Below are positions 1 to 64,000 of a DNA stretch of 64,000 nt, piece by piece. Each line of letters begins with the position of its first letter. The first letter of the stretch is position 1. The stretch covers positions 27,481 to 91,480 of the forward strand of contig JAJDDY010000033.1 of assembly GCA_029260075.1 (NCBI GenBank), read 5' to 3'. The notes under the pieces are model-generated. The model was given only the letters and a program-made list of their open reading frames with translations, had not been told where the DNA came from and did no database searches. Position numbers and translations under genes: made by a program. Source of the stretch: Phycisphaerae bacterium. GTDB lineage: Bacteria; Planctomycetota; Phycisphaerae; UBA1845.

Positions 1-209
1 AGGATATGACTGATCCGCTCGTGCGTGGGCTTGTTCGTGAAGACGTTACGTTGGCGCATGAGCTGGGCGTTCGATCGGCGCCGGCGGTCTTTCTGGACGG
101 TCGACGTGTTCCGGATCTTTGCATGACGAGCGACGTGTTTTGGTATGAAGTCGCGGCGGACTACATCAACAACTCGGGGCCGGTCGCGTCCGGAGGTGAT
201 GCCGGATGA
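1..209 (+). CDS. DsbA/thioredoxin-fold protein, 3' fragment
   Basis: The reading frame is already open at base 3 and runs off the left edge, so only the C-terminal part is present. The visible residues (…LAHELGVRSAPAVFLDGRRV…) look like the end of a DsbA-like or thioredoxin-like domain: a helix followed by the cis-Pro segment (SAPAVF) and the last strand. The CXXC active site, if any, lies outside the window. The stop overlaps the ATG of the next gene (ATGA at 206), suggesting it is co-transcribed with the PqqD/kinase cassette. The exact subfamily (DsbA, VKOR-fused, thiol:disulfide interchange) cannot be decided. Confidence 0.55.
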   Translation, partial: DMTDPLVRGLVREDVTLAHELGVRSAPAVFLDGRRVPDLCMTSDVFWYEVAADYINNSGPVASGGDAG

Positions 210-559
210 TGCCTTTCGAGAATGGACTGCAGATGGCCACCATGCGTGGCGCCCCTGAACGTGTCGCCAGCGAATCGTCGGTGCGGCGTCGCGCTGACGT
301 GCGCGTACACCGGTTGGACGACGAGGGGTTGGTCTACGATCCGCGCTCGTCGGACACCCACCACCTCAACGCCACAGCTATGTTCATTTGGTCGCGGTGC
401 GACGGCTTGCACACATGTCACGCGATGGCAGATGCGTTAGCGGGGCAATTCGACGTTTCCGAACGCGCGGCGTTCGAGCATGTGGACCGCACGATAGAAG
501 AATTCCACAAGCGACGATTGTTGAGTGAAGACGTCGTCACAACGGAGGCGACGGGCTGA
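206..559 (+). CDS. PqqD-like peptide chaperone of an HPr-rel-A cassette
   Basis: A 117-residue protein with a PqqD-type winged-helix pattern: a basic N-terminus (RRRADVRVHRLDDEGLVYD), then HHLNATAMFIWSRCDG, then a DALAGQFDVS…AFEHVDRTIEEFHKRRLL helix pair. PqqD proteins bind leader peptides for radical-SAM enzymes. The small set encoded beside HprK-related kinases is known as the HPr-rel-A PqqD family and has no proven role. The start overlaps the preceding stop. The stop overlaps the kinase start (TGATG at 557-561), so translation is probably coupled. No radical-SAM gene or obvious leader peptide is visible in the window. Confidence 0.7.
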   Translation: MMPFENGLQMATMRGAPERVASESSVRRRADVRVHRLDDEGLVYDPRSSDTHHLNATAMFIWSRCDGLHTCHAMADALAGQFDVSERAAFEHVDRTIEEFHKRRLLSEDVVTTEATG

Positions 560-1449
560 TGGCAAGGGACCGGACACAACATTTCAAGATCGGCGTGGTA
601 TCGACGGGTTTGGAGACGCCGCTACGCGGTTTGTCACGCCGGTATCGCGCGCTCTATGCAGATTTTGAACAACCGGGTCCGGGCGATCGTGAAATCCTAG
701 TTCGTGTGGCGCCGTCGCGAACCGGACTGTTCAAGCGGACGCGGTACGAGGTTTCGGTGAATGGTCGCGTGCGTTTCGAGCCGTGTTACCGGGACGAAAT
801 CGTTCCTTACGTCGAGTGGGCGATCAACTGGGAAGTCCCGCGCGTGATGCCTGAGTACTTGCAGTTGCATGCGTCGTCGATGGAGGTCGACGGTGTGGGT
901 GTCATTTTCCCCGGATATTCGGGAGCCGGAAAGTCGACGCTGACAGCCGGGCTGCTCGCAAGCGGTTGGCGGTATCTGTGCGACGAGTTCGCGTTGATTC
1001 ACGCCGACACGCTCGTTCTGCATCCATACCCCCGCGCCATTTGTGTCAAGAAACCATCTCACTCGGTCGTCGAGTCTCTGGGGTTGAAACTTTGCGGTTC
1101 GAAGCGATACCTCAAGGGTGGGAAGGGGTTCGTTGGTTTTCTTAGGCCGACGGATGTACGCGCGAACGCGATAGGTCGGTCGTGTCCGATAGGTCATGTC
1201 ATCTTTCCGAGCTACGTTGCGGGCGCGACGCCGGAGCTGATTCCGGTGAGTCGTGGTGAGGCGGCGTTCTCCTTGCACAAAGTGTGCTTCAACCTAATGA
1301 ACTGCGATCGACTCGGCGTGGATGTACTGGCGGCGATGATCCGTGGGGCGACGTGTTATCGATTGATCAGCGGAGAAATCGGCGCTACGTGCCGGGTCGT
1401 TCGTGAATTGGTTGCGCAGGGTCGGCAGCGCCAGGCGCGGTGTGCATGA
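559..1449 (+). CDS. HprK-related kinase A
   Basis: A 296-residue protein related to the C-terminal catalytic domain of HPr kinase/phosphorylase. Residues 119-127 form a clear P-loop (GYSGAGKST), and LCDEF with Asp142 corresponds to the acidic strand found after the P-loop in HprK-type kinases. The N-terminal ~100 residues are not the HprK N-domain. No HPr or PTS gene is nearby, so the substrate is unlikely to be HPr; a peptide or small-molecule substrate linked to the PqqD-like partner is an inference. The gene is joined on both sides by overlapping stop/start codons to the PqqD-like gene and the nucleotidyltransferase. Confidence 0.75.
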   Translation: MARDRTQHFKIGVVSTGLETPLRGLSRRYRALYADFEQPGPGDREILVRVAPSRTGLFKRTRYEVSVNGRVRFEPCYRDEIVPYVEWAINWEVPRVMPEYLQLHASSMEVDGVGVIFPGYSGAGKSTLTAGLLASGWRYLCDEFALIHADTLVLHPYPRAICVKKPSHSVVESLGLKLCGSKRYLKGGKGFVGFLRPTDVRANAIGRSCPIGHVIFPSYVAGATPELIPVSRGEAAFSLHKVCFNLMNCDRLGVDVLAAMIRGATCYRLISGEIGATCRVVRELVAQGRQRQARCA

Positions 1450-2633
1450 TGGACTTACTACGAGCCTGGTTGAACGCTCGAAGTCCTGGCGACCTTCCCC
1501 AAGTTCGTATGGGAACGGCTCGCGCATTGTTCGGCGACGATTTTGTTCGTGCTGCGCAGGTGACCGGGCTGGCTGGACTGATTCTCGATCACGCGAGCAA
1601 GTACGACCTGCCGCTTCCCGATGCGACGCGGGCGACACTTCGACGTGATGCGCTTTCCGTTGCGGCGGACAACGTCTACATGGAAGGCGAGATGGAACGC
1701 ATTATCCGTGCGTTCAATGAGGCTGACATTCCGGTCATGGTGCTCAAGGGCTTGGCCTTGAATCACACACTGTACGAGCGACTCGACATGCGCCCGATGA
1801 GCGATGCCGATTTGCTGGTACATCCGAACGATGTCGATGCGGCGACCCGTGCGTTGGAACGGGCAGGGTGTCAGCGCGGTTTCAGCCTATTGCGAGATGA
1901 CTTCTTTCCGCGGTATTACTACGAGACGGAGTGGTTGACTGCTTCAGCGAAGCCCGTGCGGATTGATCTTCACGCCCGACCATTTCGGCCGCTGCGCGTG
2001 ACCCGCACGATGCCCGACGTCGGGCTGTGGGCTGGGGCAAAGGAAATTCGTATTGGCGCAAGTGTGGCGTTTGTGCCGCGACCGGAGTTGATGCTTTTGC
2101 ACCTCGCGGCGCATGCAGCCTTCCACGGATGCGACCGCTTGATCTGGCTGTACGACATTAAGCGATGGGTTGACGCGTATGGTACGGGAATGGATTGGAC
2201 CATACTCACGGACCGAGCGCGGGCGTGGAAGCTCTCGCTGCCCGTTCGGCGTGCGGCGGAGCGAACTGCGGCGTTGTTTGGCCCGGTGTTTCCGGCAAGC
2301 GTGATGAACGAACTTCGTGCGCACGGCGCGGGCTGGCGCGATCGACTGGCGTTGAATCATGCACCGCGTGATGCGTCGTCCGCCATCGCGCATGTTGGGG
2401 TCAATCTTCTCTGTACGCCGGGTTTGCGGTTTCGATTGGGTTATGTGCTGGCGCTATTACGGCCAAACAGTGATCACTTGGGTGACATCTATGCCGGGCG
2501 TCACTGGGGTTGGCCTGCCGTAGCCCATGCCTACCGAATCGTTCGGGCTCTCGGATCCATAGTCGGGTTGCCTTTGCGATGGACGGTCGCGATGGCACGG
2601 CGAGGTTCGGTTCGACACGTTCCGACGGGATAG
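1446..2633 (+). CDS. Nucleotidyltransferase family protein (NTP_transf_5-like)
   Basis: A 395-residue protein when started at the ATG inside ATGATG at 1446, which overlaps the kinase stop; a GTG at 1440 is an alternative. The MLKGLAL…Y…RPMSDADLLV stretch (about residues 100-125) is the signature of the uncharacterised nucleotidyltransferase family whose DAD-type acidic pair binds metal. This is the usual third member of HprK-related kinase/PqqD cassettes. The tail is rich in Arg and hydrophobic residues. Its product is unknown; involvement in surface polysaccharide or peptide modification is inferred only from the glycosyltransferases that follow. Confidence 0.7.
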   Translation: MMDLLRAWLNARSPGDLPQVRMGTARALFGDDFVRAAQVTGLAGLILDHASKYDLPLPDATRATLRRDALSVAADNVYMEGEMERIIRAFNEADIPVMVLKGLALNHTLYERLDMRPMSDADLLVHPNDVDAATRALERAGCQRGFSLLRDDFFPRYYYETEWLTASAKPVRIDLHARPFRPLRVTRTMPDVGLWAGAKEIRIGASVAFVPRPELMLLHLAAHAAFHGCDRLIWLYDIKRWVDAYGTGMDWTILTDRARAWKLSLPVRRAAERTAALFGPVFPASVMNELRAHGAGWRDRLALNHAPRDASSAIAHVGVNLLCTPGLRFRLGYVLALLRPNSDHLGDIYAGRHWGWPAVAHAYRIVRALGSIVGLPLRWTVAMARRGSVRHVPTG

Positions 2634-2670
2634 GCGTCGCGGTAGCCGATCGGACGCGACTGATGTTCTT

Positions 2671-2698
2671 GTGTGGTACCGGCTTCCAGCCGGCGACC
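2671..2698. repeat. Family A palindromic repeat, core only
   Basis: A short copy of the family A core in the 143-bp gap before the glycosyltransferase gene. It carries the palindrome CCGGCTTCCAGCCGG after GTGTGGTA. The terminal inverted repeats seen in fuller copies (61765-61902) are missing. Confidence 0.7.
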
Positions 2699-2776
2699 AA
2701 GATAGTTGGACGCGCGTAGCGTATCGCGGACCGACGGATGCGTTGAGTGATAGCGATTAGTAAGTGTGAGCACTGA

Positions 2777-3772
2777 ATGAGTCGAACCGTTTCTGTAATC
2801 ATGACCATCAAGAACGATGGGTCCGGGTGCGCCGCGACATTGGACTCGCTGTTGAAGCAAACGCTCGCTGCTGATGAGATCATCGTCGTCGACGGCGGCT
2901 CGACCGACGACACGCTGTCCGTGGTTCGTGAGCGCATGGATCGCTGCGGGCGAATCCGGTTGATCGACGCGCCGGGTAGCAATATCGCGCAAGGCCGTAA
3001 TATCGGCGTTCGCGCTGCGACCACCGAACTGATCGCAACGACGGACGCGGGCTGTCGGGCGGAATCGGCGTGGTTGGCCCGACTTGTGGCCCCGTTCGAC
3101 GAGGACGATGCCGTTGAGTTTGTCGCGGGCTTCTATCACGTCGAGGCGCACACGCTCCTGGAGACTGTCGTGGGTTTGGCGACTATGCGTGGGCAGCTCG
3201 ATCCGGTGTGCAGTGAGACGTTCAACCCGTCGGCGAGGTCGATGGCCTGCACGAAGTCGCTGTGGTCTCGGGCCGGCGGCTGGCCGGAGTGGCTCTGTTT
3301 CTCCGAGGACACACTCTTCGATCACAAAGTGCGTCGCCTCGATGCTCATTGGCGATTCGCCGGCGATGCCGTTGTCCACTGGCGACCGCGCCGTACGCTG
3401 CGCGCGGTGGCTCGACAGTTCTACAACTATGGCACGGGGCGCGGCCACACCCGGATTGGCCTGGATGATTTCGTGTACGGGCTGCGCAACATATTGATCA
3501 TGCTCGTGGCAGGCGTTGGATGTTTCGTGAGCCTCTGGTCACTCGTTCCTCTGATGGCGAGCGTCGCCTATTTTCTCGTTTGGACGTTTCACGCGAAAGC
3601 GGTCCGGATCGCGCGGCGCACGGGTCGACGTTCTGCGTACGCGCTGTGCATGGTGTTGATGTGGGTCGTCATGGGGTCGAACCATCTTGGTTTTGTCGTT
3701 GGTTCGTGGCAGCGTTGGCGCGATCGCGCGAGGTACCACGACCAGTTGGAAGCGTACTTGGCCGGATCGTGA
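2777..3772 (+). CDS. Family 2 glycosyltransferase with C-terminal membrane segments
   Basis: A 331-residue GT-A enzyme. The N-terminus VSVIMTIKNDG and VVDGGSTDDT (about residues 38-47) form the nucleotide-sugar-binding Rossmann start, TTDAGCR (about 91-97) stands for the DXD metal site, and SEDTLFDHKVRR (about 175-186) provides the catalytic ED region. Two or three hydrophobic stretches follow at about 236-271 and 288-312, as in membrane-attached GT2 enzymes that build exopolysaccharide on lipid carriers. It is followed 26 bp downstream by a GT4 gene, so the two probably work on the same glycan. Donor and acceptor are unknown. Confidence 0.85.
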   Translation: MSRTVSVIMTIKNDGSGCAATLDSLLKQTLAADEIIVVDGGSTDDTLSVVRERMDRCGRIRLIDAPGSNIAQGRNIGVRAATTELIATTDAGCRAESAWLARLVAPFDEDDAVEFVAGFYHVEAHTLLETVVGLATMRGQLDPVCSETFNPSARSMACTKSLWSRAGGWPEWLCFSEDTLFDHKVRRLDAHWRFAGDAVVHWRPRRTLRAVARQFYNYGTGRGHTRIGLDDFVYGLRNILIMLVAGVGCFVSLWSLVPLMASVAYFLVWTFHAKAVRIARRTGRRSAYALCMVLMWVVMGSNHLGFVVGSWQRWRDRARYHDQLEAYLAGS

Positions 3773-3798
3773 GTTAGTGTTTGGAAGAGGCGTTCGGT

Positions 3799-5613
3799 AT
3801 GGCCGGCATGGGATCGATGCATCAGCAAGGGCGACGCCATTGGCTTTGCATTGCGTACGCCTTTCCGCCGATCAATCGCAGCGGGACACATCGCACGCTC
3901 GCGTTCGTCGAGCATATGGATCGATTTGGTTGGGACGCCACGGTGCTGACGGCTACGCCGCGCGGTGAACTGCTTGATGCGGAACTGCTTCAGCGCGTGC
4001 CACCGTCGACCGATGTGATTCGAACGCCTTGGACTAATTACATTGAGCGAATTAAGGAATTGATATCGGGTTTTGCTCTCCGCGGGGGCGGTGGTGGTGC
4101 CGAGAAAGGATTCGCGGCACAGCGGGTGACTGAGGATAAGGAGACGTTGTTGATGGGATCACCGGCTGGAAGCCGGTGCCACACAGGAATGGGATCACCG
4201 GCTGGAGGGCGGTGCCACACGGGAGAGGGATCAACGGCTGGAGGGCGGTGCCACACAGGAGGGGGATCAACGGCTGGAGGTCGGTACTACACAGCAGCAA
4301 AATCTCAGTGTGGAAGTCGTTGCCACATCGGAGGGGGATCGCAGGGCGGAGGCTTGTCTCACACGATTCGCAGCGGCGTTAGAGAATGGGGCTCGCGATT
4401 GTTGATGACGCCGGATTCGCGTATTGGCTGGATCATTCCAGCGGTTCGCGCCGGGCTCGAAGCGATCCGTCGTCGCCGGCCGGACGTAATCTACACGTCG
4501 TCGCCATACGCGAGCGCGCATCTGATCGGGCTGATTCTCAGTCGGCGGATGCGCATACCGTGGGTGGCTGACTTTCGCGATCCGTGGCGCGGCAACCCGT
4601 TTCACTCGACCACAAGCCCATCGCTCGATCGCTGGGACGCTTGGCTGGAACGTCAGGTTGTTCGTCGAGCCGATCAACTGATTTGCGTCACACCTACCAT
4701 GACCGAGCAATTGGTTCGGCGCTATCCGTTCGTTACGTCGAAGTGTTCGACGATTCTCAACGGATTCGACATCAAGCGGCTCACCCACATAGAGCCGCGT
4801 CGGGATGCGCCGAAGGATCACTTCGTGCTGACGCACGCCGGTCAGTTCTACGGATCACGCGCCCCCGGTGTTTGGTTTGACGCCATCCGCCAGCTTATTG
4901 ATCGGCGTGAAGACCTTGCGGGGCGGATTTGTCTGCAACTTATCGGAGCGGAATCTTTCGGCGGGCGGAGTCTGGCGTCGCTCGCAAAACGCGCCGGCGT
5001 GGCGCGGTGTGTGCGCGTCATGGGGACACTCGATCATCGTTCGACGCTCGACTGTCTTGCGGGTAGCGATGCCTTGGTTCTGGCGGGAACGTCGGGGGTT
5101 GGTAGCGACTTGCAAGTCCCGAACAAAGTGTTCGAGTATTTGGCGATGCGGAAACCGATTGTGGCCACGTGTTCACCGCGCAATCCTGTTGTGGGGATAC
5201 TTCAGCAGGCCAAGGCACACGCCGTGGTGTTCAGCCCGTCGGATGTGTCCGCGCTGGCGAACGCGATCCATGCGCTTGCGACAGGTGAGCATCAGGCTGG
5301 CGTCGATGCGTGGTCCGGCGTCGACTTGTTCGATCGTGCAGAACGTGCGGCCGAGTTGGCGGAAGTATTCGAACGAGCCGCGAGGTCTGGAAGGACGGAA
5401 GCGCGAGATCGAAACTCAGCGATCCGAGACGGAAAGTCGAAAGCGAACGGTCGAGCGCCGATCGTCGCAAGAGGAAGAGAAGACGTCGGAAACTCAACGT
5501 CGACGGATCAAGGTCCAGATCCGGAAGTCAACGGTTTCCCATTGAGAGTCGCGCCGCGAGTGGCGTCGCAAGTCAATGAGCAGCCTTCGATGAGCACCGT
5601 CGACGCTTCGTAA
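3799..5613 (+). CDS. Family 4 glycosyltransferase with an in-frame repeat insertion
   Basis: A GT-B enzyme of 604 residues if started at ATG 3799, preceded by GGAAGAGG; a TTG at 3781 is also in frame. The N-domain (WLCIAYAFPPINRSG) and the segment DVIYTSSPYASAHL…PWVADFRDPW are typical of GT4 enzymes in bacterial exopolysaccharide loci. The C-domain carries LTHAGQFYGSR and the donor-binding EYLAMRKPIVAT. Residues 120-191 are six 12-residue repeats (GSPAGSRCHTGM and variants) encoded by tandem copies of the family A palindromic repeat, in a loop where other GT4 enzymes have no such sequence. The last ~80 residues are also non-homologous and basic/serine-rich. The 3' end overlaps the convergent GT2 gene by 41 bp. 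Confidence 0.85.
   Translation: MAGMGSMHQQGRRHWLCIAYAFPPINRSGTHRTLAFVEHMDRFGWDATVLTATPRGELLDAELLQRVPPSTDVIRTPWTNYIERIKELISGFALRGGGGGAEKGFAAQRVTEDKETLLMGSPAGSRCHTGMGSPAGGRCHTGEGSTAGGRCHTGGGSTAGGRYYTAAKSQCGSRCHIGGGSQGGGLSHTIRSGVREWGSRLLMTPDSRIGWIIPAVRAGLEAIRRRRPDVIYTSSPYASAHLIGLILSRRMRIPWVADFRDPWRGNPFHSTTSPSLDRWDAWLERQVVRRADQLICVTPTMTEQLVRRYPFVTSKCSTILNGFDIKRLTHIEPRRDAPKDHFVLTHAGQFYGSRAPGVWFDAIRQLIDRREDLAGRICLQLIGAESFGGRSLASLAKRAGVARCVRVMGTLDHRSTLDCLAGSDALVLAGTSGVGSDLQVPNKVFEYLAMRKPIVATCSPRNPVVGILQQAKAHAVVFSPSDVSALANAIHALATGEHQAGVDAWSGVDLFDRAERAAELAEVFERAARSGRTEARDRNSAIRDGKSKANGRAPIVARGREDVGNSTSTDQGPDPEVNGFPLRVAPRVASQVNEQPSMSTVDAS
4156..4371 (+). repeat. Six 36-bp tandem repeats inside the GT4 gene, derived from family A
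   Basis: Units start at 4156, 4192, 4228, 4264, 4300 and 4336. The first carries the family A core essentially unchanged, including GGCTGGAAGCCGGTGCCACA. Later copies diverge progressively; units 5 and 6 are the most altered. The 36-bp period keeps the frame, giving a 12-residue repeat with conserved G-[SG]-R-C-H-T. No unique spacers separate the units, so this is not CRISPR. Confidence 0.95.
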
Positions 5614-6319
5614 TCCAAAGCATGAAGCACGTGCGAAGAATCCAATAGGTGGCTAGGAAAACGCCGCGCACGGTGCCACTGATCTTGCTGTCACCTTTCA
5701 GTCGTCGCCGATGGGGGACAGGAATTTCGCGGATTCGCAGCCCGAGTTCCACGGCACGGACCTGCATCTCGATGGTCCACCCGAAGGCGCGGTCTTGCAT
5801 ATCGATCGCGTCGAGTGCGTCGCGGCGGATGGCGCGAAACGGACCCATGTCCAGATATTGATAGTTCCAGCAGCATCGAATGAGTTTGGGAACGAGCCAG
5901 TTCCCGATCCGCTGTGGTGCGCTGGTTGACCCGGCTTCGCGCAAGCTGGCGACGCGCGCGCCGAGGACGAAGTCAGATTCGTCCTGCGCGATCGGCGTGA
6001 CGAGCTCGGGAAGTCGCCGTGGGTCGTCGCTCAAGTCCGCGTCGATGAAGACCACGATAGTGATCGAATCGGTTAGCGCGTCGATGCCTGCGTAGCATGC
6101 AGACCCATAGCCTCGAACCGGTTCGTGAATCCAGAGGGCGTTGTTCTCACGCACGACTTGTGGTGTGGCGTCGGTGGAACCGTTGTCGCAGACGATAATC
6201 TGCGCGAGGTTGAGCGACGAGAGTATCGGCAAGAGTTCGGCCAAGTTGTCGGCTTCGTTCAGCGCGGGAATGATCACCGCGATGTGGGACGGATCAAAGC
6301 CCGTGGCGGCAATGGTCAC
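5573..6319 (-). CDS. Family 2 glycosyltransferase (dolichol-phosphate-mannose-synthase-like)
   Basis: A 248-residue protein starting at GTG (6319), whose first bases overlap the stop of the MBL-fold gene. VIIPALNEADNL, CDNGSTDATP and FIDADLSDDPRRLPEL give the three hallmarks of polyprenyl-phosphate glycosyltransferases of the DPM1/Ppm1 type. The conserved LDMGPFRAIRRDAL and EMQVRAVELGLRIREIPV motifs follow. Only a short hydrophobic C-terminal stretch is present, so it probably acts at the cytoplasmic face without the multi-span domain of some relatives. It likely charges undecaprenyl phosphate with a sugar for the glycan assembled by its neighbours. Confidence 0.85.
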   Translation of the reverse strand: MTIAATGFDPSHIAVIIPALNEADNLAELLPILSSLNLAQIIVCDNGSTDATPQVVRENNALWIHEPVRGYGSACYAGIDALTDSITIVVFIDADLSDDPRRLPELVTPIAQDESDFVLGARVASLREAGSTSAPQRIGNWLVPKLIRCCWNYQYLDMGPFRAIRRDALDAIDMQDRAFGWTIEMQVRAVELGLRIREIPVPHRRRLKGDSKISGTVRGVFLATYWILRTCFMLWITKRRRCSSKAAH

Positions 6320-6975
6320 AGTCCGTGCAGGATAAAGGGGTTGGTGGTTCGTTCATGGCCGATCGTCGTTTCGGGTCCGTGCCCGGAGAGCACGCGCGTT
6401 TCGTCGGGCAGGGTCATGAGTTGTTCGTGGATGTTTCGCATGAGTTGCGATCCGCTGCTGTGGTGGAAATCTACGCGGCCTATGCTTCCGGCGAAGAGGG
6501 CGTCTCCGACGATGGCGATGCCGAGCTTTTCGCAATAGAGCGTTCGTCCGCCGGGAGAATGACCGGACGTATCACGTACGGACCACGACGTACCGTCTAG
6601 TTCCAGCGTGTCGCCGGGGCGAAGGTCGAGAGGGTCGGTGACGTTCGTGACGAACCCGTTCGATTGCATCATGCCGGAAAGGTTTTCCATCGGGTCGGTC
6701 AGTGCTGCCCATTCTTCCTTGGCCAGATAGACGGGCATCATTCCCAACTGTTCGCGCACTTCGTCGATGCCCGCGATGTGATCGGCGTGGGCGTGGGTGA
6801 GCAGGATGGCGGCCGGTGCTAGCGAGTGCTCGCGGGCGTACGACACAATCTGCTCGGCCTGCGGCGGAAGACCGGGGTCGATGATCCAGCAGGGTCCGCC
6901 GTCGGTGACGTGAATGGTCAGTCCGTTTTCCATGTACGCCGGATCGTTCGTGGTGTGAATCTGTAGGGACCCCAT
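6316..6975 (-). CDS. MBL-fold metallo-hydrolase (glyoxalase II-like)
   Basis: A 219-residue metallo-beta-lactamase-fold protein. The zinc motif HAHADH lies at residues 61-66; later ligands appear as GHSPGG (His in the middle of the protein), GDALFAG (bridging Asp) and SGHGPETTIGHE (C-terminal His). Length and motif spacing match the glyoxalase II/hydroxyacylglutathione-hydrolase-like group that hydrolyses thioesters, but the true substrate is not determined. It is the first gene of a two-gene unit with the GT2 gene and is divergent from the DUF255 gene. Confidence 0.8.
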   Translation of the reverse strand: MGSLQIHTTNDPAYMENGLTIHVTDGGPCWIIDPGLPPQAEQIVSYAREHSLAPAAILLTHAHADHIAGIDEVREQLGMMPVYLAKEEWAALTDPMENLSGMMQSNGFVTNVTDPLDLRPGDTLELDGTSWSVRDTSGHSPGGRTLYCEKLGIAIVGDALFAGSIGRVDFHHSSGSQLMRNIHEQLMTLPDETRVLSGHGPETTIGHERTTNPFILHGL

Positions 6976-7134
6976 GGTTCAGTTTCTCTCGTTGATCACT
7001 CGTTCAATCACAACAGCCACATCGTAACGCAAGAGGTCGAGTTGATCCATTGTCGCCGTGGCGCCGGCAGGTGAGCCTCGACATCGTGGTGCACGCGCGT
7101 GGACCGTTTTTCGTCGATCGCATATTATGCGCCC

Positions 7135-9306
7135 ATGAATCTTCAACGGAACCAGGAAACCTGTCGCGCCATTTGGGCTTGTGTCGTCATCCTTGCACTT
7201 GCCAGCGTCGGTTACGCTGAGCCCTCGTCACCATCGAACCACGAGCATACGAACCGCCTCGCGCAGTCCGCCAGTCCATACCTTCTTCAACACGCCCACA
7301 ACCCGGTCAACTGGTATCCATGGGGCGACGAGGCGTTCGAGCGTGCGCGTGCCGAGGACAAACCCGTTTTTCTCAGCATCGGATACGCCGCGTGCCATTG
7401 GTGTCATGTTATGGAACGCGAGAGCTTCGAAAATGAAGAACTCGCCGCGGTGATGAACGAACATTTCATTGCCATCAAGGTGGACCGCGAGGAACGGCCT
7501 GACATCGATGAAATCTACATGGCTGCCACCATCGCCGCCACCGGTCGCGGCGGGTGGCCTATGTCGGTCTTCATGACACCCGATCGTCGACCCTTCCTTT
7601 GTGGCACGTACTTCCCTCGACGGGACCGGGGTGGGCGGCGCGGTTTGCAGGACTTGTGCGTGGACATCGCCGCACAGTGGAAAGCCGATCGACCGCGTTT
7701 GTTGAGTCAAGCCAAGGAGCTTGTGCAGCAGGTTCGCAATCGGAAGCGCGTGGCGGGTGGTGGCACGATTCCCACAAGGCAAACGGTAGCCCGTAGCGTC
7801 GACCGGATCGCTCGTGGGTTCGATCCCAAGCTCGGCGGTCGACGTAGTCGAAGCAATAAGTTTCCACCGACGATGGCGATGGAATTGATGCTGCGCGAGT
7901 TTGCGACGCAGCGGGTGGTGTCCAAACCGGAGTTGATCGAAACGGTGGAGACAACGCTGACGCGGATGGCGGACGGCGGTATCTACGACCACATCGGCGG
8001 TGGCATCTGTCGCTACAGCACAGACCCGCGCTGGTTTGCTCCACACTTCGAGAAAATGCTGTACGACCAGGCCACCGTGAGCGGTGTGTTCCTCAGCGCC
8101 TATCAATTCACCGGGAAGGCTCGATACGCCCGGGTGGCGCGAAGCATCTTGGATTATTGCGTGGCTGATCTTCAGGACTCGCGCGGTGGATTCTATGCGT
8201 CGCGCGACGCGGACAGCGAGGGTGAGGAAGGTGAGTTTTATGTCTGGCGCCGAAGCCAGATCGAAGCGCTGCTGTCGCCGGATGACGCCGACCTGTTCTG
8301 TTCGTACTACAATGTTCGTCCTCAGGGTAATTGGCATCGCGGGAAGAATATTCTTTTCGTCTCGACCGAAGATGCGGCGTTTGCGGATGCGCACGGCATG
8401 ACTGTCGACGTCTGGCGCGAACGATTGGAACGTATGCGTCGGATTATCTTTGACGCACGGGCGAAGCGTGAGGCGCCTCGTCTTGATGACAAGGTCTTGG
8501 TTGAGTGGAATGGGCTGCTCATTACCAGTCTTGCCCGAGCGTACCGTATCTTGGACGAACCGAAGTATCGAGTGGCTGCTGAGCGTGCGGCTACGTTCAT
8601 TCTGAGCGAAATGGTTCGCGACGGTCAACTCTTTCGCGCCCACCGTCGCGGCAAGACGCACATATCCGCGTACGCCAGCGACTACGCGAACTTGATCGAG
8701 GGGCTGATCACGCTTTACGAAACGACGTTCGACCGAAAGTGGTTGACGGCCGCGACGGAGCTCAACGAGCGATTGATCAAAGATTTTCAAGACGTTAAGC
8801 GCGGTGGGTTTTTCTATACGGCCACCGATGCGGAGCCGCTATTAACGCGAAGTAAGAACGCCCGCGATAGCGTCGTGCCCTCCGGAACGTCGACGGCCGT
8901 GCTGAACTTGCTCAAACTGTCGATCCTTCTTCACCGTCCGGACCTTAAGGAAACAGCGGAACGCGCCCTGGCGGCGATGCAAACCATGGTGGCGCGTGGT
9001 CAACTGGAGCGCTTGCAATGGGCGGTTCTTTTTTACCACGATAAACCCAAGGAGATCGCCATCATCGGTGACTCCAACGCCGCTGCGACGAAAGCGCTAA
9101 TCGACGAGGTGTACAGTCGTTATCTTCCCAACAAGGTCGTGGCTTCTTGCCCACCGGCCGAGGCGCTCACGCCGACCGCACTACCCTTGCTCGAACGTAA
9201 GACGCTGCGGCAAGGCAAGCCCGCAGCCTACGTTTGTCGCGATTACCTATGCGGTCGACCGGTGACGGCGCCGGCGGATCTCGCGAAACAACTCGAAGCC
9301 GACTAA
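7135..9306 (+). CDS. DUF255 thioredoxin-domain protein (YyaL/SSP411-like)
   Basis: 723 residues if started at ATG 7135, which gives a signal-peptide-like N-terminus ([16 protein letters not shown]); a GTG at 7099 would only add 12 unlikely residues. The body opens with [20 protein letters not shown] and [20 protein letters not shown], the invariant DUF255 thioredoxin region with its CHWC motif. It continues into the six-hairpin-like (alpha/alpha)6 domain ([40 protein letters not shown]). The family is widespread and lacks a firm function; the export signal suggests an envelope location here. The TAA stop falls on the left terminus of a family B element. Confidence 0.88.
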
Positions 9307-9457
9307 CGCTCTGTCGCACGTCGAAGGGTGGATCTACCGAGCCGCCACCGTAAGGAAGCGGACGTTTGAAATCCCGTCGTGACAGCTTGCAACCGCTTCC
9401 TCACGGTCATGGCTAGGATCGGACGAGCCCGTGACTGGAGTCGTCACAAAGCGCTAG
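9303..9457. mobile_element. Family B MITE-like element, copy 1
   Basis: About 155 bp bounded by CTAACGCTCTGTCGCACG on the left and the inverse of CTAGCGCTTTGTGACG on the right. It encloses two long inverted arms around 9339-9360 and 9392-9414 (…CGTAAGGAAGCGG / CCGCTTCCTCACGG…). The left end supplies the stop codon of the DUF255 gene. It has no coding capacity and looks non-autonomous. Confidence 0.8.
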
Positions 9458-9604
9458 ATCAAGGCCGCTGCTCCTGCGCTTTCGGCTCGGATCGTTTCGA
9501 ATCTTGCCAGCGGCGCGTCCGTGCCGATAATCGAGTGCGTCCGCTGTCCTTCTTGGAACGGCGACAATCCGATTGCGCTGACCAACGCAACCGAGAGGGC
9601 AGTG

Positions 9605-11248
9605 ATGAGCACATTTCATATCTTGGCAGCGGCGACGTACTGGCTGCTGATCGTTCTGTGGACGTTCATCTTTACGTTCTACCTGATTCGTCTCCGGCGT
9701 CAGCGTCTGAAGAATGCGTTGTTCGTGACGCTCATCGTCGTTTTGGCGATCGATGCGTTTCGGAGCCTGTTCGAGAGCTTGTACTTTGGTGTTTGGTACA
9801 CCGCTCTGGCCGGAATGCTTCCGGAATCTATTCAGACCTTCTTGGAATATCCCGGGGCCGTGCTGATTCCCAAGCTACTCAACGTCGTAACGGCGTCGAT
9901 AATTATTCTCATTCTGCTGCGTCGGTGGATACCGGAGGAGGAGGCGGAGCTACGAGCCTACAGAAATCGAGAGCGGGACTTGCAAAATGAAGTGGCCGCC
10001 CGCACCGGCGCATTGAAGGAGACGAATGAACGACTTCGCCAGGAGATCGACGAACACTCGCGAGTCAAGGACGCACTAAGGCATGCACAGAAGATGGAGG
10101 CTGTGGGCCGGCTTGCGGGTGGTGTCTCCCACGATTTCAATAACCGACTGATGACGATCCTGGGCAACGCCGAGCTGGTGTTGAAGACGCTGGACCAACC
10201 GACTGCCGAGATTGATCGAGAGCGGATCAGGTCGTGCGTGGAAGATATGAAGCTCGCCGGCGAGCGCGGGGCGGAACTCGTACGACAACTGCTTACCTTC
10301 AGTCGAAAGCAATTGGTCAAGTCAGAAACTCTGGATACATGTCGCATACTCGCGCAAACCAAGGAAATGTTGACGTGTTTGATGCCGGAAAACATCAAGT
10401 TGGAGACGCTGGTCGCGGCCGACGTTTCCTCGATCTTCGGCGTGGCCAGTCAAGTCGAACAAATCATCATGAACTTGGTTCTCAATGCGAGGGACTCGAT
10501 CGCGAGCAACGGCCACGTTTCTGTGGCGTGTATGAACGCAAGTGTTTCTAACGAGGAGTCTGCCGTTCATCCGGGATCTCGACCCGGTCCACACGTGATG
10601 ATTTCTGTTAAGGACGATGGGATCGGCATGACGTCGGAGTTGGTTCTGAACATTTTCGAACCGTTCTTCACAACCAAGCCCATCGGAAAAGGCACCGGTC
10701 TGGGCCTGGCCAGTGTTGACGGTCTCGTGAGTCAGATGAACGGATTCGTGACCGTTGAAAGCGAGCAAGGCATTGGGACGATCTTCAAAGTGTTCCTACC
10801 GGCGGCTGCCGGGACCCTGCTGGAGCCATCGAAACCCGAAAGAGAACGTTGTGCGGGTGACGGCGAAACTGTGTTGGTTTGCGAGGACGAACCGGCCGTC
10901 CGAAAGGTGACGTCGCAAATCTTGAGGGAGGGCGGGTATCGTGTCGTGGAAGCCGAGAACGGAGAGGCGGCGCTCGACATCTTGCGGAGCGGTCGCAACG
11001 CGGTTGACGTGCTCGTTACCGATCTCGTCATGCCGGGATTGACCGGGCAGGAGTTGTCTCAACAGGCCGGTCTGGAATGTCCGAAGCTGCGCACGATTTT
11101 TGTCTCGGGTTATGCGTCGACCGCCGCGAACAGCGATCTCACAACGACGCAAAAGCAAGCGTTTCTGAACAAACCCTTTGAGATTGCCGAGCTGCTGGGG
11201 ATGGTGCGGGCCGCCCTCGACGCGCGCAACGTCGACAAAGAAGCATGA
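9605..11248 (+). CDS. Hybrid sensor histidine kinase with C-terminal receiver domain
   Basis: 547 residues from ATG 9605, preceded by GAGAGGG; an in-frame ATG at 9521 is less likely because it precedes the first membrane helix with poor sequence. Three hydrophobic segments (about 5-30, 38-70, 88-107) form the membrane anchor, followed by a coiled coil (112-165). The dimerisation/phosphoacceptor domain has GGVSHDFNN with His176. The ATPase domain carries [10 protein letters not shown] (N box), DDGIGM (G1) and [11 protein letters not shown] (G2). The receiver domain has CEDEPAVR and phospho-acceptor Asp473 (VTDLVMPG). There is no periplasmic sensor domain, so the signal may be sensed within the membrane. 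No output regulator is nearby. Confidence 0.9.
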
Positions 11249-11336
11249 TCGACGTCGCTTCGCGTGGCCTGTGGTGCCTCTTCAGACAACATCTCGCTTG
11301 GCGGCGATTATCTTCGTCTCCTTGGGAGCGTACACG

Positions 11337-13517
11337 ATGAATAATCTCACTAGTGGCGGAGGTTGGCCGGCCATCCGCTACACGTTGAACGTGGCCCGCA
11401 AGGTTGGTTGGTTTCGCTTGTGGCGGACGTTGCGCAGCAAGAACGCCTGCAAGACGTGCGCGCTGGGTATGGGCGGGCAGCTTGGCGGCATGCACAACGA
11501 ACTCGGTCGCTGGCCTGAAGTGTGCAAGAAATCTCTTCAAGCCATCGCCGCCGACGCCCAAGACGGCATCGATCCGGAGTTCTTCCGCACACATGGCTTT
11601 GACGAACTGCGCAAGCTCTCGCCGCGCGAACTGGAGGCCTGCGGTCGCCTCGTACAACCGCTCTACGCCGGTCCGCACGACGACGGATACAGCGTCGTTT
11701 CGTGGGATCAGGCGCTCGCTCATGTGGTGAACGGCATGAAGTCCTGCGAACCGGAGCAGGCGTTCTTCTACGTCAGCGGGCGATCGTCGAACGAAGCCGC
11801 GTTTCTTCTCCAACTCTTTGCACGGATGTATGGCACGAACCACGTCAACAATTGCTCTTACTATTGTCATCAGGCAAGCGGCGTGGGGCTCACCGAGTCG
11901 CTTGGCAGTGGGACGGCTACTGTCGTGCTCGACGACGTCGAACATGCCGACCTCCTGTTCCTAATCGGGGGCAATCCGGCGTCGAACCATCCGCGCCTGA
12001 TGCGTACGCTCGTGAACATCCGCCGACGCGGCGGACACGTGGTTGTGATCAATCCCGTTGTCGAGACGGGGCTTGTGAACTTTCGTGTGCCGTCCGATGT
12101 GCGAAGTTTGCTGTTCGGCAGCGAGATCGCCAGCGACTACGTGCAGCCTCACATTGGCGGCGACATCGCGGTGTTCACCGGCATGGCCAAGGCTTTGCTC
12201 TCGCGCGGTGCGATCGACCAGGAGTTTATCCGCAAAGCTACGCTGGGTTGGGATGCGTATCGAGCGCAAGTCGACGGCACCTCGTGGGATCAAATCGAAC
12301 GATGCGGCGGCGTCGATCGGGCGACGATCAAGCGCCTTGCGAATCGTTACATCGCAGCCAGAAACGTGGTTTTCGCTTGGACCATGGGCATCACGCACCA
12401 TACGCACGGGGCCGCGAATGTGCAGTCGATCGTCAACCTGGCGCTGATGCGCGGGATGGTGGGTCGACGCCACGCGGGCTTGCTTCCCATTCGTGGGCAC
12501 AGCAACGTGCAGGGCATTGGTTCCGTGGGCGTGACGCCGAAGCTCAAGGAAGCCATATTCGCGAGACTCAAGAGTGAGTACCGCGTGAACGTTTCCACTC
12601 ATGCCGGGTACGACACGATGGGCTGTATGGAGGCTGCCGACCGGGGTGACATGGGCTTGGCGTTTTGTCTCGGTGGCAACTTGTACGGCGCGAATCCGGA
12701 CGCATCGTTCGCAGAGCGTGCCCTGTCGAAGATTGATACGACGGTGTACCTGAGTACCACTTTGAACACGGGTCACGCCTACGGACGCGGGCGCGAAACG
12801 ATCATTCTGCCGGTGTTGGCCCGCGATGAGGAGCCCCAGAAGACTACGCAGGAGTCGATGTTCAGCTACGTCCGGCTCAGTGATGGCGGGCAGGCTGGTT
12901 GCGAGGGGCCTCGGAGTGAGGTGTCTATTATTGCTTCGGTGGCGCGGTCGCTCTTAGGTGACGATGTGGCGGTTGATTGGGCGGAGATGGAAAAACACCA
13001 GACGATCCGCCGGATGATTGCCAAGGTCGTTCCCGGATACGAAAAACTCGATGACATCGATCGGACGAAGGAAGAATTTCAGATCGACGGTCGCACGTTT
13101 CACACGCCGAGCTTTCCGACGCCCTCGGGTAAAGCCACGTTTTCGCCACATCCCATTCCCGAACTCCGCGGCGGTTCGGACGAGCTTCGACTTATGACCG
13201 TGCGGTCCGAGGGTCAGTTCAACACCGTAGTGTACGAGGAAGAGGACATTTATCGCGGGCAAGAGCGCCGCGACATCATCATGTTGAATCATGCCGACAT
13301 TGTGCGCCTCGGCCTAACCGTGGATCAGCGCGTGGTCGTGCGAAGTGAGGTAGGCGAGATGCGCGGCGTGCTTGTTCGGGAATATGACATACGCGAGGGT
13401 AACGCCATGATGTACTTCCCTGAGGCCAACGTGCTCGTGCCGCGCACCGTGGATCCAAGAACGAAGACGCCGGCGTTCAAGTCTGTGCTTGTACGAATCG
13501 GCGCGGAGCATTTGTGA
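11337..13517 (+). CDS. FdhF/YdeP-family molybdopterin oxidoreductase
   Basis: 726 residues from ATG 11337. CKTCALGMGGQ (Cys38, Cys41) followed by GGMHNE is the diagnostic N-terminus of the YdeP-type, formate-dehydrogenase-alpha-like proteins. YFYVSGRSSNEAAFLLQLFA, NNCSYYCHQASGVGL and GGNPASNHPRLM are molybdopterin-guanine-dinucleotide contact regions. The C-terminal domain (HADIVRLGLTVDQRVVVRSEVG) is the molydopterin-binding barrel. No Tat signal is present, so it is cytoplasmic. E. coli YdeP is linked to acid resistance, but the substrate of the family is unknown. It lies 88 bp after the histidine kinase. Confidence 0.88.
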   Translation: MNNLTSGGGWPAIRYTLNVARKVGWFRLWRTLRSKNACKTCALGMGGQLGGMHNELGRWPEVCKKSLQAIAADAQDGIDPEFFRTHGFDELRKLSPRELEACGRLVQPLYAGPHDDGYSVVSWDQALAHVVNGMKSCEPEQAFFYVSGRSSNEAAFLLQLFARMYGTNHVNNCSYYCHQASGVGLTESLGSGTATVVLDDVEHADLLFLIGGNPASNHPRLMRTLVNIRRRGGHVVVINPVVETGLVNFRVPSDVRSLLFGSEIASDYVQPHIGGDIAVFTGMAKALLSRGAIDQEFIRKATLGWDAYRAQVDGTSWDQIERCGGVDRATIKRLANRYIAARNVVFAWTMGITHHTHGAANVQSIVNLALMRGMVGRRHAGLLPIRGHSNVQGIGSVGVTPKLKEAIFARLKSEYRVNVSTHAGYDTMGCMEAADRGDMGLAFCLGGNLYGANPDASFAERALSKIDTTVYLSTTLNTGHAYGRGRETIILPVLARDEEPQKTTQESMFSYVRLSDGGQAGCEGPRSEVSIIASVARSLLGDDVAVDWAEMEKHQTIRRMIAKVVPGYEKLDDIDRTKEEFQIDGRTFHTPSFPTPSGKATFSPHPIPELRGGSDELRLMTVRSEGQFNTVVYEEEDIYRGQERRDIIMLNHADIVRLGLTVDQRVVVRSEVGEMRGVLVREYDIREGNAMMYFPEANVLVPRTVDPRTKTPAFKSVLVRIGAEHL

Positions 13518-13533
13518 AGTCGCGGCGTTGCTG

Positions 13534-13560
13534 CTGGTGCGTGAATCCTTTCGCGCACCC
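13534..13560. repeat. Family D palindrome, copy 1
   Basis: GGTGCGTGAATCCTTTCGCG followed by CACC forms an imperfect hairpin with GTGCG/CGCAC arms, 17 bp after the molybdoenzyme stop. Confidence 0.75.
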
Positions 13561-13596
13561 GCGTTCGTGCGCAATCCTATCCGTGCGTCGCTGTAG

Positions 13597-13719
13597 CAGC
13601 CTGTTGAACAAGACGGGTATTCAATCACGTCGCCGCGAATCCGCCTGTGACAACGGGACTTGTCCCCGTCAAGAGGCGGAAATCGCTAATGGATCACCGG
13701 CTGGAAGCCGGTGCCACAC
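13597..13719. repeat. Family A element, right end missing
   Basis: It starts with the terminal repeat CAGCCTGTTGAACAA, continues through a CCGCCT…AGGCGG stem enclosing GGGAC/GTCCC arms, and ends with the ACCGGC…GCCGGT hairpin and GCCACAC. The expected right terminal repeat (TTTTTCAACAG…) is replaced by family D sequence. Confidence 0.85.
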
Positions 13720-13725
13720 CGGAGT

Positions 13726-13792
13726 GCTGGTGCGTGAATCCCTTCTCGCACCTATCCGAAAGGCCGCTGGTGCGTGAATCCCTTCTCGCACC
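13726..13792. repeat. Family D palindrome, two copies
   Basis: Two direct copies of GTGCGTGAATCCCTTCTCGC (13726-13752 and 13766-13792) follow each other 40 bp apart, abutting the family A copy. Both can fold on their GTGCG/CGCAC ends. Confidence 0.8.
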
Positions 13793-14005
13793 TTTCCGCA
13801 CGCCTGCGTCCGCACCGTGTACAGCGGATGGGAATCCGCCGAAGATTGTGCCGAGATAGGAATCACGGCACAGCGATTCTCGCTCCGCTCCAAATATCCC
13901 CAACCGCCGATATGTCCCAACACCGCATGATGACAACCGCTTAGCTTCAGTGCATCATTGACAAGACCGATAACCAAGGCATAGCGACTCTATGGAGCAT
14001 TCGGT

Positions 14006-15400
14006 ATGCGTTTCGCGGCCATCATCGCCAAGACCACAATCACACTCTTGCTCATCGCGGGGGGCGTGTACCTCTGTTTGGGTCTGTGGCTGACATCGAG
14101 CGAATGGAACCCGACGGTATTCGGTCGTTACAGCTCTAAGTGGTTCATCGTGGCAATGGGCGTGAGTGCGACGGTTGTCGCGTGCGTCGTTGTCGCCATA
14201 CGCGCTGTGTGGGAGTCAGCCGTGCTGTCGAGGGACGCCACGTGCCTGTCGCTTCGAAAGAGGATGGCCTTCTGCGCGATCATTACGGGAGTTGGTTTGA
14301 TCGGGAGCGAAGTTCTGCTACGGGTTGTCTCGCGGGAGCACCGGGTCGAGCTCGCTGGCAACGATTTGGCGTCCGCGCGTTCTTTTCATTCTTCTCTTCA
14401 ATGGGCTCATCGCGTTGAGCAAGACGGCCAACTTGTTCGGGCGTTTCGTGGACGCGTCTTTGACACGAAGAAACATGCGACGTGGCGGATCGCCTGCTTG
14501 GGTGGTTCCACGACGAACGGATTCATGCTTCCTGAGGAAGAGACGTGGCCGGCGATTTTGGAAGAGTTGTTGCGCGATCGCGGTTTGGATGTTGAAGTGA
14601 TCAACGCCGGTCGGGCGTGGTATACGACGGCCCAGTCGCTGGTCAGTTACACACTCGACGTTCGCTTCTTCGACCCCGACCTCGTGATTGTGATGCACGC
14701 ATACAACGATCTTGGCCGAAGCTTTCCGCTTCCTGGCGAAGCTCCGTTCGAGCGAGATTACGGATCCTATCAAGGCCCGATGCGCCGTCTGCTCGAACCG
14801 ACGCGACGTAGTGAAGACACATCTTCGTGGTCGTATGTACTTGGCGCATCCGCACTCTATCGTTCACTGTGTAGGGTCACCGCCATCGACCGAATGTTCT
14901 ACAAATCGCTGAGCGCATCACGGCAACGACCGGCGGTAGCTGCGACCGTGGACGTCGGCCTCTCGGGGTTCCCAGCTATTCAGTCGCACCGGGACAATCT
15001 GGAATACCTCGTCAAACTTTGTCATGCCGACGGACGTGGCGTGATTCTACTTACGCAGGGGCACCTTTTTCGCCATGAGCGCTACGCCGACCGTCCGTCC
15101 AACTGGTTCACTCAGAGCGGGTCAGCCGTATCGGCGAACAGCGTGGCCGACGCCATGGACGAGTGCTCGCGAAGCATTCAAGCGGTCGGCGGCGATCTTG
15201 ACGCGCCGGTCGTAGATGCGGCCAGTGCTCTGGGAAGCAACCCCGACCATTTTCTCGACCACCTGCACCTCGCGTTGGCTGGCGACCGCGTGATCGCGAA
15301 ACTGGTTGCACCGGTTGCAGCGGCATTGCTGACTCAACGCGATTCCGAAAGTCGTCAAGCCGACAACCGACCGGCCACACCGGCCGACTGGCGTCCCTAA
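14006..15400 (+). CDS. Membrane-anchored SGNH/GDSL hydrolase-like protein
   Basis: 464 residues with three N-terminal hydrophobic helices (about 9-31, 46-66, 86-106). A catalytic domain follows: block I CLGGSTTNG (Ser168), block III-like HAYNDLGR, and the C-terminal DHLHL with Asp418 and His421. This is the layout of SGNH esterases that deacetylate or transacylate cell-surface sugars. GGAG lies about 10 bases before the ATG. The catalytic part probably faces the periplasm. The substrate is unknown; a role in modifying exopolysaccharide is only inferred from the wider glycan genes. Confidence 0.8.
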   Translation: MRFAAIIAKTTITLLLIAGGVYLCLGLWLTSSEWNPTVFGRYSSKWFIVAMGVSATVVACVVVAIRAVWESAVLSRDATCLSLRKRMAFCAIITGVGLIGSEVLLRVVSREHRVELAGNDLASARSFHSSLQWAHRVEQDGQLVRAFRGRVFDTKKHATWRIACLGGSTTNGFMLPEEETWPAILEELLRDRGLDVEVINAGRAWYTTAQSLVSYTLDVRFFDPDLVIVMHAYNDLGRSFPLPGEAPFERDYGSYQGPMRRLLEPTRRSEDTSSWSYVLGASALYRSLCRVTAIDRMFYKSLSASRQRPAVAATVDVGLSGFPAIQSHRDNLEYLVKLCHADGRGVILLTQGHLFRHERYADRPSNWFTQSGSAVSANSVADAMDECSRSIQAVGGDLDAPVVDAASALGSNPDHFLDHLHLALAGDRVIAKLVAPVAAALLTQRDSESRQADNRPATPADWRP

Positions 15401-16075
15401 GCGCGAAAGCAATTCCTGTCCGCCGCTGCTGCCCTCGCGTATCGCGGCGACGCGGCGGCCGTCACATCGGCTGTGGGCAGTTCCGACGCGATCCCCCTGG
15501 TAGATTCTGTCCCAGTCCCGAGTGCCCCATACAAATGAACAAGTATCAGACCGGAAATGCGGCAAGATAGACCAGGATTCGGGGTGAAGGTCATTCGTAA
15601 GCCAACTCTACAGGCTTGCGGAACCAGTTCTGAGAGATTTGCAATTGGCCTCTGGCACCCAACATGCCGGCTGATCACGCTGTGCCCGCCAAGCGTGTTC
15701 GTTGCGAACCTGGGCGCTGAGTGGCCGAAGTCCGTGCCGATGAGCCGATGATGATCCCAAGACCTTGCAGAACTACGACGACGGGGCCAGTCGCGTTAAG
15801 TCGCGCCTATTGAAAACTTCGACGGCGCATGATAGGACCGGGCGAAAGGACAGATCAGACGCTTGAGACGGATCAGTTGCATGAGTCTGAATCGTTCAAC
15901 GTGGGCAGGCGCTCAGAGGATCCTTGCGCTGAGTTCGTGCGCGTGTGGTAAGACGTATCAGAGGGTTCGCGACAAACCGAACCGCGCCCGTGAGGAAGCG
16001 GTTTTCATTCGCTAGCCCGGTCACTTCCTCACGCGTGCGGCGCAGTAAACCCGTCACTGCATGTGTGCCAGAGCA
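15401..16075. other. 675-bp convergent intergenic region
   Basis: No convincing gene. The first ~570 bp are unique sequence, with short open frames on both strands lacking start signals or recognisable residues. The right end is a degenerate family B element whose terminus forms the stop codon of the coiled-coil gene. Confidence 0.6.
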
Positions 16076-16079
16076 CTAC
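15975..16079. mobile_element. Family B element, degenerate copy 2
   Basis: Read on the minus strand it begins TAGTGCTCTGGCACA, matching the family B terminus TAGTGCTCTGTCACG. It then shows TGACGGGTTT and the two arms (GTGAGGAAG… / CCGCTTCCTCACGG). The far terminus is not recognisable. The terminal TAG is the stop codon of the adjacent minus-strand gene. Confidence 0.65.
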
Positions 16080-16834
16080 TCGTCGCCAAGCAGGCCTCCG
16101 TTCTCTATTCCGTTTTCAAGAATGACCTGCACCATGTGCTTCGATGCTTCGGACGTTCTACCCATTTCCGCATAGATGTCCTTGAGTGCGAAGCGAATGG
16201 CGGTGCGCGCGCCGACGTTCTTCGACTTTTCGAGCAGTTGCTCAAGTTGTGCGCCCGCAGCTTCTGGATGGCCGGCGGCGAGGTGTAGCTCGACGAGTGA
16301 TTGCGTGGCCATCAGGATGGCCTGCGGCGGATCGAAAGCGAGTTCACGCCAACTCGCGACGTACTCAAGTCGGTCGGTCATGGTCATCAGGTCACGTCGC
16401 TCCGCGTCACGCTCCTGGGCCACCATCGCGCGTTCCAGTTCGATTTGGGCTCGCTGCATCTGCGCTTGAACTTCCACAAGCTCGCGACGCAGTCCGTGGG
16501 CCGCGTCCTCGTTCCCGTCGATTTCCATACGCTCCAACACCGAGCGAAGGTCGACTTCCTGGAGACGAACTCGCTGGAGCTCGTGCGTCATCTCACGGAC
16601 GCGAGCCTCTTGATCTTGCTCACTTGCCTCGCGGTGCTGTTCGACCTGCCGAATTGCTTCGGCGATGGTTCGAACCTGCTTTGCGTATTCCCTTTTGCTC
16701 TTCTCTTCGTCCGACCGGCCATCTGTGATTTCATCCCCACCGCGCGCGGGGCCAACCGCGCGGACCGATTCGAGCGTCATCAGAATCGTCAGAAGTGTTG
16801 TGCCAACTACGAGGGTCTTCCAATGGGACAACAT
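16076..16834 (-). CDS. Secreted coiled-coil protein of the sigma/anti-sigma operon
   Basis: A 252-residue protein with a signal peptide (TLVVGTTLLTILMTLESVRA). A long charged coiled coil (about residues 40-160, rich in Glu/Arg/Gln) is followed by a TPR-like helical tail (about 170-240: QSLVELHLAAGHPEAAGAQL…). AAGGAG lies six bases before the ATG, inside the 3' end of the anti-sigma frame. It belongs to no family I can name. As third gene after an ECF sigma factor and its anti-sigma factor it may be a periplasmic partner or target of that pathway. The stop codon is the terminus of a family B element. Confidence 0.75.
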   Translation of the reverse strand: MLSHWKTLVVGTTLLTILMTLESVRAVGPARGGDEITDGRSDEEKSKREYAKQVRTIAEAIRQVEQHREASEQDQEARVREMTHELQRVRLQEVDLRSVLERMEIDGNEDAAHGLRRELVEVQAQMQRAQIELERAMVAQERDAERRDLMTMTDRLEYVASWRELAFDPPQAILMATQSLVELHLAAGHPEAAGAQLEQLLEKSKNVGARTAIRFALKDIYAEMGRTSEASKHMVQVILENGIENGGLLGDE

Positions 16835-17405
16835 GGTAGTTTCTCCTTTTCTTAGTAATCAGACTGGGGGGTTTCAAGCGTATGCCGCCAGCGCGTCCGC
16901 GCGGTCGGTGCGTCACTGTCGCGAATCGCGGTAGCTGGTGGCGGCGTGATGCACTGGTTCGGGTCGGATTGTCCGGCACGACCAGCCGGGCTGTTCGGTA
17001 GATGCGATTCAGTCGGTGGGATGCGTGGTTCAGAGTGACGTCGGTTGCGGTCGTCGGGGAGTCAGAAGGCGTGTCGTTCCACCACGGCGATGAACCCACG
17101 AGCAGCGTCAACGCGGCTGCGGCTGCGAGCGCGCCGCGCCGCCACCACCGCCGGTGTGTTTGTGTCGACGTTCGATCACCATCGACGTGAGGAAGGATCA
17201 GCGGGCAGTCGGGTTGCGCATGGGCATACGCGCCGCGGAGTTGCGCAAAGTCTGCACGTAGCCGATCGTAATCGTCGGCGATGGACGCGCACGAAGCGCA
17301 CAATCTGAGGTGCGTCTCGAGCGTGGCAAGATTGGCTGGCGACAGGTCATCGGCCAGCCGATCGGCCAACATCGAGTCACAGGCTGTGCAGGTTATTTCG
17401 TTCAT
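16731..17405 (-). CDS. Zinc-finger anti-sigma factor
   Basis: A 224-residue protein. The N-terminal ~60 residues (CTACDSMLADRLAD…HLRLCASCASI) carry the HxxxCxxC anti-sigma zinc motif that binds an ECF sigma factor. One membrane helix follows at about 90-104 (GALAAAAALTLLVGSSPWW), with a short periplasmic part. It overlaps the sigma factor gene by 29 bp. Its last ~35 codons run through the ribosome-binding site and first 104 bp of the downstream gene in another frame. This is unusual and may mean that the true end has been lost by a small frameshift. Confidence 0.8.
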   Translation of the reverse strand: MNEITCTACDSMLADRLADDLSPANLATLETHLRLCASCASIADDYDRLRADFAQLRGAYAHAQPDCPLILPHVDGDRTSTQTHRRWWRRGALAAAAALTLLVGSSPWWNDTPSDSPTTATDVTLNHASHRLNRIYRTARLVVPDNPTRTSASRRHQLPRFATVTHRPRGRAGGIRLKPPSLITKKRRNYHVVPLEDPRSWHNTSDDSDDARIGPRGWPRARWG

Positions 17406-17895
17406 CGTTTGTCGCCATCCGCGATCGAAGACTTCGGATCGCCAGGTTCAAATTGCTCTTGATCGTACCCTCGGGACAGCCCAACGTTTCCGCTGCTTCG
17501 CGTGTCGATTGCCCGACGATCATGCGAAGCAGGAGCACGTCGCGCTGCCTGGGTGGCAATGCGTCGATGGCCTGTCTTGTCGACTCGGGCCAAGTCGCAT
17601 CCATCGGCGCACCGGCGATTGTGGCGTTGGCTTCGTCGATGGCGTCGAGCGTCGCGAAGCCGTGGGTCGCAGTCCGCCTGCGTTCGCGACAAATTCGCAC
17701 CGCGAAACCCGCCGTCCATGACCACCACGACACACCGGATTTTCGGCGCTCACGCCGCGCCCACGCACGCATGAGGGACTCTTGCGCGGCGTCTCGGGCG
17801 TGGTTGGCGCCTCCGGTCAGGGCGAGGCATAGGCGATAGATACGATTCGCCAGCTCTGCGAAGTCGGGCTCGCCGGGTTGCTTGTCGTTAGTCAC
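17377..17895 (-). CDS. ECF-type RNA polymerase sigma factor
   Basis: A 172-residue sigma-70 family protein. Region 2 is seen as RIYRLCLALTGGANHARDAAQESLMRAWARR and region 4 as LPPRQRDVLLLRMIVGQSTREAAETLG followed by the helix-turn-helix recognition part EGTIKSNLNLAIRSLR. It starts with GTG at 17895, without a strong Shine-Dalgarno, so the start is uncertain. It leads a three-gene operon with the anti-sigma factor and the exported coiled-coil protein, and is divergent from the GT87 gene. ECF factors commonly activate their own operon, but no pair of matching promoter motifs could be confirmed by eye. Confidence 0.88.
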   Translation of the reverse strand: MTNDKQPGEPDFAELANRIYRLCLALTGGANHARDAAQESLMRAWARRERRKSGVSWWSWTAGFAVRICRERRRTATHGFATLDAIDEANATIAGAPMDATWPESTRQAIDALPPRQRDVLLLRMIVGQSTREAAETLGCPEGTIKSNLNLAIRSLRSRMATNDERNNLHSL

Positions 17896-18155
17896 ATCGT
17901 CGCATCGCGTTTGAGGTTAATGCGGGCTGGGCTCTTATGGTTCAGTGGAATATGCGAAAAATGATCTTCCGGAAAGATGTGGACGTGAGAAATGTACCGG
18001 GGGCCTTGTAACGGCGGGTGCAATCCGGGTGACATCCGTGTATCGTTGTGGGCGTGTGCATGGGCGTTCGGAACGACGGTTCATGTCCTTCGGAATGCGC
18101 CGTTCGCCATGTTGCGGGTTGCGCTCCATGAGTCGCCGCGGTCGATTGGTGCAAC

Positions 18156-19700
18156 ATGTTTAGACTCAGCGTCTTGTTCGTAGGCCTCGGCGCCGTTGTA
18201 CCGTTGATCCTGCTTACATGTCGAGCGGTCGGTCTGTCGTCCTCGCTATGCGTTGTCGTGATTGTAGCGGTCTGTTCGGCCGGGCTTCCTCTCGCATACC
18301 GCCGCCTTCCTGAGACTTCGGGCGGGCGTCGCCGCGATCGCCTGCTGTTCGGCTTCTGGTTCGTGCTGAGCGTGTTCGTCTGCTACCGCGTCGCAGGTCT
18401 TGCCGTGTTTATGGGCGATGTCGATCAATCGAAATACGCCATCGCTCCGCACATGCGCGAGCTATCCAATGAAGTGATGGCCAAACCATTTTTCGTGAAG
18501 CACAACTGCTTCACATGCTACATTTTGGCCGCACACCTCGCAGACAACGGAATCCAGAATATCTACGACTCCTCGCATTATCGCGGTGCGAAAGAAAAGA
18601 CGGTGATCCACCGGACGATCGGTGACAAACTCAACATCGACCGTTATCAATACCCTCCACCGTTTCTGTTACTGCCCAAGGCGCTATGGACTATTTCGCG
18701 GGATTTTTTCGAAGCCCGTACCTACGGGTTCGTGTTGAGTTTGGTGTTGTTCGGTTTGACAGCGGTCGTGCTGGCTACGTGGTTGGGCGGGCGTGGGTTC
18801 GGTGCGCATTGGTTGATCTGGCCGGTTGTGCTCGCCGCCCCGATCGCACTGTCGTCGTTGCAGATTGGCAACGTACACTTCCTCATTCTCTGTATTTCGA
18901 TTCTCGCGTTGCCGGCGTTTGAGACGAACCGCGATGCTCTTGGCGCCACGCTCCTCGGTTTCGCGATCGTGTCCAAGATTTTTCCCGGCGTGTTGCTCTT
19001 GTTTCTTCTCGCGCAGCGACGATACCGCGCGGTGGTCACTACGGGCGTCGCTATGGTGGTCTACTGTCTGGCTGCGGCGATGATCTGGGGGGTCGAGCCG
19101 TATCGGGCGTTTGTCGAATATCAGGTGCCGCGTTTGCTTAGCGGCGAAGCGTTTTCGTTCGCGTGGGAACACCTTCGGGCATTGACGGTCAATTCGTCTC
19201 TGGTCGGCGCATTGTTCAAGCTCGACAAGCTTGGTTGGCTTGGCGGCGTGAATCCGCGGAGCGTCGCCGGAATCGTCACGTGGGGTTACACGGCGGTGCT
19301 GGTGGTTGCGACGGTGGTCGCTGGTTGGCGTGTCGGTCGGAGATCCGGTGATGCATCGTCACCGGCGATCGAAGTGAACGCACGGGTTGTCCTCGCGCAA
19401 CTTTGGGTTGCAATTCTTATTCTGGGTCAACTCCGTAGCCCCTTTTTACCGTGGGGTTACGGCAACGTGGCCATCGTCTGGTTGCTCGCGTTGCTGCTGC
19501 CCGTGTCGGGGCGGAAATGGTGGATGGTCCTATTGATCGCGATCGGTTGGGCTGTGGCGACTGTACACATACCCCTTCCTGTTGGTCCGACGAGCGTGTC
19601 GCTCGATCTGGTCTACGGTTTGGTCACGCTGCTTGGGGTGCTGACCGTTTGTCTGACGATCGTTCTTCGGCGTCCTCGTGCTACCCCGCAAGCGGAATGA
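18156..19700 (+). CDS. Family 87-like membrane glycosyltransferase (DUF2029)
   Basis: A 514-residue integral membrane protein with about ten hydrophobic helices. An extracytoplasmic loop near the first helices contains AHLADNGIQNIYDSSHY and the acidic MGDVDQSKY stretch typical of GT-C enzymes of the GT87/DUF2029 type. Such enzymes use polyprenyl-phosphate-linked sugars (mannose in actinobacteria). In this organism a role in surface glycan or glycolipid synthesis is likely but the acceptor is unknown. The gene stands alone, with a repeat-rich gap before tatC. Confidence 0.78.
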   Translation: MFRLSVLFVGLGAVVPLILLTCRAVGLSSSLCVVVIVAVCSAGLPLAYRRLPETSGGRRRDRLLFGFWFVLSVFVCYRVAGLAVFMGDVDQSKYAIAPHMRELSNEVMAKPFFVKHNCFTCYILAAHLADNGIQNIYDSSHYRGAKEKTVIHRTIGDKLNIDRYQYPPPFLLLPKALWTISRDFFEARTYGFVLSLVLFGLTAVVLATWLGGRGFGAHWLIWPVVLAAPIALSSLQIGNVHFLILCISILALPAFETNRDALGATLLGFAIVSKIFPGVLLLFLLAQRRYRAVVTTGVAMVVYCLAAAMIWGVEPYRAFVEYQVPRLLSGEAFSFAWEHLRALTVNSSLVGALFKLDKLGWLGGVNPRSVAGIVTWGYTAVLVVATVVAGWRVGRRSGDASSPAIEVNARVVLAQLWVAILILGQLRSPFLPWGYGNVAIVWLLALLLPVSGRKWWMVLLIAIGWAVATVHIPLPVGPTSVSLDLVYGLVTLLGVLTVCLTIVLRRPRATPQAE

Positions 19701-19773
19701 CACGGCGTCGTTGCGCGGCCGACTCATTCGGTCAGTGAATACCTTGCCCTAGGTCGGCGGTCCATCGAGGGGT

Positions 19774-19793
19774 TGGGTGGCCCATGGCTTCAG
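19774..19793. repeat. Family C, right arm only
   Basis: GGGTGGCCCATGGCTTCAGC is the inverse of the right end of family C (…GCTGAAGCCATGGGCCACCC). It directly abuts a family E element, so two repeat families are joined here. Confidence 0.75.
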
Positions 19794-19797
19794 CGCG

Positions 19798-19899
19798 TAG
19801 GGTGTGTCCCGGACGCGCCATTCTCGTTTCATGACGGAATTGCTGGCTCTGTGTACAGCGCCATACGCCTCGCGGAAGGTGCGTCCGGGACACATCCTA
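19798..19899. repeat. Family E element with 22-bp inverted ends
   Basis: TAGGGTGTGTCCCGGACGCG… at 19798-19819 is repeated in inverse form at 19878-19899 (GTGCGTCCGGGACACATCCT…), with 58 bp between. It is non-coding. A single arm of the same family occurs at 43131. Confidence 0.8.
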
Positions 19900-20038
19900 C
19901 CAATTAGCTTCGTTGGTCCGTACATGGGCGTGTGTTGGTTTCCGCACGCACAGATCAGCCTCGCTCTTGGGGATACACGCATCGTGTGGTTCCGCGCGAG
20001 CTTGTACAACACTGCACCTGTCCATAGAATTCGCGCCG

Positions 20039-21076
20039 ATGGCCACCGACACCGCACGTTCCATTCCGCAGCACACGCCAGGCGAGAACCCTGACGGCTT
20101 TGCCGAGTCGAAGACGATGTCTTTCGGCGATCACCTCGACGAGCTACGGACATGTATGATTCGGGCTCTCATTGGCACTGCGCTGGCCACGTTCGTTGCA
20201 TTGTTCTTTGGCCAAGACATCTTGAACATTGTGTGCCGGCCGCTGTTTGAGGTTCAGCAGGCCAACGGTCTTGCGCCGAGTCTTCAAATTCTCTCGCCGT
20301 CAGCAGGGTTTATCGAGTACCTCAAAATCGGCTTCCTATCTGGGTTGCTCGTATCCACGCCGTGGGTGTTCTATCAAGCTTGGCGATTCGTGGCGTCGGG
20401 TTTGTACGAGAAGGAGCAGCGGTTCGTACGGATGCTACTGCCGTCGTCGGCTGTGCTGTTCGTCGGGGGCGTGCTGTTCCTTTATTTCGTCGTGCTGCCG
20501 ATCGTGTTAGCGTTCTTCATTCGGTTCAATCAGAGTTTCGGCACGTTCGTTCCGCAGGCGATTGTTGCAAAGGCCGATCAGCTGTCGCCGACGTCTGACG
20601 CATCGACCCGCCCGATTGGGATGCACGGATTAAACGTTGATCTGCTTGTTCAAGATCCCAAGAGTCCCGCGCCGGGAACGGTGTGGTACAACACGACCAC
20701 GCACCGATTGATGGTACAGACCGACGAGGAGGTTTGGTCGACGTCGCTGGAGCGCGGGGCCGCGTCGCGGACGATGCAAAGTCAATTCGCCATCGACTTC
20801 TACGTTTCGTTTGTACTGTTGTTGGCGTTGGCGTTTGGCATCGCGTTTGAAACGCCGATTGTTGTGGTCTTCCTTTCGTGGAGCGGGATCGTTCCGGCTG
20901 CGACCATGATGCGAGGGCGGCGCTACATCCTGTTGGGTTCGGTGGTGTTGGCGGCTGTGCTTACGCCGCCCGACGTGGTCAGTCAGCTCTTGCTCGCCGC
21001 TCCGATGTACTTGCTGTTCGAGGTCGGCATTTTGGCGGCGCGAGTGCTCGAACGCGGGCGAGCGGTGGAGGCGTGA
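20039..21076 (+). CDS. tatC: Twin-arginine translocase subunit TatC
   Basis: 345 residues from ATG 20039, against about 250 in most bacteria. Hallmarks: HLDELRTCM (cytoplasmic N-terminus, residues 32-40), FVASGLYEKEQR (first cytoplasmic loop with the signal-binding Glu) and FGIAFETP in the fourth helix. Six membrane helices can be placed. An extra segment of about 80 residues (about 168-248) sits in the second periplasmic loop between helices 3 and 4 and contains PGTVWYNTTTHRLMV. Tat substrates in the window include the Rieske and DUF362 proteins. No tatA/B is adjacent. Confidence 0.93.
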   Translation: MATDTARSIPQHTPGENPDGFAESKTMSFGDHLDELRTCMIRALIGTALATFVALFFGQDILNIVCRPLFEVQQANGLAPSLQILSPSAGFIEYLKIGFLSGLLVSTPWVFYQAWRFVASGLYEKEQRFVRMLLPSSAVLFVGGVLFLYFVVLPIVLAFFIRFNQSFGTFVPQAIVAKADQLSPTSDASTRPIGMHGLNVDLLVQDPKSPAPGTVWYNTTTHRLMVQTDEEVWSTSLERGAASRTMQSQFAIDFYVSFVLLLALAFGIAFETPIVVVFLSWSGIVPAATMMRGRRYILLGSVVLAAVLTPPDVVSQLLLAAPMYLLFEVGILAARVLERGRAVEA

Positions 21077-21092
21077 TGCGTAGCTGCCGGTA

Positions 21093-21171
21093 GAACGAGT
21101 GTGGCACCGGCTTCCAGCCGGTGATCCATTGGCGATTTCCTCCTTGATGACGAGCATTGCTCGACAGGCTG
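21093..21171. repeat. Family A element between convergent genes
   Basis: Inverse orientation: GTGTGGCACCGGCTTCCAGC followed by GTGATCCATTGGCGATTTCC and ending GCTCGACAGGCTG, the family A terminus. It lacks the central GC stem. It begins 17 bp after the tatC stop and ends 57 bp before the end of the convergent amidohydrolase gene, where its hairpin could end transcription from both sides. Confidence 0.8.
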
Positions 21172-21227
21172 GCAGGGACGTTGATGGGTGCTAGGGCTGA
21201 TCATGTGCTGTGCGCGAGTTGCGTGAT

Positions 21228-22925
21228 CTACGGGCTACGGTAGAGGATCGATCCGCCGACGATGGTGTAGTCTATCTTAGTGTCGGGGATTTCCGCTTCG
21301 GGGCAGGTGAGGATGTCGTTGGAGAGCACGACGATGTCAGCCAGTTTGCCGGGCGTTAGCGAGCCCTTGATGTGTTCCTCGAACGCACTGTAGGCCCCGT
21401 TGATCGTGTAGAGTTCGAGGGCTTCCATTCGGTTCACACGCTGCTTTGGGAAGAAGACCGACCCGTCCTTCGTGCGTCGCGACACGCTTGCATAATATGA
21501 AGCGATGGGGCTGACATCTTCGACGGGGGTGTCGGTGCCATTCGTGACGACGGCGCCAGACTGCATGAACTTCTGCCAAACGTACGCCCCTTCTTCTGCT
21601 CGGTCTTGACCCAATCTTGCGATGACGTACGGCGCGTCGGACGTGCAGTGAATGGCCTGCATCGAGGCGATGACGTCGAGCTGTGCGAAGCGGGGGATGT
21701 CGTCACGATGGACGTGTTGCGCGTGCTCGATTCGCCAGCGTAGATCTTGGAGCTTCGGGTGGTCGGCGAACGCCTGTTCGAAGATGTCGAGCACTTCGCG
21801 GTTGGCCCGGTCGCCGATGGCGTGAACGCACAGTTGGAAGTCGTGATTGATCGCGAGCCTCGCCGTCTCCGTTACGCTTTCAACACTCGCGGTGTTGAGC
21901 CCGCTACTGCTCGGAAGATCGGTGTAGGGTTCTAGCAGCCACGCTCCGCGCGAGCCGAGTGCGCCGTCGATCGAGCGTTTGATCGCCCGGACCGTCAGGT
22001 GGTTGTGGCCGACGCCGATCATTTTGTAGCTGTGAAGATCGGCCGCTAGGGCTTCATTGCTGTCGCGGATCATCACCCAAAGTCGTGTACCAATGGCCCC
22101 TTCCTCGACCAGCTCTTTGAGGCCGTCGATGGTCTCGAATGACGATCCGGCGTCCTGAAAACTCGTAATGCCTTTCAAAAGGCACTCCTGGTCAGCCAAC
22201 TCGACGATGCGGCGCAATCTCATCCGGCGCCGGGTCGGATCATTGTCAGCCTGAGCGGCGTGAACACGTCGAACCAAGTTGGCTGCGCGTTCTCGAAAGA
22301 CGCCGGTCGGTTGCCCGTTTGCGTCTCGCAGGATCTCGCCGCCGTCCGGGTCTTCGGTGTTCTCGTCGACTTTGGCGAGTGCCATAGCCTTGGCGTTGAA
22401 GAAACAGGCGTGTCCGCTGGCGTGCGTGAGGCAGACTGGGTTATCGGGAGAAATCGCGCTGAGTGCGGCGTGCGTAGGGAACCCCTCGACGGAACCGGGC
22501 GGCGTATTGTCCCACTTTTCCTGATGCCACCCGCGTCCAAGAATCCATTCGCCGGGCTTCGCTTTCGCCACGGCCGTTTCGACCATGGCGATTACCTCGT
22601 CCCAGTTCTTCACGTTGTTCAGGCTTAGGTTGAGCTTGGATGATCCGAGGCTGGTGAAGTGGCCATGCCCTTCGATGAACCCGGGAATGGCCCGTCTTCC
22701 CGCGAGGTCGATCACGTTCGTTTGCGAGCCGATGTACCGATCGATTTCAGCGTCCGTGCCGACCGCGAGAATCCGATCGCCACGAACCGCCAACGCCTGC
22801 ACTTCACCATAACGCTCGTCGACCGTGGCGATGTTTCCGTTACGCAGCACAAGGTCGGCCCGCATACACCCGCTCATGGTACACAGCAGGATGGTAAGGG
22901 CGCCAAGCAATCGTCGTGTGTTCAT
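21228..22925 (-). CDS. YtcJ-like amidohydrolase, probable lipoprotein
   Basis: 565 residues from ATG 22925. The N-terminus LLGALTILLCTMSGC resembles a lipoprotein signal with a cysteine acceptor. The mature protein opens with ADLVLRNGNIATVDE and IPGFIEGHGHF, the beta-sandwich and first metal motif (HxH) of the amidohydrolase superfamily. Later motifs are CVHAIGDRANREVLDIF, RIEHAQHVHRDDIPRFAQL and GTDTPVEDVSPI (metal His and Asp). Relatives hydrolyse amides, but the YtcJ group has no firm substrate. Export as a lipoprotein would place it in the periplasm. Confidence 0.85.
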   Translation of the reverse strand: MNTRRLLGALTILLCTMSGCMRADLVLRNGNIATVDERYGEVQALAVRGDRILAVGTDAEIDRYIGSQTNVIDLAGRRAIPGFIEGHGHFTSLGSSKLNLSLNNVKNWDEVIAMVETAVAKAKPGEWILGRGWHQEKWDNTPPGSVEGFPTHAALSAISPDNPVCLTHASGHACFFNAKAMALAKVDENTEDPDGGEILRDANGQPTGVFRERAANLVRRVHAAQADNDPTRRRMRLRRIVELADQECLLKGITSFQDAGSSFETIDGLKELVEEGAIGTRLWVMIRDSNEALAADLHSYKMIGVGHNHLTVRAIKRSIDGALGSRGAWLLEPYTDLPSSSGLNTASVESVTETARLAINHDFQLCVHAIGDRANREVLDIFEQAFADHPKLQDLRWRIEHAQHVHRDDIPRFAQLDVIASMQAIHCTSDAPYVIARLGQDRAEEGAYVWQKFMQSGAVVTNGTDTPVEDVSPIASYYASVSRRTKDGSVFFPKQRVNRMEALELYTINGAYSAFEEHIKGSLTPGKLADIVVLSNDILTCPEAEIPDTKIDYTIVGGSILYRSP

Positions 22926-23080
22926 CGAGAGTCGTTCCCTTCGTGCATTGGGCAGTCCAAGGATTCTGGTTATGCTGGAGGGGGAGCGTACACGGTTCGT
23001 TGCACTGCGGCAACGCATGGATTCGATTCGGCGTAGTGCCCGCGGTTGTCACGTTGGCGATTCTGGGTCACAATCCAACC

Positions 23081-23701
23081 ATGCTGATCACTCGGCGCGA
23101 GCGCGTCGTACTTATCGTCAACATTCTCTATGTCCTGGGCTTCGGCGTGGTCATGGTGCGCGAGTTGAACATCGAGTTCATGCTCTACACCGGTGTCATC
23201 GTCGCCATGGGGGCGTTGATCGTATGGAAGCAGCGGACCGTTCGGCTGGAGCAGCCGGTGCTGTGGGGTTTGACGATTTGGGGCATGATGCATCTGGCTG
23301 GCGGCAACGTCCAAGTCGGCGATGGCGTGCTCTACAATGTCGAGTTGATCCGACTGATTCCGAAATACAATGTGCTTCGTTACGACCAAGTCGTTCATGC
23401 GTTCGGTTTCGGGTTGGCGACGCTGGTTTTCCATCACCTGCTCCGACCGTACCTCCGGACCGACATCGCGCGCTCGCGCACGCTGCTGATTCTCGTCGTG
23501 CTCATGGGCTCGGGCATCGGAGCCATCAACGAAATCGTTGAGTTCATCGCGACGGAGACGGTACCGAAGACCAACGTCGGCGGGTACACGAACACCATGC
23601 TGGATTTGGTGTTCAATCTTCTTGGCGGAGTAGGTGCGGCGTGTCTCATAAGCGTTCGGCAGCGTCGCGAGTCGTCTACGACTTGCACACCTCGCGCGTA
23701 A
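23081..23701 (+). CDS. DUF2238/YjdF-like membrane protein
   Basis: 206 residues from ATG 23081. Five or six hydrophobic helices are visible. Conserved polar residues occur in GMMHLAGGNVQ, LIPKYNVLRYDQVVHAFGFG, GIGAINEIVEFIA and NVGGYTNTMLDLVFNLLG, the pattern of the DUF2238 (YjdF-like) integral membrane family of unknown function. The conserved His/Asp/Glu within helices could bind metal or ions (inference). It is divergent from the amidohydrolase and its 3' end overlaps truD by 26 bp. Confidence 0.75.
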   Translation: MLITRRERVVLIVNILYVLGFGVVMVRELNIEFMLYTGVIVAMGALIVWKQRTVRLEQPVLWGLTIWGMMHLAGGNVQVGDGVLYNVELIRLIPKYNVLRYDQVVHAFGFGLATLVFHHLLRPYLRTDIARSRTLLILVVLMGSGIGAINEIVEFIATETVPKTNVGGYTNTMLDLVFNLLGGVGAACLISVRQRRESSTTCTPRA

Positions 23702-24908
23702 CGCTCGTGGCGTATGAACCCGGCGGTAGGGTGAAGTCGATCTGAAGAAACGGACCGCGATCGTCGGTGCCGTCCGTGATGGCGAGTTCCGTAAGCGGTA
23801 CGCGAAGCGGTCGACGGGCGCCGTCGAGTTTGACGCCGGTCGTCTTCTTGAGTCGATCGCGGTCTACCCCTACGGATGCGAGCGTTTCGGTTTCGATGAG
23901 ACCCGGATCGCCCTGTGTTTCCTTCATTTTCCGCCCGAATAGGGGCCCGCTCGGCGATATTTCAAACGCAGCCGACCGTGGCTGCTCCTTGGTTTCATCC
24001 TCTACGAGGAAGCACGCCCCGTTGCGGTGGATCCAAGCCACGTCGCCTCGCCGCACGCGGTCGAGTTCGTTGATTCTACGTTTCAACACCAGGTTGAACA
24101 TTTCGCTTTGGGTGGCTGAGAGATACAAGCGGCGCATCGATCGATCGACGGCGCGCCAGGCTTTGTGCGCGTCGCCATTGTGTTCAACAAGTTCACGACA
24201 CACACGTGCGGGGTTGTTCATTCCTCGTGGCCAAGCGCGGGCGGCGGACTCAAGGTCGCCCTTGTCGAATAGTTCGCGCGCTCGACGGACGGGGCCATGG
24301 TCGACCGCTTCGGGACGACCGAGCATAAGCGCCAGCGCGAGATCGAAATCCTCGGCCAGCACGGCGCGGCCGATGCGTGCGTTGTCGCCACGGACGCCGA
24401 ACCGCTGCGGTCCGAAGTAGTTGGGCACGCCGCCGGATTGGAGCACGTTAAGAATTGCCTGTGCCCGCGAAATTGGCGAGGCGATGGCGTCGCGCAGCTT
24501 AATGGCGAAGCGGTTGCCCGCGAGATGGCCGAGCTTGATCTTGTTCCCATGGCGGGTGACCGACGTGATGGGTAGGCGCGGCACGTCTAGTGCTTCCACG
24601 CGCTCGGCGGGTTCGTGCTCGATGCTGAGTCGCTGGCGTGTGACGCCGTGGGCGTCCTTGAGGCCGGCGTAGCCGATGTCATTGGGGTTGCGGGTGAGGG
24701 CGCGGGCGATCTGGCGAATGGCGTCCGGAGTGGTCAGGCCCCGTTTTTCGATCGTGAAGTAAATGTGCGTACCCTCGCCGCTGGCTTCGTATCGTGGAAT
24801 TTCTTCGACCACGAAATCTTCGTCGTAGCGTTTGATGGCCCCGCCGACACCGGGAAGGTCCGGCGTGCGGTAGGGAAGCTCTGTTTGGGATTCTGCGGTT
24901 GCTGACAT
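23676..24908 (-). CDS. truD: tRNA pseudouridine(13) synthase TruD
   Basis: A 410-residue protein. DFVVEEIPRYEASGEGTHIYF is the conserved N-terminal strand region. GYAGLKDAHGVTRQ contains the catalytic Asp85, and NYFGPQRFG is a further TruD signature. TruD converts U13 of tRNA-Glu to pseudouridine. The length is at the upper end for the bacterial family. The gene is divergent from waaA; the gap holds family D hairpins. Confidence 0.93.
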   Translation of the reverse strand: MSATAESQTELPYRTPDLPGVGGAIKRYDEDFVVEEIPRYEASGEGTHIYFTIEKRGLTTPDAIRQIARALTRNPNDIGYAGLKDAHGVTRQRLSIEHEPAERVEALDVPRLPITSVTRHGNKIKLGHLAGNRFAIKLRDAIASPISRAQAILNVLQSGGVPNYFGPQRFGVRGDNARIGRAVLAEDFDLALALMLGRPEAVDHGPVRRARELFDKGDLESAARAWPRGMNNPARVCRELVEHNGDAHKAWRAVDRSMRRLYLSATQSEMFNLVLKRRINELDRVRRGDVAWIHRNGACFLVEDETKEQPRSAAFEISPSGPLFGRKMKETQGDPGLIETETLASVGVDRDRLKKTTGVKLDGARRPLRVPLTELAITDGTDDRGPFLQIDFTLPPGSYATSVTREVCKS

Positions 24909-24962
24909 GGTGGGTAGTCTAATGCAATCGCGGTTCGTTTGTAGTCGCGTTGGGCGAGGATG

Positions 24963-24988
24963 GGTGCGAGAAAGGATTCACGCACCAG
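24963..24988. repeat. Family D palindrome, inverse orientation
   Basis: GGTGCGAGAAAGGATTCACG followed by CACC is the inverse of the family D copies at 13534 and 58153. It lies upstream of waaA, where it would add a repeat-encoded extension if the upstream in-frame start at 24960 were used. Confidence 0.75.
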
Positions 24989-25000
24989 CGGTCACCTGCT

Positions 25001-25024
25001 GGGACGAGAATCCTTTCTCGTCCC
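25001..25024. repeat. Perfect 10-bp hairpin upstream of waaA
   Basis: GGGACGAGAA and TTCTCGTCCC are exact inverse complements separated by TCCT. It looks like a variant of family D (shared GAATCCTTTCTCG centre) that has become fully self-complementary. It lies 37 bp before the waaA ATG, so it would be in or near the 5' leader. No T-run follows. Confidence 0.8.
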
Positions 25025-25061
25025 TCGATCGCCACGCCGTGTTGCTGTGTCGACACTCCAA

Positions 25062-26489
25062 ATGTACGATTCGCGGCCGATGCACTGGCTCGCAAACATT
25101 GCCTACGCTGTTGCAGCGGTTCTCTACCTGCCGCTCCTTCTCTACCAGATGATTGTGCAGGGAAAGAACCGGCGCGGGTGGCGACAGCGGTTCGGTTTTG
25201 TGCCTACCTTCGATAAGACGCGCCCGCGAATCTGGTTGCATGCGGTTTCACTTGGCGAAGTCAACGCGACGCCGAGGCTCATCGACGAGATTAGGGCACG
25301 ACGCCCCGAAGTCGACATCGTCGTCTCCACGACCACCGACACCGGGTTCGCGCGTGCGGTTCAACTCTACGGCATCGACCACGTGTTTCGGTTTCCACTC
25401 GACCTGAGTTCGATGGTTGGCCGCGTGTTGGCCCGCGTCAACCCGTCGCTGATTCTGCTGGTCGAACTCGAGGTGTGGTACAACCTGATACGCATGGCGA
25501 AGGCCCGCGGCGTGCCCGTTGCGGTGGTTAACGGCCGCTTGACACAGCGCAGCGCCCGTCGGTTCGGCCGTGTCGGCGGTCTCATCAAGCCGATGTTTGC
25601 CAACCTCGCCTGGGTCGGAGCACAAAACGAAACCATCGCCAGCCGGTTCCGCGGTTTGGGCACGCCGGCGGAACGTGTCGAGGTGACGTCTTCCTTGAAA
25701 TGGGATTCGGCCCATGTGGCTGATGCAGTCGACGGGTCGGAAGCGTTGGCCAAGGCCATGGGTATTGATCGATCGCGACCGGTTTGGGTTTGCGGAAGCA
25801 CCGGGCCGGGTGAAGAGCGGATGATACTAAACGCATTGGAGTCGCTTCTTCGCGATCGACCGGCTGGAGAGACCGGTGTAGGTTGCGAATCTGCAACCGA
25901 TGTTCGGAGTCCGGCGCCCGTCATGGTGCTCGTTCCACGAAAACCGGAACGTTTCGACGAGGTGGCCCGGTTGATTACTCAAGCGGGTTTCCAATGCGTT
26001 CGTCGAAGCGAGTGCGGCGATGGGGTGCGGATCGATCCGCACGGCGGTCGAACGGTGCTCCTTGGCGATACGATGGGCGAGCTGCGAAAGTTCTACGCTC
26101 TGGCCGACGTCGTATTTGTTGGCCGAACGCTTGTTCCGCTTGGCGGTTCCGATCCGATGGAGGTGGCTGCACTCGGCAAGCCGATCATCGTCGGTCCATT
26201 CAGTGACAACTTCCGCGACCCGGTGGAGGCGCTGAAGCGAGCGGACGCTGTGCGCGTGGTCGAAGATGCGGATGCGCTTGCGGCGGCGGTGGCTGCGCTA
26301 CTCGATGATCCAGAGGGAAGCACACGATGCGGATCGCGGGGTCGGCAGGTCGTGATCGATCACCAGGGGGCCACCGCCCGTACGGTCGATGCGGTGCTTC
26401 GCGTTTTCGATGAGGGTCGGGTCGGCGCCGATCCGCAGACGACGGGTCCGTGTGTTCAACCCGCGCTCCGGCGCGGGCGGTCTTCTTGA
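25062..26489 (+). CDS. waaA: 3-deoxy-D-manno-octulosonate (Kdo) transferase
   Basis: 475 residues from ATG 25062 (a second Met at 25080 is possible). An N-terminal membrane helix (ANIAYAVAAVLYLPLLLYQM) is followed by RIWLHAVSLGEV and STTTDTGFARA, then LLVELEVWYNLI with the catalytic-region Glu residues. The C-terminal domain carries GSTGPGEERMIL and LVPLGGSDPMEVAALGKPII. WaaA transfers Kdo to lipid A precursors at the inner membrane, so the organism probably makes an LPS-type outer membrane. A C-rich hairpin (26460-26477) lies at the end of the coding region. Confidence 0.93.
   Translation: MYDSRPMHWLANIAYAVAAVLYLPLLLYQMIVQGKNRRGWRQRFGFVPTFDKTRPRIWLHAVSLGEVNATPRLIDEIRARRPEVDIVVSTTTDTGFARAVQLYGIDHVFRFPLDLSSMVGRVLARVNPSLILLVELEVWYNLIRMAKARGVPVAVVNGRLTQRSARRFGRVGGLIKPMFANLAWVGAQNETIASRFRGLGTPAERVEVTSSLKWDSAHVADAVDGSEALAKAMGIDRSRPVWVCGSTGPGEERMILNALESLLRDRPAGETGVGCESATDVRSPAPVMVLVPRKPERFDEVARLITQAGFQCVRRSECGDGVRIDPHGGRTVLLGDTMGELRKFYALADVVFVGRTLVPLGGSDPMEVAALGKPIIVGPFSDNFRDPVEALKRADAVRVVEDADALAAAVAALLDDPEGSTRCGSRGRQVVIDHQGATARTVDAVLRVFDEGRVGADPQTTGPCVQPALRRGRSS
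26460..26477 (+). terminator. Possible hairpin terminator at the end of waaA
   Basis: CCCGCGC and GCGCGGG flank the loop TCCG, ending 12 bp before the waaA stop. The sequence after it (CGGTCTTCTTGAC) is only mildly T-rich, so intrinsic termination is possible but weak. Confidence 0.35.
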
Positions 26490-26669
26490 CAATACGAATC
26501 AACAGTACGACCCTTGATCGTGCAACTGCGTCACGCCGATGAGTCGCGAACCGAGCGTGGTCGCATGTGAAAAAAAACGCGGCAGGGATTTCCAATCCAA
26601 CCCCATACGCCGAACGCCTTCGCCGCACGCAAGTGTCGGCCACTGCGTTACGCTGAGGAGTCTCGAATC

Positions 26670-28652
26670 ATGACCGACACATCCAACCATTCGTCAGGTG
26701 CTTCCGCCGCTGAGTCGTTCGCACCTGCGGCGAAGTTTTCGCAGAAAGCCCATGTCGGTTCCATGTCGCAATACCGCGAGATGTACGACCGATCGATCAG
26801 CGACCCGGAAGGGTTTTGGGGCGAAATGGCTGAGACGTTTTATTGGAAAGAAAAATGGTCCAAGGTACGGGCATTCGATTTTTCGAACGATGTTTCGATC
26901 CGTTTCTACGAGGGGGCCAAGACCAACATCTGCTACAACGCGATCGATCGACACCTCGAAACGCGCGGCGATCAGACAGCCATCATCTGGGAGGGTAATG
27001 AGCCGGGCGAGGACTCGCGCCTGACGTATCGCGAGTTGCACGTGGAGGTATGCAAGTTCGCCAACGTGCTCAAGTCGTTCGGCGTAGAAAAGGGTGATCG
27101 CGTATCCATATACATGCCAATGGTTCCGGAACTTGCGGTGGCGATGCTCGCTTGTGCGCGGGTCGGCGCGATCCACTCGATCATTTTCGGCGGGTTCAGT
27201 CCGGACTCGCTGGCCGATCGCATTGTCGATTGCACCAGCGATTTTCTGGTCACGACCGACGGCGTCTTTCGTGGGGCGAAGTTGATCGACCTGAAGGAGA
27301 ACGCCGATCAAGCCATGGCGATCGCCGCGAAGCGGGGGGTGACGGTCAAGGCGTGCGTGGTTACGCAGCGCGTCGGCGTCGACCGGTTGCCGATCGATAT
27401 GCAGACCGGGCGCGACCATTGGTGGCACGACGTCATGAACGACGCGTCCCCCGAATGCACGCCGGAGTGGATGGACGCCGAGGATCCGCTGTTCATTCTT
27501 TACACTTCCGGTTCGACGGGAAAACCAAAGGGCGTATTGCACACCACCGGCGGATACATGGTCTACGCCGCGACGACATTTAAGTATGTGTTCGACTACC
27601 ACGATGGAGACGTCTATTGGTGTACGGCCGACATCGGGTGGGTCACCGGTCATTCCTACATCGTCTATGGCCCGCTCTGCACCGGCGCCACCACCATCAT
27701 GTTCGAGGGCATTCCGACCTATCCCGACGCCGGACGGTTTTGGGATGTGGTGGATAAGTACAAGGTCAACCAGTTCTACACGGCCCCGACGGCCATTCGG
27801 GCGATTATGCGCGAGGGCGACGACCCGGTGACCAAGCGCGATCTGTCGAGCTTGCGATTGCTTGGAACCGTGGGCGAACCGATCAATCCGGAAGCTTGGA
27901 TGTGGTACCACCGGGTTGTCGGCAAGGAGCGTTGCCCCATTGTGGACACGTGGTGGCAAACCGAGACCGGTGGTATTTTGATCACTCCGCTCCCCGGCGC
28001 CATCGCCGCGAAACCGGGCTCGGCCACGCTGCCGTTCTTCGGCGTCAAGCCGGTGATTCTCGACGACCAGAACAAGCATCTGGACGGTGCGTGTCGCGGT
28101 GCGTTGTTCATCGAAGAGCCGTGGCCTGGCATCATGCGGACATTGTATGGGCAGCACGATCGATTCAAGGAAATCTATTTTTCGCGCTGCGGCGGACTGT
28201 ACTTCACTGGTGACGGATGTCGGCGCGACGAGGATGGGTACTATTGGATCACCGGGCGGATCGACGACGTGATCAACGTTTCGGGCCATCGGATGGGAAC
28301 GGCTGAGGTGGAAAGTGCGCTCGTCTCACACCGTGCGGTCACCGAGGCGGCGGTGGTGGGGTTCCCCCATGAGATTAAGGGGCAGGGCATCTACGCGTAC
28401 GTCACCTTGAAGACCGGCGCGACGTACGATGACGATCTCAAGAAGGAATTGAGAGGGCATGTTCGGAAGGAGATTGGTGCGATTGCCGCGCCCGATGTTA
28501 TCCACTGGGCGCCGTCGCTGCCGAAGACACGTTCGGGAAAAATCATGCGGCGCATTCTCAGAAAGATCGCGGCCGGCGAAACGTCCGACCTCGGCGACAC
28601 AAGCACCTTGGCCGATCCGAGCGTAGTCGAAAGTCTAGTAGGGTCGCGATAG
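26670..28652 (+). CDS. acs: Acetyl-CoA synthetase
   Basis: A 660-residue AMP-forming enzyme of typical length that makes acetyl-CoA from acetate, ATP and CoA in the cytoplasm. [20 protein letters not shown] is the phosphate-binding motif, [11 protein letters not shown] the acetate/adenine pocket, and [20 protein letters not shown] the hinge region. [12 protein letters not shown] near the C-terminus carries the catalytic Lys that is acetylated in related enzymes. GAGGAG lies 9 bases before the ATG. It stands alone; no acetyltransferase or deacetylase for its control is nearby. Confidence 0.96.
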
Positions 28653-28751
28653 CGTTTGTCGAAGTGTCAGATGTTCTCATGGCGCTGTTTGTTCAGCCGG
28701 TTGCGACCGGGTCACCAACGATCAATGTTTGGTTGGGGGAGTGAATCGGCC

Positions 28752-28832
28752 GGGTGGCCCATCTCTTCAGAGGTCGGGGAGCCGAATCTGGCGCCGATTC
28801 GACTGCCCCACGGCTGAAACCATTGGCCACCC
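28752..28832. repeat. Family C palindromic repeat, copy 1
   Basis: An 81-bp inverted repeat starting GGGTGGCCCATCTCTTCAGA and ending GGCTGAAACCATTGGCCACC. The centre has the CGAATC…GATTCG and GGGGA…CCCC arms. It is followed within 10 bp by a family A copy, both lying between the convergent acs and zinc-ribbon genes. Confidence 0.85.
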
Positions 28833-28837
28833 AGCCG

Positions 28838-28904
28838 ATCAAGAAGCGGAAATCCCTAATGGATCACCGGCTGGAAGCCGGTGCCACACTTTTTCAACAG
28901 CCTG
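28838..28904. repeat. Family A element, left end missing
   Basis: It contains AAGCGGAAATCCCTAATGGA, the ACCGGC…GCCGGT hairpin, GCCACAC and the right terminus TTTTTCAACAGCCTG. It ends 12 bp before the stop of the minus-strand zinc-ribbon gene. Confidence 0.85.
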
Positions 28905-28915
28905 CGTAGAGCAAG

Positions 28916-29827
28916 CTACGAAGAGACGCTTGGTTGTGCCTTGTTGGGGATCAAGAATACGGTCTGGCACTGTTCGCATTCGTGCTTTGTTCCTCGACGT
29001 GATTCCGGGAGGATGGTCACTTTCATGCATGTCGGACAGTGGGCGCCGACGCGTGGACCGTCGTGTTGCAATGGGCCAAGTCGTTTCTTTGCGGTCGGGG
29101 CTGCGTCCGTCTTGGGTTTGGCCGAGGGGACGGGTTTGGTCGGGCGTTTGGTTGGGCGTTTCGCGGGCGCCCGTTTGATCGGTCGCGCTGAATCTGACTG
29201 CGGGGCCTCGAATGCGTCAATCGATTCACCTATCGCGCCTTCGTAGCATCGAACAAACAGCAGTTCAAATTCGCGGCGTTGCAACGAACGAACAATGAGC
29301 TCAACGGGGTGGTTCAGTTTGCCAAGCCGTGCTTGTTCAAAGAGGTCCGCGTAGGCATGCGCTTCCCACATCTCACCTAATTTGACGATGTTCTTGAATC
29401 GGTCCAACGACCGATCCGAATTGGATCCAATCGTTTGAATCGCATAGCCTGCAAGCGGTTCAAAGACCGGGTGCATCCCCATTTCACTGAACAGTTCTTT
29501 CGATACGTCGATGTCGCCGGCTTGCCGTGTTCGGATGGCTTCGATGTATACGCGCTCGGGGTCGTGGGCGGCTTGGGCATACATGCTCGCTTCTGCAGGC
29601 CAACCGATCCACAAGTACAGCAACGCTCGCACGGCTGCACTATGCGATTCGTCCGCAACGGATTCGCAAACGAGAAGGTCCGTGTCGGATTCGTTGCGTT
29701 CGAGTATTTCCTTGCCCGACTTATTCGGTCGCGAACTCCAAGTCAGCGGAACCGGACCGGATCCAGCCAGCATAAGAATGTTCGCGATGTCGGAACTGAA
29801 CGATGTAGCATTGAGCGTAGTCATCAT
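28916..29827 (-). CDS. Hypothetical protein with basic linker and C-terminal zinc ribbon
   Basis: 303 residues with three parts. An N-terminal helical domain (about 1-190) may be TPR-like (AVRALLYLWIGWPAEASMYA, VKLGEMWEAHAYADLFEQA). A Lys/Pro/Ala linker (about 210-250: KRAPAKRPTKRPTKPVPSAK) resembles histone-H1-type tails. The C-terminal zinc ribbon is CPTCMKVTILPESR…CEQCQTVFLIP. No family I can name. The ribbon and basic linker suggest nucleic-acid or ribosome contact, but this is inference. It is convergent with acs. Confidence 0.7.
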   Translation of the reverse strand: MMTTLNATSFSSDIANILMLAGSGPVPLTWSSRPNKSGKEILERNESDTDLLVCESVADESHSAAVRALLYLWIGWPAEASMYAQAAHDPERVYIEAIRTRQAGDIDVSKELFSEMGMHPVFEPLAGYAIQTIGSNSDRSLDRFKNIVKLGEMWEAHAYADLFEQARLGKLNHPVELIVRSLQRREFELLFVRCYEGAIGESIDAFEAPQSDSARPIKRAPAKRPTKRPTKPVPSAKPKTDAAPTAKKRLGPLQHDGPRVGAHCPTCMKVTILPESRRGTKHECEQCQTVFLIPNKAQPSVSS

Positions 29828-30051
29828 TTTTCCCGATTGAAATTCCGGACAATACTTGGACCGGAGAGTGGACAGCCCTGCTATCGGTGTATCGACGCGT
29901 TGCGAATCGACCTTGGGCCTGCCGTTGCGGATGCACGGTCCGATTACTTCGGAGCGGTCGTTGAATGGTTCGATAACGCTGATCGAGAGCGATTGGGCCG
30001 TACGGCGTGTGTTGACAACTCGCGGACCGAAATCGAGTTGTATGTGGACAG

Positions 30052-30657
30052 TCAGGCGAGTGAGTCGTGTTGATCGATGGCGTCTTCGATGGCCCGGCGA
30101 ATCTTGGCGTGAACGTCCTCAGGATTGGGGATAGACCGCCATACCTGCATCGGCTGATCGTCGAGCTTGGACACCAACGTCAGGGTGCCGATTCCGGTGA
30201 GATGTTCCGTGATGGCGGTGTGCAAGTACGTATTGCGAATGTCGTTGAGAAGCATCGAAGATATTCGGGGTCTGCGTACGCCGCGTACAAATAACACGCG
30301 GCGATTGGTGAGCACGTACCACGCCGGTACCCAATGCAGCAGTGCGATCGCAAGGCGAGCTAGTGCGAAGATAACGATCGCTTCCATGGCTGTTCCGGGG
30401 GCAATACCCCAAAGCGGAATGCTGAGACGCGACACGCCGGCAAGTAGTACGATGCAGGTCAGGAGCCACGGCAGCGAGTCGAACAGCGGACGCCATATCG
30501 ACGGCTTCACTGCGAGAAGGACCAGCTCTCCTCCGTCGAGCATATCGCGAGGCAGGGACGTCCACGCAGTGCCCACCGTCGATTCCGCTGGGGCGGTCTG
30601 CGATGCGGCGGACCATCCGGGCGTGAAGACACGGGGTATGGTAGAGGTGATGGTCAT
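30052..30657 (-). CDS. PH-domain (DUF304-like) membrane protein
   Basis: 201 residues from ATG 30657. After a Ser/Thr-rich N-terminus and a short basic-hydrophobic patch there are two hydrophobic hairpins (SLPWLLTCIVLLAGVSRLSI, MEAIVIFALARLAIALLHWV). Then comes WYVLTNRRVLFVRGVRRPRI, the conserved start of bacterial PH (bPH_2/DUF304) domains, with the rest of the barrel to about residue 180. The family is of unknown function and often acts in the envelope. A longer frame continues upstream to 31311 but is antisense shadow of nadA. Confidence 0.75.
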   Translation of the reverse strand: MTITSTIPRVFTPGWSAASQTAPAESTVGTAWTSLPRDMLDGGELVLLAVKPSIWRPLFDSLPWLLTCIVLLAGVSRLSIPLWGIAPGTAMEAIVIFALARLAIALLHWVPAWYVLTNRRVLFVRGVRRPRISSMLLNDIRNTYLHTAITEHLTGIGTLTLVSKLDDQPMQVWRSIPNPEDVHAKIRRAIEDAIDQHDSLA

Positions 30658-30673
30658 GGCTTGTTCGATCGAC

Positions 30674-30702
30674 GCATGCCCAGCAATCGCACTGGGGCAT
30701 GC
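30674..30702 (-). promoter_or_regulatory. Hairpin in the leader of the PH-domain gene
   Basis: GCATGCCCAG and CTGGGGCATGC are inverse complements (one bulged G) around an 8-base loop, ending 17 bp upstream of the start codon. It could end nadA transcription or affect translation of the PH-domain gene. No T-run is visible on either side. Confidence 0.3.
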
Positions 30703-30854
30703 TGCGCCGCATAGTATTCCAAATCGGCGTCGGCCACAATTACGCCGTGGACCGACCCGGATGTAGTTATCGGCATCGAACACACCCAGCACGCGGAAAA
30801 AGGGTGTATCGGACGTATGGGGACATCTGCGACCGTACAAAGCAGCGAGGCGGA

Positions 30855-31967
30855 CTATTTGATGGCAATCGGGGGGGGAGCCACGTGGTCTAGCATGCGC
30901 TCCAGGGCGATCGTCGCCAAACGGCTGGTCTCGGCGTCGACGGTAATCTGGTTTACGACGTGTCCGGCTACGAGTTCGTCGAGTGTCCACAGCAGATGGC
31001 GCATGTCGATGCGGTACATCGTCGTGCAAAGGCACTGCATGTTGGCGAGCAGTCGGATCGATCGATCGGTGTAGGTATTGGCCAGGCGGTTGACGAGATG
31101 CACTTCGGTTCCGATGGCCCACTTCGTGCCCGGTTGGGCGTCGCGGATGACTGAGATGATGAACTCGGTACTGCCGGTCAGGTCCGCCTTCTGCACGACG
31201 TCCCAGGTGCATTCGGGGTGTACGATGATCTTGCACTCTGGATCGTCGCGGCGAATTTCGTCGCATTGGGCGGCGGTGAACAGTTCGTGTACGCTGCAAT
31301 GACCCTTCCACAACAACACCGAGGCTTCGCGGGCTTGGCTCGTGGTCAATCCACCGTTGGCCTTATGCGGATCGTAGATGACCATGCTTTCTAGTGCCAC
31401 GTTCATGGCATAAGCGGTGTTCCGCCCAAGGTGTTGATCGGGTAGGAACAACACCTTGTCGCCTTGCGAGAAAGCCCACTTGAGGATTTCGCGGGCGTTG
31501 CTGCTCGTGCAGCAGGCGCCGCCGTGTTCGCCACAGAAGGCTTTAATGGACGCTGTCGAGTTGACGTAGGTAATAGGGATGACGTTGATGTGGCACTCGT
31601 TGGTGAACCAGTCCCATGCATCTTCGAGTTGGTCGATGTCGGCCATGTCCGCCATGGTGCACCCGGCGCCCAGGTCCGGCAGGACGACACGCACGCGGTC
31701 TGTCGTCAAGATGTCCGCCGACTCGGCCATGAAATGTACGCCGCAGAAAACGATGAACTCCGCCGCTTGTTGTTCCGCGCCGACCTTCGCGAGCTTGAGG
31801 CTGTCGCCCGTAAAGTCGGCGAACTGAATGACGTCGTCGCGCTGGTAGTGATGGCCGAGGATGACAAGTCGCGATCCGAGCGCGGCTTTGCGCTGCGTGA
31901 TAGCGTCGACCAGTTCCGATTCGGTCAATGCGGAATACTTGGACGGTAGCGGGGGTTGATACAGCAT
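30855..31967 (-). CDS. nadA: Quinolinate synthase A
   Basis: 370 residues from ATG 31967; a TTG 42 bases upstream is less likely. NadA condenses iminoaspartate with dihydroxyacetone phosphate to quinolinate in NAD synthesis and binds a 4Fe-4S cluster through three cysteines. Candidates are seen in FCGVHFMAE, GGACCTSSNA and VHPECTWDVV. LGHHYQRDDVIQFADFTGDS is the diagnostic N-terminal motif. nadB and nadC are not in the window. Confidence 0.94.
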   Translation of the reverse strand: MLYQPPLPSKYSALTESELVDAITQRKAALGSRLVILGHHYQRDDVIQFADFTGDSLKLAKVGAEQQAAEFIVFCGVHFMAESADILTTDRVRVVLPDLGAGCTMADMADIDQLEDAWDWFTNECHINVIPITYVNSTASIKAFCGEHGGACCTSSNAREILKWAFSQGDKVLFLPDQHLGRNTAYAMNVALESMVIYDPHKANGGLTTSQAREASVLLWKGHCSVHELFTAAQCDEIRRDDPECKIIVHPECTWDVVQKADLTGSTEFIISVIRDAQPGTKWAIGTEVHLVNRLANTYTDRSIRLLANMQCLCTTMYRIDMRHLLWTLDELVAGHVVNQITVDAETSRLATIALERMLDHVAPPPIAIK

Positions 31968-32214
31968 TGGGTTGTTCTCATACTCAATCCGCGGGATACC
32001 CCGGCTCAACTGAGTGTGCCGGAGTGGGGCATCTACTCACTAGCCACTACGGTATTCTAGGGGCGAAACGGCCTCGGCGTAAAGTCTCGCGACTGTCAAG
32101 AACGTGCCATTTTGCGTGCCATCGGCCGGTGCCGGCTGCAACTTTCGAAGATGGGCTCCATTATGTACATCGGTCGCGAAACCGAGTTCAGCGCGCCCGG
32201 TGTTCTGCGGGCGG

Positions 32215-32934
32215 TCATTCAGGAATCACAAAATCGCCGAGCGTCAGGTCGTCTGCTGGGTCGTCCGTTCGTGCATAGAAATCGTTGATTTTCTGCCGGT
32301 GGAACTTTCGATAGCCTCGATTATTCAAGTATGGCTCGATGGCCGCTCCGGAGTCGCGATCGTTTTCGACCAGTAGGATTCGTGGTTTGAAGCGATCGAG
32401 TTCGAAACCATCGAACACATCGAGCTCGCAGCCTTCCGTATCGATCGAAACGAGATCGATGCACCAGCCCTTCCTCGCCACCCACGCCCCGTTCGACGAC
32501 TGCGCGTCCTTTCGCTGCGCGAGGAGCATTTCGTCCAGTGAAGTAAGCGGCACGTTGATCTGTTGCAGCTGTGCCCCTTCGCGGATGCATCGATTGATGT
32601 GTTCCCGGTCTGCCTTTAGGAATGACAGAACCGGTACGTTGTTGGTCACCGTGAACTCCGCCGTCCCGCTGCTTCCGCGCCGGCTGCACGCGGCGTTGAT
32701 GACGGTAGAGTTCGGTCGTGCAGCCGCGGCTTGTTGGGCGAGTTCGGGTATGGGCTCAACGAGCAACCCACGCCAGCCGACTTGCTCGAGGAAGAACGTA
32801 TTGGAAAGTGAGACACCGTTGTAGGCCCCGACCTCGATGAAGTAACCACGCGTGCGGCGTTGAAACACTTGCCACAGAATTTGGTCCTCGCCAAACTGCG
32901 CGTTGAACAAATGATCGATCGAGATCGTGGTCAT
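32215..32934 (-). CDS. FkbM-family methyltransferase
   Basis: 239 residues from ATG 32934. QFGEDQILWQVF and GYFIEVGAYNGVSLSNTFFLE give the SAM-binding glycine-rich motif of FkbM methyltransferases. WRGLLVEPIPELAQQ, the acidic end of strand 2, follows, then VSIDTEGCELDVFDGF. The family O-methylates sugars or polyketides. Its start overlaps the stop of the upstream CgeB-like glycosyltransferase, and the two correspond to the fused modules of the gene at 34240-36123. It probably methylates the sugar added by that enzyme. Confidence 0.85.
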   Translation of the reverse strand: MTTISIDHLFNAQFGEDQILWQVFQRRTRGYFIEVGAYNGVSLSNTFFLEQVGWRGLLVEPIPELAQQAAAARPNSTVINAACSRRGSSGTAEFTVTNNVPVLSFLKADREHINRCIREGAQLQQINVPLTSLDEMLLAQRKDAQSSNGAWVARKGWCIDLVSIDTEGCELDVFDGFELDRFKPRILLVENDRDSGAAIEPYLNNRGYRKFHRQKINDFYARTDDPADDLTLGDFVIPE

Positions 32935-34235
32935 GGTGATACGATCTCGACGGGCGGTTGGACGGTCGGCGACGGGGCGTCTTGATCGGTCGGTGAATCG
33001 GCCATGATCGACTTCGGCAAGACGCCGGCGTTGCAAAGCAATCGCATCAGCTTGAGAAGGCGATGGCTATAGAGGTGTTCGCTGAGCGTACGCCGTTGAC
33101 CGGCGGCGGCGATCGCTCGTCGTTCGTCCGGGTTGCTGATGTAGTGGTCGATCTTGTCGAGGAGTTCGGCCTCATCGTGGAACACATCGCACTCTTTGCC
33201 GATTTCGAAACAGCTCGATAGTTCCGGCGTTTGGTACGTCAGCATGAACCCGCCGTTGGCGGTGATTTCGAAGTGTCGCGTGTTGAGCCCGCTCTCCTGG
33301 CAGGACTTCATCAGGTTCAGGCAAATCGGTACGCGGCGCATGCGCCCGTGCAGCTCGCGCATGTCCCAGATTCGCGGCGTGTGCTTGAAGCCGTACACGG
33401 TGCCCCAATTATCGCCAATGAGTTCGAACGCATCGCCCAAGTGTTGGGAAAGAAACCGAATGAATCGGTCGCGCTGTTTGATCGCCAGGTACGCATTGTA
33501 GACGAATTTTCGGTTGTAATAGATCTGCGTGAGTTCCGCCCGCGTCTTGAGATCGTCGGCGGCTTCCGGGGGACGACCGAAGCGGTGAAGATCGAAATAG
33601 ATTTTGTGGAACGGAAGGTCGGGCATGTCCGCGCGGACGGCTGCGGCGGTCATGCCAGCGAATAGGTCGCCGGATACGATCGATTGATTCGATTGAAACC
33701 AGGTTGTGGCCGGATGACCCATGAACGACGCGACCGGACCGGGGTCCGGCTCGGGCAGCGGTGAGGTGTCGAACACTTCGTCTGCAGCAGCCATGGGCAG
33801 CGTGACAATGTTGGGGATTCCCAATCGGCCGACCTCATCGGCGTGGGCACCCTCCCATATCCACTTAATCCACGACGGGCTTTCGAGCACGTTCAGGTGA
33901 TCCTGCCACGCGACTTGCGCCATGGTCGACGTGATCGGGTCGAGATAGCACGCTACGTAGGGAATGCCCAGTGCGGCTGTGGTCAGGTCGAACTCGCCCG
34001 CGTTTTGTGGGTGTGGTGAGAGGGTTAGCGCAGCCGTATTGAAATCGAGTACGAGTTCGATATCGTTTTTTTCGTAGAACGGTTGGAACACCGCGCCATC
34101 GGCGAGCCGCTGTTGGAGCGAACGGTTGAAATCGAGGCTGGGGATTTCGGGCAGGAGATGGACGTCGAACCCCGCCTCGCGGCATGGCACCTCCCATTGC
34201 ACGGTCGTGGCGATACGTAGCGGACGTCGGAGCAT
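32931..34235 (-). CDS. CgeB-like glycosyltransferase
   Basis: 434 residues from ATG 34235. The C-terminal part has ESGLNTRHFEITANGGFMLT, FEIGKECDVFHDEAELLDKI and QRRTLSEHLYSHRLLKLM, the Glyco_trans_1_2 signature of CgeB/DUF3880-type enzymes that decorate spore or cell surfaces. The N-terminal part is a Rossmann-like domain. It is clearly paralogous to the N-terminal two-thirds of the next gene upstream (shared ESGLN.RHFEITA.GGFML and QQRTLSEHLYSHR). It starts 4 bp after that gene's stop and overlaps the FkbM gene by ATGA. Confidence 0.82.
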   Translation of the reverse strand: MLRRPLRIATTVQWEVPCREAGFDVHLLPEIPSLDFNRSLQQRLADGAVFQPFYEKNDIELVLDFNTAALTLSPHPQNAGEFDLTTAALGIPYVACYLDPITSTMAQVAWQDHLNVLESPSWIKWIWEGAHADEVGRLGIPNIVTLPMAAADEVFDTSPLPEPDPGPVASFMGHPATTWFQSNQSIVSGDLFAGMTAAAVRADMPDLPFHKIYFDLHRFGRPPEAADDLKTRAELTQIYYNRKFVYNAYLAIKQRDRFIRFLSQHLGDAFELIGDNWGTVYGFKHTPRIWDMRELHGRMRRVPICLNLMKSCQESGLNTRHFEITANGGFMLTYQTPELSSCFEIGKECDVFHDEAELLDKIDHYISNPDERRAIAAAGQRRTLSEHLYSHRLLKLMRLLCNAGVLPKSIMADSPTDQDAPSPTVQPPVEIVSP

Positions 34236-34239
34236 CAGG

Positions 34240-36123
34240 TCATCCTTCCAGTTTTTCGGGGCGTCCCTTGAGCTTGATGTAGATCGCGTCACCCCAGTGG
34301 TGTGGCTGATCCGAGGGGAACACGGCGTGGCGACAGTATCCGCATTCGCTGAGAAACGCCTCGATCTCTTCGAAAAGCGGCGCCCCGGCGTACAGCCGAA
34401 TGAACGACACCTCCACGTAGATCAGCTTCACGGTTTCGAGGAGCTTGCGCGCTCCGTAGAGTGCCTTCATCTCGGCACCCTGAATATCCAGTTTGATCAC
34501 GTCAACGCGACGCGTGTCGATGCCTTGCTCGGCGCACCAACCGTCCAGCGTGCAGACCGCGACGCTTTCGCTGCCAACTTCTTTCGTCCAGCGGGCGCAC
34601 GGGTTGTCCGGTAGAAAACCCAGTAGCGAGTGGGCCTCGCCGCCAACGGTCAGGTGCATCGTCGCCGTGCCGGGTTCGTCCGAAACGGCTTGATTGATAG
34701 CGTGGGCACCGATTTCCGCGCACGTGGCTTTAAGTTGCTCAAACACGCTGGAGACCGGCTCGAAACTATAGACTTCAGCCGTGGGGTAGAGATTGCGCAG
34801 CGACCTCGCCGTTTGGCCTACGTTCGCGCCGCAGTCCAAGACGACGTCGGCGCGGGGAACCACCTGTCGAAAAGTTTCCCACACGTTGCCCGTTGAATAC
34901 TCGACCGGGATCGGCTGAGGTTTCGCCTGCCTGAGCAGAGCCCGCACGCGGTGGCTGTATAGGTGTTCGGACAAGGTACGCTGCTGCCCCGCGCGGGCCA
35001 TGGCGACGCGTTCTTCGGGATGGTTGAGGTAGTGGTCGATTTTTTCGATCAGGTCGGCTTCGTTTTCGAACACGGCGCACTCTTGGCCGATCTCGAAGTG
35101 GTCTGCCAATTCCGGTTGCTTGTAGCAGAGCATGAATCCACCGGCGGCGGTTATTTCGAAATGCCGCATGTTGAGTCCGGATTCCGCATTGCCGTTGACG
35201 AAGTTCAGGTTAATGGCCGTCGTTCGAAAATGGTTGAGGTATTCGTCCGTCGTGGCGAAACGGTTGGACACCGGCAGTCCATACGCCCGATCCCAACCCG
35301 GACCGATCAAGTGAAACTGATCGCCCATTCTCCGCTTGAGAAAAATCGCAAACCGGTCGCGGTTCTTCAGGCAAAGGCTGGCGTTGTAGACGAGCTTCGC
35401 GTTGAAGTACGCCACCATCATTTGCACACGCTCGGCCGGTGTGTCGCTTGCGGCGGGGGCTGGGGATAACCCGTACAAATTGTGGTAGGCCTCGTAGAAG
35501 CTTACCTGCGGAAGATCGGCGGACAGACCCTGGACCAGCGCCCCGGCCAAGAGCCCACCTGATTGAACATTCGAGTTGGCGTGAAAATAGCTCGTGTTCT
35601 GTCCGCCGACGAACGACACGATCGGCGCGATGCGTTCTGCGTCGAGCGGCGTCGTGTCATAGGTTCGGTCGGGCGCGGCCATGGGCAGGTGCATGACGCT
35701 GGGGATGCCGAACTGCTGGAGTTCATGGACTTGGGCACGATCCCAGATGGCCTTGATCCATGTCGAGCTTTGGAGACTCTGCCAGACGATGGGCCAATCG
35801 AGGCTTGCGAACACCGTGGTCAATGGATCGATCAGCTGCGAGCATAGCGTCGTGCCGGCGAGTTCGTGGGCCAGTTGCAAGCGCGTCACGTCGGCGCGGT
35901 CCGGTACGAAGGCAAGCCCCATGCCGCCGTGACCTAGAAGGACATCAACGGGATTGTCCTGAAGACTCTTGCAAAGCGCGACGCCGTGTTCGAGGCGAGC
36001 GGGGAGGTCTTGGGCGTAGGCGCCGCCACCGGCGCTATGCGCGGTAGGAAGCAGACGAGCGTCGTAGCCGACTGAGGTACATGCGCTGTGCCACCAACCG
36101 TTGTCAAAGGTTCCAAGTTTCAT
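34240..36123 (-). CDS. CgeB-like glycosyltransferase fused to FkbM methyltransferase
   Basis: 627 residues from ATG 36123. Residues 1-~410 are a CgeB-like glycosyltransferase (SGLNMRHFEITAAGGFMLCY, QQRTLSEHLYSHRVRALL). From about 430 an FkbM methyltransferase follows: VLDCGANVGQTARSLRNLYP (SAM motif), EVYSFEPVSSVFEQL, VIKLDIQGAEMKALYG. One polypeptide thus holds both activities that are encoded separately by the next two genes. It leads a three-gene operon with gaps of 4 bp or less, which suggests a shared surface glycan with O-methyl sugars. Confidence 0.85.
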   Translation of the reverse strand: MKLGTFDNGWWHSACTSVGYDARLLPTAHSAGGGAYAQDLPARLEHGVALCKSLQDNPVDVLLGHGGMGLAFVPDRADVTRLQLAHELAGTTLCSQLIDPLTTVFASLDWPIVWQSLQSSTWIKAIWDRAQVHELQQFGIPSVMHLPMAAPDRTYDTTPLDAERIAPIVSFVGGQNTSYFHANSNVQSGGLLAGALVQGLSADLPQVSFYEAYHNLYGLSPAPAASDTPAERVQMMVAYFNAKLVYNASLCLKNRDRFAIFLKRRMGDQFHLIGPGWDRAYGLPVSNRFATTDEYLNHFRTTAINLNFVNGNAESGLNMRHFEITAAGGFMLCYKQPELADHFEIGQECAVFENEADLIEKIDHYLNHPEERVAMARAGQQRTLSEHLYSHRVRALLRQAKPQPIPVEYSTGNVWETFRQVVPRADVVLDCGANVGQTARSLRNLYPTAEVYSFEPVSSVFEQLKATCAEIGAHAINQAVSDEPGTATMHLTVGGEAHSLLGFLPDNPCARWTKEVGSESVAVCTLDGWCAEQGIDTRRVDVIKLDIQGAEMKALYGARKLLETVKLIYVEVSFIRLYAGAPLFEEIEAFLSECGYCRHAVFPSDQPHHWGDAIYIKLKGRPEKLEG

Positions 36124-36383
36124 GAGCTGTTGGCGGTACGTTCCACGACTCGACCCACCGGGCTGCTTGGTGGTTTGTCCAAGCGCCCGCGTCGTAGGAT
36201 TCGAACAAAACACGCCGCACCCGTCGCGCGGAATCCCCGTCCCCTGCCAATGTAGTTATCGGTCAATTGCTCGAAACGATGCACCGCGAGTGGCGGTGGA
36301 TTCGTGAATTCCTATGCGTCGTAGATTGGCGGCAGAACAACGCACTTGCGGCGCGGAAGACGCGGAGCGTGTGTCGTCGACCG

Positions 36384-37796
36384 CTACGTGGACGGCGGTT
36401 GTTCGGTCCCCAGCGTTGGTCCCGTTGGTCCGGGTGCTTCTGCAGGGGCGGGCAAATCCATCGCGGTCGCTGAGGGCATTGCGAGCACGGCGGAGTCCTC
36501 CTCGTCAAGGAATATGTCTTCCAGGTCGATCGCGTCTACGTCGCGGCGAAGCAGGAAGTAAATCACAGTGCTGCCGCAGAAGTAAAACGAGAGTAGAAAC
36601 GACCACAGCAGACCGACGACGACCGCGATGGCCATGAAGATGAGGAATGCGGAACCCGATTCGTACCAGGCGAGTTGCGACCAATCGGGCCAATGGTACA
36701 GCGCGTCGAATCCCGACTTCGGCCAAAGCATTTCCAGCTTTCCGCCCGCCGCGTCTCCCGCGCCGCGAGGCCACAAGCCCATCCACGACGAACCAAATCC
36801 CACGATCATTCGCGTCATCCGCAACAGCGCGAGCGTGACCACGTTGGCGAGAATCCAACTGCACCCGGCCAACAGCAGCATCAACGCGCTATACAGCGCG
36901 CTACGCCACGGCTTGGTAAAAACGTACGACAACCCACGAGAGAAGGCGTCGAACCCGTCGGACCCCTCGGCCGCAATCGTCGGCCAGAACAAACTGCCGC
37001 CGGCGATGAGCCCGATCAGAAGTAGGGTGATGGTCAGACCGCCGAGAAGGGTCATGCCGAACGCCAGCCCGCCGAGCAGATCGCCGAAGATCGGAACGCG
37101 AAGGAGCATGCCGCCAACGACCATGAGCAGGGCGGTTATGGCGATGAAGATCAGGGGAATGCAGGGGGCGAGGACGAACCCGCTGAGCAATTTGCTCTGG
37201 CTGAATGCAAACGCTTGCTTGGCCGTCAACCGCTCGTTCAGCGAGAACTGCAGTGCTGCCGATCGACAGATGGCGCCGCCCGCCCACGCCCAAATAATGA
37301 GACTGCCGGCGCCGAACAGGATGAAGTACAGCAGATGCTCGTGAACAAGCCACGCGACACCCATAAACGCGTTCATTCCATAGCGCGCCGGGCTCACGTG
37401 GGCGTGCGTAGCGACGAAGTTGCCCACGGCGGTGCCGCGAAACAGCGTGTCACCGGGAACGACCCACTCGACGGAACTGACCAGAACCCCGACGATGCTC
37501 TCAAGTTCGTGCGCTCGCCATACCTCGAAAATCCCCGCGTCCCCGTCTTCGCTCGTATAGGGTTGGTGCGTTTGCTGGGCCGCGACGAACCGCGAGACCG
37601 AGGCCTCGTCGACGCCGCCGCGCAACGACCATGCGAAATCGAGCGTACCGCCCAGTACCCACGTCATCATGATCGCAATCAGGGCGATGGTCAGCCGCGC
37701 CGGTTGAAGGGCAAGCGCGAGTGTGCCACCAATGTGCTGCAACCCCATTCCGTCGCAGCAGCCGGTCTGACCTGTCGATTCACCGTTGGTGTTCAT
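36384..37796 (-). CDS. Large uncharacterised integral membrane protein
   Basis: 470 residues with about six hydrophobic helices (for example LTIALIAIMMTWVLGGTLDF, LLYFILFGAGSLIIWAWAGG, LAFGMTLLGGLTITLLLIGL, FLIFMAIAVVVGLLWSFLLS). A cytoplasmic region AICRSAALQFSLNERLTAKQ is conserved-looking, and the C-terminus is acidic then Pro-rich (AIDLEDIFLDEE…PAPAEAPGPTGP). I recall similar proteins in planctomycetes but know no function. It stands alone, 260 bp downstream of the glycosyltransferase cluster start. Confidence 0.75.
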   Translation of the reverse strand: MNTNGESTGQTGCCDGMGLQHIGGTLALALQPARLTIALIAIMMTWVLGGTLDFAWSLRGGVDEASVSRFVAAQQTHQPYTSEDGDAGIFEVWRAHELESIVGVLVSSVEWVVPGDTLFRGTAVGNFVATHAHVSPARYGMNAFMGVAWLVHEHLLYFILFGAGSLIIWAWAGGAICRSAALQFSLNERLTAKQAFAFSQSKLLSGFVLAPCIPLIFIAITALLMVVGGMLLRVPIFGDLLGGLAFGMTLLGGLTITLLLIGLIAGGSLFWPTIAAEGSDGFDAFSRGLSYVFTKPWRSALYSALMLLLAGCSWILANVVTLALLRMTRMIVGFGSSWMGLWPRGAGDAAGGKLEMLWPKSGFDALYHWPDWSQLAWYESGSAFLIFMAIAVVVGLLWSFLLSFYFCGSTVIYFLLRRDVDAIDLEDIFLDEEDSAVLAMPSATAMDLPAPAEAPGPTGPTLGTEQPPST

Positions 37797-37936
37797 GCGT
37801 AGCTCCGAGTTGTCGGACCCGATCGTAGGGATCGTACCGCGCCGGCATTATAGTTGGTTGGTTCGTGGGGACAACGCTTCGGTAACAGCACATCTTTCTA
37901 TCGCTCGGTCAACCACCGAATGACGTGCTTGCCGAG

Positions 37937-38040
37937 CCGCGCCCGTAAGGAAGCGGAGGTCTGCAATCCGGTCGTGGCTGCTCGAAAACACTCCCTCACG
38001 GTCGCGGCTCAGTTCAGATCGGCTCGGATAGGACGAACCC
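37937..38040. mobile_element. Family B core without clear ends, copy 3
   Basis: GAGCCGCGCCCGTAAGGAAG and the inverse arm CTCCCTCACGGTCGCGGCTC are present with the tail TCGGATAGGACGAACCCGTC seen in other copies. The CTAG terminus on the right is replaced by the start of a family C repeat. Confidence 0.65.
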
Positions 38041-38055
38041 GTCACCGATTCGGAC

Positions 38056-38136
38056 GGGTGGCCCATCTCTTTAGAGGTGGGGGACTCGAATCGACGCTGG
38101 ATTCGACCCCCGCACGGCTAAAGCCATGCGCCACCC
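38056..38136. repeat. Family C palindromic repeat, copy 2
   Basis: GGGTGGCCCATCTCTTTAGA begins and GGCTAAAGCCATGCGCCACC nearly ends an 81-bp imperfect palindrome, 77 bp past the end of the DUF362 gene. Confidence 0.85.
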
Positions 38137-38212
38137 GACGCGCCTTCGGCTTGAGCATGGCACGCGGAAAATGCAACAACCTTCTTGGGAACGGAACTAG
38201 GTAGACAGTGCT

Positions 38213-39250
38213 CTATACCGTGGCGACAGCGCGCAGGTGCGGCTCGTCGAGAATGTCGAACTTCGACGCCACGGACGCGATGGACTCGCCGCGCTGCGTG
38301 ATGTTCCATTCGTGGATCGGCCCGAGCAGGCCTGATGCGTGCTTGAGGTAGGCGATGCCGTAGGGGTTGAGTTGCATGACGCGCGTCGCGCTGGCGTCGA
38401 CGGCCGGAAGATTGCGACCCATGATCAGGCAACCCACTTGCTTCGCCGCACCCATGATCGGCCCGTCGCCCTCCATGCCGACGATTCCGTCGACGATCGC
38501 CAGCGAGGGTTGGACCGTGGTGTTGATATCGAGAATTGACTGAGCGATGCCTTCGCGATGCAGCACATTTTTCGGCCAGCCGTAGACGATGCCCGGCATG
38601 ACACCGAACAGGTTCTTCATGGCGCAGGTCACGCCGGCCCAATGGTGGGTCTTAAGCTTAGGCATCGAGACGATCAGGTCGGCTTCGAGCAGCGCTCGGG
38701 GAAGATACAGCTTTTCCATCGACGTGAATCCGCCGGTGTTGGCGATCGGTTTGACCTCGTCGTGGTTGAGGTCGACGAACGATAGCCCCGCCTCGGCAAG
38801 TGCGGTACCCATGCCCGATTCGTCCAGCACGAGTTGGCTGTCGCGTCGGTGACCCTGTCCCTCGGCGATTAGAACCTGCTTCGCATCCCAACGGCGGAAC
38901 ACCTCAGCCGCAGCCACAACGACGGCGGGGTGGGTGTTGATGTGCGGCGACTCCAAAGCCGTTTCGACGAGGTTCGGTTTGAGCACTATTCTTCGACCGC
39001 GAACGGTGGGGCGATCGAAACCGAGCTCGGCGAGTCCGGATTGGATCAACCCCGGAAGATCGGATTCATAGCTCACGGCTCGGCCGATGAACACGTCAGC
39101 TTTCAGACCTCGCTCGCTACGAGCGCGATGGCGAAACGCCCCGGCCAGTCCGCCGCCGAGCAAGAGTGCGCCGCCCGCGCCGAGCACCTCGCGCCGTGAT
39201 ATTTTCACGCCGCCATCTAACGATTTTCCCGGCCGCTGTTGATCAGCCAT
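38213..39250 (-). CDS. DUF362 protein with Tat signal
   Basis: 345 residues. The N-terminus SRREVLGAGGALLLGGGLAG is a twin-arginine signal, so it is exported folded. The DUF362 core is recognisable: RGRRIVLKPNLVE, INTHPAVVVAAAEVFRRWDA, LIVSMPKLKTHHWAGVTCAM, KNLFGVMPG, LAIVDGIVGMEGDGP. No ferredoxin-like cysteine motif is present, unlike some longer DUF362 proteins. Function unknown. It overlaps the upstream terpenoid-cyclase-repeat gene by 8 bp, so the two are translated together. Confidence 0.85.
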   Translation of the reverse strand: MADQQRPGKSLDGGVKISRREVLGAGGALLLGGGLAGAFRHRARSERGLKADVFIGRAVSYESDLPGLIQSGLAELGFDRPTVRGRRIVLKPNLVETALESPHINTHPAVVVAAAEVFRRWDAKQVLIAEGQGHRRDSQLVLDESGMGTALAEAGLSFVDLNHDEVKPIANTGGFTSMEKLYLPRALLEADLIVSMPKLKTHHWAGVTCAMKNLFGVMPGIVYGWPKNVLHREGIAQSILDINTTVQPSLAIVDGIVGMEGDGPIMGAAKQVGCLIMGRNLPAVDASATRVMQLNPYGIAYLKHASGLLGPIHEWNITQRGESIASVASKFDILDEPHLRAVATV

Positions 39251-40175
39251 CGGCGCTTACTCCTATGCACTTCCCAGCGGGACGCCACCGCGCGTCGGCC
39301 AGGAGTAGCAGCGCGTCATGGGCAACCTCGCCCGGTTCGTCGCGTGATCGTTCGGCGCACTCGGCAAGCCAGTCGTGGGATTCCGGTGGTCGTGCGTCCC
39401 ACGTCCCCAGACCGATCAAGCCCCAAGCAAGGCTCAGCGGTGCGCGGACCCGTTTGAGTGCGTCGGTGAGATAGGCGACCGAGGCGTCGACGCGCGATCG
39501 AAGGGCGGTCTTGTCGGTCTCGGGTTCACCAGCCAGGGCTGCCAGAACTATTCCGGTTGTGGCTGGAAATGGCCGCAGCGTGTTGGCGAGGACGCGCGTG
39601 TTGCCGTAGTTCCAGCCTCCGTTTGGCAGACAGCGGTCGAGCAGCAACCGACACCCTTCGCGAACACGCGGGTGGTCGGAGTGTCCCATTTTCTTCAGGG
39701 CGGCGATCGCCATCGCGGTCGGTTCGGCCCAAGAATGTGTATCCGCCACCCAAGGCCAGCCTTGAAGTGTGGTGTCGTGACCGAATGTGTGGGCATCGTG
39801 TTCAATTGCGAGGCCTCGGGTATTCAGGAGCCAGCGAACGGCGGCGGTGCAAGCTTCGTTCTTGGTCAGCGAATCTGCGTCATCGCAACCCGCCCACGCG
39901 AGCACGGCCATCGCCGTCGGCCAATGCGGCGACGGCAGACCATGTGCGACCGGGACGCTACCGTCGTGTTTCTGTAGATCGGTCAGCCAGTTCAGACCGG
40001 CTCTTGATGCGACAGTCAAAGCGTCCGAGGATTGTGCGGCGGGGTGGACGGCCAACGCCAACGACGCGAGCGCGGTCGGTTCGGAACAGCCGGTCGTGTG
40101 GGGGCGATAACCCCAAGATCCATCCGGATTCGCCCCTCGGACTAGGCGGTCAAGAAATGCGTGGGTCCATGACAT
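39243..40175 (-). CDS. Terpenoid-cyclase/prenyltransferase-repeat protein
   Basis: 310 residues from ATG 40175. Repeated QW-like segments (ANPDGSWGYRP, HWPTAMAVLAWAG, SWAEPTAMAIAALKKMG, LPNGGWNYGN) mark the alpha/alpha-toroid of squalene-cyclase/prenyltransferase beta-subunit relatives. The catalytic DXDD motif of cyclases and the zinc ligands of prenyltransferases are not evident, so it may be a non-enzymatic toroid. It has no signal peptide, unlike its Tat-exported DUF362 partner; 8 bp overlap. Confidence 0.75.
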   Translation of the reverse strand: MSWTHAFLDRLVRGANPDGSWGYRPHTTGCSEPTALASLALAVHPAAQSSDALTVASRAGLNWLTDLQKHDGSVPVAHGLPSPHWPTAMAVLAWAGCDDADSLTKNEACTAAVRWLLNTRGLAIEHDAHTFGHDTTLQGWPWVADTHSWAEPTAMAIAALKKMGHSDHPRVREGCRLLLDRCLPNGGWNYGNTRVLANTLRPFPATTGIVLAALAGEPETDKTALRSRVDASVAYLTDALKRVRAPLSLAWGLIGLGTWDARPPESHDWLAECAERSRDEPGEVAHDALLLLADARWRPAGKCIGVSADG

Positions 40176-40350
40176 TGATAACACCCTGGATATCGTCGTC
40201 ACGCCGGTCTACCTTGAAGATCGGTCTGGCCGGGTACTACGGCTTCGCAGCGGAGTTTTCGTCGACGAATTGTGAACACTCCCACCCCTCGCACGCCACA
40301 GCCGCAGCGATCGAGATTGGTTCTCCGGAAACAACCGTCCTATAGTAGGA

Positions 40351-41358
40351 ATGATGATGCGAAAACCTTGGTATGTCACGCTCGGAGTCGGGGCGGCGTT
40401 GGTGCTGGCTTTCGCCGGTTCGCCGTCCTCGGCTGATATGATTGTTACGCTCACCCCGCGCGATGAAACCGGCGAGGAGGTCACCGGTCCGGTGGCGCCG
40501 GGCGAGCGACTATCGGTTGACATCCTTCTCTCCGTCGACGGGGTGGACGATCCGTTGAGCGACATCTTCCAGGTGCAATTCGATTTCACAAGCACGTCGG
40601 CCACGATTGGCGTGGTGTCTTTCGCGTGGTCCACCGACCTCGACGTCTACGAGTTTCGTACGCCGACCTTACCGGTACCGGCCGCATTGACTCTTTGTTT
40701 GACCTGCCCCGCTTCCGTTTGCCAGAACTGCGTGACGCTTCTGACGCTCACGAATGTGCCGCGTCGGGTTGCGACAGTCGATGTGATCGTGACCGACGCG
40801 GGAACGCTGAACGTGGTGGGCGGAACCGGAATTGGGCAAGTGACGCAGGCTCGGATCGATTCGGGGTTTGAATCGCTCAAGATGTTCTGGTTGAGTGCGG
40901 GGAATCTGATCGGGGGCACGCTCGATTTCTCCGTTCAGACCGAACCACCGGTGGACGGCGGCGGTTCGACCGGTGGTGACGGAACGGACGGTGTGGTCGA
41001 CCCCGGTGGTGACGGCGGCGCGATGGGTGGAGATGATCCAATTCCTCCCAGTGTCGACGATCCGCCGACGGGTGACGATGTGAACCCGCCCGGCGATCCG
41101 CCGATCGATAATGGGGATGGTAACGGAGGTTCGAACGACCCGCCCGTCGACGACATCGGTGGTAACGGGAGTTCGAACGATCCGCCCGTAGGTGACGGGG
41201 ACGGTGCGGGCGATGTCGGTTCCCCCACGGTTGACGACCCCACAGGCGGGGCGGGTGCCCCGGCATTTTGCGGCGCGGCGATGATGGGCACACTGCTCAT
41301 GACACTGCTCGGACTGATCTCATTATCCATCGCCAATCACGCGGGCAAGCGGCGCTGA
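40351..41358 (+). CDS. Secreted protein with acidic Gly/Pro linker and C-terminal anchor
   Basis: 335 residues. Signal peptide (MRKPWYVTLGVGAALVLAFA, cleavage near SSADM). A beta-rich domain of about 170 residues follows, resembling cohesin/DUF-type surface domains (IVTLTPRDETGEE, RLSVDILLSVDGV, FQVQFDFTS) with a CLTCPASVCQNC cysteine cluster. A ~110-residue Asp/Gly/Pro repeat linker leads to a tail of FCGAAMM, a hydrophobic helix (GTLLMTLLGLISLSIA) and basic NHAGKRR. That tail looks like a sorting/anchoring signal. One of three consecutive ATGs is the start. Confidence 0.75.
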   Translation: MMMRKPWYVTLGVGAALVLAFAGSPSSADMIVTLTPRDETGEEVTGPVAPGERLSVDILLSVDGVDDPLSDIFQVQFDFTSTSATIGVVSFAWSTDLDVYEFRTPTLPVPAALTLCLTCPASVCQNCVTLLTLTNVPRRVATVDVIVTDAGTLNVVGGTGIGQVTQARIDSGFESLKMFWLSAGNLIGGTLDFSVQTEPPVDGGGSTGGDGTDGVVDPGGDGGAMGGDDPIPPSVDDPPTGDDVNPPGDPPIDNGDGNGGSNDPPVDDIGGNGSSNDPPVGDGDGAGDVGSPTVDDPTGGAGAPAFCGAAMMGTLLMTLLGLISLSIANHAGKRR

Positions 41359-41460
41359 CACCGATCCGGGCGCCGGTATTATTCAGGTGACTGCACGTAT
41401 TTGGCCTGAGAGCCTTTCCGCTACGAGGGGGCCGACCAAGGGTCGCCTCGGACCGACCCG

Positions 41461-41514
41461 TTGCTCCGAACCGAGCTGTTGTTCCGAACCGAGCTGTTGC
41501 TCCGAACCGAGCCG
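41461..41514. repeat. 18-bp unit in three tandem copies
   Basis: TTGCTCCGAACCGAGCTG starts at 41461, with a variant at 41479 (TTGTTCCGAACC…) and another at 41497. The last unit runs into the left arm of a family B core (GAGCCGCGAC), so it probably arose by slippage at the element's edge. Confidence 0.85.
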
Positions 41515-41578
41515 CGACTGTAAGGGAGCGGTCTTCGCACTTGAGACCGGCCGCTTCCTTACGGACGCGGCTCCGAAA
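41510..41578. mobile_element. Family B core, copy 4
   Basis: GAGCCGCGACTGTAAGGGAG and the inverse arm CTTCCTTACGGACGCGGCTC. The CTAG-type terminal repeats are not recognisable, so this is a remnant. Confidence 0.65.
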
Positions 41579-41840
41579 GAGACTTCCAAGACACGCCCTG
41601 AGATTGCTTCGACACTTCCTCACCGAAGCGCTATCGGTGTAGACGCTCGCTCCGGTGGCCCGCTTCGGGATTTGGAGTGGCCACACCGTGCTTTCCCACT
41701 ATACTTCCCATCGTTGAGTGCGGCGGGCGCACAATTCTTAATGGCGTCGGCATTGAGGGCCGCGCGGATCGACGCGCAGGCGCACGACCCATGCTGATGG
41801 CCATAGGTTACGATGGAACGTTTGAACGGAGTCTGCATCC

Positions 41841-42305
41841 ATGATGGAAAAAATTACGCAGTTCTCGATTTTTCTGGTGAACAAGCCCGGCGTGCTCTCG
41901 CAAATCTACCGCGAGCTGGCCAAGGCGAAGGTTAACGTCACGGGCATTACCATGATGGATTCCGTGGAGCACGGCGTCTTGCGGCTGATGGTCAACGACC
42001 CTGCGGCCGCACGACCGGTCTTGGCCAAGCTGAACGTACCCATCACGGAGACGGATGTGCTGGCCGTGACGCTGGCCAACCGCCCCGGCGCCGCGGCCGA
42101 CATGTGCGAGCGACTCGCCGACGCGCACATTCACATTGGCTATATGTATTGCACCACGGGCACGCGCGGCGGCAAGACGACGGCGGTGGTTAAGGTTCCG
42201 GACATCAAGAAGGCGATCAAGGTACTCGAAAAACAGAAGAGCACACGTCGAGATATGAAGGTCAAGCTACGACGTCCGGCGCGGCGCACCGCAAAGCGCG
42301 CGTAG
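41841..42305 (+). CDS. Double ACT-domain protein with basic tail
   Basis: 154 residues. Two ACT domains in tandem: the first at about 5-68 (QFSIFLVNKPGVLSQIYREL, NVTGITMMD) and the second at about 70-130 (VLAVTLANRPGAAADMCERL, HIHIGYMYCTT). ACT pairs bind amino acids and regulate biosynthetic enzymes or transcription. A Lys/Arg-rich tail (QKSTRRDMKVKLRRPARRTA) is unusual for stand-alone ACT proteins and may bind nucleic acid. No amino-acid biosynthesis gene is adjacent. Confidence 0.82.
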   Translation: MMEKITQFSIFLVNKPGVLSQIYRELAKAKVNVTGITMMDSVEHGVLRLMVNDPAAARPVLAKLNVPITETDVLAVTLANRPGAAADMCERLADAHIHIGYMYCTTGTRGGKTTAVVKVPDIKKAIKVLEKQKSTRRDMKVKLRRPARRTAKRA

Positions 42306-42567
42306 ATCGGTCCAATTGTGCCAACGTGTGGCACCGGAAAGCGGCACGCCAAAGCGCTGCTCACCGGGGGTGAGGGTTGGAGGCGACGGAGAGGAATAGC
42401 AACGATGCCGGGGAATCGAGTCTTCTTGATCTTGGTTATGGCGCCCATGTTTTCCTGGCCGGGGAGCAACGTGCCCTCATCCCATCTATGAACTTGAGAG
42501 ACGCTGGGTCGATGGCACGGTCTAGGAGGCTCTGGATCAAGCCAGGAGTCGTTTGGACGAAGAAGAG

Positions 42568-43122
42568 ATGAAGTGGAGTCAACTGAAGAAACGGATTGAG
42601 GCGAACTTTGCCGACTCAGTCGTTGGCCGAGTTGAGGTTTGGAACACTCGGTATCGAAAATCCCACGATGCGGAGGGCGAAGCGTGGATCACCATCGACA
42701 AGCAACGTGTTTCGACCATGGGAACGTGCACCTACTTTGTTGAGTTGGAACAGGAAACCCGCCGAAAGGTCCGGGAATACGGAGCTGCGGACTTCGATAA
42801 TCCTGACCAGCGTGAGGCGAGAGGCCGAGCATATTGGGAAGCTGAGAAGATCGTGAATCGCCGGGGACACTTCCGCTTGGAGGACGTGAATCGTGCACTG
42901 TTTGACTCGCTGGGGCTGTCAATCGGCGAAGCGATCAAATCCGCAAATCCCATCATCCGTGCCTTCGCCACACTTGATCGACGTTTTGGGAAACGTCGTC
43001 TTGCAGAGTTTAATGACTCAAGCGAGCACCCGTTGGTCAGGTCGCTCTATCAGTTTCGATGCGAAGCCTCAGGGATCGAAACTGATCGACACAGTGCGGG
43101 TCATCGCCCCGACAAGGCCTAA
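42568..43122 (+). CDS. Hypothetical protein (resembles the SF0329-type family)
   Basis: 184 residues from ATG 42568. The N-terminus MKWSQLKKRIEANFADSVVG, then NTRYRKSHDAEGEAWITID, recalls a small uncharacterised bacterial/archaeal family with W-x-x-LKK, RYR and G-x-x-WI-x-D positions. The remainder (REYGAADFDNPDQREARGRA, FGKRRLAEFN) is charged and helical. There is no signal peptide or membrane helix. The family match is from memory and is uncertain. The gene converges on hsp20 with a strong hairpin between them. Confidence 0.6.
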   Translation: MKWSQLKKRIEANFADSVVGRVEVWNTRYRKSHDAEGEAWITIDKQRVSTMGTCTYFVELEQETRRKVREYGAADFDNPDQREARGRAYWEAEKIVNRRGHFRLEDVNRALFDSLGLSIGEAIKSANPIIRAFATLDRRFGKRRLAEFNDSSEHPLVRSLYQFRCEASGIETDRHSAGHRPDKA

Positions 43123-43130
43123 TTGCAGCG

Positions 43131-43152
43131 TAGGATACGTCCCGGACGCACC
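43131..43152. repeat. Family E single arm
   Basis: TAGGATACGTCCCGGACGCA followed by CC matches the 22-bp end of the family E element at 19798-19899. The opposite arm is not complete here. Confidence 0.75.
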
Positions 43153-43182
43153 ATACTTGTCTGGCCATTTCGGTACACGACA

Positions 43183-43217
43183 ACCCGGACCGGCGCCTAT
43201 GGTGGCGCCGTCCGGGT
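43183..43217. terminator. Bidirectional hairpin between convergent genes
   Basis: ACCCGGACCGGCGCC pairs with GGCGCCGTCCGGGT through one bulged base, with TATGGT as the loop. It lies 61 bp after the upstream stop and 14 bp before the hsp20 stop, exactly where a bidirectional terminator would be. No long T-run is present. Confidence 0.6.
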
Positions 43218-43230
43218 CGTTCGTTGTTGG

Positions 43231-43686
43231 TTACGTCTTCTGAACATTGACCTCAATCTTGTGCGGTTTCGCTTCTGCCACCTTGGGGAGTTTGACGGTC
43301 AGCACGCCGTCTGCGAGGTGGGCTTCGACGCGGGCGCCGTCGATGTCGACGGGCAGTCGGAAGGCTCGGCTGAACGAACCGCCGACGCGCTCACGTCGGT
43401 AGAACGACACGCCGTCCCCTTGCTCTTCGATCTCTTGACGCTGCCCTTTGATGCTGAGTTCGTTGCCCAAGACATGAACCTCGATGTCTTCCATCTTCAG
43501 GCCGGGTAGCTCCACCTCCGCGTAGACGTTGTCGTCGTCCTCCCAAAGGTTGACGGCTGGGACCGCACGCGAATTCGTCACGCCATCCGTCGGCAACACG
43601 CGCGGAAAGAACCCATCGAAGAAATTGTCGAGATCACCGCGAACGCGCTGCACTGGATACCCCGTATTGAACAATCTTGCCAACAT
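43231..43686 (-). CDS. Small heat-shock protein, Hsp20/alpha-crystallin family
   Basis: 151 residues. An alpha-crystallin domain covers about 45-140 (PAVNLWEDDDNVYAEVELPG, LSIKGQRQEIEEQ, FYRRERVGGSFSRAFRLP, AHLADGVLTVKLPK), followed by a short tail with an I-x-V motif (KIEVNV) used for oligomer contacts. It is an ATP-independent holdase in the cytoplasm. AAAGGAG lies about 6 bases before the ATG. A CACGAAA/TTTCGTG inverted repeat lies 30-56 bases upstream. Confidence 0.93.
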   Translation of the reverse strand: MLARLFNTGYPVQRVRGDLDNFFDGFFPRVLPTDGVTNSRAVPAVNLWEDDDNVYAEVELPGLKMEDIEVHVLGNELSIKGQRQEIEEQGDGVSFYRRERVGGSFSRAFRLPVDIDGARVEAHLADGVLTVKLPKVAEAKPHKIEVNVQKT

Positions 43687-43715
43687 GGTTGTCTCCTTTC
43701 ATCTTGATGTAATAC

Positions 43716-43742
43716 CACGAAACAATGTACGACTCTTTCGTG
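43716..43742 (-). promoter_or_regulatory. Inverted repeat upstream of hsp20
   Basis: CACGAAA and TTTCGTG are perfect inverse complements separated by 13 bases. Position, 30-56 bases before the start codon, fits either an operator or a leader stem-loop. It is not the CIRCE sequence (TTAGCACTC…). Confidence 0.45.
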
Positions 43743-44020
43743 TCGACCGAGTTGGGTGCGACACGCACTGTAGGAGACAAGTACAAATCGCGTGCCAGAG
43801 ATTGCGCGGAGAAGATCGGACACAAACCTTGTTCTTGCTACAAAACAAGGGGTTCCGCGCCGGTGTCTTCGGGCGTTTGTGTCAAAGTGACAGGGCGTGG
43901 CAGGCAGGGCGCCGTGAGCGTCGGTACCTATCGCCGCATGACGACGGGATCACTGGTCGGAATACGGTGCCAAGTATCTGCGCCGTGTCCCCGCGGCGTT
44001 GAGGAGTTTCGACTACCCGA

Positions 44021-44101
44021 GGTGGCCCATCTCTTTAGAGGTGGGGGAGTCGAATCTGGGTCCGGATTCGACTCCCCCACGGCTGAAGCCATGGGCCACC
44101 C
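44021..44101. repeat. Family C palindromic repeat, copy 3 (best preserved)
   Basis: GGTGGCCCATCTCTTTAGAG…GAGTCGAATC on the left mirrors GATTCGACTCCCCCACGGCT…GGGCCACC on the right, an almost perfect 81-bp palindrome around CTGGGTCCG. Confidence 0.9.
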
Positions 44102-44114
44102 AGCGGCGTGCTGA

Positions 44115-44222
44115 TAGGATCACCGGTTGGAAGCTGGAACCACACCCTTCAAACCGGAAGCCGGTGCCGCACAGTTCAAATCGGAACTCGGCAACACACG
44201 CTTTGAACCGGAAGACGGCGCC
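44115..44222. repeat. Family A core amplified as 27-bp tandem units
   Basis: After a diverged core (GGATCACCGGTTGGAAGCTG), the pattern AACCGGAAGCCGGTGCC recurs with a 27-bp period from 44152, 44179 and 44206. This is a second, independent tandem expansion of the family A core, here non-coding. Confidence 0.75.
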
Positions 44223-44246
44223 AATTGGTTGTGCCAGAAACGACCG

Positions 44247-44969
44247 TCACGGTAGCCATTGCGAAAGATCGCGTAGCGGGGAGAAGGGCGTCGGGATGAC
44301 TTCGATCTTACTGACGCGCCACCGGTCACCCTGTAGGCGAAACGTGAGTCGCCAACGCGACAGCAGCCGATCGAACATTTGGTCCGACGTACGAACTCCG
44401 CACGCGGCGTTGAACACGACTGTGGCTTTGATCGGTCCGTCCTGCACGACGTCGAATCCACGCAGGCTGAGGTTGTCGATCCGTCGACGCGTGAGCGCTT
44501 GCTCGACACGTTCCACGAACGCGGTTCGATCGAGCTTTTGCGTTTTGAAGTCCGTCGATAAGTGGGGGGCTAGACGGTCGACCTGACCACCATCGACCAG
44601 CGCCGCGAGCGTGTGGCAAACGCCGATGATTTTTTCGCGCGGTGTATCGACCGAGACATTGAGGTACGCCAGCGCCGCCATGCCAAGCACACCGATCCAT
44701 ACCGCTCGCGCCGACGACTTCGTGCGGCGGCGTGACCACATCACAAGTAGCACATACTCAACCACAGCGAGAAGGGCCAAGAGCCGCCAGAGATGTTCGA
44801 GGAATAGCGAACCGATTTGCGGTCTCCGAAAGATGCGAAACGCCGACAGTCCAAACGTCGAAAAATCGAAACGTCGAAAAATCAAGAAATCAAGACAATG
44901 AGACGTTGCAATCTCAATGTGCCGACGCGCATGGGGCGTTCCGAAAAGGCGGTCAAGCCCACGGGCCAA
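44247..44969 (-). CDS. Membrane-anchored NTF2-like hypothetical protein
   Basis: Up to 240 residues; the true start is probably downstream of 44969. The first ~45 codons (…DFLIFRRFDFSTFGLSAFRI…) translate a low-complexity repeat rather than protein-like sequence. Two membrane helices (LWRLLALLAVVEYVLLVMW, VWIGVLGMAALAYLNV) are followed by a domain with IIGVCHTLAALVDGGQVDRL, FVERVEQALTRRRIDNLSLR and RWRLTFRLQGDRWRVSKIEV, which has the cone-like pattern of SnoaL/NTF2 proteins. Function unknown. Confidence 0.65.
   Translation of the reverse strand: MARGLDRLFGTPHARRHIEIATSHCLDFLIFRRFDFSTFGLSAFRIFRRPQIGSLFLEHLWRLLALLAVVEYVLLVMWSRRRTKSSARAVWIGVLGMAALAYLNVSVDTPREKIIGVCHTLAALVDGGQVDRLAPHLSTDFKTQKLDRTAFVERVEQALTRRRIDNLSLRGFDVVQDGPIKATVVFNAACGVRTSDQMFDRLLSRWRLTFRLQGDRWRVSKIEVIPTPFSPLRDLSQWLP
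44858..44904. repeat. Short AT-rich direct repeat (family F)
   Basis: AACGTCGAAAAATCGAAACG, then GTCGAAAAATCAAGAAATCA: a 9-18 bp motif repeated in tandem. An inverse counterpart is at 45176-45202 (CGATTTTTCGACATTCTGAC), on the other side of the family B element at 45004-45158. Confidence 0.6.
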
Positions 44970-45003
44970 GTCCTTGCATCGGCTGAGTCGGCGTTTCGAG
45001 CTT

Positions 45004-45158
45004 CTAGTGCTCTGTCACGCCCGAGGTGACGGGTTCGTCCGATCCGAGCCGCGACCGTAAGGGAGTGTTTTCAAGCTGTCCGGGCCGGTTCCCAAACTTC
45101 CACTCCCTCACGGTCGCGGCTCGGTAGGCCCCTAATTCGGCGCGTGACAAAGCACTAG
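45004..45158. mobile_element. Family B MITE-like element, copy 5 (complete)
   Basis: CTAGTGCTCTGTCACG at the left and the inverse of CTAGTGCTTTGTCACG at the right bound a 155-bp element. The inner arms at 45046-45067 and 45101-45122 are complementary with one G-T wobble. It is flanked by CTAG on both sides, consistent with a CTAG or TA target duplication, and has no coding capacity. Confidence 0.85.
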
Positions 45159-45202
45159 CTGTTCGAAGTCCCGACACTTCGATTTTTCGACATTCTGACG
45201 TT

Positions 45203-46255
45203 TCACTCGCTTGTGGCGCCGGCGGCTACTAAATCACCGTGTCCTTCGCGGCGCACGACTGGTGGCCAATCGGTCGCGGGGTTGTACCACGTGTCAATGA
45301 CCTGCTCGATAGCGTCGGACCCCTTCATGGCGACGAAGGCGTTGCGAACTTGCCTTGCCATCGGGTGGTGCTCTGAATACTTGATGCCGAACTTGCGAAT
45401 CATCCGCGCGCCGAGCGTGTCGCCATAATACGCTCTGATTTCTTTCCAATGTGCGACAACCGCGTCGCGCTGACGTTCGATGGACGGCGGCGGCGGTAGT
45501 TCCGACCCGTTCCAAAGGGCTCGACACTCTTCGAATATCCATGGATTGCCGATGCACCCTCGGGCGATCGTGACGCCATCGACGCCGGTTTCTTTGATCA
45601 TACGCACGCATGCGTCCGCGCTGAACAGGTCGCCACTGCCAAGTATGATGCGCTCGCCGACGTGCCGTTTCACCCTTTCCAGAAACGACCATTGACTAGG
45701 CCCGACGTAGCGCTGGCGGACCGTGCGTCCGTGAACGGTTACGGCAGCCACACCCAACGCCATCGCGCCGTCAAGGATAGTAAAGAAATCCGCTTCGGAC
45801 TTGGCGGTGTCTTCCATGCCGCGCCGCATCTTTACCGTGACCGGTCGATACGGACCAACGGCGTCAATGACGCGGGCGATGATGTCGAGGGCGACGTCCG
45901 GTTGCGATAGATGGAAGCCGCCGCGACATCGCCCAAGCACCTTCTTGACCGGGCAGCCGAAGTTGATGTCGATCACATCATAACCGGCGTCCGCCATAGC
46001 GACGGCAGCGGGTGCGAATTGGTCGGGGTTGGCGCCCATGAGTTGGCCAGCGACCGGGTGATCGTCGTCGTATACGGTGAGGATGGATCGTTGGTGACGG
46101 CCCGGTTCAAGGACGAGTCGGTCGAGCATGACTTCGTTCAGTGTGTACGGAGCGCCGTACGCCCGGGCGAGTCGCCGCATCGGCAGATCGCTATAGCCGC
46201 TCAGGGCAGCTTGAACGAAGGGTACGTCCAATTCGATGGAGCCTATTTTCAGCAC
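45203..46255 (-). CDS. tRNA-dihydrouridine synthase
   Basis: 350 residues from GTG 46255, giving the typical opening VLKIGSIELDVPFVQAALSG. VIDINFGCPVKKVLGRCRGG carries the conserved Cys and substrate region of Dus enzymes. TVKMRRG, AVTVHGRT and LGSGDLFSADACVRMI bind FMN and phosphate, and GVTIARGCIGNPWIF completes the barrel. Dus enzymes reduce uridines in the tRNA D-loop with NADPH and FMN. The subtype (DusB-like) is likely but not proven. An in-frame extension to 46423 lacks homologous character. Confidence 0.9.
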   Translation of the reverse strand: MLKIGSIELDVPFVQAALSGYSDLPMRRLARAYGAPYTLNEVMLDRLVLEPGRHQRSILTVYDDDHPVAGQLMGANPDQFAPAAVAMADAGYDVIDINFGCPVKKVLGRCRGGFHLSQPDVALDIIARVIDAVGPYRPVTVKMRRGMEDTAKSEADFFTILDGAMALGVAAVTVHGRTVRQRYVGPSQWSFLERVKRHVGERIILGSGDLFSADACVRMIKETGVDGVTIARGCIGNPWIFEECRALWNGSELPPPPSIERQRDAVVAHWKEIRAYYGDTLGARMIRKFGIKYSEHHPMARQVRNAFVAMKGSDAIEQVIDTWYNPATDWPPVVRREGHGDLVAAGATSE

Positions 46256-46487
46256 ATGTTTGCTCGGTGTATGTAGTAACGAAATCGAACGCCCATGGTA
46301 GCACGGTGATCGCGAGGAGCCTAGCCGGTTTGCGAAGTTCGCGAGGTCCGGCGCGACGTATTTTCCGTGGTGCTTCCGGTAGCTCTGGCGGGGGAAGGGG
46401 ATTTCGGAGCGTAGGTTGACCACAAACCCGAATGATTCGGACGGGCCGCCGCTGCCGCCACGGTACGCCTGACGATCGTCTGAGTAT

Positions 46488-48638
46488 TCAGTTCACCGGG
46501 TCCGCCTCGGGGATTGGTTTCGGTGTTGGCGGTGGGGGGTTGATAATTCTGTCCAGAATTGCTCGCGTGGCTTCGACGTTGTGAAGCGGTCCGACGCGGC
46601 GAAGCGTTGCGAGTGTCTTCCGGCCGGCGTCATCCGCGACCGCGTCGGCGAGGGCAAGTCGGCGTTGAACTTCCGCGTCCCACTTGGACAGCATGCCCTC
46701 GAACGCTTCTTCGCTGTCTTCGTGGCAATCCATGCACATCGCATCCACAGAAGCGAGTGTGGCCGGTTCATCGAGGTCGTGACAAGATTCGCAATCGACG
46801 CTCTCGGCCATGACATCGGCGCGAATACCGAAGGGATTGAAGTCCCTGAGCGTGCCTGAGCGAAACGCGGCGGTCTGCTCGTGGCAGCCTGTGCATGTCG
46901 GTATCGGTGCAGCGCCGCCGGTGTGGCACTGGTCACATCGTAAGGTTGCGTGGCCACCCTGAAGTTCATAGGGGTGAACGAACTCGCCTTGCTGGATTAC
47001 GCCGATCTTTCCTCCGTTCTTCAGGGGATTCAGGAAAGTGTGGCAGGTGCTGCATTCATGGCTGATTCGCTCGTTGCGCTGGTTCACGTGCTTACCGTCG
47101 TGGCATCGAAAACAGCCCGATGAGTACAGGTGCCCAATGTTGTCGGGATAGGTCTGCCAATTCACTTTCATGTCAGGGAAGAAGTACCTGCGATAGATGT
47201 CGCGTACTCCGTCGATAGCGCCATGTACGGACGCCTTGTTCGATTCGATGAGTTCAGGATAGTTTTCTTGGTAATACTCGGTCAGCGACGCTCCGATGCG
47301 CGCCTCGGCGGTATCCACGTCCGGGTAGGATTCTGTGAGCACCGCCACCGCCTGGCGCTTGATGAAGGGGAGTTGCGTGTCGATGCGTCCGGTCTCCAGG
47401 TAAAGGTCGACCGCTTCCTGCGGCGATCGAAATTTGTGCGCCGGGCGGTTGTGGCAATCCATACAGTCGAGTTGGCGAATGTCGCCATCCGGTCGCGGAT
47501 CAGAATTCGGTCGGCCGTCGGATCGGTAGATCGATTGTCGTCCCGCTTTGTCCGTCATGCGGACCCAGCTTATGTCCTGGAGTTCGTCGTCGGTCGCGAC
47601 GTATTCGATTTGCCCGGCCAGCGCCATGTGCATATGAATCCCCTCAGCCCGCCCGATCGATTCGTCGCCGCCGCCCGTGTTAAGAAGCATATCGAGTTCA
47701 TACTTCGTGTTGTGTTCATCCGACTTGAAGTGGACGAGTTGGCGAAGCTGTGAACCAAAGAATTTCTTCGGCCAGTGACATCGCTCGCACGTATCGCGCG
47801 CTGGACGGAGATGTCTAATGGCCGGCGCTATCGGTCTCGAGAAGCTGTCGTTCCACATCGCCAGAACCTGGCGCGTGCCGGAGAGCTTCGATCGAACGAA
47901 CCAGCTTGCGCCAGAACCGATGTGGCATTCGGCGCACGTGACCCGCGCGTGGGCGGAGAACTCGTACGTTGTGGCTTGTGGATTCATTACGGCGTGGCAC
48001 GCGGTCGCGCAGAACTGCGTGGAATCCGTATAGTGGTAACCGTGGTAACTCGTCACGCCGACGATCGGTAGCAGTGCGAAGGTCCCGAGGAGGAAGTATT
48101 TCGCTATCCGTCGTTGGGCGGGGTCGTTTAAGTCGATCCTCGGGAACCGGAACGCCAGTTGCAGGGAGGGATCGCGCCGACGCAGCCGCCAACTCTTAAA
48201 GAGAATACCGAGGGGAATGAACGCTGCGCCAATGACCAAGACGCCGGGGAGAATGAGATAGCCTACAATGTCGACGTAGGGATTGGTCGTTGGTGTTACT
48301 AGCGTAAACAGCCAAAACGTCAGCAGCAAGGCTACTGTGATCTGCGTGACGAATAGCGCTATGATCGTGACGGTATTGTTCCAAAGCGGTCGACGCGATC
48401 GAACAGACGCTTGATGTTGAACGACCGGCGCCAACAACTGAGTGGGACCGAGTGATCGCTCTACGGGTGTGTCGCCGTCGATGAGTTGACCTGAATCAGG
48501 GGGCCTCGGGACCGGGATGACGTCGCTGTGGTCGCCATCCCTACTGGATGACGGATCCGTTGACCGTTGTTCATCCACGAAATCGTCATCCTCGACGCGG
48601 CCGGAAGGCCCCGTATCCGCATCCACTTCGTTGGGCAC
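46488..48638 (-). CDS. NapC/NirT-like 10-haem cytochrome c with N-terminal membrane helices
   Basis: 716 residues from GTG 48638, preceded by TGAGGTGA. After a ~85-residue acidic, Pro/Ser-rich cytoplasmic N-terminus come three hydrophobic helices (about 90-225). Then follows CATACHAVMNPQATTYEFSA, the NapC/NirT quinol-dehydrogenase entry with a CX3CH first haem site. Nine further CXXCH motifs (CAECH, CERCH, CMDCH, CFRCH, CSTCH, CDQCH, CTGCH, CESCH, CMDCH) give ten sites in all. This is the layout of ImcH-like inner-membrane quinol oxidising cytochromes. It is the last gene of the respiratory cluster. Confidence 0.88.
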   Translation of the reverse strand: MPNEVDADTGPSGRVEDDDFVDEQRSTDPSSSRDGDHSDVIPVPRPPDSGQLIDGDTPVERSLGPTQLLAPVVQHQASVRSRRPLWNNTVTIIALFVTQITVALLLTFWLFTLVTPTTNPYVDIVGYLILPGVLVIGAAFIPLGILFKSWRLRRRDPSLQLAFRFPRIDLNDPAQRRIAKYFLLGTFALLPIVGVTSYHGYHYTDSTQFCATACHAVMNPQATTYEFSAHARVTCAECHIGSGASWFVRSKLSGTRQVLAMWNDSFSRPIAPAIRHLRPARDTCERCHWPKKFFGSQLRQLVHFKSDEHNTKYELDMLLNTGGGDESIGRAEGIHMHMALAGQIEYVATDDELQDISWVRMTDKAGRQSIYRSDGRPNSDPRPDGDIRQLDCMDCHNRPAHKFRSPQEAVDLYLETGRIDTQLPFIKRQAVAVLTESYPDVDTAEARIGASLTEYYQENYPELIESNKASVHGAIDGVRDIYRRYFFPDMKVNWQTYPDNIGHLYSSGCFRCHDGKHVNQRNERISHECSTCHTFLNPLKNGGKIGVIQQGEFVHPYELQGGHATLRCDQCHTGGAAPIPTCTGCHEQTAAFRSGTLRDFNPFGIRADVMAESVDCESCHDLDEPATLASVDAMCMDCHEDSEEAFEGMLSKWDAEVQRRLALADAVADDAGRKTLATLRRVGPLHNVEATRAILDRIINPPPPTPKPIPEADPVN

Positions 48639-48919
48639 GATATCACCTCAAAAAAACGTAAACGACCGGATGTTCCGTCACCGCTTCGGATCGCACCGGG
48701 CGTCGGTTCGCCGTATAGCGCTGAGCAATTGTCATACCAATTCGCTTGATCTCACGGCAATACTGCTTACTTTTCAGGGTACCGGCGAATAATGGGGCTA
48801 CCGGCCAGCTGTAGCGGCGAGGAGGCTGGTCCGATTTCGCGGGATGGCTATGACCGGGTGTTGCTACGATCGAACGACTGTGTCTCGCATTCGACTGGCT
48901 ATGCGTTGCACACGCCTCG

Positions 48920-50977
48920 TCATTGATCCCGCTCGGTTTTCTCGTTTCGCATCTCCCTCGCGTCGGCCGCGTGGCTCGTTCGGTTGCCGGGGACGGGGTT
49001 CCCGGGCAGCGACGCCTCTGGATGCTCCTCGTCGTACATATCACGTGGCATCTTCCCCGACCACCAAGCGGGATTCATCGGATAGACTTGCGGGTTGATC
49101 ACCGTTGCGTACAAGTGCCACACGAGAATGGCGAGCGTCGCTAGCCAAGCCTCGTAGTAGTGAATGACGTGCAGGACATCCAGCAACGTCTTCTTGACGT
49201 GCCAATGTTCAACGACGTAGTTGTCGAACCAAAGGAACATGCCGGTCCCGGTCATGATTAAGGCGCCCCACATCAGCGCCCAGTATTCGCTTTTCTCCAT
49301 ATAGCTGAACCTGCCGAAGCGCGGTTGCGTTGCCCGGAATCCCAGGAAGAACAGGACGTTGTTCTTGATGTCAGCGAGATCACGCCGTGTCACGATCATG
49401 TCGCGTAACCACAGTCTCCCTCGGCGCGTACAGAGGTAGTACGCGTGCCAGAAAGCCCAGGCTACAAACAGAAGCGCCGCCACCCGGTGGATTGGCCCTC
49501 GAAACACGAAACCGGCGCCACCACCCCATCCGAACAGCAATTGAACCCACCATGCGTCCGAAAAGCGAAGCGAGAAACCGCTGATCGCCAGAACCGTGAA
49601 GGAGAGCATGAGCAACCAGTGCTGGGCCACCTCGTTGACGTTGAGCCGCACGATGTGATTCGCTTTCGATCGCCTCCTCACGTATCGCAGCCAATGGGCG
49701 CTGTTGTGTACGAACATCAGACCGATCGTCGCAACAATGAGCCATACATATAGCGAGGCAACCAGACCAGTCCAGTATTCTTCAGTCTCTGCATTGCTAT
49801 GTATGGGCGACTGCGCAAGTTCCGGCGTGATGCCCGGATGGCACGCTCCGCAGGTGGCCTGTAGATTATCCGGATGAATTGGCGATCGTGTGTCCGTGTG
49901 CGGCAGAATGCGATGCCCGCCGTGGCACGAGGCGCAGTTCGCCACGTGGACGTCCTGCCCCTTGCGCTTATGTCCGTGATACGAATCGACGTAGGACTTC
50001 ATCCGGCCAGCCGGTATGCCGTACCGCTCGTTGAGCGCGACCGATTCGTGGCAGGGAGAGCACGTCGCTTCGGCAAGTCGCGCCGCACTTACCGGCGAGC
50101 GCAGATCGGATACGCGTAGGATTCTGTGTTCACCATGACAGCGCGTACAAACCGGCGCATCTGTTTGCCCACGTTGCGCCAATTGCCCATGGATTCCTTC
50201 AAGGTATTCGGCCATGGCTTCCGGATGACATCGACCGCACGTCGCGGGTACATTGAAGTGATAAACGCTCGACTCCGGATCCGTAGCGCTCAGAATGCGA
50301 TGGACCGTCGGGTTGCCATCCTCATCGTTCGCGGAGTGGCAGTCGGCGCAGGTCGCAGCTACGCCGCGACCGTTCGCTACGCCGCTGCCGTGGACGCTTC
50401 CGGTATAGAGCTTGGTCGGCTCGTCCCTGAGGTACGGATTGTCCTTGATCAGGTCCACATTCGTATGGCATCGATTACATGTTACGTCCAGATTGCTCGG
50501 ATTCACGAGCGATTGTTCATGCTCCGGTGCGAGGATTCGATGGGCGCCGTGGCACTGCGAACACGTTGGTGCTTGCGGGTCGGATTCGACGCTGAGGCGC
50601 CCATGTTTGACGTACACGTCGGCTTCGTCCTCATGGCATGCGCCACAGTCCACGTGCGTCGGCGAATCTCCGTGGGGGGTGGGAGAATTCTCATCGAGGT
50701 CTTCGAGTGACACGGACTCGTGGCAGTCTGTACATTCCAGATCTTTATGCACTGACCCAGCGAGAATCTGCGGGAGGGGACCCTCGTCCGCTGCGGCTGG
50801 AGACCGCGTGTGGCAAACTATGCACGCGCTGACCTGTGGGTCTTGGGCTGGCGCTGACTGTGTCGCGAGCGCGCAAACCGCGACGACAATTGCCGGAGCA
50901 AGATGCTGGTTGCTCGATCTCACAGCGCTTCGCCTTTCGCGATACAAGCCGGATCTGCCGTGCGGACCTCGGTGCAT
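48920..50977 (-). CDS. 11-haem cytochrome c fused to a b-type membrane domain (CbcL-like layout)
   Basis: 685 residues from ATG 50977 (GTG 50923 possible). A signal segment (APAIVVAVCALATQSAPAQ) leads to a periplasmic domain with eleven CXXCH motifs, CIVCH at the start to CGACH near residue 380. The C-terminal ~280 residues hold four to five membrane helices with His residues placed as in cytochrome b561/formate-dehydrogenase-gamma type di-haem b proteins (HNSAHWLRYV, VNEVAQHWLLMLS, RGPIHRVAALLFVAWAFWHA, LHVIHYYEAWLA, ILVWHLYATV). Such fusions pass electrons between the quinone pool and periplasmic cytochromes. It lies 281 bp upstream of the NapC-like gene. Confidence 0.88.
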   Translation of the reverse strand: MHRGPHGRSGLYRERRSAVRSSNQHLAPAIVVAVCALATQSAPAQDPQVSACIVCHTRSPAAADEGPLPQILAGSVHKDLECTDCHESVSLEDLDENSPTPHGDSPTHVDCGACHEDEADVYVKHGRLSVESDPQAPTCSQCHGAHRILAPEHEQSLVNPSNLDVTCNRCHTNVDLIKDNPYLRDEPTKLYTGSVHGSGVANGRGVAATCADCHSANDEDGNPTVHRILSATDPESSVYHFNVPATCGRCHPEAMAEYLEGIHGQLAQRGQTDAPVCTRCHGEHRILRVSDLRSPVSAARLAEATCSPCHESVALNERYGIPAGRMKSYVDSYHGHKRKGQDVHVANCASCHGGHRILPHTDTRSPIHPDNLQATCGACHPGITPELAQSPIHSNAETEEYWTGLVASLYVWLIVATIGLMFVHNSAHWLRYVRRRSKANHIVRLNVNEVAQHWLLMLSFTVLAISGFSLRFSDAWWVQLLFGWGGGAGFVFRGPIHRVAALLFVAWAFWHAYYLCTRRGRLWLRDMIVTRRDLADIKNNVLFFLGFRATQPRFGRFSYMEKSEYWALMWGALIMTGTGMFLWFDNYVVEHWHVKKTLLDVLHVIHYYEAWLATLAILVWHLYATVINPQVYPMNPAWWSGKMPRDMYDEEHPEASLPGNPVPGNRTSHAADAREMRNEKTERDQ

Positions 50978-51328
50978 CTACGCGATCGCCTGGCAGTGTG
51001 GCGCGGCACGCGCGTCGGGTACACGAAACTGCAGACAAGACGCCGGTGTCACCTGCATGGCGATCGGATGACCAAGCTCCACAGTGACTGAACAACTGCA
51101 CGACGCGTACCAACCTTCGCAAGAGCGAAAACAATGCGACGTAGGCTGTTCGGTGATCAACTCGGCGTCAACGTATGGCGCCCCAGCCGAGTCTTCGTGA
51201 GCAAGTACAACCGCAAAACTTGCAGGAGCACGAAGCGGGTAGACATGTGCAGTTCAGGTGTAGCCCAAGCGCATAAACATGTGCCAAGTGTGCACCGGAT
51301 GCGAAGCTGAGTTTGAGTAGAGCCCGCT
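50978..51328. other. 351-bp non-coding stretch inside the cytochrome cluster
   Basis: Unique sequence between the 11-haem gene start and the paired family B elements. No gene with plausible codon pattern; a 60-codon open frame (51168-51350) begins in a repeat and is cysteine-rich by chance. It may hold the promoter of the downstream two cytochrome genes. Confidence 0.5.
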
Positions 51329-51481
51329 CTAGTGCTGCGTCACGCATCAAATGACGGGTAGTCAGAGCCGCGGGCGCGAGCCCGCGAACACGCGACAGTC
51401 TTGATTGACCGGAAGAAACGCTCCCTTACGGTCGCGTCTCTGTTTGACCGAACCCTCACTTCAGCCGTGACGCAGCACTAG
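51329..51481. mobile_element. Family B element, copy 6 (tandem with copy 7)
   Basis: CTAGTGCTGCGTCACG at the left end and the inverse CTAGTGCTGCGTCACG at the right. The left inner arm is altered (GAGCCGCGGGCGCGAGCCCG) while the right arm CTCCCTTACGGTCGCGTCTC is preserved. Its right CTAG is shared with copy 7. Confidence 0.85.
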
Positions 51482-51632
51482 TGCTTTGTCACGACTCAAA
51501 TGACGGGTTGGTCCGATCTGAGCCGCGACCGTGAGGGAGCGTTTTTAAGCTGTCACGAGCGGATTTCAAACCTCCGCTTCCTTACGGTCGCGGCTCGGTA
51601 AACCCGTCATTCTAGCTGTGACGCAGCACTAG
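51478..51632. mobile_element. Family B element, copy 7 (complete)
   Basis: CTAGTGCTTTGTCACG to the inverse of CTAGTGCTGCGTCACA, with arms GAGCCGCGACCGTGAGGGAG and CTTCCTTACGGTCGCGGCTC. The last CTAG supplies the TAG stop of the cytochrome b gene on the minus strand. Confidence 0.88.
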
Positions 51633-52807
51633 TGGTCGATCAACGGCGGGCTCGCGCCGACGTCACCGGTGATCTTCTCCGGCCAGCCCATCAGGGTGAT
51701 GTGGTACTTCTGCCCGAAGAAAGTCACGTCGGTTTCTGAAATATGACCGAGATATCCCAGGAACACGGCGGCGGTTAGCCCGAGAATTCCCACGCTGACG
51801 GCAAGAGGACGTTTGCGCGGATGGCGCTCTTTCCCGCGGTCGAGAAATGGCCAGAAGATCAGGAGGGCGAAGGGCACGGAGCAGGCCAGGATACCCAGCA
51901 GGGCACCCGAGGATCCCTCGAAGTACTTCAGTAGTTGATAGCTGGGTAGAAAGTACCACTCCGGTTTGATGTGTGGCGGCGTCATCAGCGGGTTCGCCGG
52001 CTCACCGATCTCCCACGGGGAGACGACGGACAACGTCACCAGTACGGCCACAAGCAGTACCATGACCACGGCTTCCTTGGCCACATGTACCGGGAAGAAC
52101 GGGATGCCGCATTCGCGCGGCGTTGGTTTCTCTTCGCCGACACGCTCCATTGTCGCGAGATTGTTGAGGCGCATCAGGAAGAGGTGTACGGCGACGGTTC
52201 CCAGGAGAATCCAGGGCAGAATGATGACGTGGACGACGAAGAAACGGGATAACGTTTCTGCACCTACGGCATCACCGCCACGAAGAAAATATTGCAGCCA
52301 GTCGCCGATGTATGGCACCTTGCTGGCCGAGTCGGTACCCACGGTCGTCGCCCAAAACGCGACTTGATTCCATGGCAAGAGATAGCCGGTGAATCCGAAA
52401 CCGATCGTACCGATAAACAGCAGCACGCCGGTGACCCATGTGAGTTCGCGGGGCTTCTTATAGGCGCCCATGAAATAGGTTCGGATCATGTGAAACAGGA
52501 CCGACGCAATCATCAGCGTCGCCCCCCATGCGTGAACCTGCCGGTATAGCCAACCGAACTTGGCCTCGCCGGTGATGAATTGAATTGAGGCGTGTGCTTC
52601 GTCCGGCGTCGGGCGGTAGTACATGAGAAGAAGGATGCCGGTGACGGTTTGGCTGAGGAAAAGAACCAGCGCCAGGCTGCCAAACACATGCGCCCAGCCA
52701 GTATGCGGCGGGAGGCGTTTGTAGACCTGTTTGTTGATGAGGTCGCCGGCCAACTTGGTGTCGAACCGATCGTCAAGGAAGCTTCGTATCACTTTCGAAA
52801 AACCCAT
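51629..52807 (-). CDS. Cytochrome b of a Rieske/cytochrome b complex
   Basis: 392 residues, full-length cytochrome b with about eight membrane helices. Quinol-site PEWYFLP lies at about 278-284 (HIKPEWYFLP). Haem-ligating His occur in helices B and D (YRQVHAWGATLMIASVLFHM; RFFVVHVIILPWILLGTVAV…HLFLM), and LPWNQVAFWATTVGT is the conserved cd-loop entry. It transfers electrons from quinol across the membrane together with the Rieske protein encoded upstream. The stop codon lies in a family B element. Confidence 0.95.
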   Translation of the reverse strand: MGFSKVIRSFLDDRFDTKLAGDLINKQVYKRLPPHTGWAHVFGSLALVLFLSQTVTGILLLMYYRPTPDEAHASIQFITGEAKFGWLYRQVHAWGATLMIASVLFHMIRTYFMGAYKKPRELTWVTGVLLFIGTIGFGFTGYLLPWNQVAFWATTVGTDSASKVPYIGDWLQYFLRGGDAVGAETLSRFFVVHVIILPWILLGTVAVHLFLMRLNNLATMERVGEEKPTPRECGIPFFPVHVAKEAVVMVLLVAVLVTLSVVSPWEIGEPANPLMTPPHIKPEWYFLPSYQLLKYFEGSSGALLGILACSVPFALLIFWPFLDRGKERHPRKRPLAVSVGILGLTAAVFLGYLGHISETDVTFFGQKYHITLMGWPEKITGDVGASPPLIDH

Positions 52808-52969
52808 GGGTCTCGTATTCCTCTGCGACTTAGGGGGTGATGGCCAATCCCGCCGGGACGGACCTCACGGCTCGTCCCGATGCTCCTACAGTTCACGGGA
52901 TCGGACTCCCGAAGCCAGCGGCCCAAGATTGGCTAAGTGATCGACGTCGTTGCCGTCGACGATCGCGAG

Positions 52970-53404
52970 TCAGGCCGGCGGTGCGACGTACACCTTGTCA
53001 CCAATTTCCTTAACGACGTACGCTTCAAGCGGTGCCGGTGGGGGTCCGGATACGACTTTGCCGTTGCCATCGAAGACAGCGGCATGGCACGGACAGAGAA
53101 ACTTCTTGCTGTCGGCGTCCCATTTCACAAGGCATCCCAAATGCGTGCAGACGGCAGAAAACGCCAAGAATCCGGACCGCTCTCGTACGACGATGACTGC
53201 TTTGCTTCCGACCTGCAAGGTCTTGCTTCGCCCGGGCTTTAGGTCGATCGCCCCTTCGACTTCTACATTCGTCGAGCCGCCGCGGGCCGCTGGCCAAAGG
53301 TACATCATCGCCGGTATGCCCATCGCGACTCCCGAGACGGCCGAAAACAGGCCGATCATCCAGTCCAGAAATCCACGTCGGGTTGTCGGGCTATTGGGCT
53401 TCAA
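52970..53404 (-). CDS. Rieske 2Fe-2S protein
   Basis: 144 residues. TRRGFLDWMIGLFSAVSGVA is a Tat-type signal-anchor. The cluster motifs CTHLGCLVKW and CPCHAAVFDGNGKVVSGPPP supply two Cys and two His ligands. The start appears to be TTG (53404) because no in-frame ATG precedes the Tat motif. With the next gene it forms the Rieske/cytochrome b core. It lies 17 bp after the 9-haem cytochrome gene. Confidence 0.93.
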   Translation of the reverse strand: MKPNSPTTRRGFLDWMIGLFSAVSGVAMGIPAMMYLWPAARGGSTNVEVEGAIDLKPGRSKTLQVGSKAVIVVRERSGFLAFSAVCTHLGCLVKWDADSKKFLCPCHAAVFDGNGKVVSGPPPAPLEAYVVKEIGDKVYVAPPA

Positions 53405-53421
53405 GATAGACGTCCATCCAA

Positions 53422-54906
53422 TCAGTTCTTGGGAAGCGGCTTGACATAGGCGTGCTCAAGCCGCCTGTACTTTGCGTAGATCAGCACAGCAAAGACGATC
53501 GCGAACGCCCAGATTGGTATCAGTGCCCGAAATCGCCACTCAAGTCCGTCTTCCTGGTTGTCCAACTCCGCATTGACGTCGTCGCACACGGCCGTGAGCT
53601 TGTTGACTTCCGCTTCGACCAGCGAATTGTTCAGGCTGTGTTGTACCGGGGCCAATCCAATCAGATGTGTCTTGGCCTCTTCAAACTTGAACCGCTCGTT
53701 ATCCACGAGCAGGACACCGCGCCCGACTTCGTCGATGCGCTGTGCGGTCCGGACGTAGTAAGATTCTGCCGAAGCGATTTCGTCGATCAGGTTGAAGAGT
53801 TTCGGAAGACTCTCATCGTCTTCCAAATCTTCGTGGCACTCCATGCACGAGGGTAGCGCCTGCGTGATGATATGCTTAGGCTCCGAGTGAATCGCTGCCG
53901 CAATCTGCTCCGCCGTCGGGTCGGATTCTGTCGCGAGCAAGTGGGCGTAGCGCTGAATCATCACTCCAGCGGGTTTGGTGATCCGCTCGATCTGATGGAA
54001 ATACCGGTTTTCGCCACCCCCGTGACACTGTACGCAGCCGTGGTGTTCTTCCTGTTGGGCGTGAATGCTCGTGGCGAAATTCTTGGCTGCGTGCTGGTGA
54101 CACTTGCCACAGACGCTGACGACTGTCGTGAAGCCAGGTGGCATGGCTGAGTGGTTGCCGTGGCACGTAGAGCAAGTGGGCGCCCCGGTGTCCCCCTGCT
54201 CAAGGAGCAGTTGCCCGTGAACGCTCTTCTTATACTCGTCGACGATTTGTACCGGGTGGTCGAACGGAGCCATGATTGCGGCGTCGGCATGGCACGTACC
54301 ACAGGTATCCGGAATGTTCAGCGGGTAGGTCTTGCTCTGTGGTTGATGTTGGTCGAGGATGCCGTGGGTTCCGTGGCAATCGGTACAGACCGCCACCGTT
54401 TCGTCGCCTTGTTCCTTGAGCACCTGACCGTGCCCGCTCGTCCAGTATCGGGCGAGTTGGTCGGTCCGCAGGCCGTAGGGGTTCATCCGCCGAACATCCG
54501 CATGGCATTCGCCGCACCGCTGCGGCACCTCGCTACGTGACGGTTTCCCCTTGAACGTTGATCCGTGGTCGAACGCCATGCCTGAATCGAGCGACCGGTT
54601 CGTGAAACTTCGAAGGACGGCGCCGTCAAGTTGGAATTTCTCGGGACCGCCGTGGCACTCCTGGCAGCCGAGTGTTTCGTGAATCGACCCCGCGAGCTCC
54701 GTGGCTTGTGCGGTATGGCACGTCTTGCAATCGGCGGCTTGAGTCTGCGCCATGCATGTTGATCGGTCTGACGGGAAGAGGGCCGCAACGGCAAGTGCTA
54801 TCAGTGTGTGTCGAAGTTTGTTCAGGGAAATAGAACGAATGTTGCGCGTGGCCGCCTCCATGTGCCTGGCTTGCCCCGACCGTTTCCATCCGACTTGGTC
54901 TTTCAT
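53422..54906 (-). CDS. 9-haem cytochrome c with C-terminal membrane anchor
   Basis: 494 residues from ATG 54906; ATG 54861 is an alternative closer to the signal segment (LRHTLIALAVAALFP). Nine CXXCH motifs occur between CKTCH and CMECH (CQECH, CGECH, CTDCH, CGTCH, CSTCH, CGKCH, CVQCH between). A helical region of about 110 residues without haem sites and one C-terminal membrane helix (IPIWAFAIVFAVLIYAKY) follow. As first gene before Rieske and cytochrome b it probably replaces the small cytochrome c1/c of standard complexes as electron acceptor. Confidence 0.88.
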   Translation of the reverse strand: MKDQVGWKRSGQARHMEAATRNIRSISLNKLRHTLIALAVAALFPSDRSTCMAQTQAADCKTCHTAQATELAGSIHETLGCQECHGGPEKFQLDGAVLRSFTNRSLDSGMAFDHGSTFKGKPSRSEVPQRCGECHADVRRMNPYGLRTDQLARYWTSGHGQVLKEQGDETVAVCTDCHGTHGILDQHQPQSKTYPLNIPDTCGTCHADAAIMAPFDHPVQIVDEYKKSVHGQLLLEQGDTGAPTCSTCHGNHSAMPPGFTTVVSVCGKCHQHAAKNFATSIHAQQEEHHGCVQCHGGGENRYFHQIERITKPAGVMIQRYAHLLATESDPTAEQIAAAIHSEPKHIITQALPSCMECHEDLEDDESLPKLFNLIDEIASAESYYVRTAQRIDEVGRGVLLVDNERFKFEEAKTHLIGLAPVQHSLNNSLVEAEVNKLTAVCDDVNAELDNQEDGLEWRFRALIPIWAFAIVFAVLIYAKYRRLEHAYVKPLPKN

Positions 54907-55348
54907 GTTTCCGTCCCACGCCGCGAGCAAGCGATTAAGTTCAACCGGGCGGCCATCATATCACCGGACCCCCCGACCACAAGCGCAACAAACGCATAGC
55001 GCGCAGTGCAGCTTTCGTTCCAGTTGCGTTGAAGCTTCCCAGGCTTTGTCGATCAAGTAGACAGCCGCTCGCTAGTCGATTCCTTGAAGTACCGATCCGC
55101 CAGTTGTCTGGCAATCTTCGTTCCGACGCGATGATTTTTGAAATACTTTTTTCAGGATCTGCCTCGACTTAGTTTTTCTGACCTACGGAATCGCCAACGG
55201 GACGTTCCGCGATCCGCTGATTGTATCTGTGATTCATGTGCGTGCTCGACACGCGGCGCCGCCGGCCGGAAGTGCTCACGTCATGGATGGACCAGCACGA
55301 ACAGCTCACCGCCCGAAACCCCGTGCGTGACCGTTGCCTAGCGTAAAT
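54907..55348. other. 442-bp region upstream of the cytochrome cluster
   Basis: No gene. An AT-rich patch at about 55130-55180 (TTTTTGAAATACTTTTTTCA) is the only such sequence nearby and is a plausible promoter area for the minus-strand cytochrome operon; specific -35/-10 boxes could not be assigned. Confidence 0.45.
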
Positions 55349-55969
55349 CTAGGGGTTTGATGGTGCAATCGATCTGGCACGCATGGCTACATAGCCGGCG
55401 TCGCCGCCGTCGCCGTTTTCAGATGGGTATCCAAGACTCGACCAACTTGGCTCAATTAGCGCGCCCGACGCATCCCGCTTGCCGACGAATCCGCCGAGCA
55501 CGCGGGATGTGGTTCCATACCCGGATTCGATCATCAGTTGTTGAGCGAGTTTGGCTCGTGATCCGGATCGGCAACCCACCAAGACTTTCGATCGCTTGGG
55601 AATGTTCGCCGACACGACGCGGACGAAGTCTTCGTTAGGTTCGCGTTGGCCTGTCGTCTCGTTGATGACCAACACCGGGATGTTGAGTGATCCGGGAACG
55701 TGTCCGGCTACGAATTCCTCTATCGTGCGCACGTCGAGGTGAAGATAGCCACCGTGGCCATCGAGGAGTTCCTTAGCTTTGACGGTGGAAATATCCGACG
55801 GAAGTGGTGGTGCCTCGGGAACGGATGGCTTTGCGGTTGCGGGCGCTGGTGTTTCAGCGGATTGCGGCGTGGCGGTCGGTGGCGATTTCTTGCTGTCACA
55901 CGCGAATCCAGATAGAACCAAACAAGAGCATAGTGTTGCGGCCAGCGGCCATCGTTTGTGCGGTGTCAC
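55349..55969 (-). CDS. Rhodanese-domain protein, probably exported
   Basis: 206 residues from GTG 55969. The N-terminus (WPLAATLCSCLVLSGFACDS) is a signal peptide, possibly of lipoprotein type with Cys24. A Pro/Ala/Thr linker follows, then a rhodanese domain: LHLDVRTIEEFVAGHVPGSL and the active-site loop VGCRSGSRA with the persulfide-forming cysteine. It probably transfers sulfane sulfur in the periplasm. It lies upstream of the cytochrome cluster on the same strand, separated by 442 bp, so a link to sulfur or redox metabolism is only a suggestion. Confidence 0.82.
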   Translation of the reverse strand: MTPHKRWPLAATLCSCLVLSGFACDSKKSPPTATPQSAETPAPATAKPSVPEAPPLPSDISTVKAKELLDGHGGYLHLDVRTIEEFVAGHVPGSLNIPVLVINETTGQREPNEDFVRVVSANIPKRSKVLVGCRSGSRAKLAQQLMIESGYGTTSRVLGGFVGKRDASGALIEPSWSSLGYPSENGDGGDAGYVAMRARSIAPSNP

Positions 55970-56259
55970 GGTAGTGATCCTTTCCTGGCGATGTGCGGCG
56001 TGGACGCACGTGCCTTCATCGGTGTCGCAGTATCGGTGTTCACGTTTGGGTTCCTGCCGGCGGGGCTCTGCGATTCGCCGTCAGCAGGGCGGGCCGCATT
56101 CTCGCCGCCCGTCTGGTGAATGGCAACCATAGCCCGAAGCCGACTCGTACCGCTGGACGCCAAACCGTTCACCACAACACCAAACTTGCGCCACACGAGG
56201 CATAATCCGATAAGACGGTACGAAGAGATCACCGATTGGTTCTAGCGACGGGATAAGTC

Positions 56260-58107
56260 ATGAGCATCACGGCAGAGGAAACGAGCAGCGCGACAAAGGT
56301 CCGCCAACGCGGCGAGATTGACAAGAAATATCTTTGGGCGACCGAAGATTGCTTTTGCGACATCGATGCGTGGGAGACGGAGTTTGCGGCCGTTCGTGAA
56401 CGGGTTGGTGCGCTCGCCGAGTTCAAGGGCACTTTGGGTCAAGGGGCGGAGCAACTGCTCAAGGTGCTTCAGGCACGCGACGAGGCCGAAGCTCGACTCG
56501 ATCGCGTCTATGTCTATGCGTCGTTGCTTGCGGACCAGGACACGCGCGTCGGTGAAACCCAAGGTCTCAAGTCTCGCGCGCGCACGCTGGCCATCAGTTA
56601 CAACCAAGCCCTCTCCTGGCTTGATCCCGAGCTGACGTCGATACCGTTCGAAACGCTCGAGTCGTGGATGCGCGATTCGTCGGAGCTCTCGCTGTACGCG
56701 CAGGCGTTCGACGACCTGTTCCGCAGAAAAAAGTACATCCTGCCACCGCGCGAGGAGGAGTTACTGGCCATGGCGGGGGAGGTGCGGGCCACGCCCATGA
56801 CGGCCTACAATTTGCTCTCCAACGCGGACCTCAAGTTTCCGACCATCAAGGACGAGCGGGGCGAGACCCGCGAACTCGATGACTCGTCGTTCTACCTGTT
56901 CATGCGTTCGACCGATCGTCGCGTACGCAAAGATGCGTTCAACGCGATCGTTGGCGCCCACGCCGGCCACCGTAACACCGCAGCCGCACTGCTCAACGGG
57001 GCGGTGCAGAGTCACATTCTCACGGTCAAGGCTCGTGGTTACGATAGCTGCCTTGCGGCTGCGCTGCACGACGGAAACATTCCACAAGTCGTCTATCGAA
57101 CGCTCGTGGAGACGATCCACGAACACGCCGGCTTGCTACACCGCTATCAAGATCTTCGGCAACGGGCGTTGAAGCTTTCCGATGGAGTACACGCCTACGA
57201 TCTGTTCGCGCCGCTGATCGGCGAGGAGAAGCAGACGTACACGTATGAGGAGGCGGTCGAAACCACCGTGGCTTCGCTCGAACCGCTCGGCGATGACTAT
57301 GTGGCTGCGATGAAGCACGGGTTCGACTCGCGGTGGGTGGATGTTTTTCCGACGAAGGGCAAGCGCAGCGGAGCATATTCCAGCGGCACATACCTCACGC
57401 AGCCATACATTTTGCTGAACTTTCACGGCGGCTTCGAGGACATGTCGACGCTCACGCACGAGATGGGTCACTCGATGCACTCGCACCTTTCACGCAAGAG
57501 CCAGCCGTATGTCTACAGCGACTACGACATCTTCTGCGCCGAAGTGGCGTCAATCTGCAACGAGATTCTTTTGCAGGGCTACGTCTTGGATCGCACCAGT
57601 GACAAGACGCGGAAGCTGCATCTTCTCGGCGAGTTCCTCGAAGCCATACGCGGCACGGTGTTCCGCCAGACCATGTTCAGCGAATTCGAGCAGCGGATCC
57701 ACGAGATGGCTGAACACAGTGAGCCGCTCACTGCGGATACGCTTAGTGAGACCTATCGAACGATCATGGCCAGGTATTACGGACCGGCGTACATCCACGA
57801 CGAGCTGGTCGATAGCTACTGGGTTCGCATTCCGCATTTCTACTACAACTTCTACGTCTACAAATATGCGACCAGCTATTGCGCCGCCGCCAACATCGCG
57901 GCACGCATCAAGGCTGAGGAACCGGGCGCTCGAGACGCCTACTTGAAGTTCCTTAGCTCCGGCCGTAGCGCGTACCCCGTCGACTTGCTCAAGTTGGCCG
58001 GTGTCGATATGACTACGGCGCAGCCGATCGCGGATGCGATGAATCACTTCAAGAACCTGCTCGACCAGACGGAAACGCTGTTGAGCGAACTCGGAATGCT
58101 CGACTGA
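56260..58107 (+). CDS. pepF: Oligoendopeptidase F (M3 family metallopeptidase)
   Basis: A 615-residue cytoplasmic zinc peptidase. HEMGH lies at residues 400-404 (two zinc His and the catalytic Glu), and the third ligand Glu428 is in CAEVASICNE. The N-terminal helical domain (ERVGALAEFKGTLGQGAEQL) and C-terminal YKYATSYCAAANIAARI are characteristic of PepF, which trims short peptides and signal-peptide remnants. Full length. ATG 56260 follows a weak Shine-Dalgarno. It is divergent from the rhodanese gene. Confidence 0.94.
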   Translation: MSITAEETSSATKVRQRGEIDKKYLWATEDCFCDIDAWETEFAAVRERVGALAEFKGTLGQGAEQLLKVLQARDEAEARLDRVYVYASLLADQDTRVGETQGLKSRARTLAISYNQALSWLDPELTSIPFETLESWMRDSSELSLYAQAFDDLFRRKKYILPPREEELLAMAGEVRATPMTAYNLLSNADLKFPTIKDERGETRELDDSSFYLFMRSTDRRVRKDAFNAIVGAHAGHRNTAAALLNGAVQSHILTVKARGYDSCLAAALHDGNIPQVVYRTLVETIHEHAGLLHRYQDLRQRALKLSDGVHAYDLFAPLIGEEKQTYTYEEAVETTVASLEPLGDDYVAAMKHGFDSRWVDVFPTKGKRSGAYSSGTYLTQPYILLNFHGGFEDMSTLTHEMGHSMHSHLSRKSQPYVYSDYDIFCAEVASICNEILLQGYVLDRTSDKTRKLHLLGEFLEAIRGTVFRQTMFSEFEQRIHEMAEHSEPLTADTLSETYRTIMARYYGPAYIHDELVDSYWVRIPHFYYNFYVYKYATSYCAAANIAARIKAEEPGARDAYLKFLSSGRSAYPVDLLKLAGVDMTTAQPIADAMNHFKNLLDQTETLLSELGMLD

Positions 58108-58473
58108 TGCTCCCGAAGGCGTCTCGAAATCGTGCTCGTGCGTGAAGGTGGGTGCTCGTGCGTGAATCCTTTCTCGCACGTGTATCCGTGCTGGTGCGTG
58201 AATCGCGACGGCGTGCTGGTGCGTGAATCCTTTCTCGCACCCCACCTTCGTCGGAATTTCGCATAGCTTGTCGACGAGTTTGGAGTTCCTCCTCGGCGCG
58301 CCGAAACGGATCACGGCGTCGGCAGGCGTGCCCCTCCCATACAAGATCGTACGCATCAATCACCTGTTGGCACGAAGACATACGGAGTACAATACGGGTC
58401 GCTCGGGTACGGGCGTCGCCCGTTGTCTTATCTCGCCGAACCGTTGGGTCAAGTTATCGAATAAGGAGTCGTC
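58108..58473. other. 366-bp gap with a family D cluster
   Basis: The first 140 bp are family D palindromes. The rest up to the start of the redoxin fusion gene is unique and likely holds its promoter; AAGGAG lies just before the ATG (GAATAAGGAGTCGTCATG). Confidence 0.6.
58131..58249. repeat. Family D cluster within a larger palindrome
   Basis: Copies of GTGCGTGAATCCTTTCTCGC occur at 58158-58180 and 58219-58240, with partial copies at 58131 and 58190. The set is enclosed by GAAGGTGGG (58144-58152) and its inverse CCCACCTTC (58241-58249). Confidence 0.8.
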
Positions 58474-60240
58474 ATGTATTCGCGTAGTCTCAGAGCGGTT
58501 GTTGTATCGGGACTGACCCTTGCGTCAGCGGTGGCCACTATGGTTGCCCCGAATCGTGCGGCGGCTTCGCCAAAGGATCGGATCGGTGAGATAATTGAGA
58601 ACGTAACGCTGCGCGATCTGGACGGCAACGAGGTAAAACTGCTCGACTATCACACCGGCAGCGCGCTCGTCATCGCGTACACCGGGCTCGGCTGTCCGAT
58701 ATCAGGTCGGTACGCCCCTCGTCTTGAGGCGCTGAGCAAGAAGCTGTCCCGCAAGGGCGTCAAGTTCGTCGGGATCAACGCGAACCCGCACGACTCCGCT
58801 GACAAGATCGCGGCCGAGGTTAAGGAGCTTGGTATTACCTTCCCTGTGTTACGGGACGTCGACCAATCGCTGACCAAGCAGCTTGATGCCAAGACGACGA
58901 CGGTTGCGTTCCTCGTTGCCAAGAACGGTACCATTAAATATCGCGGCATGATCGACGATCAGTACACCATTGGCGCCCAACGCGACAAGCCGCGCAACCG
59001 ATACCTCGAACGCGCGATACGCGAGGTGCTCGGCGGCAAGGATCCATTCACCTACCGAACGGTTGCCCCCGGTTGTTTGATTACGCGAATCGAATCGGGC
59101 GGCAAGGGATCCGCAGTGACCTATTCCTCAGACATCGCCCGCATCGTTCAGGAAAACTGTCAAAAATGTCACCGTCCCCAGCAGATTGCACCGTTTCCGT
59201 TGACGTCGTATGCGTCGGTCCGTGGATGGTCAGCCATGATTCACTCCGTCCTGACCGACGGTCGCATGCCGCCATGGAATGCCCACTCGGATTTCGATGG
59301 GCAGTTCATCAACGAACGCAAGATTCCTGACAAGGACAAGAAGATGTTGCTCGCTTGGATTGAAAACGGCATGCCGCGCGGCAACCCCGACGAGGAACCA
59401 GCCAAGAAGAGTTGGCCCGGTCTTTGGCGAATCGGCAAGCCGGACAAAGTGTTCACGATGAAGAAGGCGTTCAAGTGCCCGTCCGAGGGCATTGTGCAAT
59501 ATCAGTATTTTAGTATCCCGACGAACTTCAAGAAGGACATGTGGATTCAAGCGATGGAGCTGCGCCCCGGCGCTGCGGACGTCGTCCACCACATTCTCGT
59601 CTTCACCGTCGACAAGGACGGCAAGTCAGACGTCAGTAGGCTTGGGCTGGAGGATGGCATCTTTGCAGCCAACGTGCCGGGCGATCTGCCGTCGGTTTTC
59701 CCCGAGGGTCGTGGCAAGCGTATCAAGGCAGGAAGCACCATCGTCCTTCAGGTTCACTACACGACCAACGGGAAATCGCGCAAGGACAAGTCCAAGCTCG
59801 GTCTGATTTTCGCGGACAAGCCCGTCACGGAAGAAGTTCGAAGTCGCGGTATTTACAACTTGACGTTCAAGATACCAGCTGGCGACCCTGACTATGAGGT
59901 GCGAGCGGACCACACCTTCACCGAGGATACGCTGCTCCTCTCCTTCTATCCGCACATGCACTTTCGCGGGAAAGACTGGCGATTCGTCGCCCACTTCCCC
60001 GACGGTACCAAGCAGACCCTGTTGTTCGTACCCAACTACGACTACAACTGGCAGGAATCGTACGTGCTCAAAGATCCGATGCTCGTTCCGAAGGGTACGA
60101 AGATTGAGTGCATCGCGCACTACGACAACTCGGCCGACAATTTCCTCAATCCCGATCCCACGATTGACGTAGGATTTGGCGAGCAGTCGTGGGACGAGAT
60201 GATGTTCGGGTACATGGATTACATCGTCCCGACTCAATGA
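58474..60240 (+). CDS. Redoxin / haem c / copper type II monooxygenase fusion protein
   Basis: 588 residues with a signal peptide (about 1-32). Domain 1 (about 35-200) is redoxin-like with TGLGCPISGRYAPRLEAL (Cys74, a CxxS rather than CxxC site). Next is one haem c motif, CQKCH at 229-233. Domain 3 (about 290-585) has the copper ligands of peptidylglycine-hydroxylase-like enzymes: His372-His373 (VVHHILVF), His428 (QVHYT) and His494/His496 (HMH). A methionine-rich end (DEMMFGYMDY) could offer the Met ligand. All parts would be periplasmic; AAGGAG precedes the ATG. The substrate is unknown; such fusions are common in planctomycetes and acidobacteria. Confidence 0.85.
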   Translation: MYSRSLRAVVVSGLTLASAVATMVAPNRAAASPKDRIGEIIENVTLRDLDGNEVKLLDYHTGSALVIAYTGLGCPISGRYAPRLEALSKKLSRKGVKFVGINANPHDSADKIAAEVKELGITFPVLRDVDQSLTKQLDAKTTTVAFLVAKNGTIKYRGMIDDQYTIGAQRDKPRNRYLERAIREVLGGKDPFTYRTVAPGCLITRIESGGKGSAVTYSSDIARIVQENCQKCHRPQQIAPFPLTSYASVRGWSAMIHSVLTDGRMPPWNAHSDFDGQFINERKIPDKDKKMLLAWIENGMPRGNPDEEPAKKSWPGLWRIGKPDKVFTMKKAFKCPSEGIVQYQYFSIPTNFKKDMWIQAMELRPGAADVVHHILVFTVDKDGKSDVSRLGLEDGIFAANVPGDLPSVFPEGRGKRIKAGSTIVLQVHYTTNGKSRKDKSKLGLIFADKPVTEEVRSRGIYNLTFKIPAGDPDYEVRADHTFTEDTLLLSFYPHMHFRGKDWRFVAHFPDGTKQTLLFVPNYDYNWQESYVLKDPMLVPKGTKIECIAHYDNSADNFLNPDPTIDVGFGEQSWDEMMFGYMDYIVPTQ

Positions 60241-60297
60241 TGGATGGGCATCGCGTCCACGTGTGGCTGGGGGTGCCGTGGCGCCGATAGAACCCAC

Positions 60298-61764
60298 ATG
60301 AAGTTTGACGCCGGGAAGCCCATATATCTCGCCGCGATAGTTGCGGCGCTTGCCCTCTCGTGTACGCCGATGTACCGCAACGCGCCGCTGACCCACTTCG
60401 ATACGGGCGCCGGCTATCGTTTGGACGTGCTCGACCGTGGCAAGGACAACACGGACTCGGTGTTCGTATGCCTGACGTTCTCCGGCGGCGGAACGCGATC
60501 CGCTGCATTCGCGTATGGTGTGCTCAAGGCCCTTGGTGACACGCCGAAAGATCGCGCGGCCACCGGCGGCGGTCCGTCGCTGTTGGATGAAGTCGATCTT
60601 ATTTCGGGCGTCTCGGGCGGCGCCTTCACGGCCGTGGCGTATGGACTATGGCGGGATGGCGTTTTCGACGGCACGTACGAACGGCGATTCCTCCGGCGCA
60701 ACGTGCAATGGGAGTTGTTGGTCAATCTACTGCGACCGATCAGCTTGCTGCGTACGCCATTCGTCTTGATGGATCGCATCGACGTCGCCGCGTATTACTA
60801 TGACGAGCGCGTTTTCGACAAAGCAACGTATGGCGATCTCCTGGCTGACGGTCGCAGGCCTTTCATCGTGGTCAATGCCACCGACATGACACGGCGTCAA
60901 CGATTCGAGTTCACGCAAGACGACTTTGACTTGCTCGGCTCCGACCTGTCCGCGCTTCCGTTGGGTTGGGCTGCGGCTGCGTCGTCGGCGGTTCCGCTCC
61001 TGCTCAGCCCGCTACGATTCCGATATTTTCCCGGAGATGCGCTACGCGGGGCCGTTCGGCAGACTGTCAACGTGCCGGAGTGTGTCGGCGTGCCGCGTCG
61101 CCAACGATGGGCCAAGTCGTTGCTTCCGGATGACGGAGTGGAACAAGAGTCACCGTTCCGTATCGACAGCGATGCTCACAAGTTCCTCTATCTGCTCGAC
61201 GGCGGGCTCGCCGACAATCTGGGCCTGACGCACGTTCTAGAGTCGGTTCGGCACGGGGCAATCAAAGGGCTCATCGAACAGGGTAAGATCAACAAACTTG
61301 TCGTGATTGTCGTCGACGCGAGCATCGAGCCATCGAGCGACCTCGAGCGTCGGCCCTCGTCGCCGGGTCTGCTTGCCGTGGGCAAACGCTCAAGCTCGAT
61401 CGGGTTGTACAATCAAAGTGCGACGCTGACGGAGCTCGTGCGTTACGCATTGCACGAGGCGTTCCGCAGCACCAAGACCGCCTACAAGGAGTGCGAGGCT
61501 GCGATTGATAAGGCTTGTCCCAACGCGGTGGCTCCGACGTTGCCGACTCAATACGATTTGGACACGTACATCATCGACGTGAACTTCCGCCGTGTGCCCG
61601 ATCGCAAGAAACGCGAGGATTTGCTGCGCGTCATGACGACTTTCTTCTTGCCGAAAGAGGACATCGACTCACTTATTCGCGCGGGCCACGACGTGCTCAT
61701 CCATCACCCGGAGTTCCAGCGACTACGCGACGATCTGGCGGTTCCGACGCAAAGCCTGCCATAG
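60298..61764 (+). CDS. Patatin-like phospholipase, lipoprotein
   Basis: 488 residues from ATG 60298. LAAIVAALALSC is a lipoprotein signal with Cys22 as the acylated residue. The hydrolase part has FSGGGTRSAAFAYG (oxyanion hole), GVSGG with nucleophile Ser106, and LDGGLADN with Asp301, the Ser-Asp dyad of patatins. It probably acts on membrane lipids in the periplasm. It lies 57 bp after the copper monooxygenase fusion and may be co-transcribed. Its TAG stop is immediately followed by a family A element. Confidence 0.88.
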   Translation: MKFDAGKPIYLAAIVAALALSCTPMYRNAPLTHFDTGAGYRLDVLDRGKDNTDSVFVCLTFSGGGTRSAAFAYGVLKALGDTPKDRAATGGGPSLLDEVDLISGVSGGAFTAVAYGLWRDGVFDGTYERRFLRRNVQWELLVNLLRPISLLRTPFVLMDRIDVAAYYYDERVFDKATYGDLLADGRRPFIVVNATDMTRRQRFEFTQDDFDLLGSDLSALPLGWAAAASSAVPLLLSPLRFRYFPGDALRGAVRQTVNVPECVGVPRRQRWAKSLLPDDGVEQESPFRIDSDAHKFLYLLDGGLADNLGLTHVLESVRHGAIKGLIEQGKINKLVVIVVDASIEPSSDLERRPSSPGLLAVGKRSSSIGLYNQSATLTELVRYALHEAFRSTKTAYKECEAAIDKACPNAVAPTLPTQYDLDTYIIDVNFRRVPDRKKREDLLRVMTTFFLPKEDIDSLIRAGHDVLIHHPEFQRLRDDLAVPTQSLP

Positions 61765-61902
61765 CAGCCTGTCGAACAACGTTGGTATTCTAGCGCGTCG
61801 CCGCGAACCCGCCTGTGACAGGGGGACTTGCCCCCGTCAAGAGGCGGAAATTGCTAATGGATCACCGGCCGGAAGCCGGTGCCACACTTTTTCAACAGAC
61901 TG
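61765..61902. mobile_element. Family A element, complete copy
   Basis: 138 bp from CAGCCTGTCGAACAA to TTTTTCAACAGACTG, terminal inverted repeats with few mismatches. Two hairpins lie inside: CCGCCTGTGACAGGGGG with CCCCCGTCAAGAGGCGG, and ACCGGCCGGAAGCCGGT. It is flanked by TAG on both sides (61762 and 61904). No coding capacity. It starts at the base after the patatin stop codon and lies between convergent genes. Confidence 0.85.
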
Positions 61903-61957
61903 GTAGAGGAGCCGGAGTGAAAATGCCACCGTCTTGGCACAACTACTCGGTCGAGCG

Positions 61958-63757
61958 TTATGGAATTGAGAAGACGGTCTGAAAAACGGCGTAGTCAGCC
62001 AAGTCGATGCGCCCGTTGCCGGTGAAGTCGAACACGCTGGCGCAATCCGTTCCCGTCAGCGGCCAAGGGCGCTCGACCGCGACGTCCGGGCCGGACAGAC
62101 AGGATGATATGGCCGCATGATCGGTAAGGTCGACGCCGCCGTCGTCGTCAAGATCGCCGATCAACGGTTCAGTGACGAGCATAAGTGTTCGCGCCGCAAC
62201 GTTCGAAAAGACTTGTACCCGTCCACTTGTGGGCCACTCCACGCGTACGCGATTCACAACGGTAACGTCCGCACCGCCAAGACCGAAGTGGGCGGTGATT
62301 TCGTCCTGCGACATGTAATTGCTGCCGGCCGATACCTCACGCATCTGCTCGACACCGTTCGCTGCGATCTGAACGAACACGCGTGCGCCGACGCCGAAGC
62401 GATTCGTCTGCCGCCCCGTCAACTCAACGCGAAGCCAGGCTTGGACGTTGCCTGTGAGGTTCTCAAGCATGTCCGGAAGATCGGCGTTGTTGGCGATATA
62501 TACGTCCAAGTCGCCGTCGTGGTCGTAGTCGAAGACCGCAACCCCTTTGCCCGAGCCGCAACTGACCAGACCAACATTGGCGCTTTCATCCGTCATCGTT
62601 CCCGTACCGTCGTTCACCCACAGCCGCGTGCAGTCGTTGTTGTACTTGTCGTCGGGGGTCACGGAAGGAAAATCGACGCCGTTGGCTTGCACGATGTCGA
62701 GGTCGCCGTCGTTGTCGAAGTCGAACATCGTCGCACCCCAGCCCCACCCGCCGTCGCGGACGCCGGACACGTCCGTATCGTCGAGAAACGTTCCCTGCCC
62801 TTGATTGCGGTAGAAGCGATTCCCGGTGTAACCCCAAACGCACGCCTTCGTTTCGCAGGTTTGGTCCGCATCGAAGATGGCGGTGACGAACCAATCGAGA
62901 TCGCCATCATTGTCAATATCACCAACGCACGACCCCATCCCATTCTCATCGCCGCCAACGCCGGCTGCCGCGGTGATGTCACTGAATCTACCGTCGCGAA
63001 GGTTTTCAAACAGCCGGCTTGTCGAGAAATCAGCCGCTACAAGCAGATCGACCCAACCGTCGCCCGTGACGTCGGCGAAGCGACTCGTGAACCCCCACAT
63101 GATTCGCCTCCACACGCCGGCGGGCTTGGTCACGTCTGAGAAGTATCCGTCGCCGTCGTTGCGCAGCAACCGATTGAACGCGCCGACTTGCAGCCACTCC
63201 GTGACGTGCATGTCCAAATCACCATCGCGATCGTAGTCGCCAAACGATGTACTCGTCGAATTTCGCAAGCTACTGTTTTCAGAGAGGTCGACGCCGCGTA
63301 CGGCGGCTTCGTCGAAAAATCCGCCCTTGCCGTCGTTAACGTACAGGCGGTTGGCGTCGTGTACGGTCATGACGTAGAGATCGAGGAGTCCGTCATTGTT
63401 GACGTCAGCCCATGCGCAACCGGAACTCAGCACCGACAGGTCGACACCGGCGTCGAACGCGACATCGGCAAACGTGCCATCGCGGTTGTTGCGGAAGAGA
63501 AGGTTGGGCGCCTCGATGCGCGTGACGTACAGGTCGACCCACCCGTCACCGTCAAAATCACCGGCGCACACTCCGGCGCTCATTCGTGCCAACTGCGTCG
63601 AGAAGATCGTCGTCGCGGGGTCGGGCACCCAGTGGGCAAAGTCGACGCCGCATTGAACCGTCGCGTTTTGAAAGTCCATTGGCTGACCACTCGCCGTCGC
63701 GACCGTCAGCCCGGCGGTCATCAAAACGGAACGTAACCATATCTGCTGTCGTATCAC
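61958..63757 (-). CDS. FG-GAP/ASPIC-UnbV (CRTAC1-like) secreted protein with dockerin-like end
   Basis: 599 residues from GTG 63757, giving the signal segment RSVLMTAGLTVATASGQPMD; upstream in-frame codons translate repeat sequence. At least seven FG-GAP/VCBS units follow (AGDFDGDGWVDLYVT, WADVNNDGLLDLYVM, FGDYDRDGDLDMHVT, FDFDNDGDLDIVQA, FDYDHDGDLDVYIA), each with a calcium-binding DxDxDG-type loop, forming a beta-propeller. An ASPIC/UnbV domain is next (about 490-545). The last 70 residues hold two dockerin-like calcium loops (GDLDDDGGVDLTDHAAI and FDFTGNGRIDLADYAVF). It is probably a surface or periplasmic binding protein. Confidence 0.88.
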   Translation of the reverse strand: MIRQQIWLRSVLMTAGLTVATASGQPMDFQNATVQCGVDFAHWVPDPATTIFSTQLARMSAGVCAGDFDGDGWVDLYVTRIEAPNLLFRNNRDGTFADVAFDAGVDLSVLSSGCAWADVNNDGLLDLYVMTVHDANRLYVNDGKGGFFDEAAVRGVDLSENSSLRNSTSTSFGDYDRDGDLDMHVTEWLQVGAFNRLLRNDGDGYFSDVTKPAGVWRRIMWGFTSRFADVTGDGWVDLLVAADFSTSRLFENLRDGRFSDITAAAGVGGDENGMGSCVGDIDNDGDLDWFVTAIFDADQTCETKACVWGYTGNRFYRNQGQGTFLDDTDVSGVRDGGWGWGATMFDFDNDGDLDIVQANGVDFPSVTPDDKYNNDCTRLWVNDGTGTMTDESANVGLVSCGSGKGVAVFDYDHDGDLDVYIANNADLPDMLENLTGNVQAWLRVELTGRQTNRFGVGARVFVQIAANGVEQMREVSAGSNYMSQDEITAHFGLGGADVTVVNRVRVEWPTSGRVQVFSNVAARTLMLVTEPLIGDLDDDGGVDLTDHAAISSCLSGPDVAVERPWPLTGTDCASVFDFTGNGRIDLADYAVFQTVFSIP

Positions 63758-63823
63758 GATGTGCTTGCCCCCAAGAATTACTCGTACCGCCCTCAACCCG
63801 CGTCGCTCGACGATGAGGGTAAT

Positions 63824-63915
63824 AGCCCGTTGAACAAGTGTGGCACTGGATTCCAGCCGCTGGTCCATTGGCGATTTCCCCCTCCTCACGGGGACGCCGC
63901 TCGTTGCCACGGTCG
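63824..63915. repeat. Family A element, inverse and diverged
   Basis: AGCCCGTTGAACAAGTGTGG, then the degenerate hairpin ACTGGATTCCAGCCGCTGGT, then CCATTGGCGATTTCCCCCTC. The far terminus is lost where a family C repeat begins. Confidence 0.75.
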
Positions 63916-63917
63916 TC

Positions 63918-63998
63918 GGGTGGCCCAACACTTTATAGGTGGGGGACGCGGAAACCGCGAACAAACGAAACCCCCACCAGAAAAGAGAGAGGCCACCC
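63918..63998. repeat. Family C palindromic repeat, copy 4 (diverged)
   Basis: GGGTGGCCCAACACTTTATA…GGGGGA at the left and CCCCC…GGCCACCC at the right end of the window. The centre differs from other copies (ACGCGGAAACCGCG). It abuts a family A copy. Confidence 0.75.
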
Positions 63999-64000
63999 AG

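What the first reader, a model, noticed from the sequence alone, without database searches (positions are those of the whole stretch)
46488..54906. Respiratory cluster with 30 haem c sites around a Rieske/cytochrome b core
Seen: five minus-strand genes encode a 9-haem cytochrome with membrane anchor, a Rieske protein, a full cytochrome b, an 11-haem cytochrome fused to a b-type membrane domain, and a 10-haem NapC/NirT-like cytochrome. Known: Geobacter CbcL (multihaem plus b-type domain) and ImcH (NapC/NirT-like) oxidise quinol for extracellular electron transfer, and anammox planctomycetes use bc complexes with multihaem subunits. Inference: this cluster brings a bc-type core and two quinone/multihaem modules together, giving a branched periplasmic electron wire. 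No terminal reductase or outer-membrane porin-cytochrome is in the window, so the final acceptor is open. This is my best candidate for an undescribed system.
Basis: partly seen in the sequence, partly recalled or inferred. Interest (0 to 1): 0.8.

Follow-up and report, generated by a model that had tools for sequence, protein, structure and literature searches.

The report
Three-exit respiratory cluster for electron export
Five neighbouring genes in a bacterium that is probably an uncultured planctomycete encode a cytochrome bc-type core, a nine-haem-site protein that is likely its partner, and two multihaem membrane proteins of the ImcH and CbcL kinds; together they are predicted to move respiratory electrons out of the cell, and such genes also sit near one another in several other bacterial phyla.

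Summary
In detail: five minus-strand genes carry 29 CXXCH motifs and one CX3CH. Gene A has the ImcH features published by Zhong and Shi (three N-terminal helices, CX3CH, 5-9 CX2CH) and is 37-38% identical to Geobacter/Geomonas proteins of that build. Gene B has CbcL architecture. Gene C (nine sites) precedes the Rieske gene, and 5 of 120 listed homologues are fused to Rieske, so it is the likely substitute for cytochrome c1/f. C keeps exactly nine further invariant histidines, suggesting electron transfer rather than catalysis. The Rieske protein lacks a potential-raising Ser that the genome's two other bc-type Rieske proteins keep. A conduit-like gene set (large predicted outer-membrane barrel, 5-haem and OmcE-like 12-haem proteins, NHL proteins) lies elsewhere in the genome; in 6 of 19 relatives it lies within 20 kb of C (0.31 expected). 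ImcH-, CbcL- and Rieske/cytochrome b-type genes also cluster in Acidobacteriota, Omnitrophota, Ignavibacteria, Bacteroidota, KSB1 and Zixibacteria. Likely role: three menaquinol exits for extracellular electron transfer. Gene order varies, oxidases are also present, and there is no expression or biochemical evidence.

The parts
53422..54930 (-). Gene C: cytochrome with 9 CXXCH, signal-peptide-like start and C-terminal membrane helix; likely c-type subunit of the Rieske/cytochrome b complex (true start probably near 54861)
   Evidence: fused to Rieske in 5 of 120 listed homologues
52970..53404 (-). Rieske iron-sulphur protein, one N-terminal helix
   Evidence: Pfam PF00355 54.9 bits, cut-off 20.3; CTHLGC/CPCH ligands
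53072..53149 (-). Rieske cluster loops CTHLGC...CPCHAAVF; Ala and Phe at the Ser and Tyr positions that raise potential
   Evidence: meaning of the positions from PMC12954380 passages
51629..52807 (-). Full-length cytochrome b (392 aa): haem-b His92/106 and His193/208, PEWY at 282, cysteines only at 233 and 309, so none at the b6 Cys35 place (place recalled)
50978..51628 (.). 651-bp gap between cytochrome b and gene B with imperfect repeats spaced about 150 bp
48920..50977 (-). Gene B: CbcL-like, 11 CXXCH then a b-type (FdnI/Ni_hydr_CYTB-like) membrane domain
46488..48638 (-). Gene A: ImcH-family cytochrome, three N-terminal helices, one CX3CH, nine CX2CH; last three sites lie beyond the seven-site core shared with Geobacter/Geomonas
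47994..48011 (-). CX3CH motif of gene A (residues 210-215), present in 26 of 26 aligned relatives

Best explanation
The five genes encode a Rieske/cytochrome b core with a likely nine-haem partner, an ImcH-family protein and a CbcL-like protein, which would work as three alternative menaquinol-oxidising exits predicted to pass electrons through an outer-membrane conduit, whose likely genes lie elsewhere in the same genome, to acceptors outside the cell. Shown directly: gene content, motif counts and their conservation, the published ImcH sequence features in A, Rieske-C fusions, gene neighbourhoods, and a conduit-like gene set in the genome. Inferred: (1) C takes the place of cytochrome c1/f and receives electrons from the Rieske centre; (2) with nine motif histidines and nine further invariant histidines, all nine haems of C would be bis-His, so C carries electrons and does not reduce a substrate; (3) a Rieske centre without the Ser/Tyr pair would sit at low potential, suited to menaquinol and a low-potential haem chain; (4) the bc core would conserve energy by a Q cycle, while ImcH- and CbcL-like proteins would serve acceptors of other potentials, as proposed in Geobacter; (5) electrons then pass to the barrel, 5-haem and 12-haem conduit and to OmcE-like extracellular cytochromes.
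For: A has the published ImcH features and is 37-38% identical to five Geobacter/Geomonas proteins with 3 helices, CX3CH and six CX2CH. B keeps 10 of its 11 motif histidines and 14 other histidines in 13 of 13 rows, a Geomonas CbcL-like protein included, and a profile of these rows matches FdnI at E 3e-14. C-Rieske-cytb are contiguous in 14 of 17 relatives' loci examined, and C is fused to Rieske in 5 of 120 listed homologues. C shows 9 + 9 invariant His in 40 of 40 rows. The window-type Rieske has Ala/Gly and Phe at the Ser and Tyr positions in 15 of 15 relatives; the own-genome Rieske proteins beside the oxidase genes and in the third complex keep Ser. The own 12-haem protein matches 7tfs at E 4e-29 and an own 4-haem protein at 5e-19 (PMC11936953 names 7TFS as OmcE). 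The barrel is predicted at pLDDT 87. C lies within 20 kb of the barrel in 6 of 19 relatives with C (0.31 expected), and A in 4 of 17. Of 30 named loci around ImcH-like genes with both flanks over 9 kb, 11 hold cytochrome b, 16 a CbcL-like gene and 9 both. A and B co-occur among 39 relatives: 14 both, 3 A only, 1 B only, 21 neither, Fisher p 6e-7 (kinship not corrected; strong matches only, see full report).
Against: No expression, protein or redox data. The conduit is not in the window, and its presence does not track A or C significantly, as 32 of 39 relatives have a barrel (p 0.09 and 0.05). The genome also holds two COX1-family oxidases and a narH gene, so other acceptors are available. One relative (G020) has C without Rieske/cytb in the 19 kb examined. 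None of 5 Geobacter/Geomonas loci (flanks from 3 to 10 kb or more) and none of 11 Planctomycetota loci of the same scan (several short) has cytb in the flank fetched. Gene order varies, and the 651-bp and 281-bp gaps argue against one operon. In three Acidobacteriota loci the linked Rieske keeps Ser, so low potential is not general; and Kustd1480, which has Phe at the Tyr place, still measures +335 mV, so the argument rests on the Ser.
Confidence: 0.6

Rival explanations
1. The Rieske/cytochrome b/C complex is an ordinary complex III that passes electrons to a soluble cytochrome and then to oxygen or nitrogen-oxide reductases; A and B are chance or loosely related neighbours.
For: The genome encodes two COX1-family oxidases and a narH gene. 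In 10 of 17 relatives A is not within 20 kb of C on the same contig.
Against: A second Rieske/cytochrome b set, whose Rieske has Ser and Tyr, lies next to the main oxidase genes. C lies within 20 kb of the barrel in 6 of 19 relatives against 0.31 expected. Linkage of ImcH-like and cytochrome b genes recurs in six other groups, mostly with a different cytochrome b clade.
Confidence: 0.2
2. The same modules run inward: electrons from extracellular Fe(II), Mn(II) or a partner cell enter through the conduit and reduce quinone through B or the bc core.
For: CbcL/MtoC/MtrH homologues occur in Fe(II) oxidisers (PMC6295460 passages). Suarez 2023 reports manganese and iron oxidase genes in Planctomycetota MAGs (PMC10732223 passages).
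Against: ImcH homologues are reported only in Fe(III) reducers (PMC6295460). A low-potential Rieske centre would fit electron release from menaquinol better than uphill uptake (inference).
Confidence: 0.13
3. The complex serves an anammox-like nitrogen metabolism, feeding hydrazine-synthase-like or nitrite-reducing cytochromes in the periplasm.
For: The genome has hydrazine-synthase-like alpha and beta-gamma genes in tandem. C has a weak structural likeness to the HAO/NrfA family. Seven Phycisphaerae MAGs with such genes were proposed as possible anammox bacteria (PMC10732223).
Against: The hydrazine-synthase-like scores are far below NCBI cut-offs (98 of 800; 174 of 1250 bits). C has a spare invariant histidine for every haem, so no open catalytic site is expected. 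Cytochrome b and Rieske differ from the anammox hexa/octahaem types.
Confidence: 0.06

Closest known systems
Geobacter ImcH (inner-membrane quinol oxidase for high-potential extracellular acceptors)
   Same: Three N-terminal helices, CX3CH after helix 3, CX2CH core, NapC/NirT-like stretch; 37-38% identity over the core.
   Different: Three more CX2CH at the C-terminus (9 against 6); next to CbcL-like and bc genes, unlike the 5 Geobacter/Geomonas loci fetched. Zhong and Shi 2018 list 0 ImcH in Planctomycetes.
Geobacter CbcL / MtrH / MtoC
   Same: N-terminal multihaem part fused to a FdnI-like b-type membrane domain; six histidines of the membrane half are invariant in 13 of 13 rows, a Geomonas CbcL-like protein included.
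   Different: 11 motifs against 9 in the Geomonas protein; 28-33% identity.
Geobacter ext operon (ExtHIJKLMNOPQS), selenite/tellurite reduction
   Same: Rhodanese, multihaem c, Rieske and cytochrome b genes clustered (PMC5877670 passages; PMC2825233 passages).
   Different: ExtP is a short chain; the Geomonas gene I take for it (by its neighbours, L182) pairs with another complex of the window's genome in the tree, on long branches. ExtP model 211 of 290 bits. No blastp hit (E 1e-3) between C and the Geomonas 10-haem protein. No ImcH or CbcL in the published gene list.
Anammox Rieske/cytochrome b complexes (Kuste4569-4574, Kustd1480-1485, Kuste3096-3097)
   Same: Multihaem c subunit in place of cytochrome f/c1 in the first two (PMC12954380 passages).
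   Different: One full-length cytochrome b, nine haem sites, Ala/Phe Rieske, no NAD(P) oxidoreductase gene among the eight genes scanned. Two other complexes of the genome, on C54, look more like anammox types.
Porin-cytochrome and OmcE nanowire systems
   Same: Large predicted outer-membrane barrel beside 5-haem and 12-haem proteins, the latter with an OmcE-like domain; two listed barrel homologues carry porin-type Pfam domains.
   Different: No Pfam match for the G010 barrel and no NCBIfam match for the own one; NHL proteins and a 1508-aa NHL-19-haem fusion accompany the sets.

Membership tests
ImcH | three N-terminal transmembrane helices | tested here: met
   hydropathy peaks at residues 90, 128, 178; 3 also in the five Geobacter/Geomonas proteins
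ImcH | atypical CX3CH next to the membrane part | tested here: met
   26 of 26 aligned rows; definition from PMC6295460 passages
ImcH | 5 to 9 CX2CH motifs | tested here: met
   nine in 26 of 26 rows
ImcH | sequence kinship with Geobacter-group ImcH (31.5-49% between groups) | tested here: met
   37-38% identity, within residues 73-580, to L117, L121, L135, L142, L145; these are ImcH by architecture, not by an annotated name
ImcH | quinol oxidation for extracellular respiration | not testable with these tools
   needs a mutant or enzyme assay
CbcL/MtrH/MtoC | N-terminal part with 3-23 CX2CH | tested here: met
   11
CbcL/MtrH/MtoC | C-terminal HydC/FdnI-like b-type membrane domain | tested here: met
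   PF01292 42.2 bits, cut-off 30.1; FdnI E 3e-14
CbcL/MtrH/MtoC | six transmembrane helices | tested here: inconclusive
   simple hydropathy finds four after the signal in B; counts in relatives vary
Rieske/cytochrome b complex | four haem-b histidines and PEWY-type Qo motif in cytochrome b | tested here: met
   His92, 106, 193 in 37 of 37 rows and His208 in 36 of 37 (one gap); PEWY checked in the window protein only
Rieske/cytochrome b complex | Rieske CxHxGC/CxCH ligands | tested here: met
canonical bc1 or b6f | mono-haem cytochrome c1 or f | tested here: not met
   none among the eight genes scanned; nine-site C in its place
Geobacter ext complex | ExtP-type cytochrome b | tested here: not met
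   211 of 290 bits cut-off; tree places the Geomonas ExtP-like chain with the genome's C54 complex, long branches
anammox Kuste4569-4574 / Kustd1480-1485 type | four-helix b6 plus separate subunit IV | tested here: not met
   single 392-aa cytochrome b with both Pfam halves
anammox Kuste4569-4574 / Kustd1480-1485 type | NAD(P) oxidoreductase gene in the cluster | tested here: inconclusive
   none among the eight genes scanned; genes from 56260 on were not scanned
HAO/NrfA multihaem fold (for C) | shared fold | tested here: inconclusive
porin-cytochrome conduit (in the genome, not the window) | outer-membrane barrel with periplasmic and surface multihaem cytochromes | tested here: inconclusive
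   barrel predicted; PDB matches generic, Mtr complex chain 6r2q_B at rank 10, TM 0.35; location of the cytochromes not shown

The most novel reading that the evidence does not exclude
A Q-cycle (proton-translocating) bc complex is wired straight into extracellular electron transfer through a nine-haem bis-His adaptor on an HAO-like scaffold, and is bundled with ImcH and CbcL as a three-tier quinol-oxidising hub. The same bundling arose with at least two different cytochrome b lineages across six or seven phyla. This would be the long-missing energy-conserving quinol oxidase of metal-respiring bacteria.
Probability: 0.33. Interest if true: 0.85.

Novelty: new variant of a known kind. Interest (0 to 1): 0.62.

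Why it matters
In Geobacter, the protein that links the inner-membrane quinol pool to the periplasm in the manner of complex III was called uncharacterised in 2010 (PMC2825233 passages), while ImcH and CbcL are studied one by one. A recurring gene bundle that joins both to a multihaem Rieske/cytochrome b complex, and in some planctomycete relatives to a barrel and nanowire-like cytochromes, gives a concrete set of proteins with which to ask whether extracellular respiration is coupled to a Q cycle. It also points to extracellular respiration in Phycisphaerae-like planctomycetes, for which the papers I saw offer only MAG-based hints (PMC10732223, PMC13264449; passages).

Tried and rejected
Rejected: the cluster as a member of the Geobacter ext operon or of the anammox hexa/octahaem complexes; C as an ExtN homologue (no blastp hit at E 1e-3); C as a catalytic nitrite or hydroxylamine reductase (nine spare invariant histidines); the upstream rhodanese lipoprotein (55349-55969) as part of the system (no rhodanese hit among the ORFs called in the 24 loci, 23 of which surround A-like genes).

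Led nowhere: viral contig scan with B found nothing. Promoter/terminator scan was at background (2 promoter-like against a shuffled mean of 3.6; 10 terminator-like against 8.1). Barrel fold search: the rows I recognise among the 50 listed are outer-membrane barrels of many kinds. C-type tblastn hits are inflated by shared haem motifs and were not used for claims. The tree has long branches (L065, L182, L105_12136, L064) whose places are unsure.

Results against the reading: no cytb or B beside ImcH in 5 Geobacter/Geomonas loci and no cytb in the flanks of 11 Planctomycetota loci of the same scan, several of them short contigs; G020 has C alone; barrel presence is not associated with A or C; co-occurrence tests ignore kinship. 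Rows dropped before the counts: six relatives with only weak A matches (E 1e-6 to 1e-3) and twelve with only weaker B matches (best E 1e-29 to 1e-69); G007 was kept for A as a contig-end fragment. For the Rieske table 39 loci were searched and 26 gave both motifs.
Full report
WHAT IS THERE. The window is G000:C27:27481-91480 of a 4.9-Mb, 93-contig genome. Those listed homologues of gene A at 60-67% identity that bear an organism's name come from Phycisphaerae, Phycisphaerales or Planctomycetes/Planctomycetota MAGs, so a planctomycete is likely. Five minus-strand genes, in transcription order C, Rieske, cytochrome b, B, A, span 46488-54930. They carry 9, 0, 0, 11 and 9 CXXCH plus one CX3CH in A. 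Two thousand shuffles per multihaem protein never gave more than two motifs.

GENE A IS AN ImcH-FAMILY PROTEIN. Zhong and Shi 2018 (PMC6295460, passages) describe ImcH homologues as three N-terminal helices, an atypical CX3CH next to the membrane part and 5-9 CX2CH, with 31.5-49% identity between the Geobacter group and others, and list none in Planctomycetes. A has all of these: helices near 90, 128 and 178, CX3CH at 210 and nine CX2CH in 26 of 26 aligned relatives. Five are Geobacter/Geomonas proteins at 37-38% identity with three helices, CX3CH and six CX2CH. The last three motifs of A lie outside that shared core. For its ten motif histidines A keeps ten other invariant histidines and Met218.

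GENE B IS CbcL-LIKE. It has eleven CXXCH and a Ni_hydr_CYTB/FdnI-like membrane domain (A5 profile to FdnI, E 3e-14). A Geomonas protein with nine motifs and six helices is 28-33% identical. In 13 of 13 rows, ten motif histidines and fourteen others are invariant. Helix number in B itself is not settled by hydropathy.

RIESKE TUNING. In PMC12954380 (passages) loss of the Ser or the Tyr near the cluster lowers the potential of the yeast protein by about 130 or 65 mV, and two anammox proteins with the Ser measure +303 and +335 mV (the second has Phe at the Tyr place, so the Ser matters most). Of 39 loci searched, 26 gave both cluster motifs; the 15 planctomycete relatives of the window type among them have Ala/Gly and Phe at these places, three Acidobacteriota loci keep Ser. 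The window's own is CPCHAAVF. The two other bc-type Rieske proteins of the genome, one beside oxidase genes and one beside a cytochrome b-dihaem fusion, keep Ser. A low-potential Rieske centre is therefore predicted here, not measured.

NOT THE EXT OR THE HEXA/OCTAHAEM ANAMMOX KIND. The Geobacter ext cluster also joins rhodanese, multihaem c, Rieske and cytochrome b (PMC5877670 passages; PMC2825233 passages). The Geomonas chain that I take for ExtP by its neighbours (L182) pairs with the genome's other cytochrome b on C54 in the tree (99/96, long branches), apart from the window clade. The ExtP model scores 211 of 290 bits for the window cytochrome b. C has no blastp hit to the Geomonas 10-haem protein. 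One C54 complex (Rieske, cytochrome b fused to a dihaem c) matches the description of Kuste3096-3097; the other (b6, separate C-part, 8-haem protein, next to oxidase genes) is closer to the hexa/octahaem types.

WHERE THE ELECTRONS COULD GO. Beside A or C in several relatives I saw a conserved set: 5-haem, barrel of about 690-770 aa, NHL, 12-haem (11 CXXCH + CX3CH), 4-haem, NHL. The own genome has two such sets (C21 and C32), with a 1508-aa NHL-19-haem fusion on C32. The C21 barrel is predicted at pLDDT 87 with about 30 strands. The PDB matches listed are outer-membrane barrels of many kinds, with the Mtr complex chain 6r2q_B (MtrB, recalled) at rank 10. The 12-haem protein matches PDB 7tfs at E 4e-29 over residues 42-240 and a C32 4-haem protein at E 5e-19; PMC11936953 names 7TFS as OmcE (passage). 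The barrel lies within 20 kb of C in 6 of 19 relatives with C (G009, G010, G012, G015, G020, G022), against 0.31 expected from random placement, and of A in 4 of 17. In G012, barrel, C, Rieske, cytochrome b and A lie within about 10 kb. Presence alone is uninformative because 32 of 39 relatives have a barrel (p 0.09 for A, 0.05 for C).

HOW GENERAL. Of the 80 named loci around ImcH-like genes, 20 hold cytochrome b, 19 Rieske and 40 a CbcL-like gene in the flank available. Of 30 with more than 9 kb on both sides: 11, 11 and 16, with 9 holding both cytochrome b and a CbcL-like gene. The 20 loci with cytochrome b come from Acidobacteriota (7), Omnitrophota (3), KSB1 (3), Zixibacteria (3), Ignavibacteria (2) and Bacteroidota (2), labels by me from record titles; each of these groups has at least one locus with both. 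In the tree, 15 of 17 rows from such loci form a clade (100/99) distinct from the planctomycete clade, which one Omnitrophota row joins (95/90). So two cytochrome b lineages are linked to ImcH. Among 39 relatives, counting strong matches only (A: 17 relatives; B: 15), A and B co-occur (14, 3, 1, 21; p 6e-7), as do A and C (14, 3, 5, 17; p 3e-4); kinship is not corrected. PMC12133095 (passages) reports ImcH and CbcL homologues with consecutive accessions expressed on an electrode in D. acetexigens, which suggests that the A-B pair is adjacent there too (inference).

NOVELTY CHECK. Ten answered paper searches, seen as listings, and passages of the papers cited here showed no description of this combination in the held library; subscription papers and preprints are not held. 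Nearest in print: PMC6295460 (no mention of Rieske or bc1); PMC10732223 (PCC, R/b and hzs-like genes in Phycisphaerae MAGs, passages; MAGs OFTM174 and OFTM286 of its hzs-like list appear in my scan); PMC13264449 (passages), where six of eight barrel-decahaem conduits of one group also had ImcH- or NapC/NirT-like cytochromes, so an ImcH-conduit link has been noted before.

VERDICT. A real, conserved respiratory module set. The likely role is menaquinol oxidation for extracellular electron transfer with three entry points. Parts are of known kinds; the combination, the 10-site ImcH and the nine-site bc partner are the new variant. Direction, coupling and acceptor remain untested.

Noticed in passing
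L214 (G000:C55:6001-26000): 9549-11309 (+) and 11306-13723 (+): Tandem hydrazine-synthase-like genes: alpha-like (PF18582, 83.5 bits; NCBIfam 97.8 of 800) and a beta-gamma-fusion-like protein with an N-terminal multihaem part (173.7 of 1250). Divergent, but like the hzs-like genes reported for Phycisphaerae UBA1845 MAGs.
   Followed up: partly
L066 (G000:C32:14001-28184): 3274-7800 (+): A 1508-aa protein joins NHL propeller repeats to 19 CXXCH.
   Followed up: partly
L064 (G000:C54:96001-116000): 4028-16401: A second bc-type cluster in front of COX1 genes: ferredoxin-Rieske fusion, b6, 8-helix C-part and a 1410-aa 8-haem protein; its cytochrome b pairs with a Geomonas ExtP-like chain in the tree.
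   Followed up: partly
G000:C52:848-1030 (L002, L047): A fourth Rieske domain of the genome (53.6 bits) near a contig start; I did not assign it to a complex.
   Followed up: no
window 51326-51634: Imperfect 25-34-nt direct repeats about 150 bp apart in the gap between cytochrome b and gene B; a similar translated remnant shows at another place of the genome (L215).
   Followed up: no
L028 10643-13531, L080, L139 and others: A longer CbcL-like paralogue with 19 CXXCH often sits beside ImcH-like genes, sometimes split into a 19-haem and a membrane part.
   Followed up: no
L067 (G000:C88:117001-133000): A narH gene with a 5-haem, molybdopterin/FeS and NrfD-like set nearby, like the conserved cluster described in PMC10732223.
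   Followed up: no
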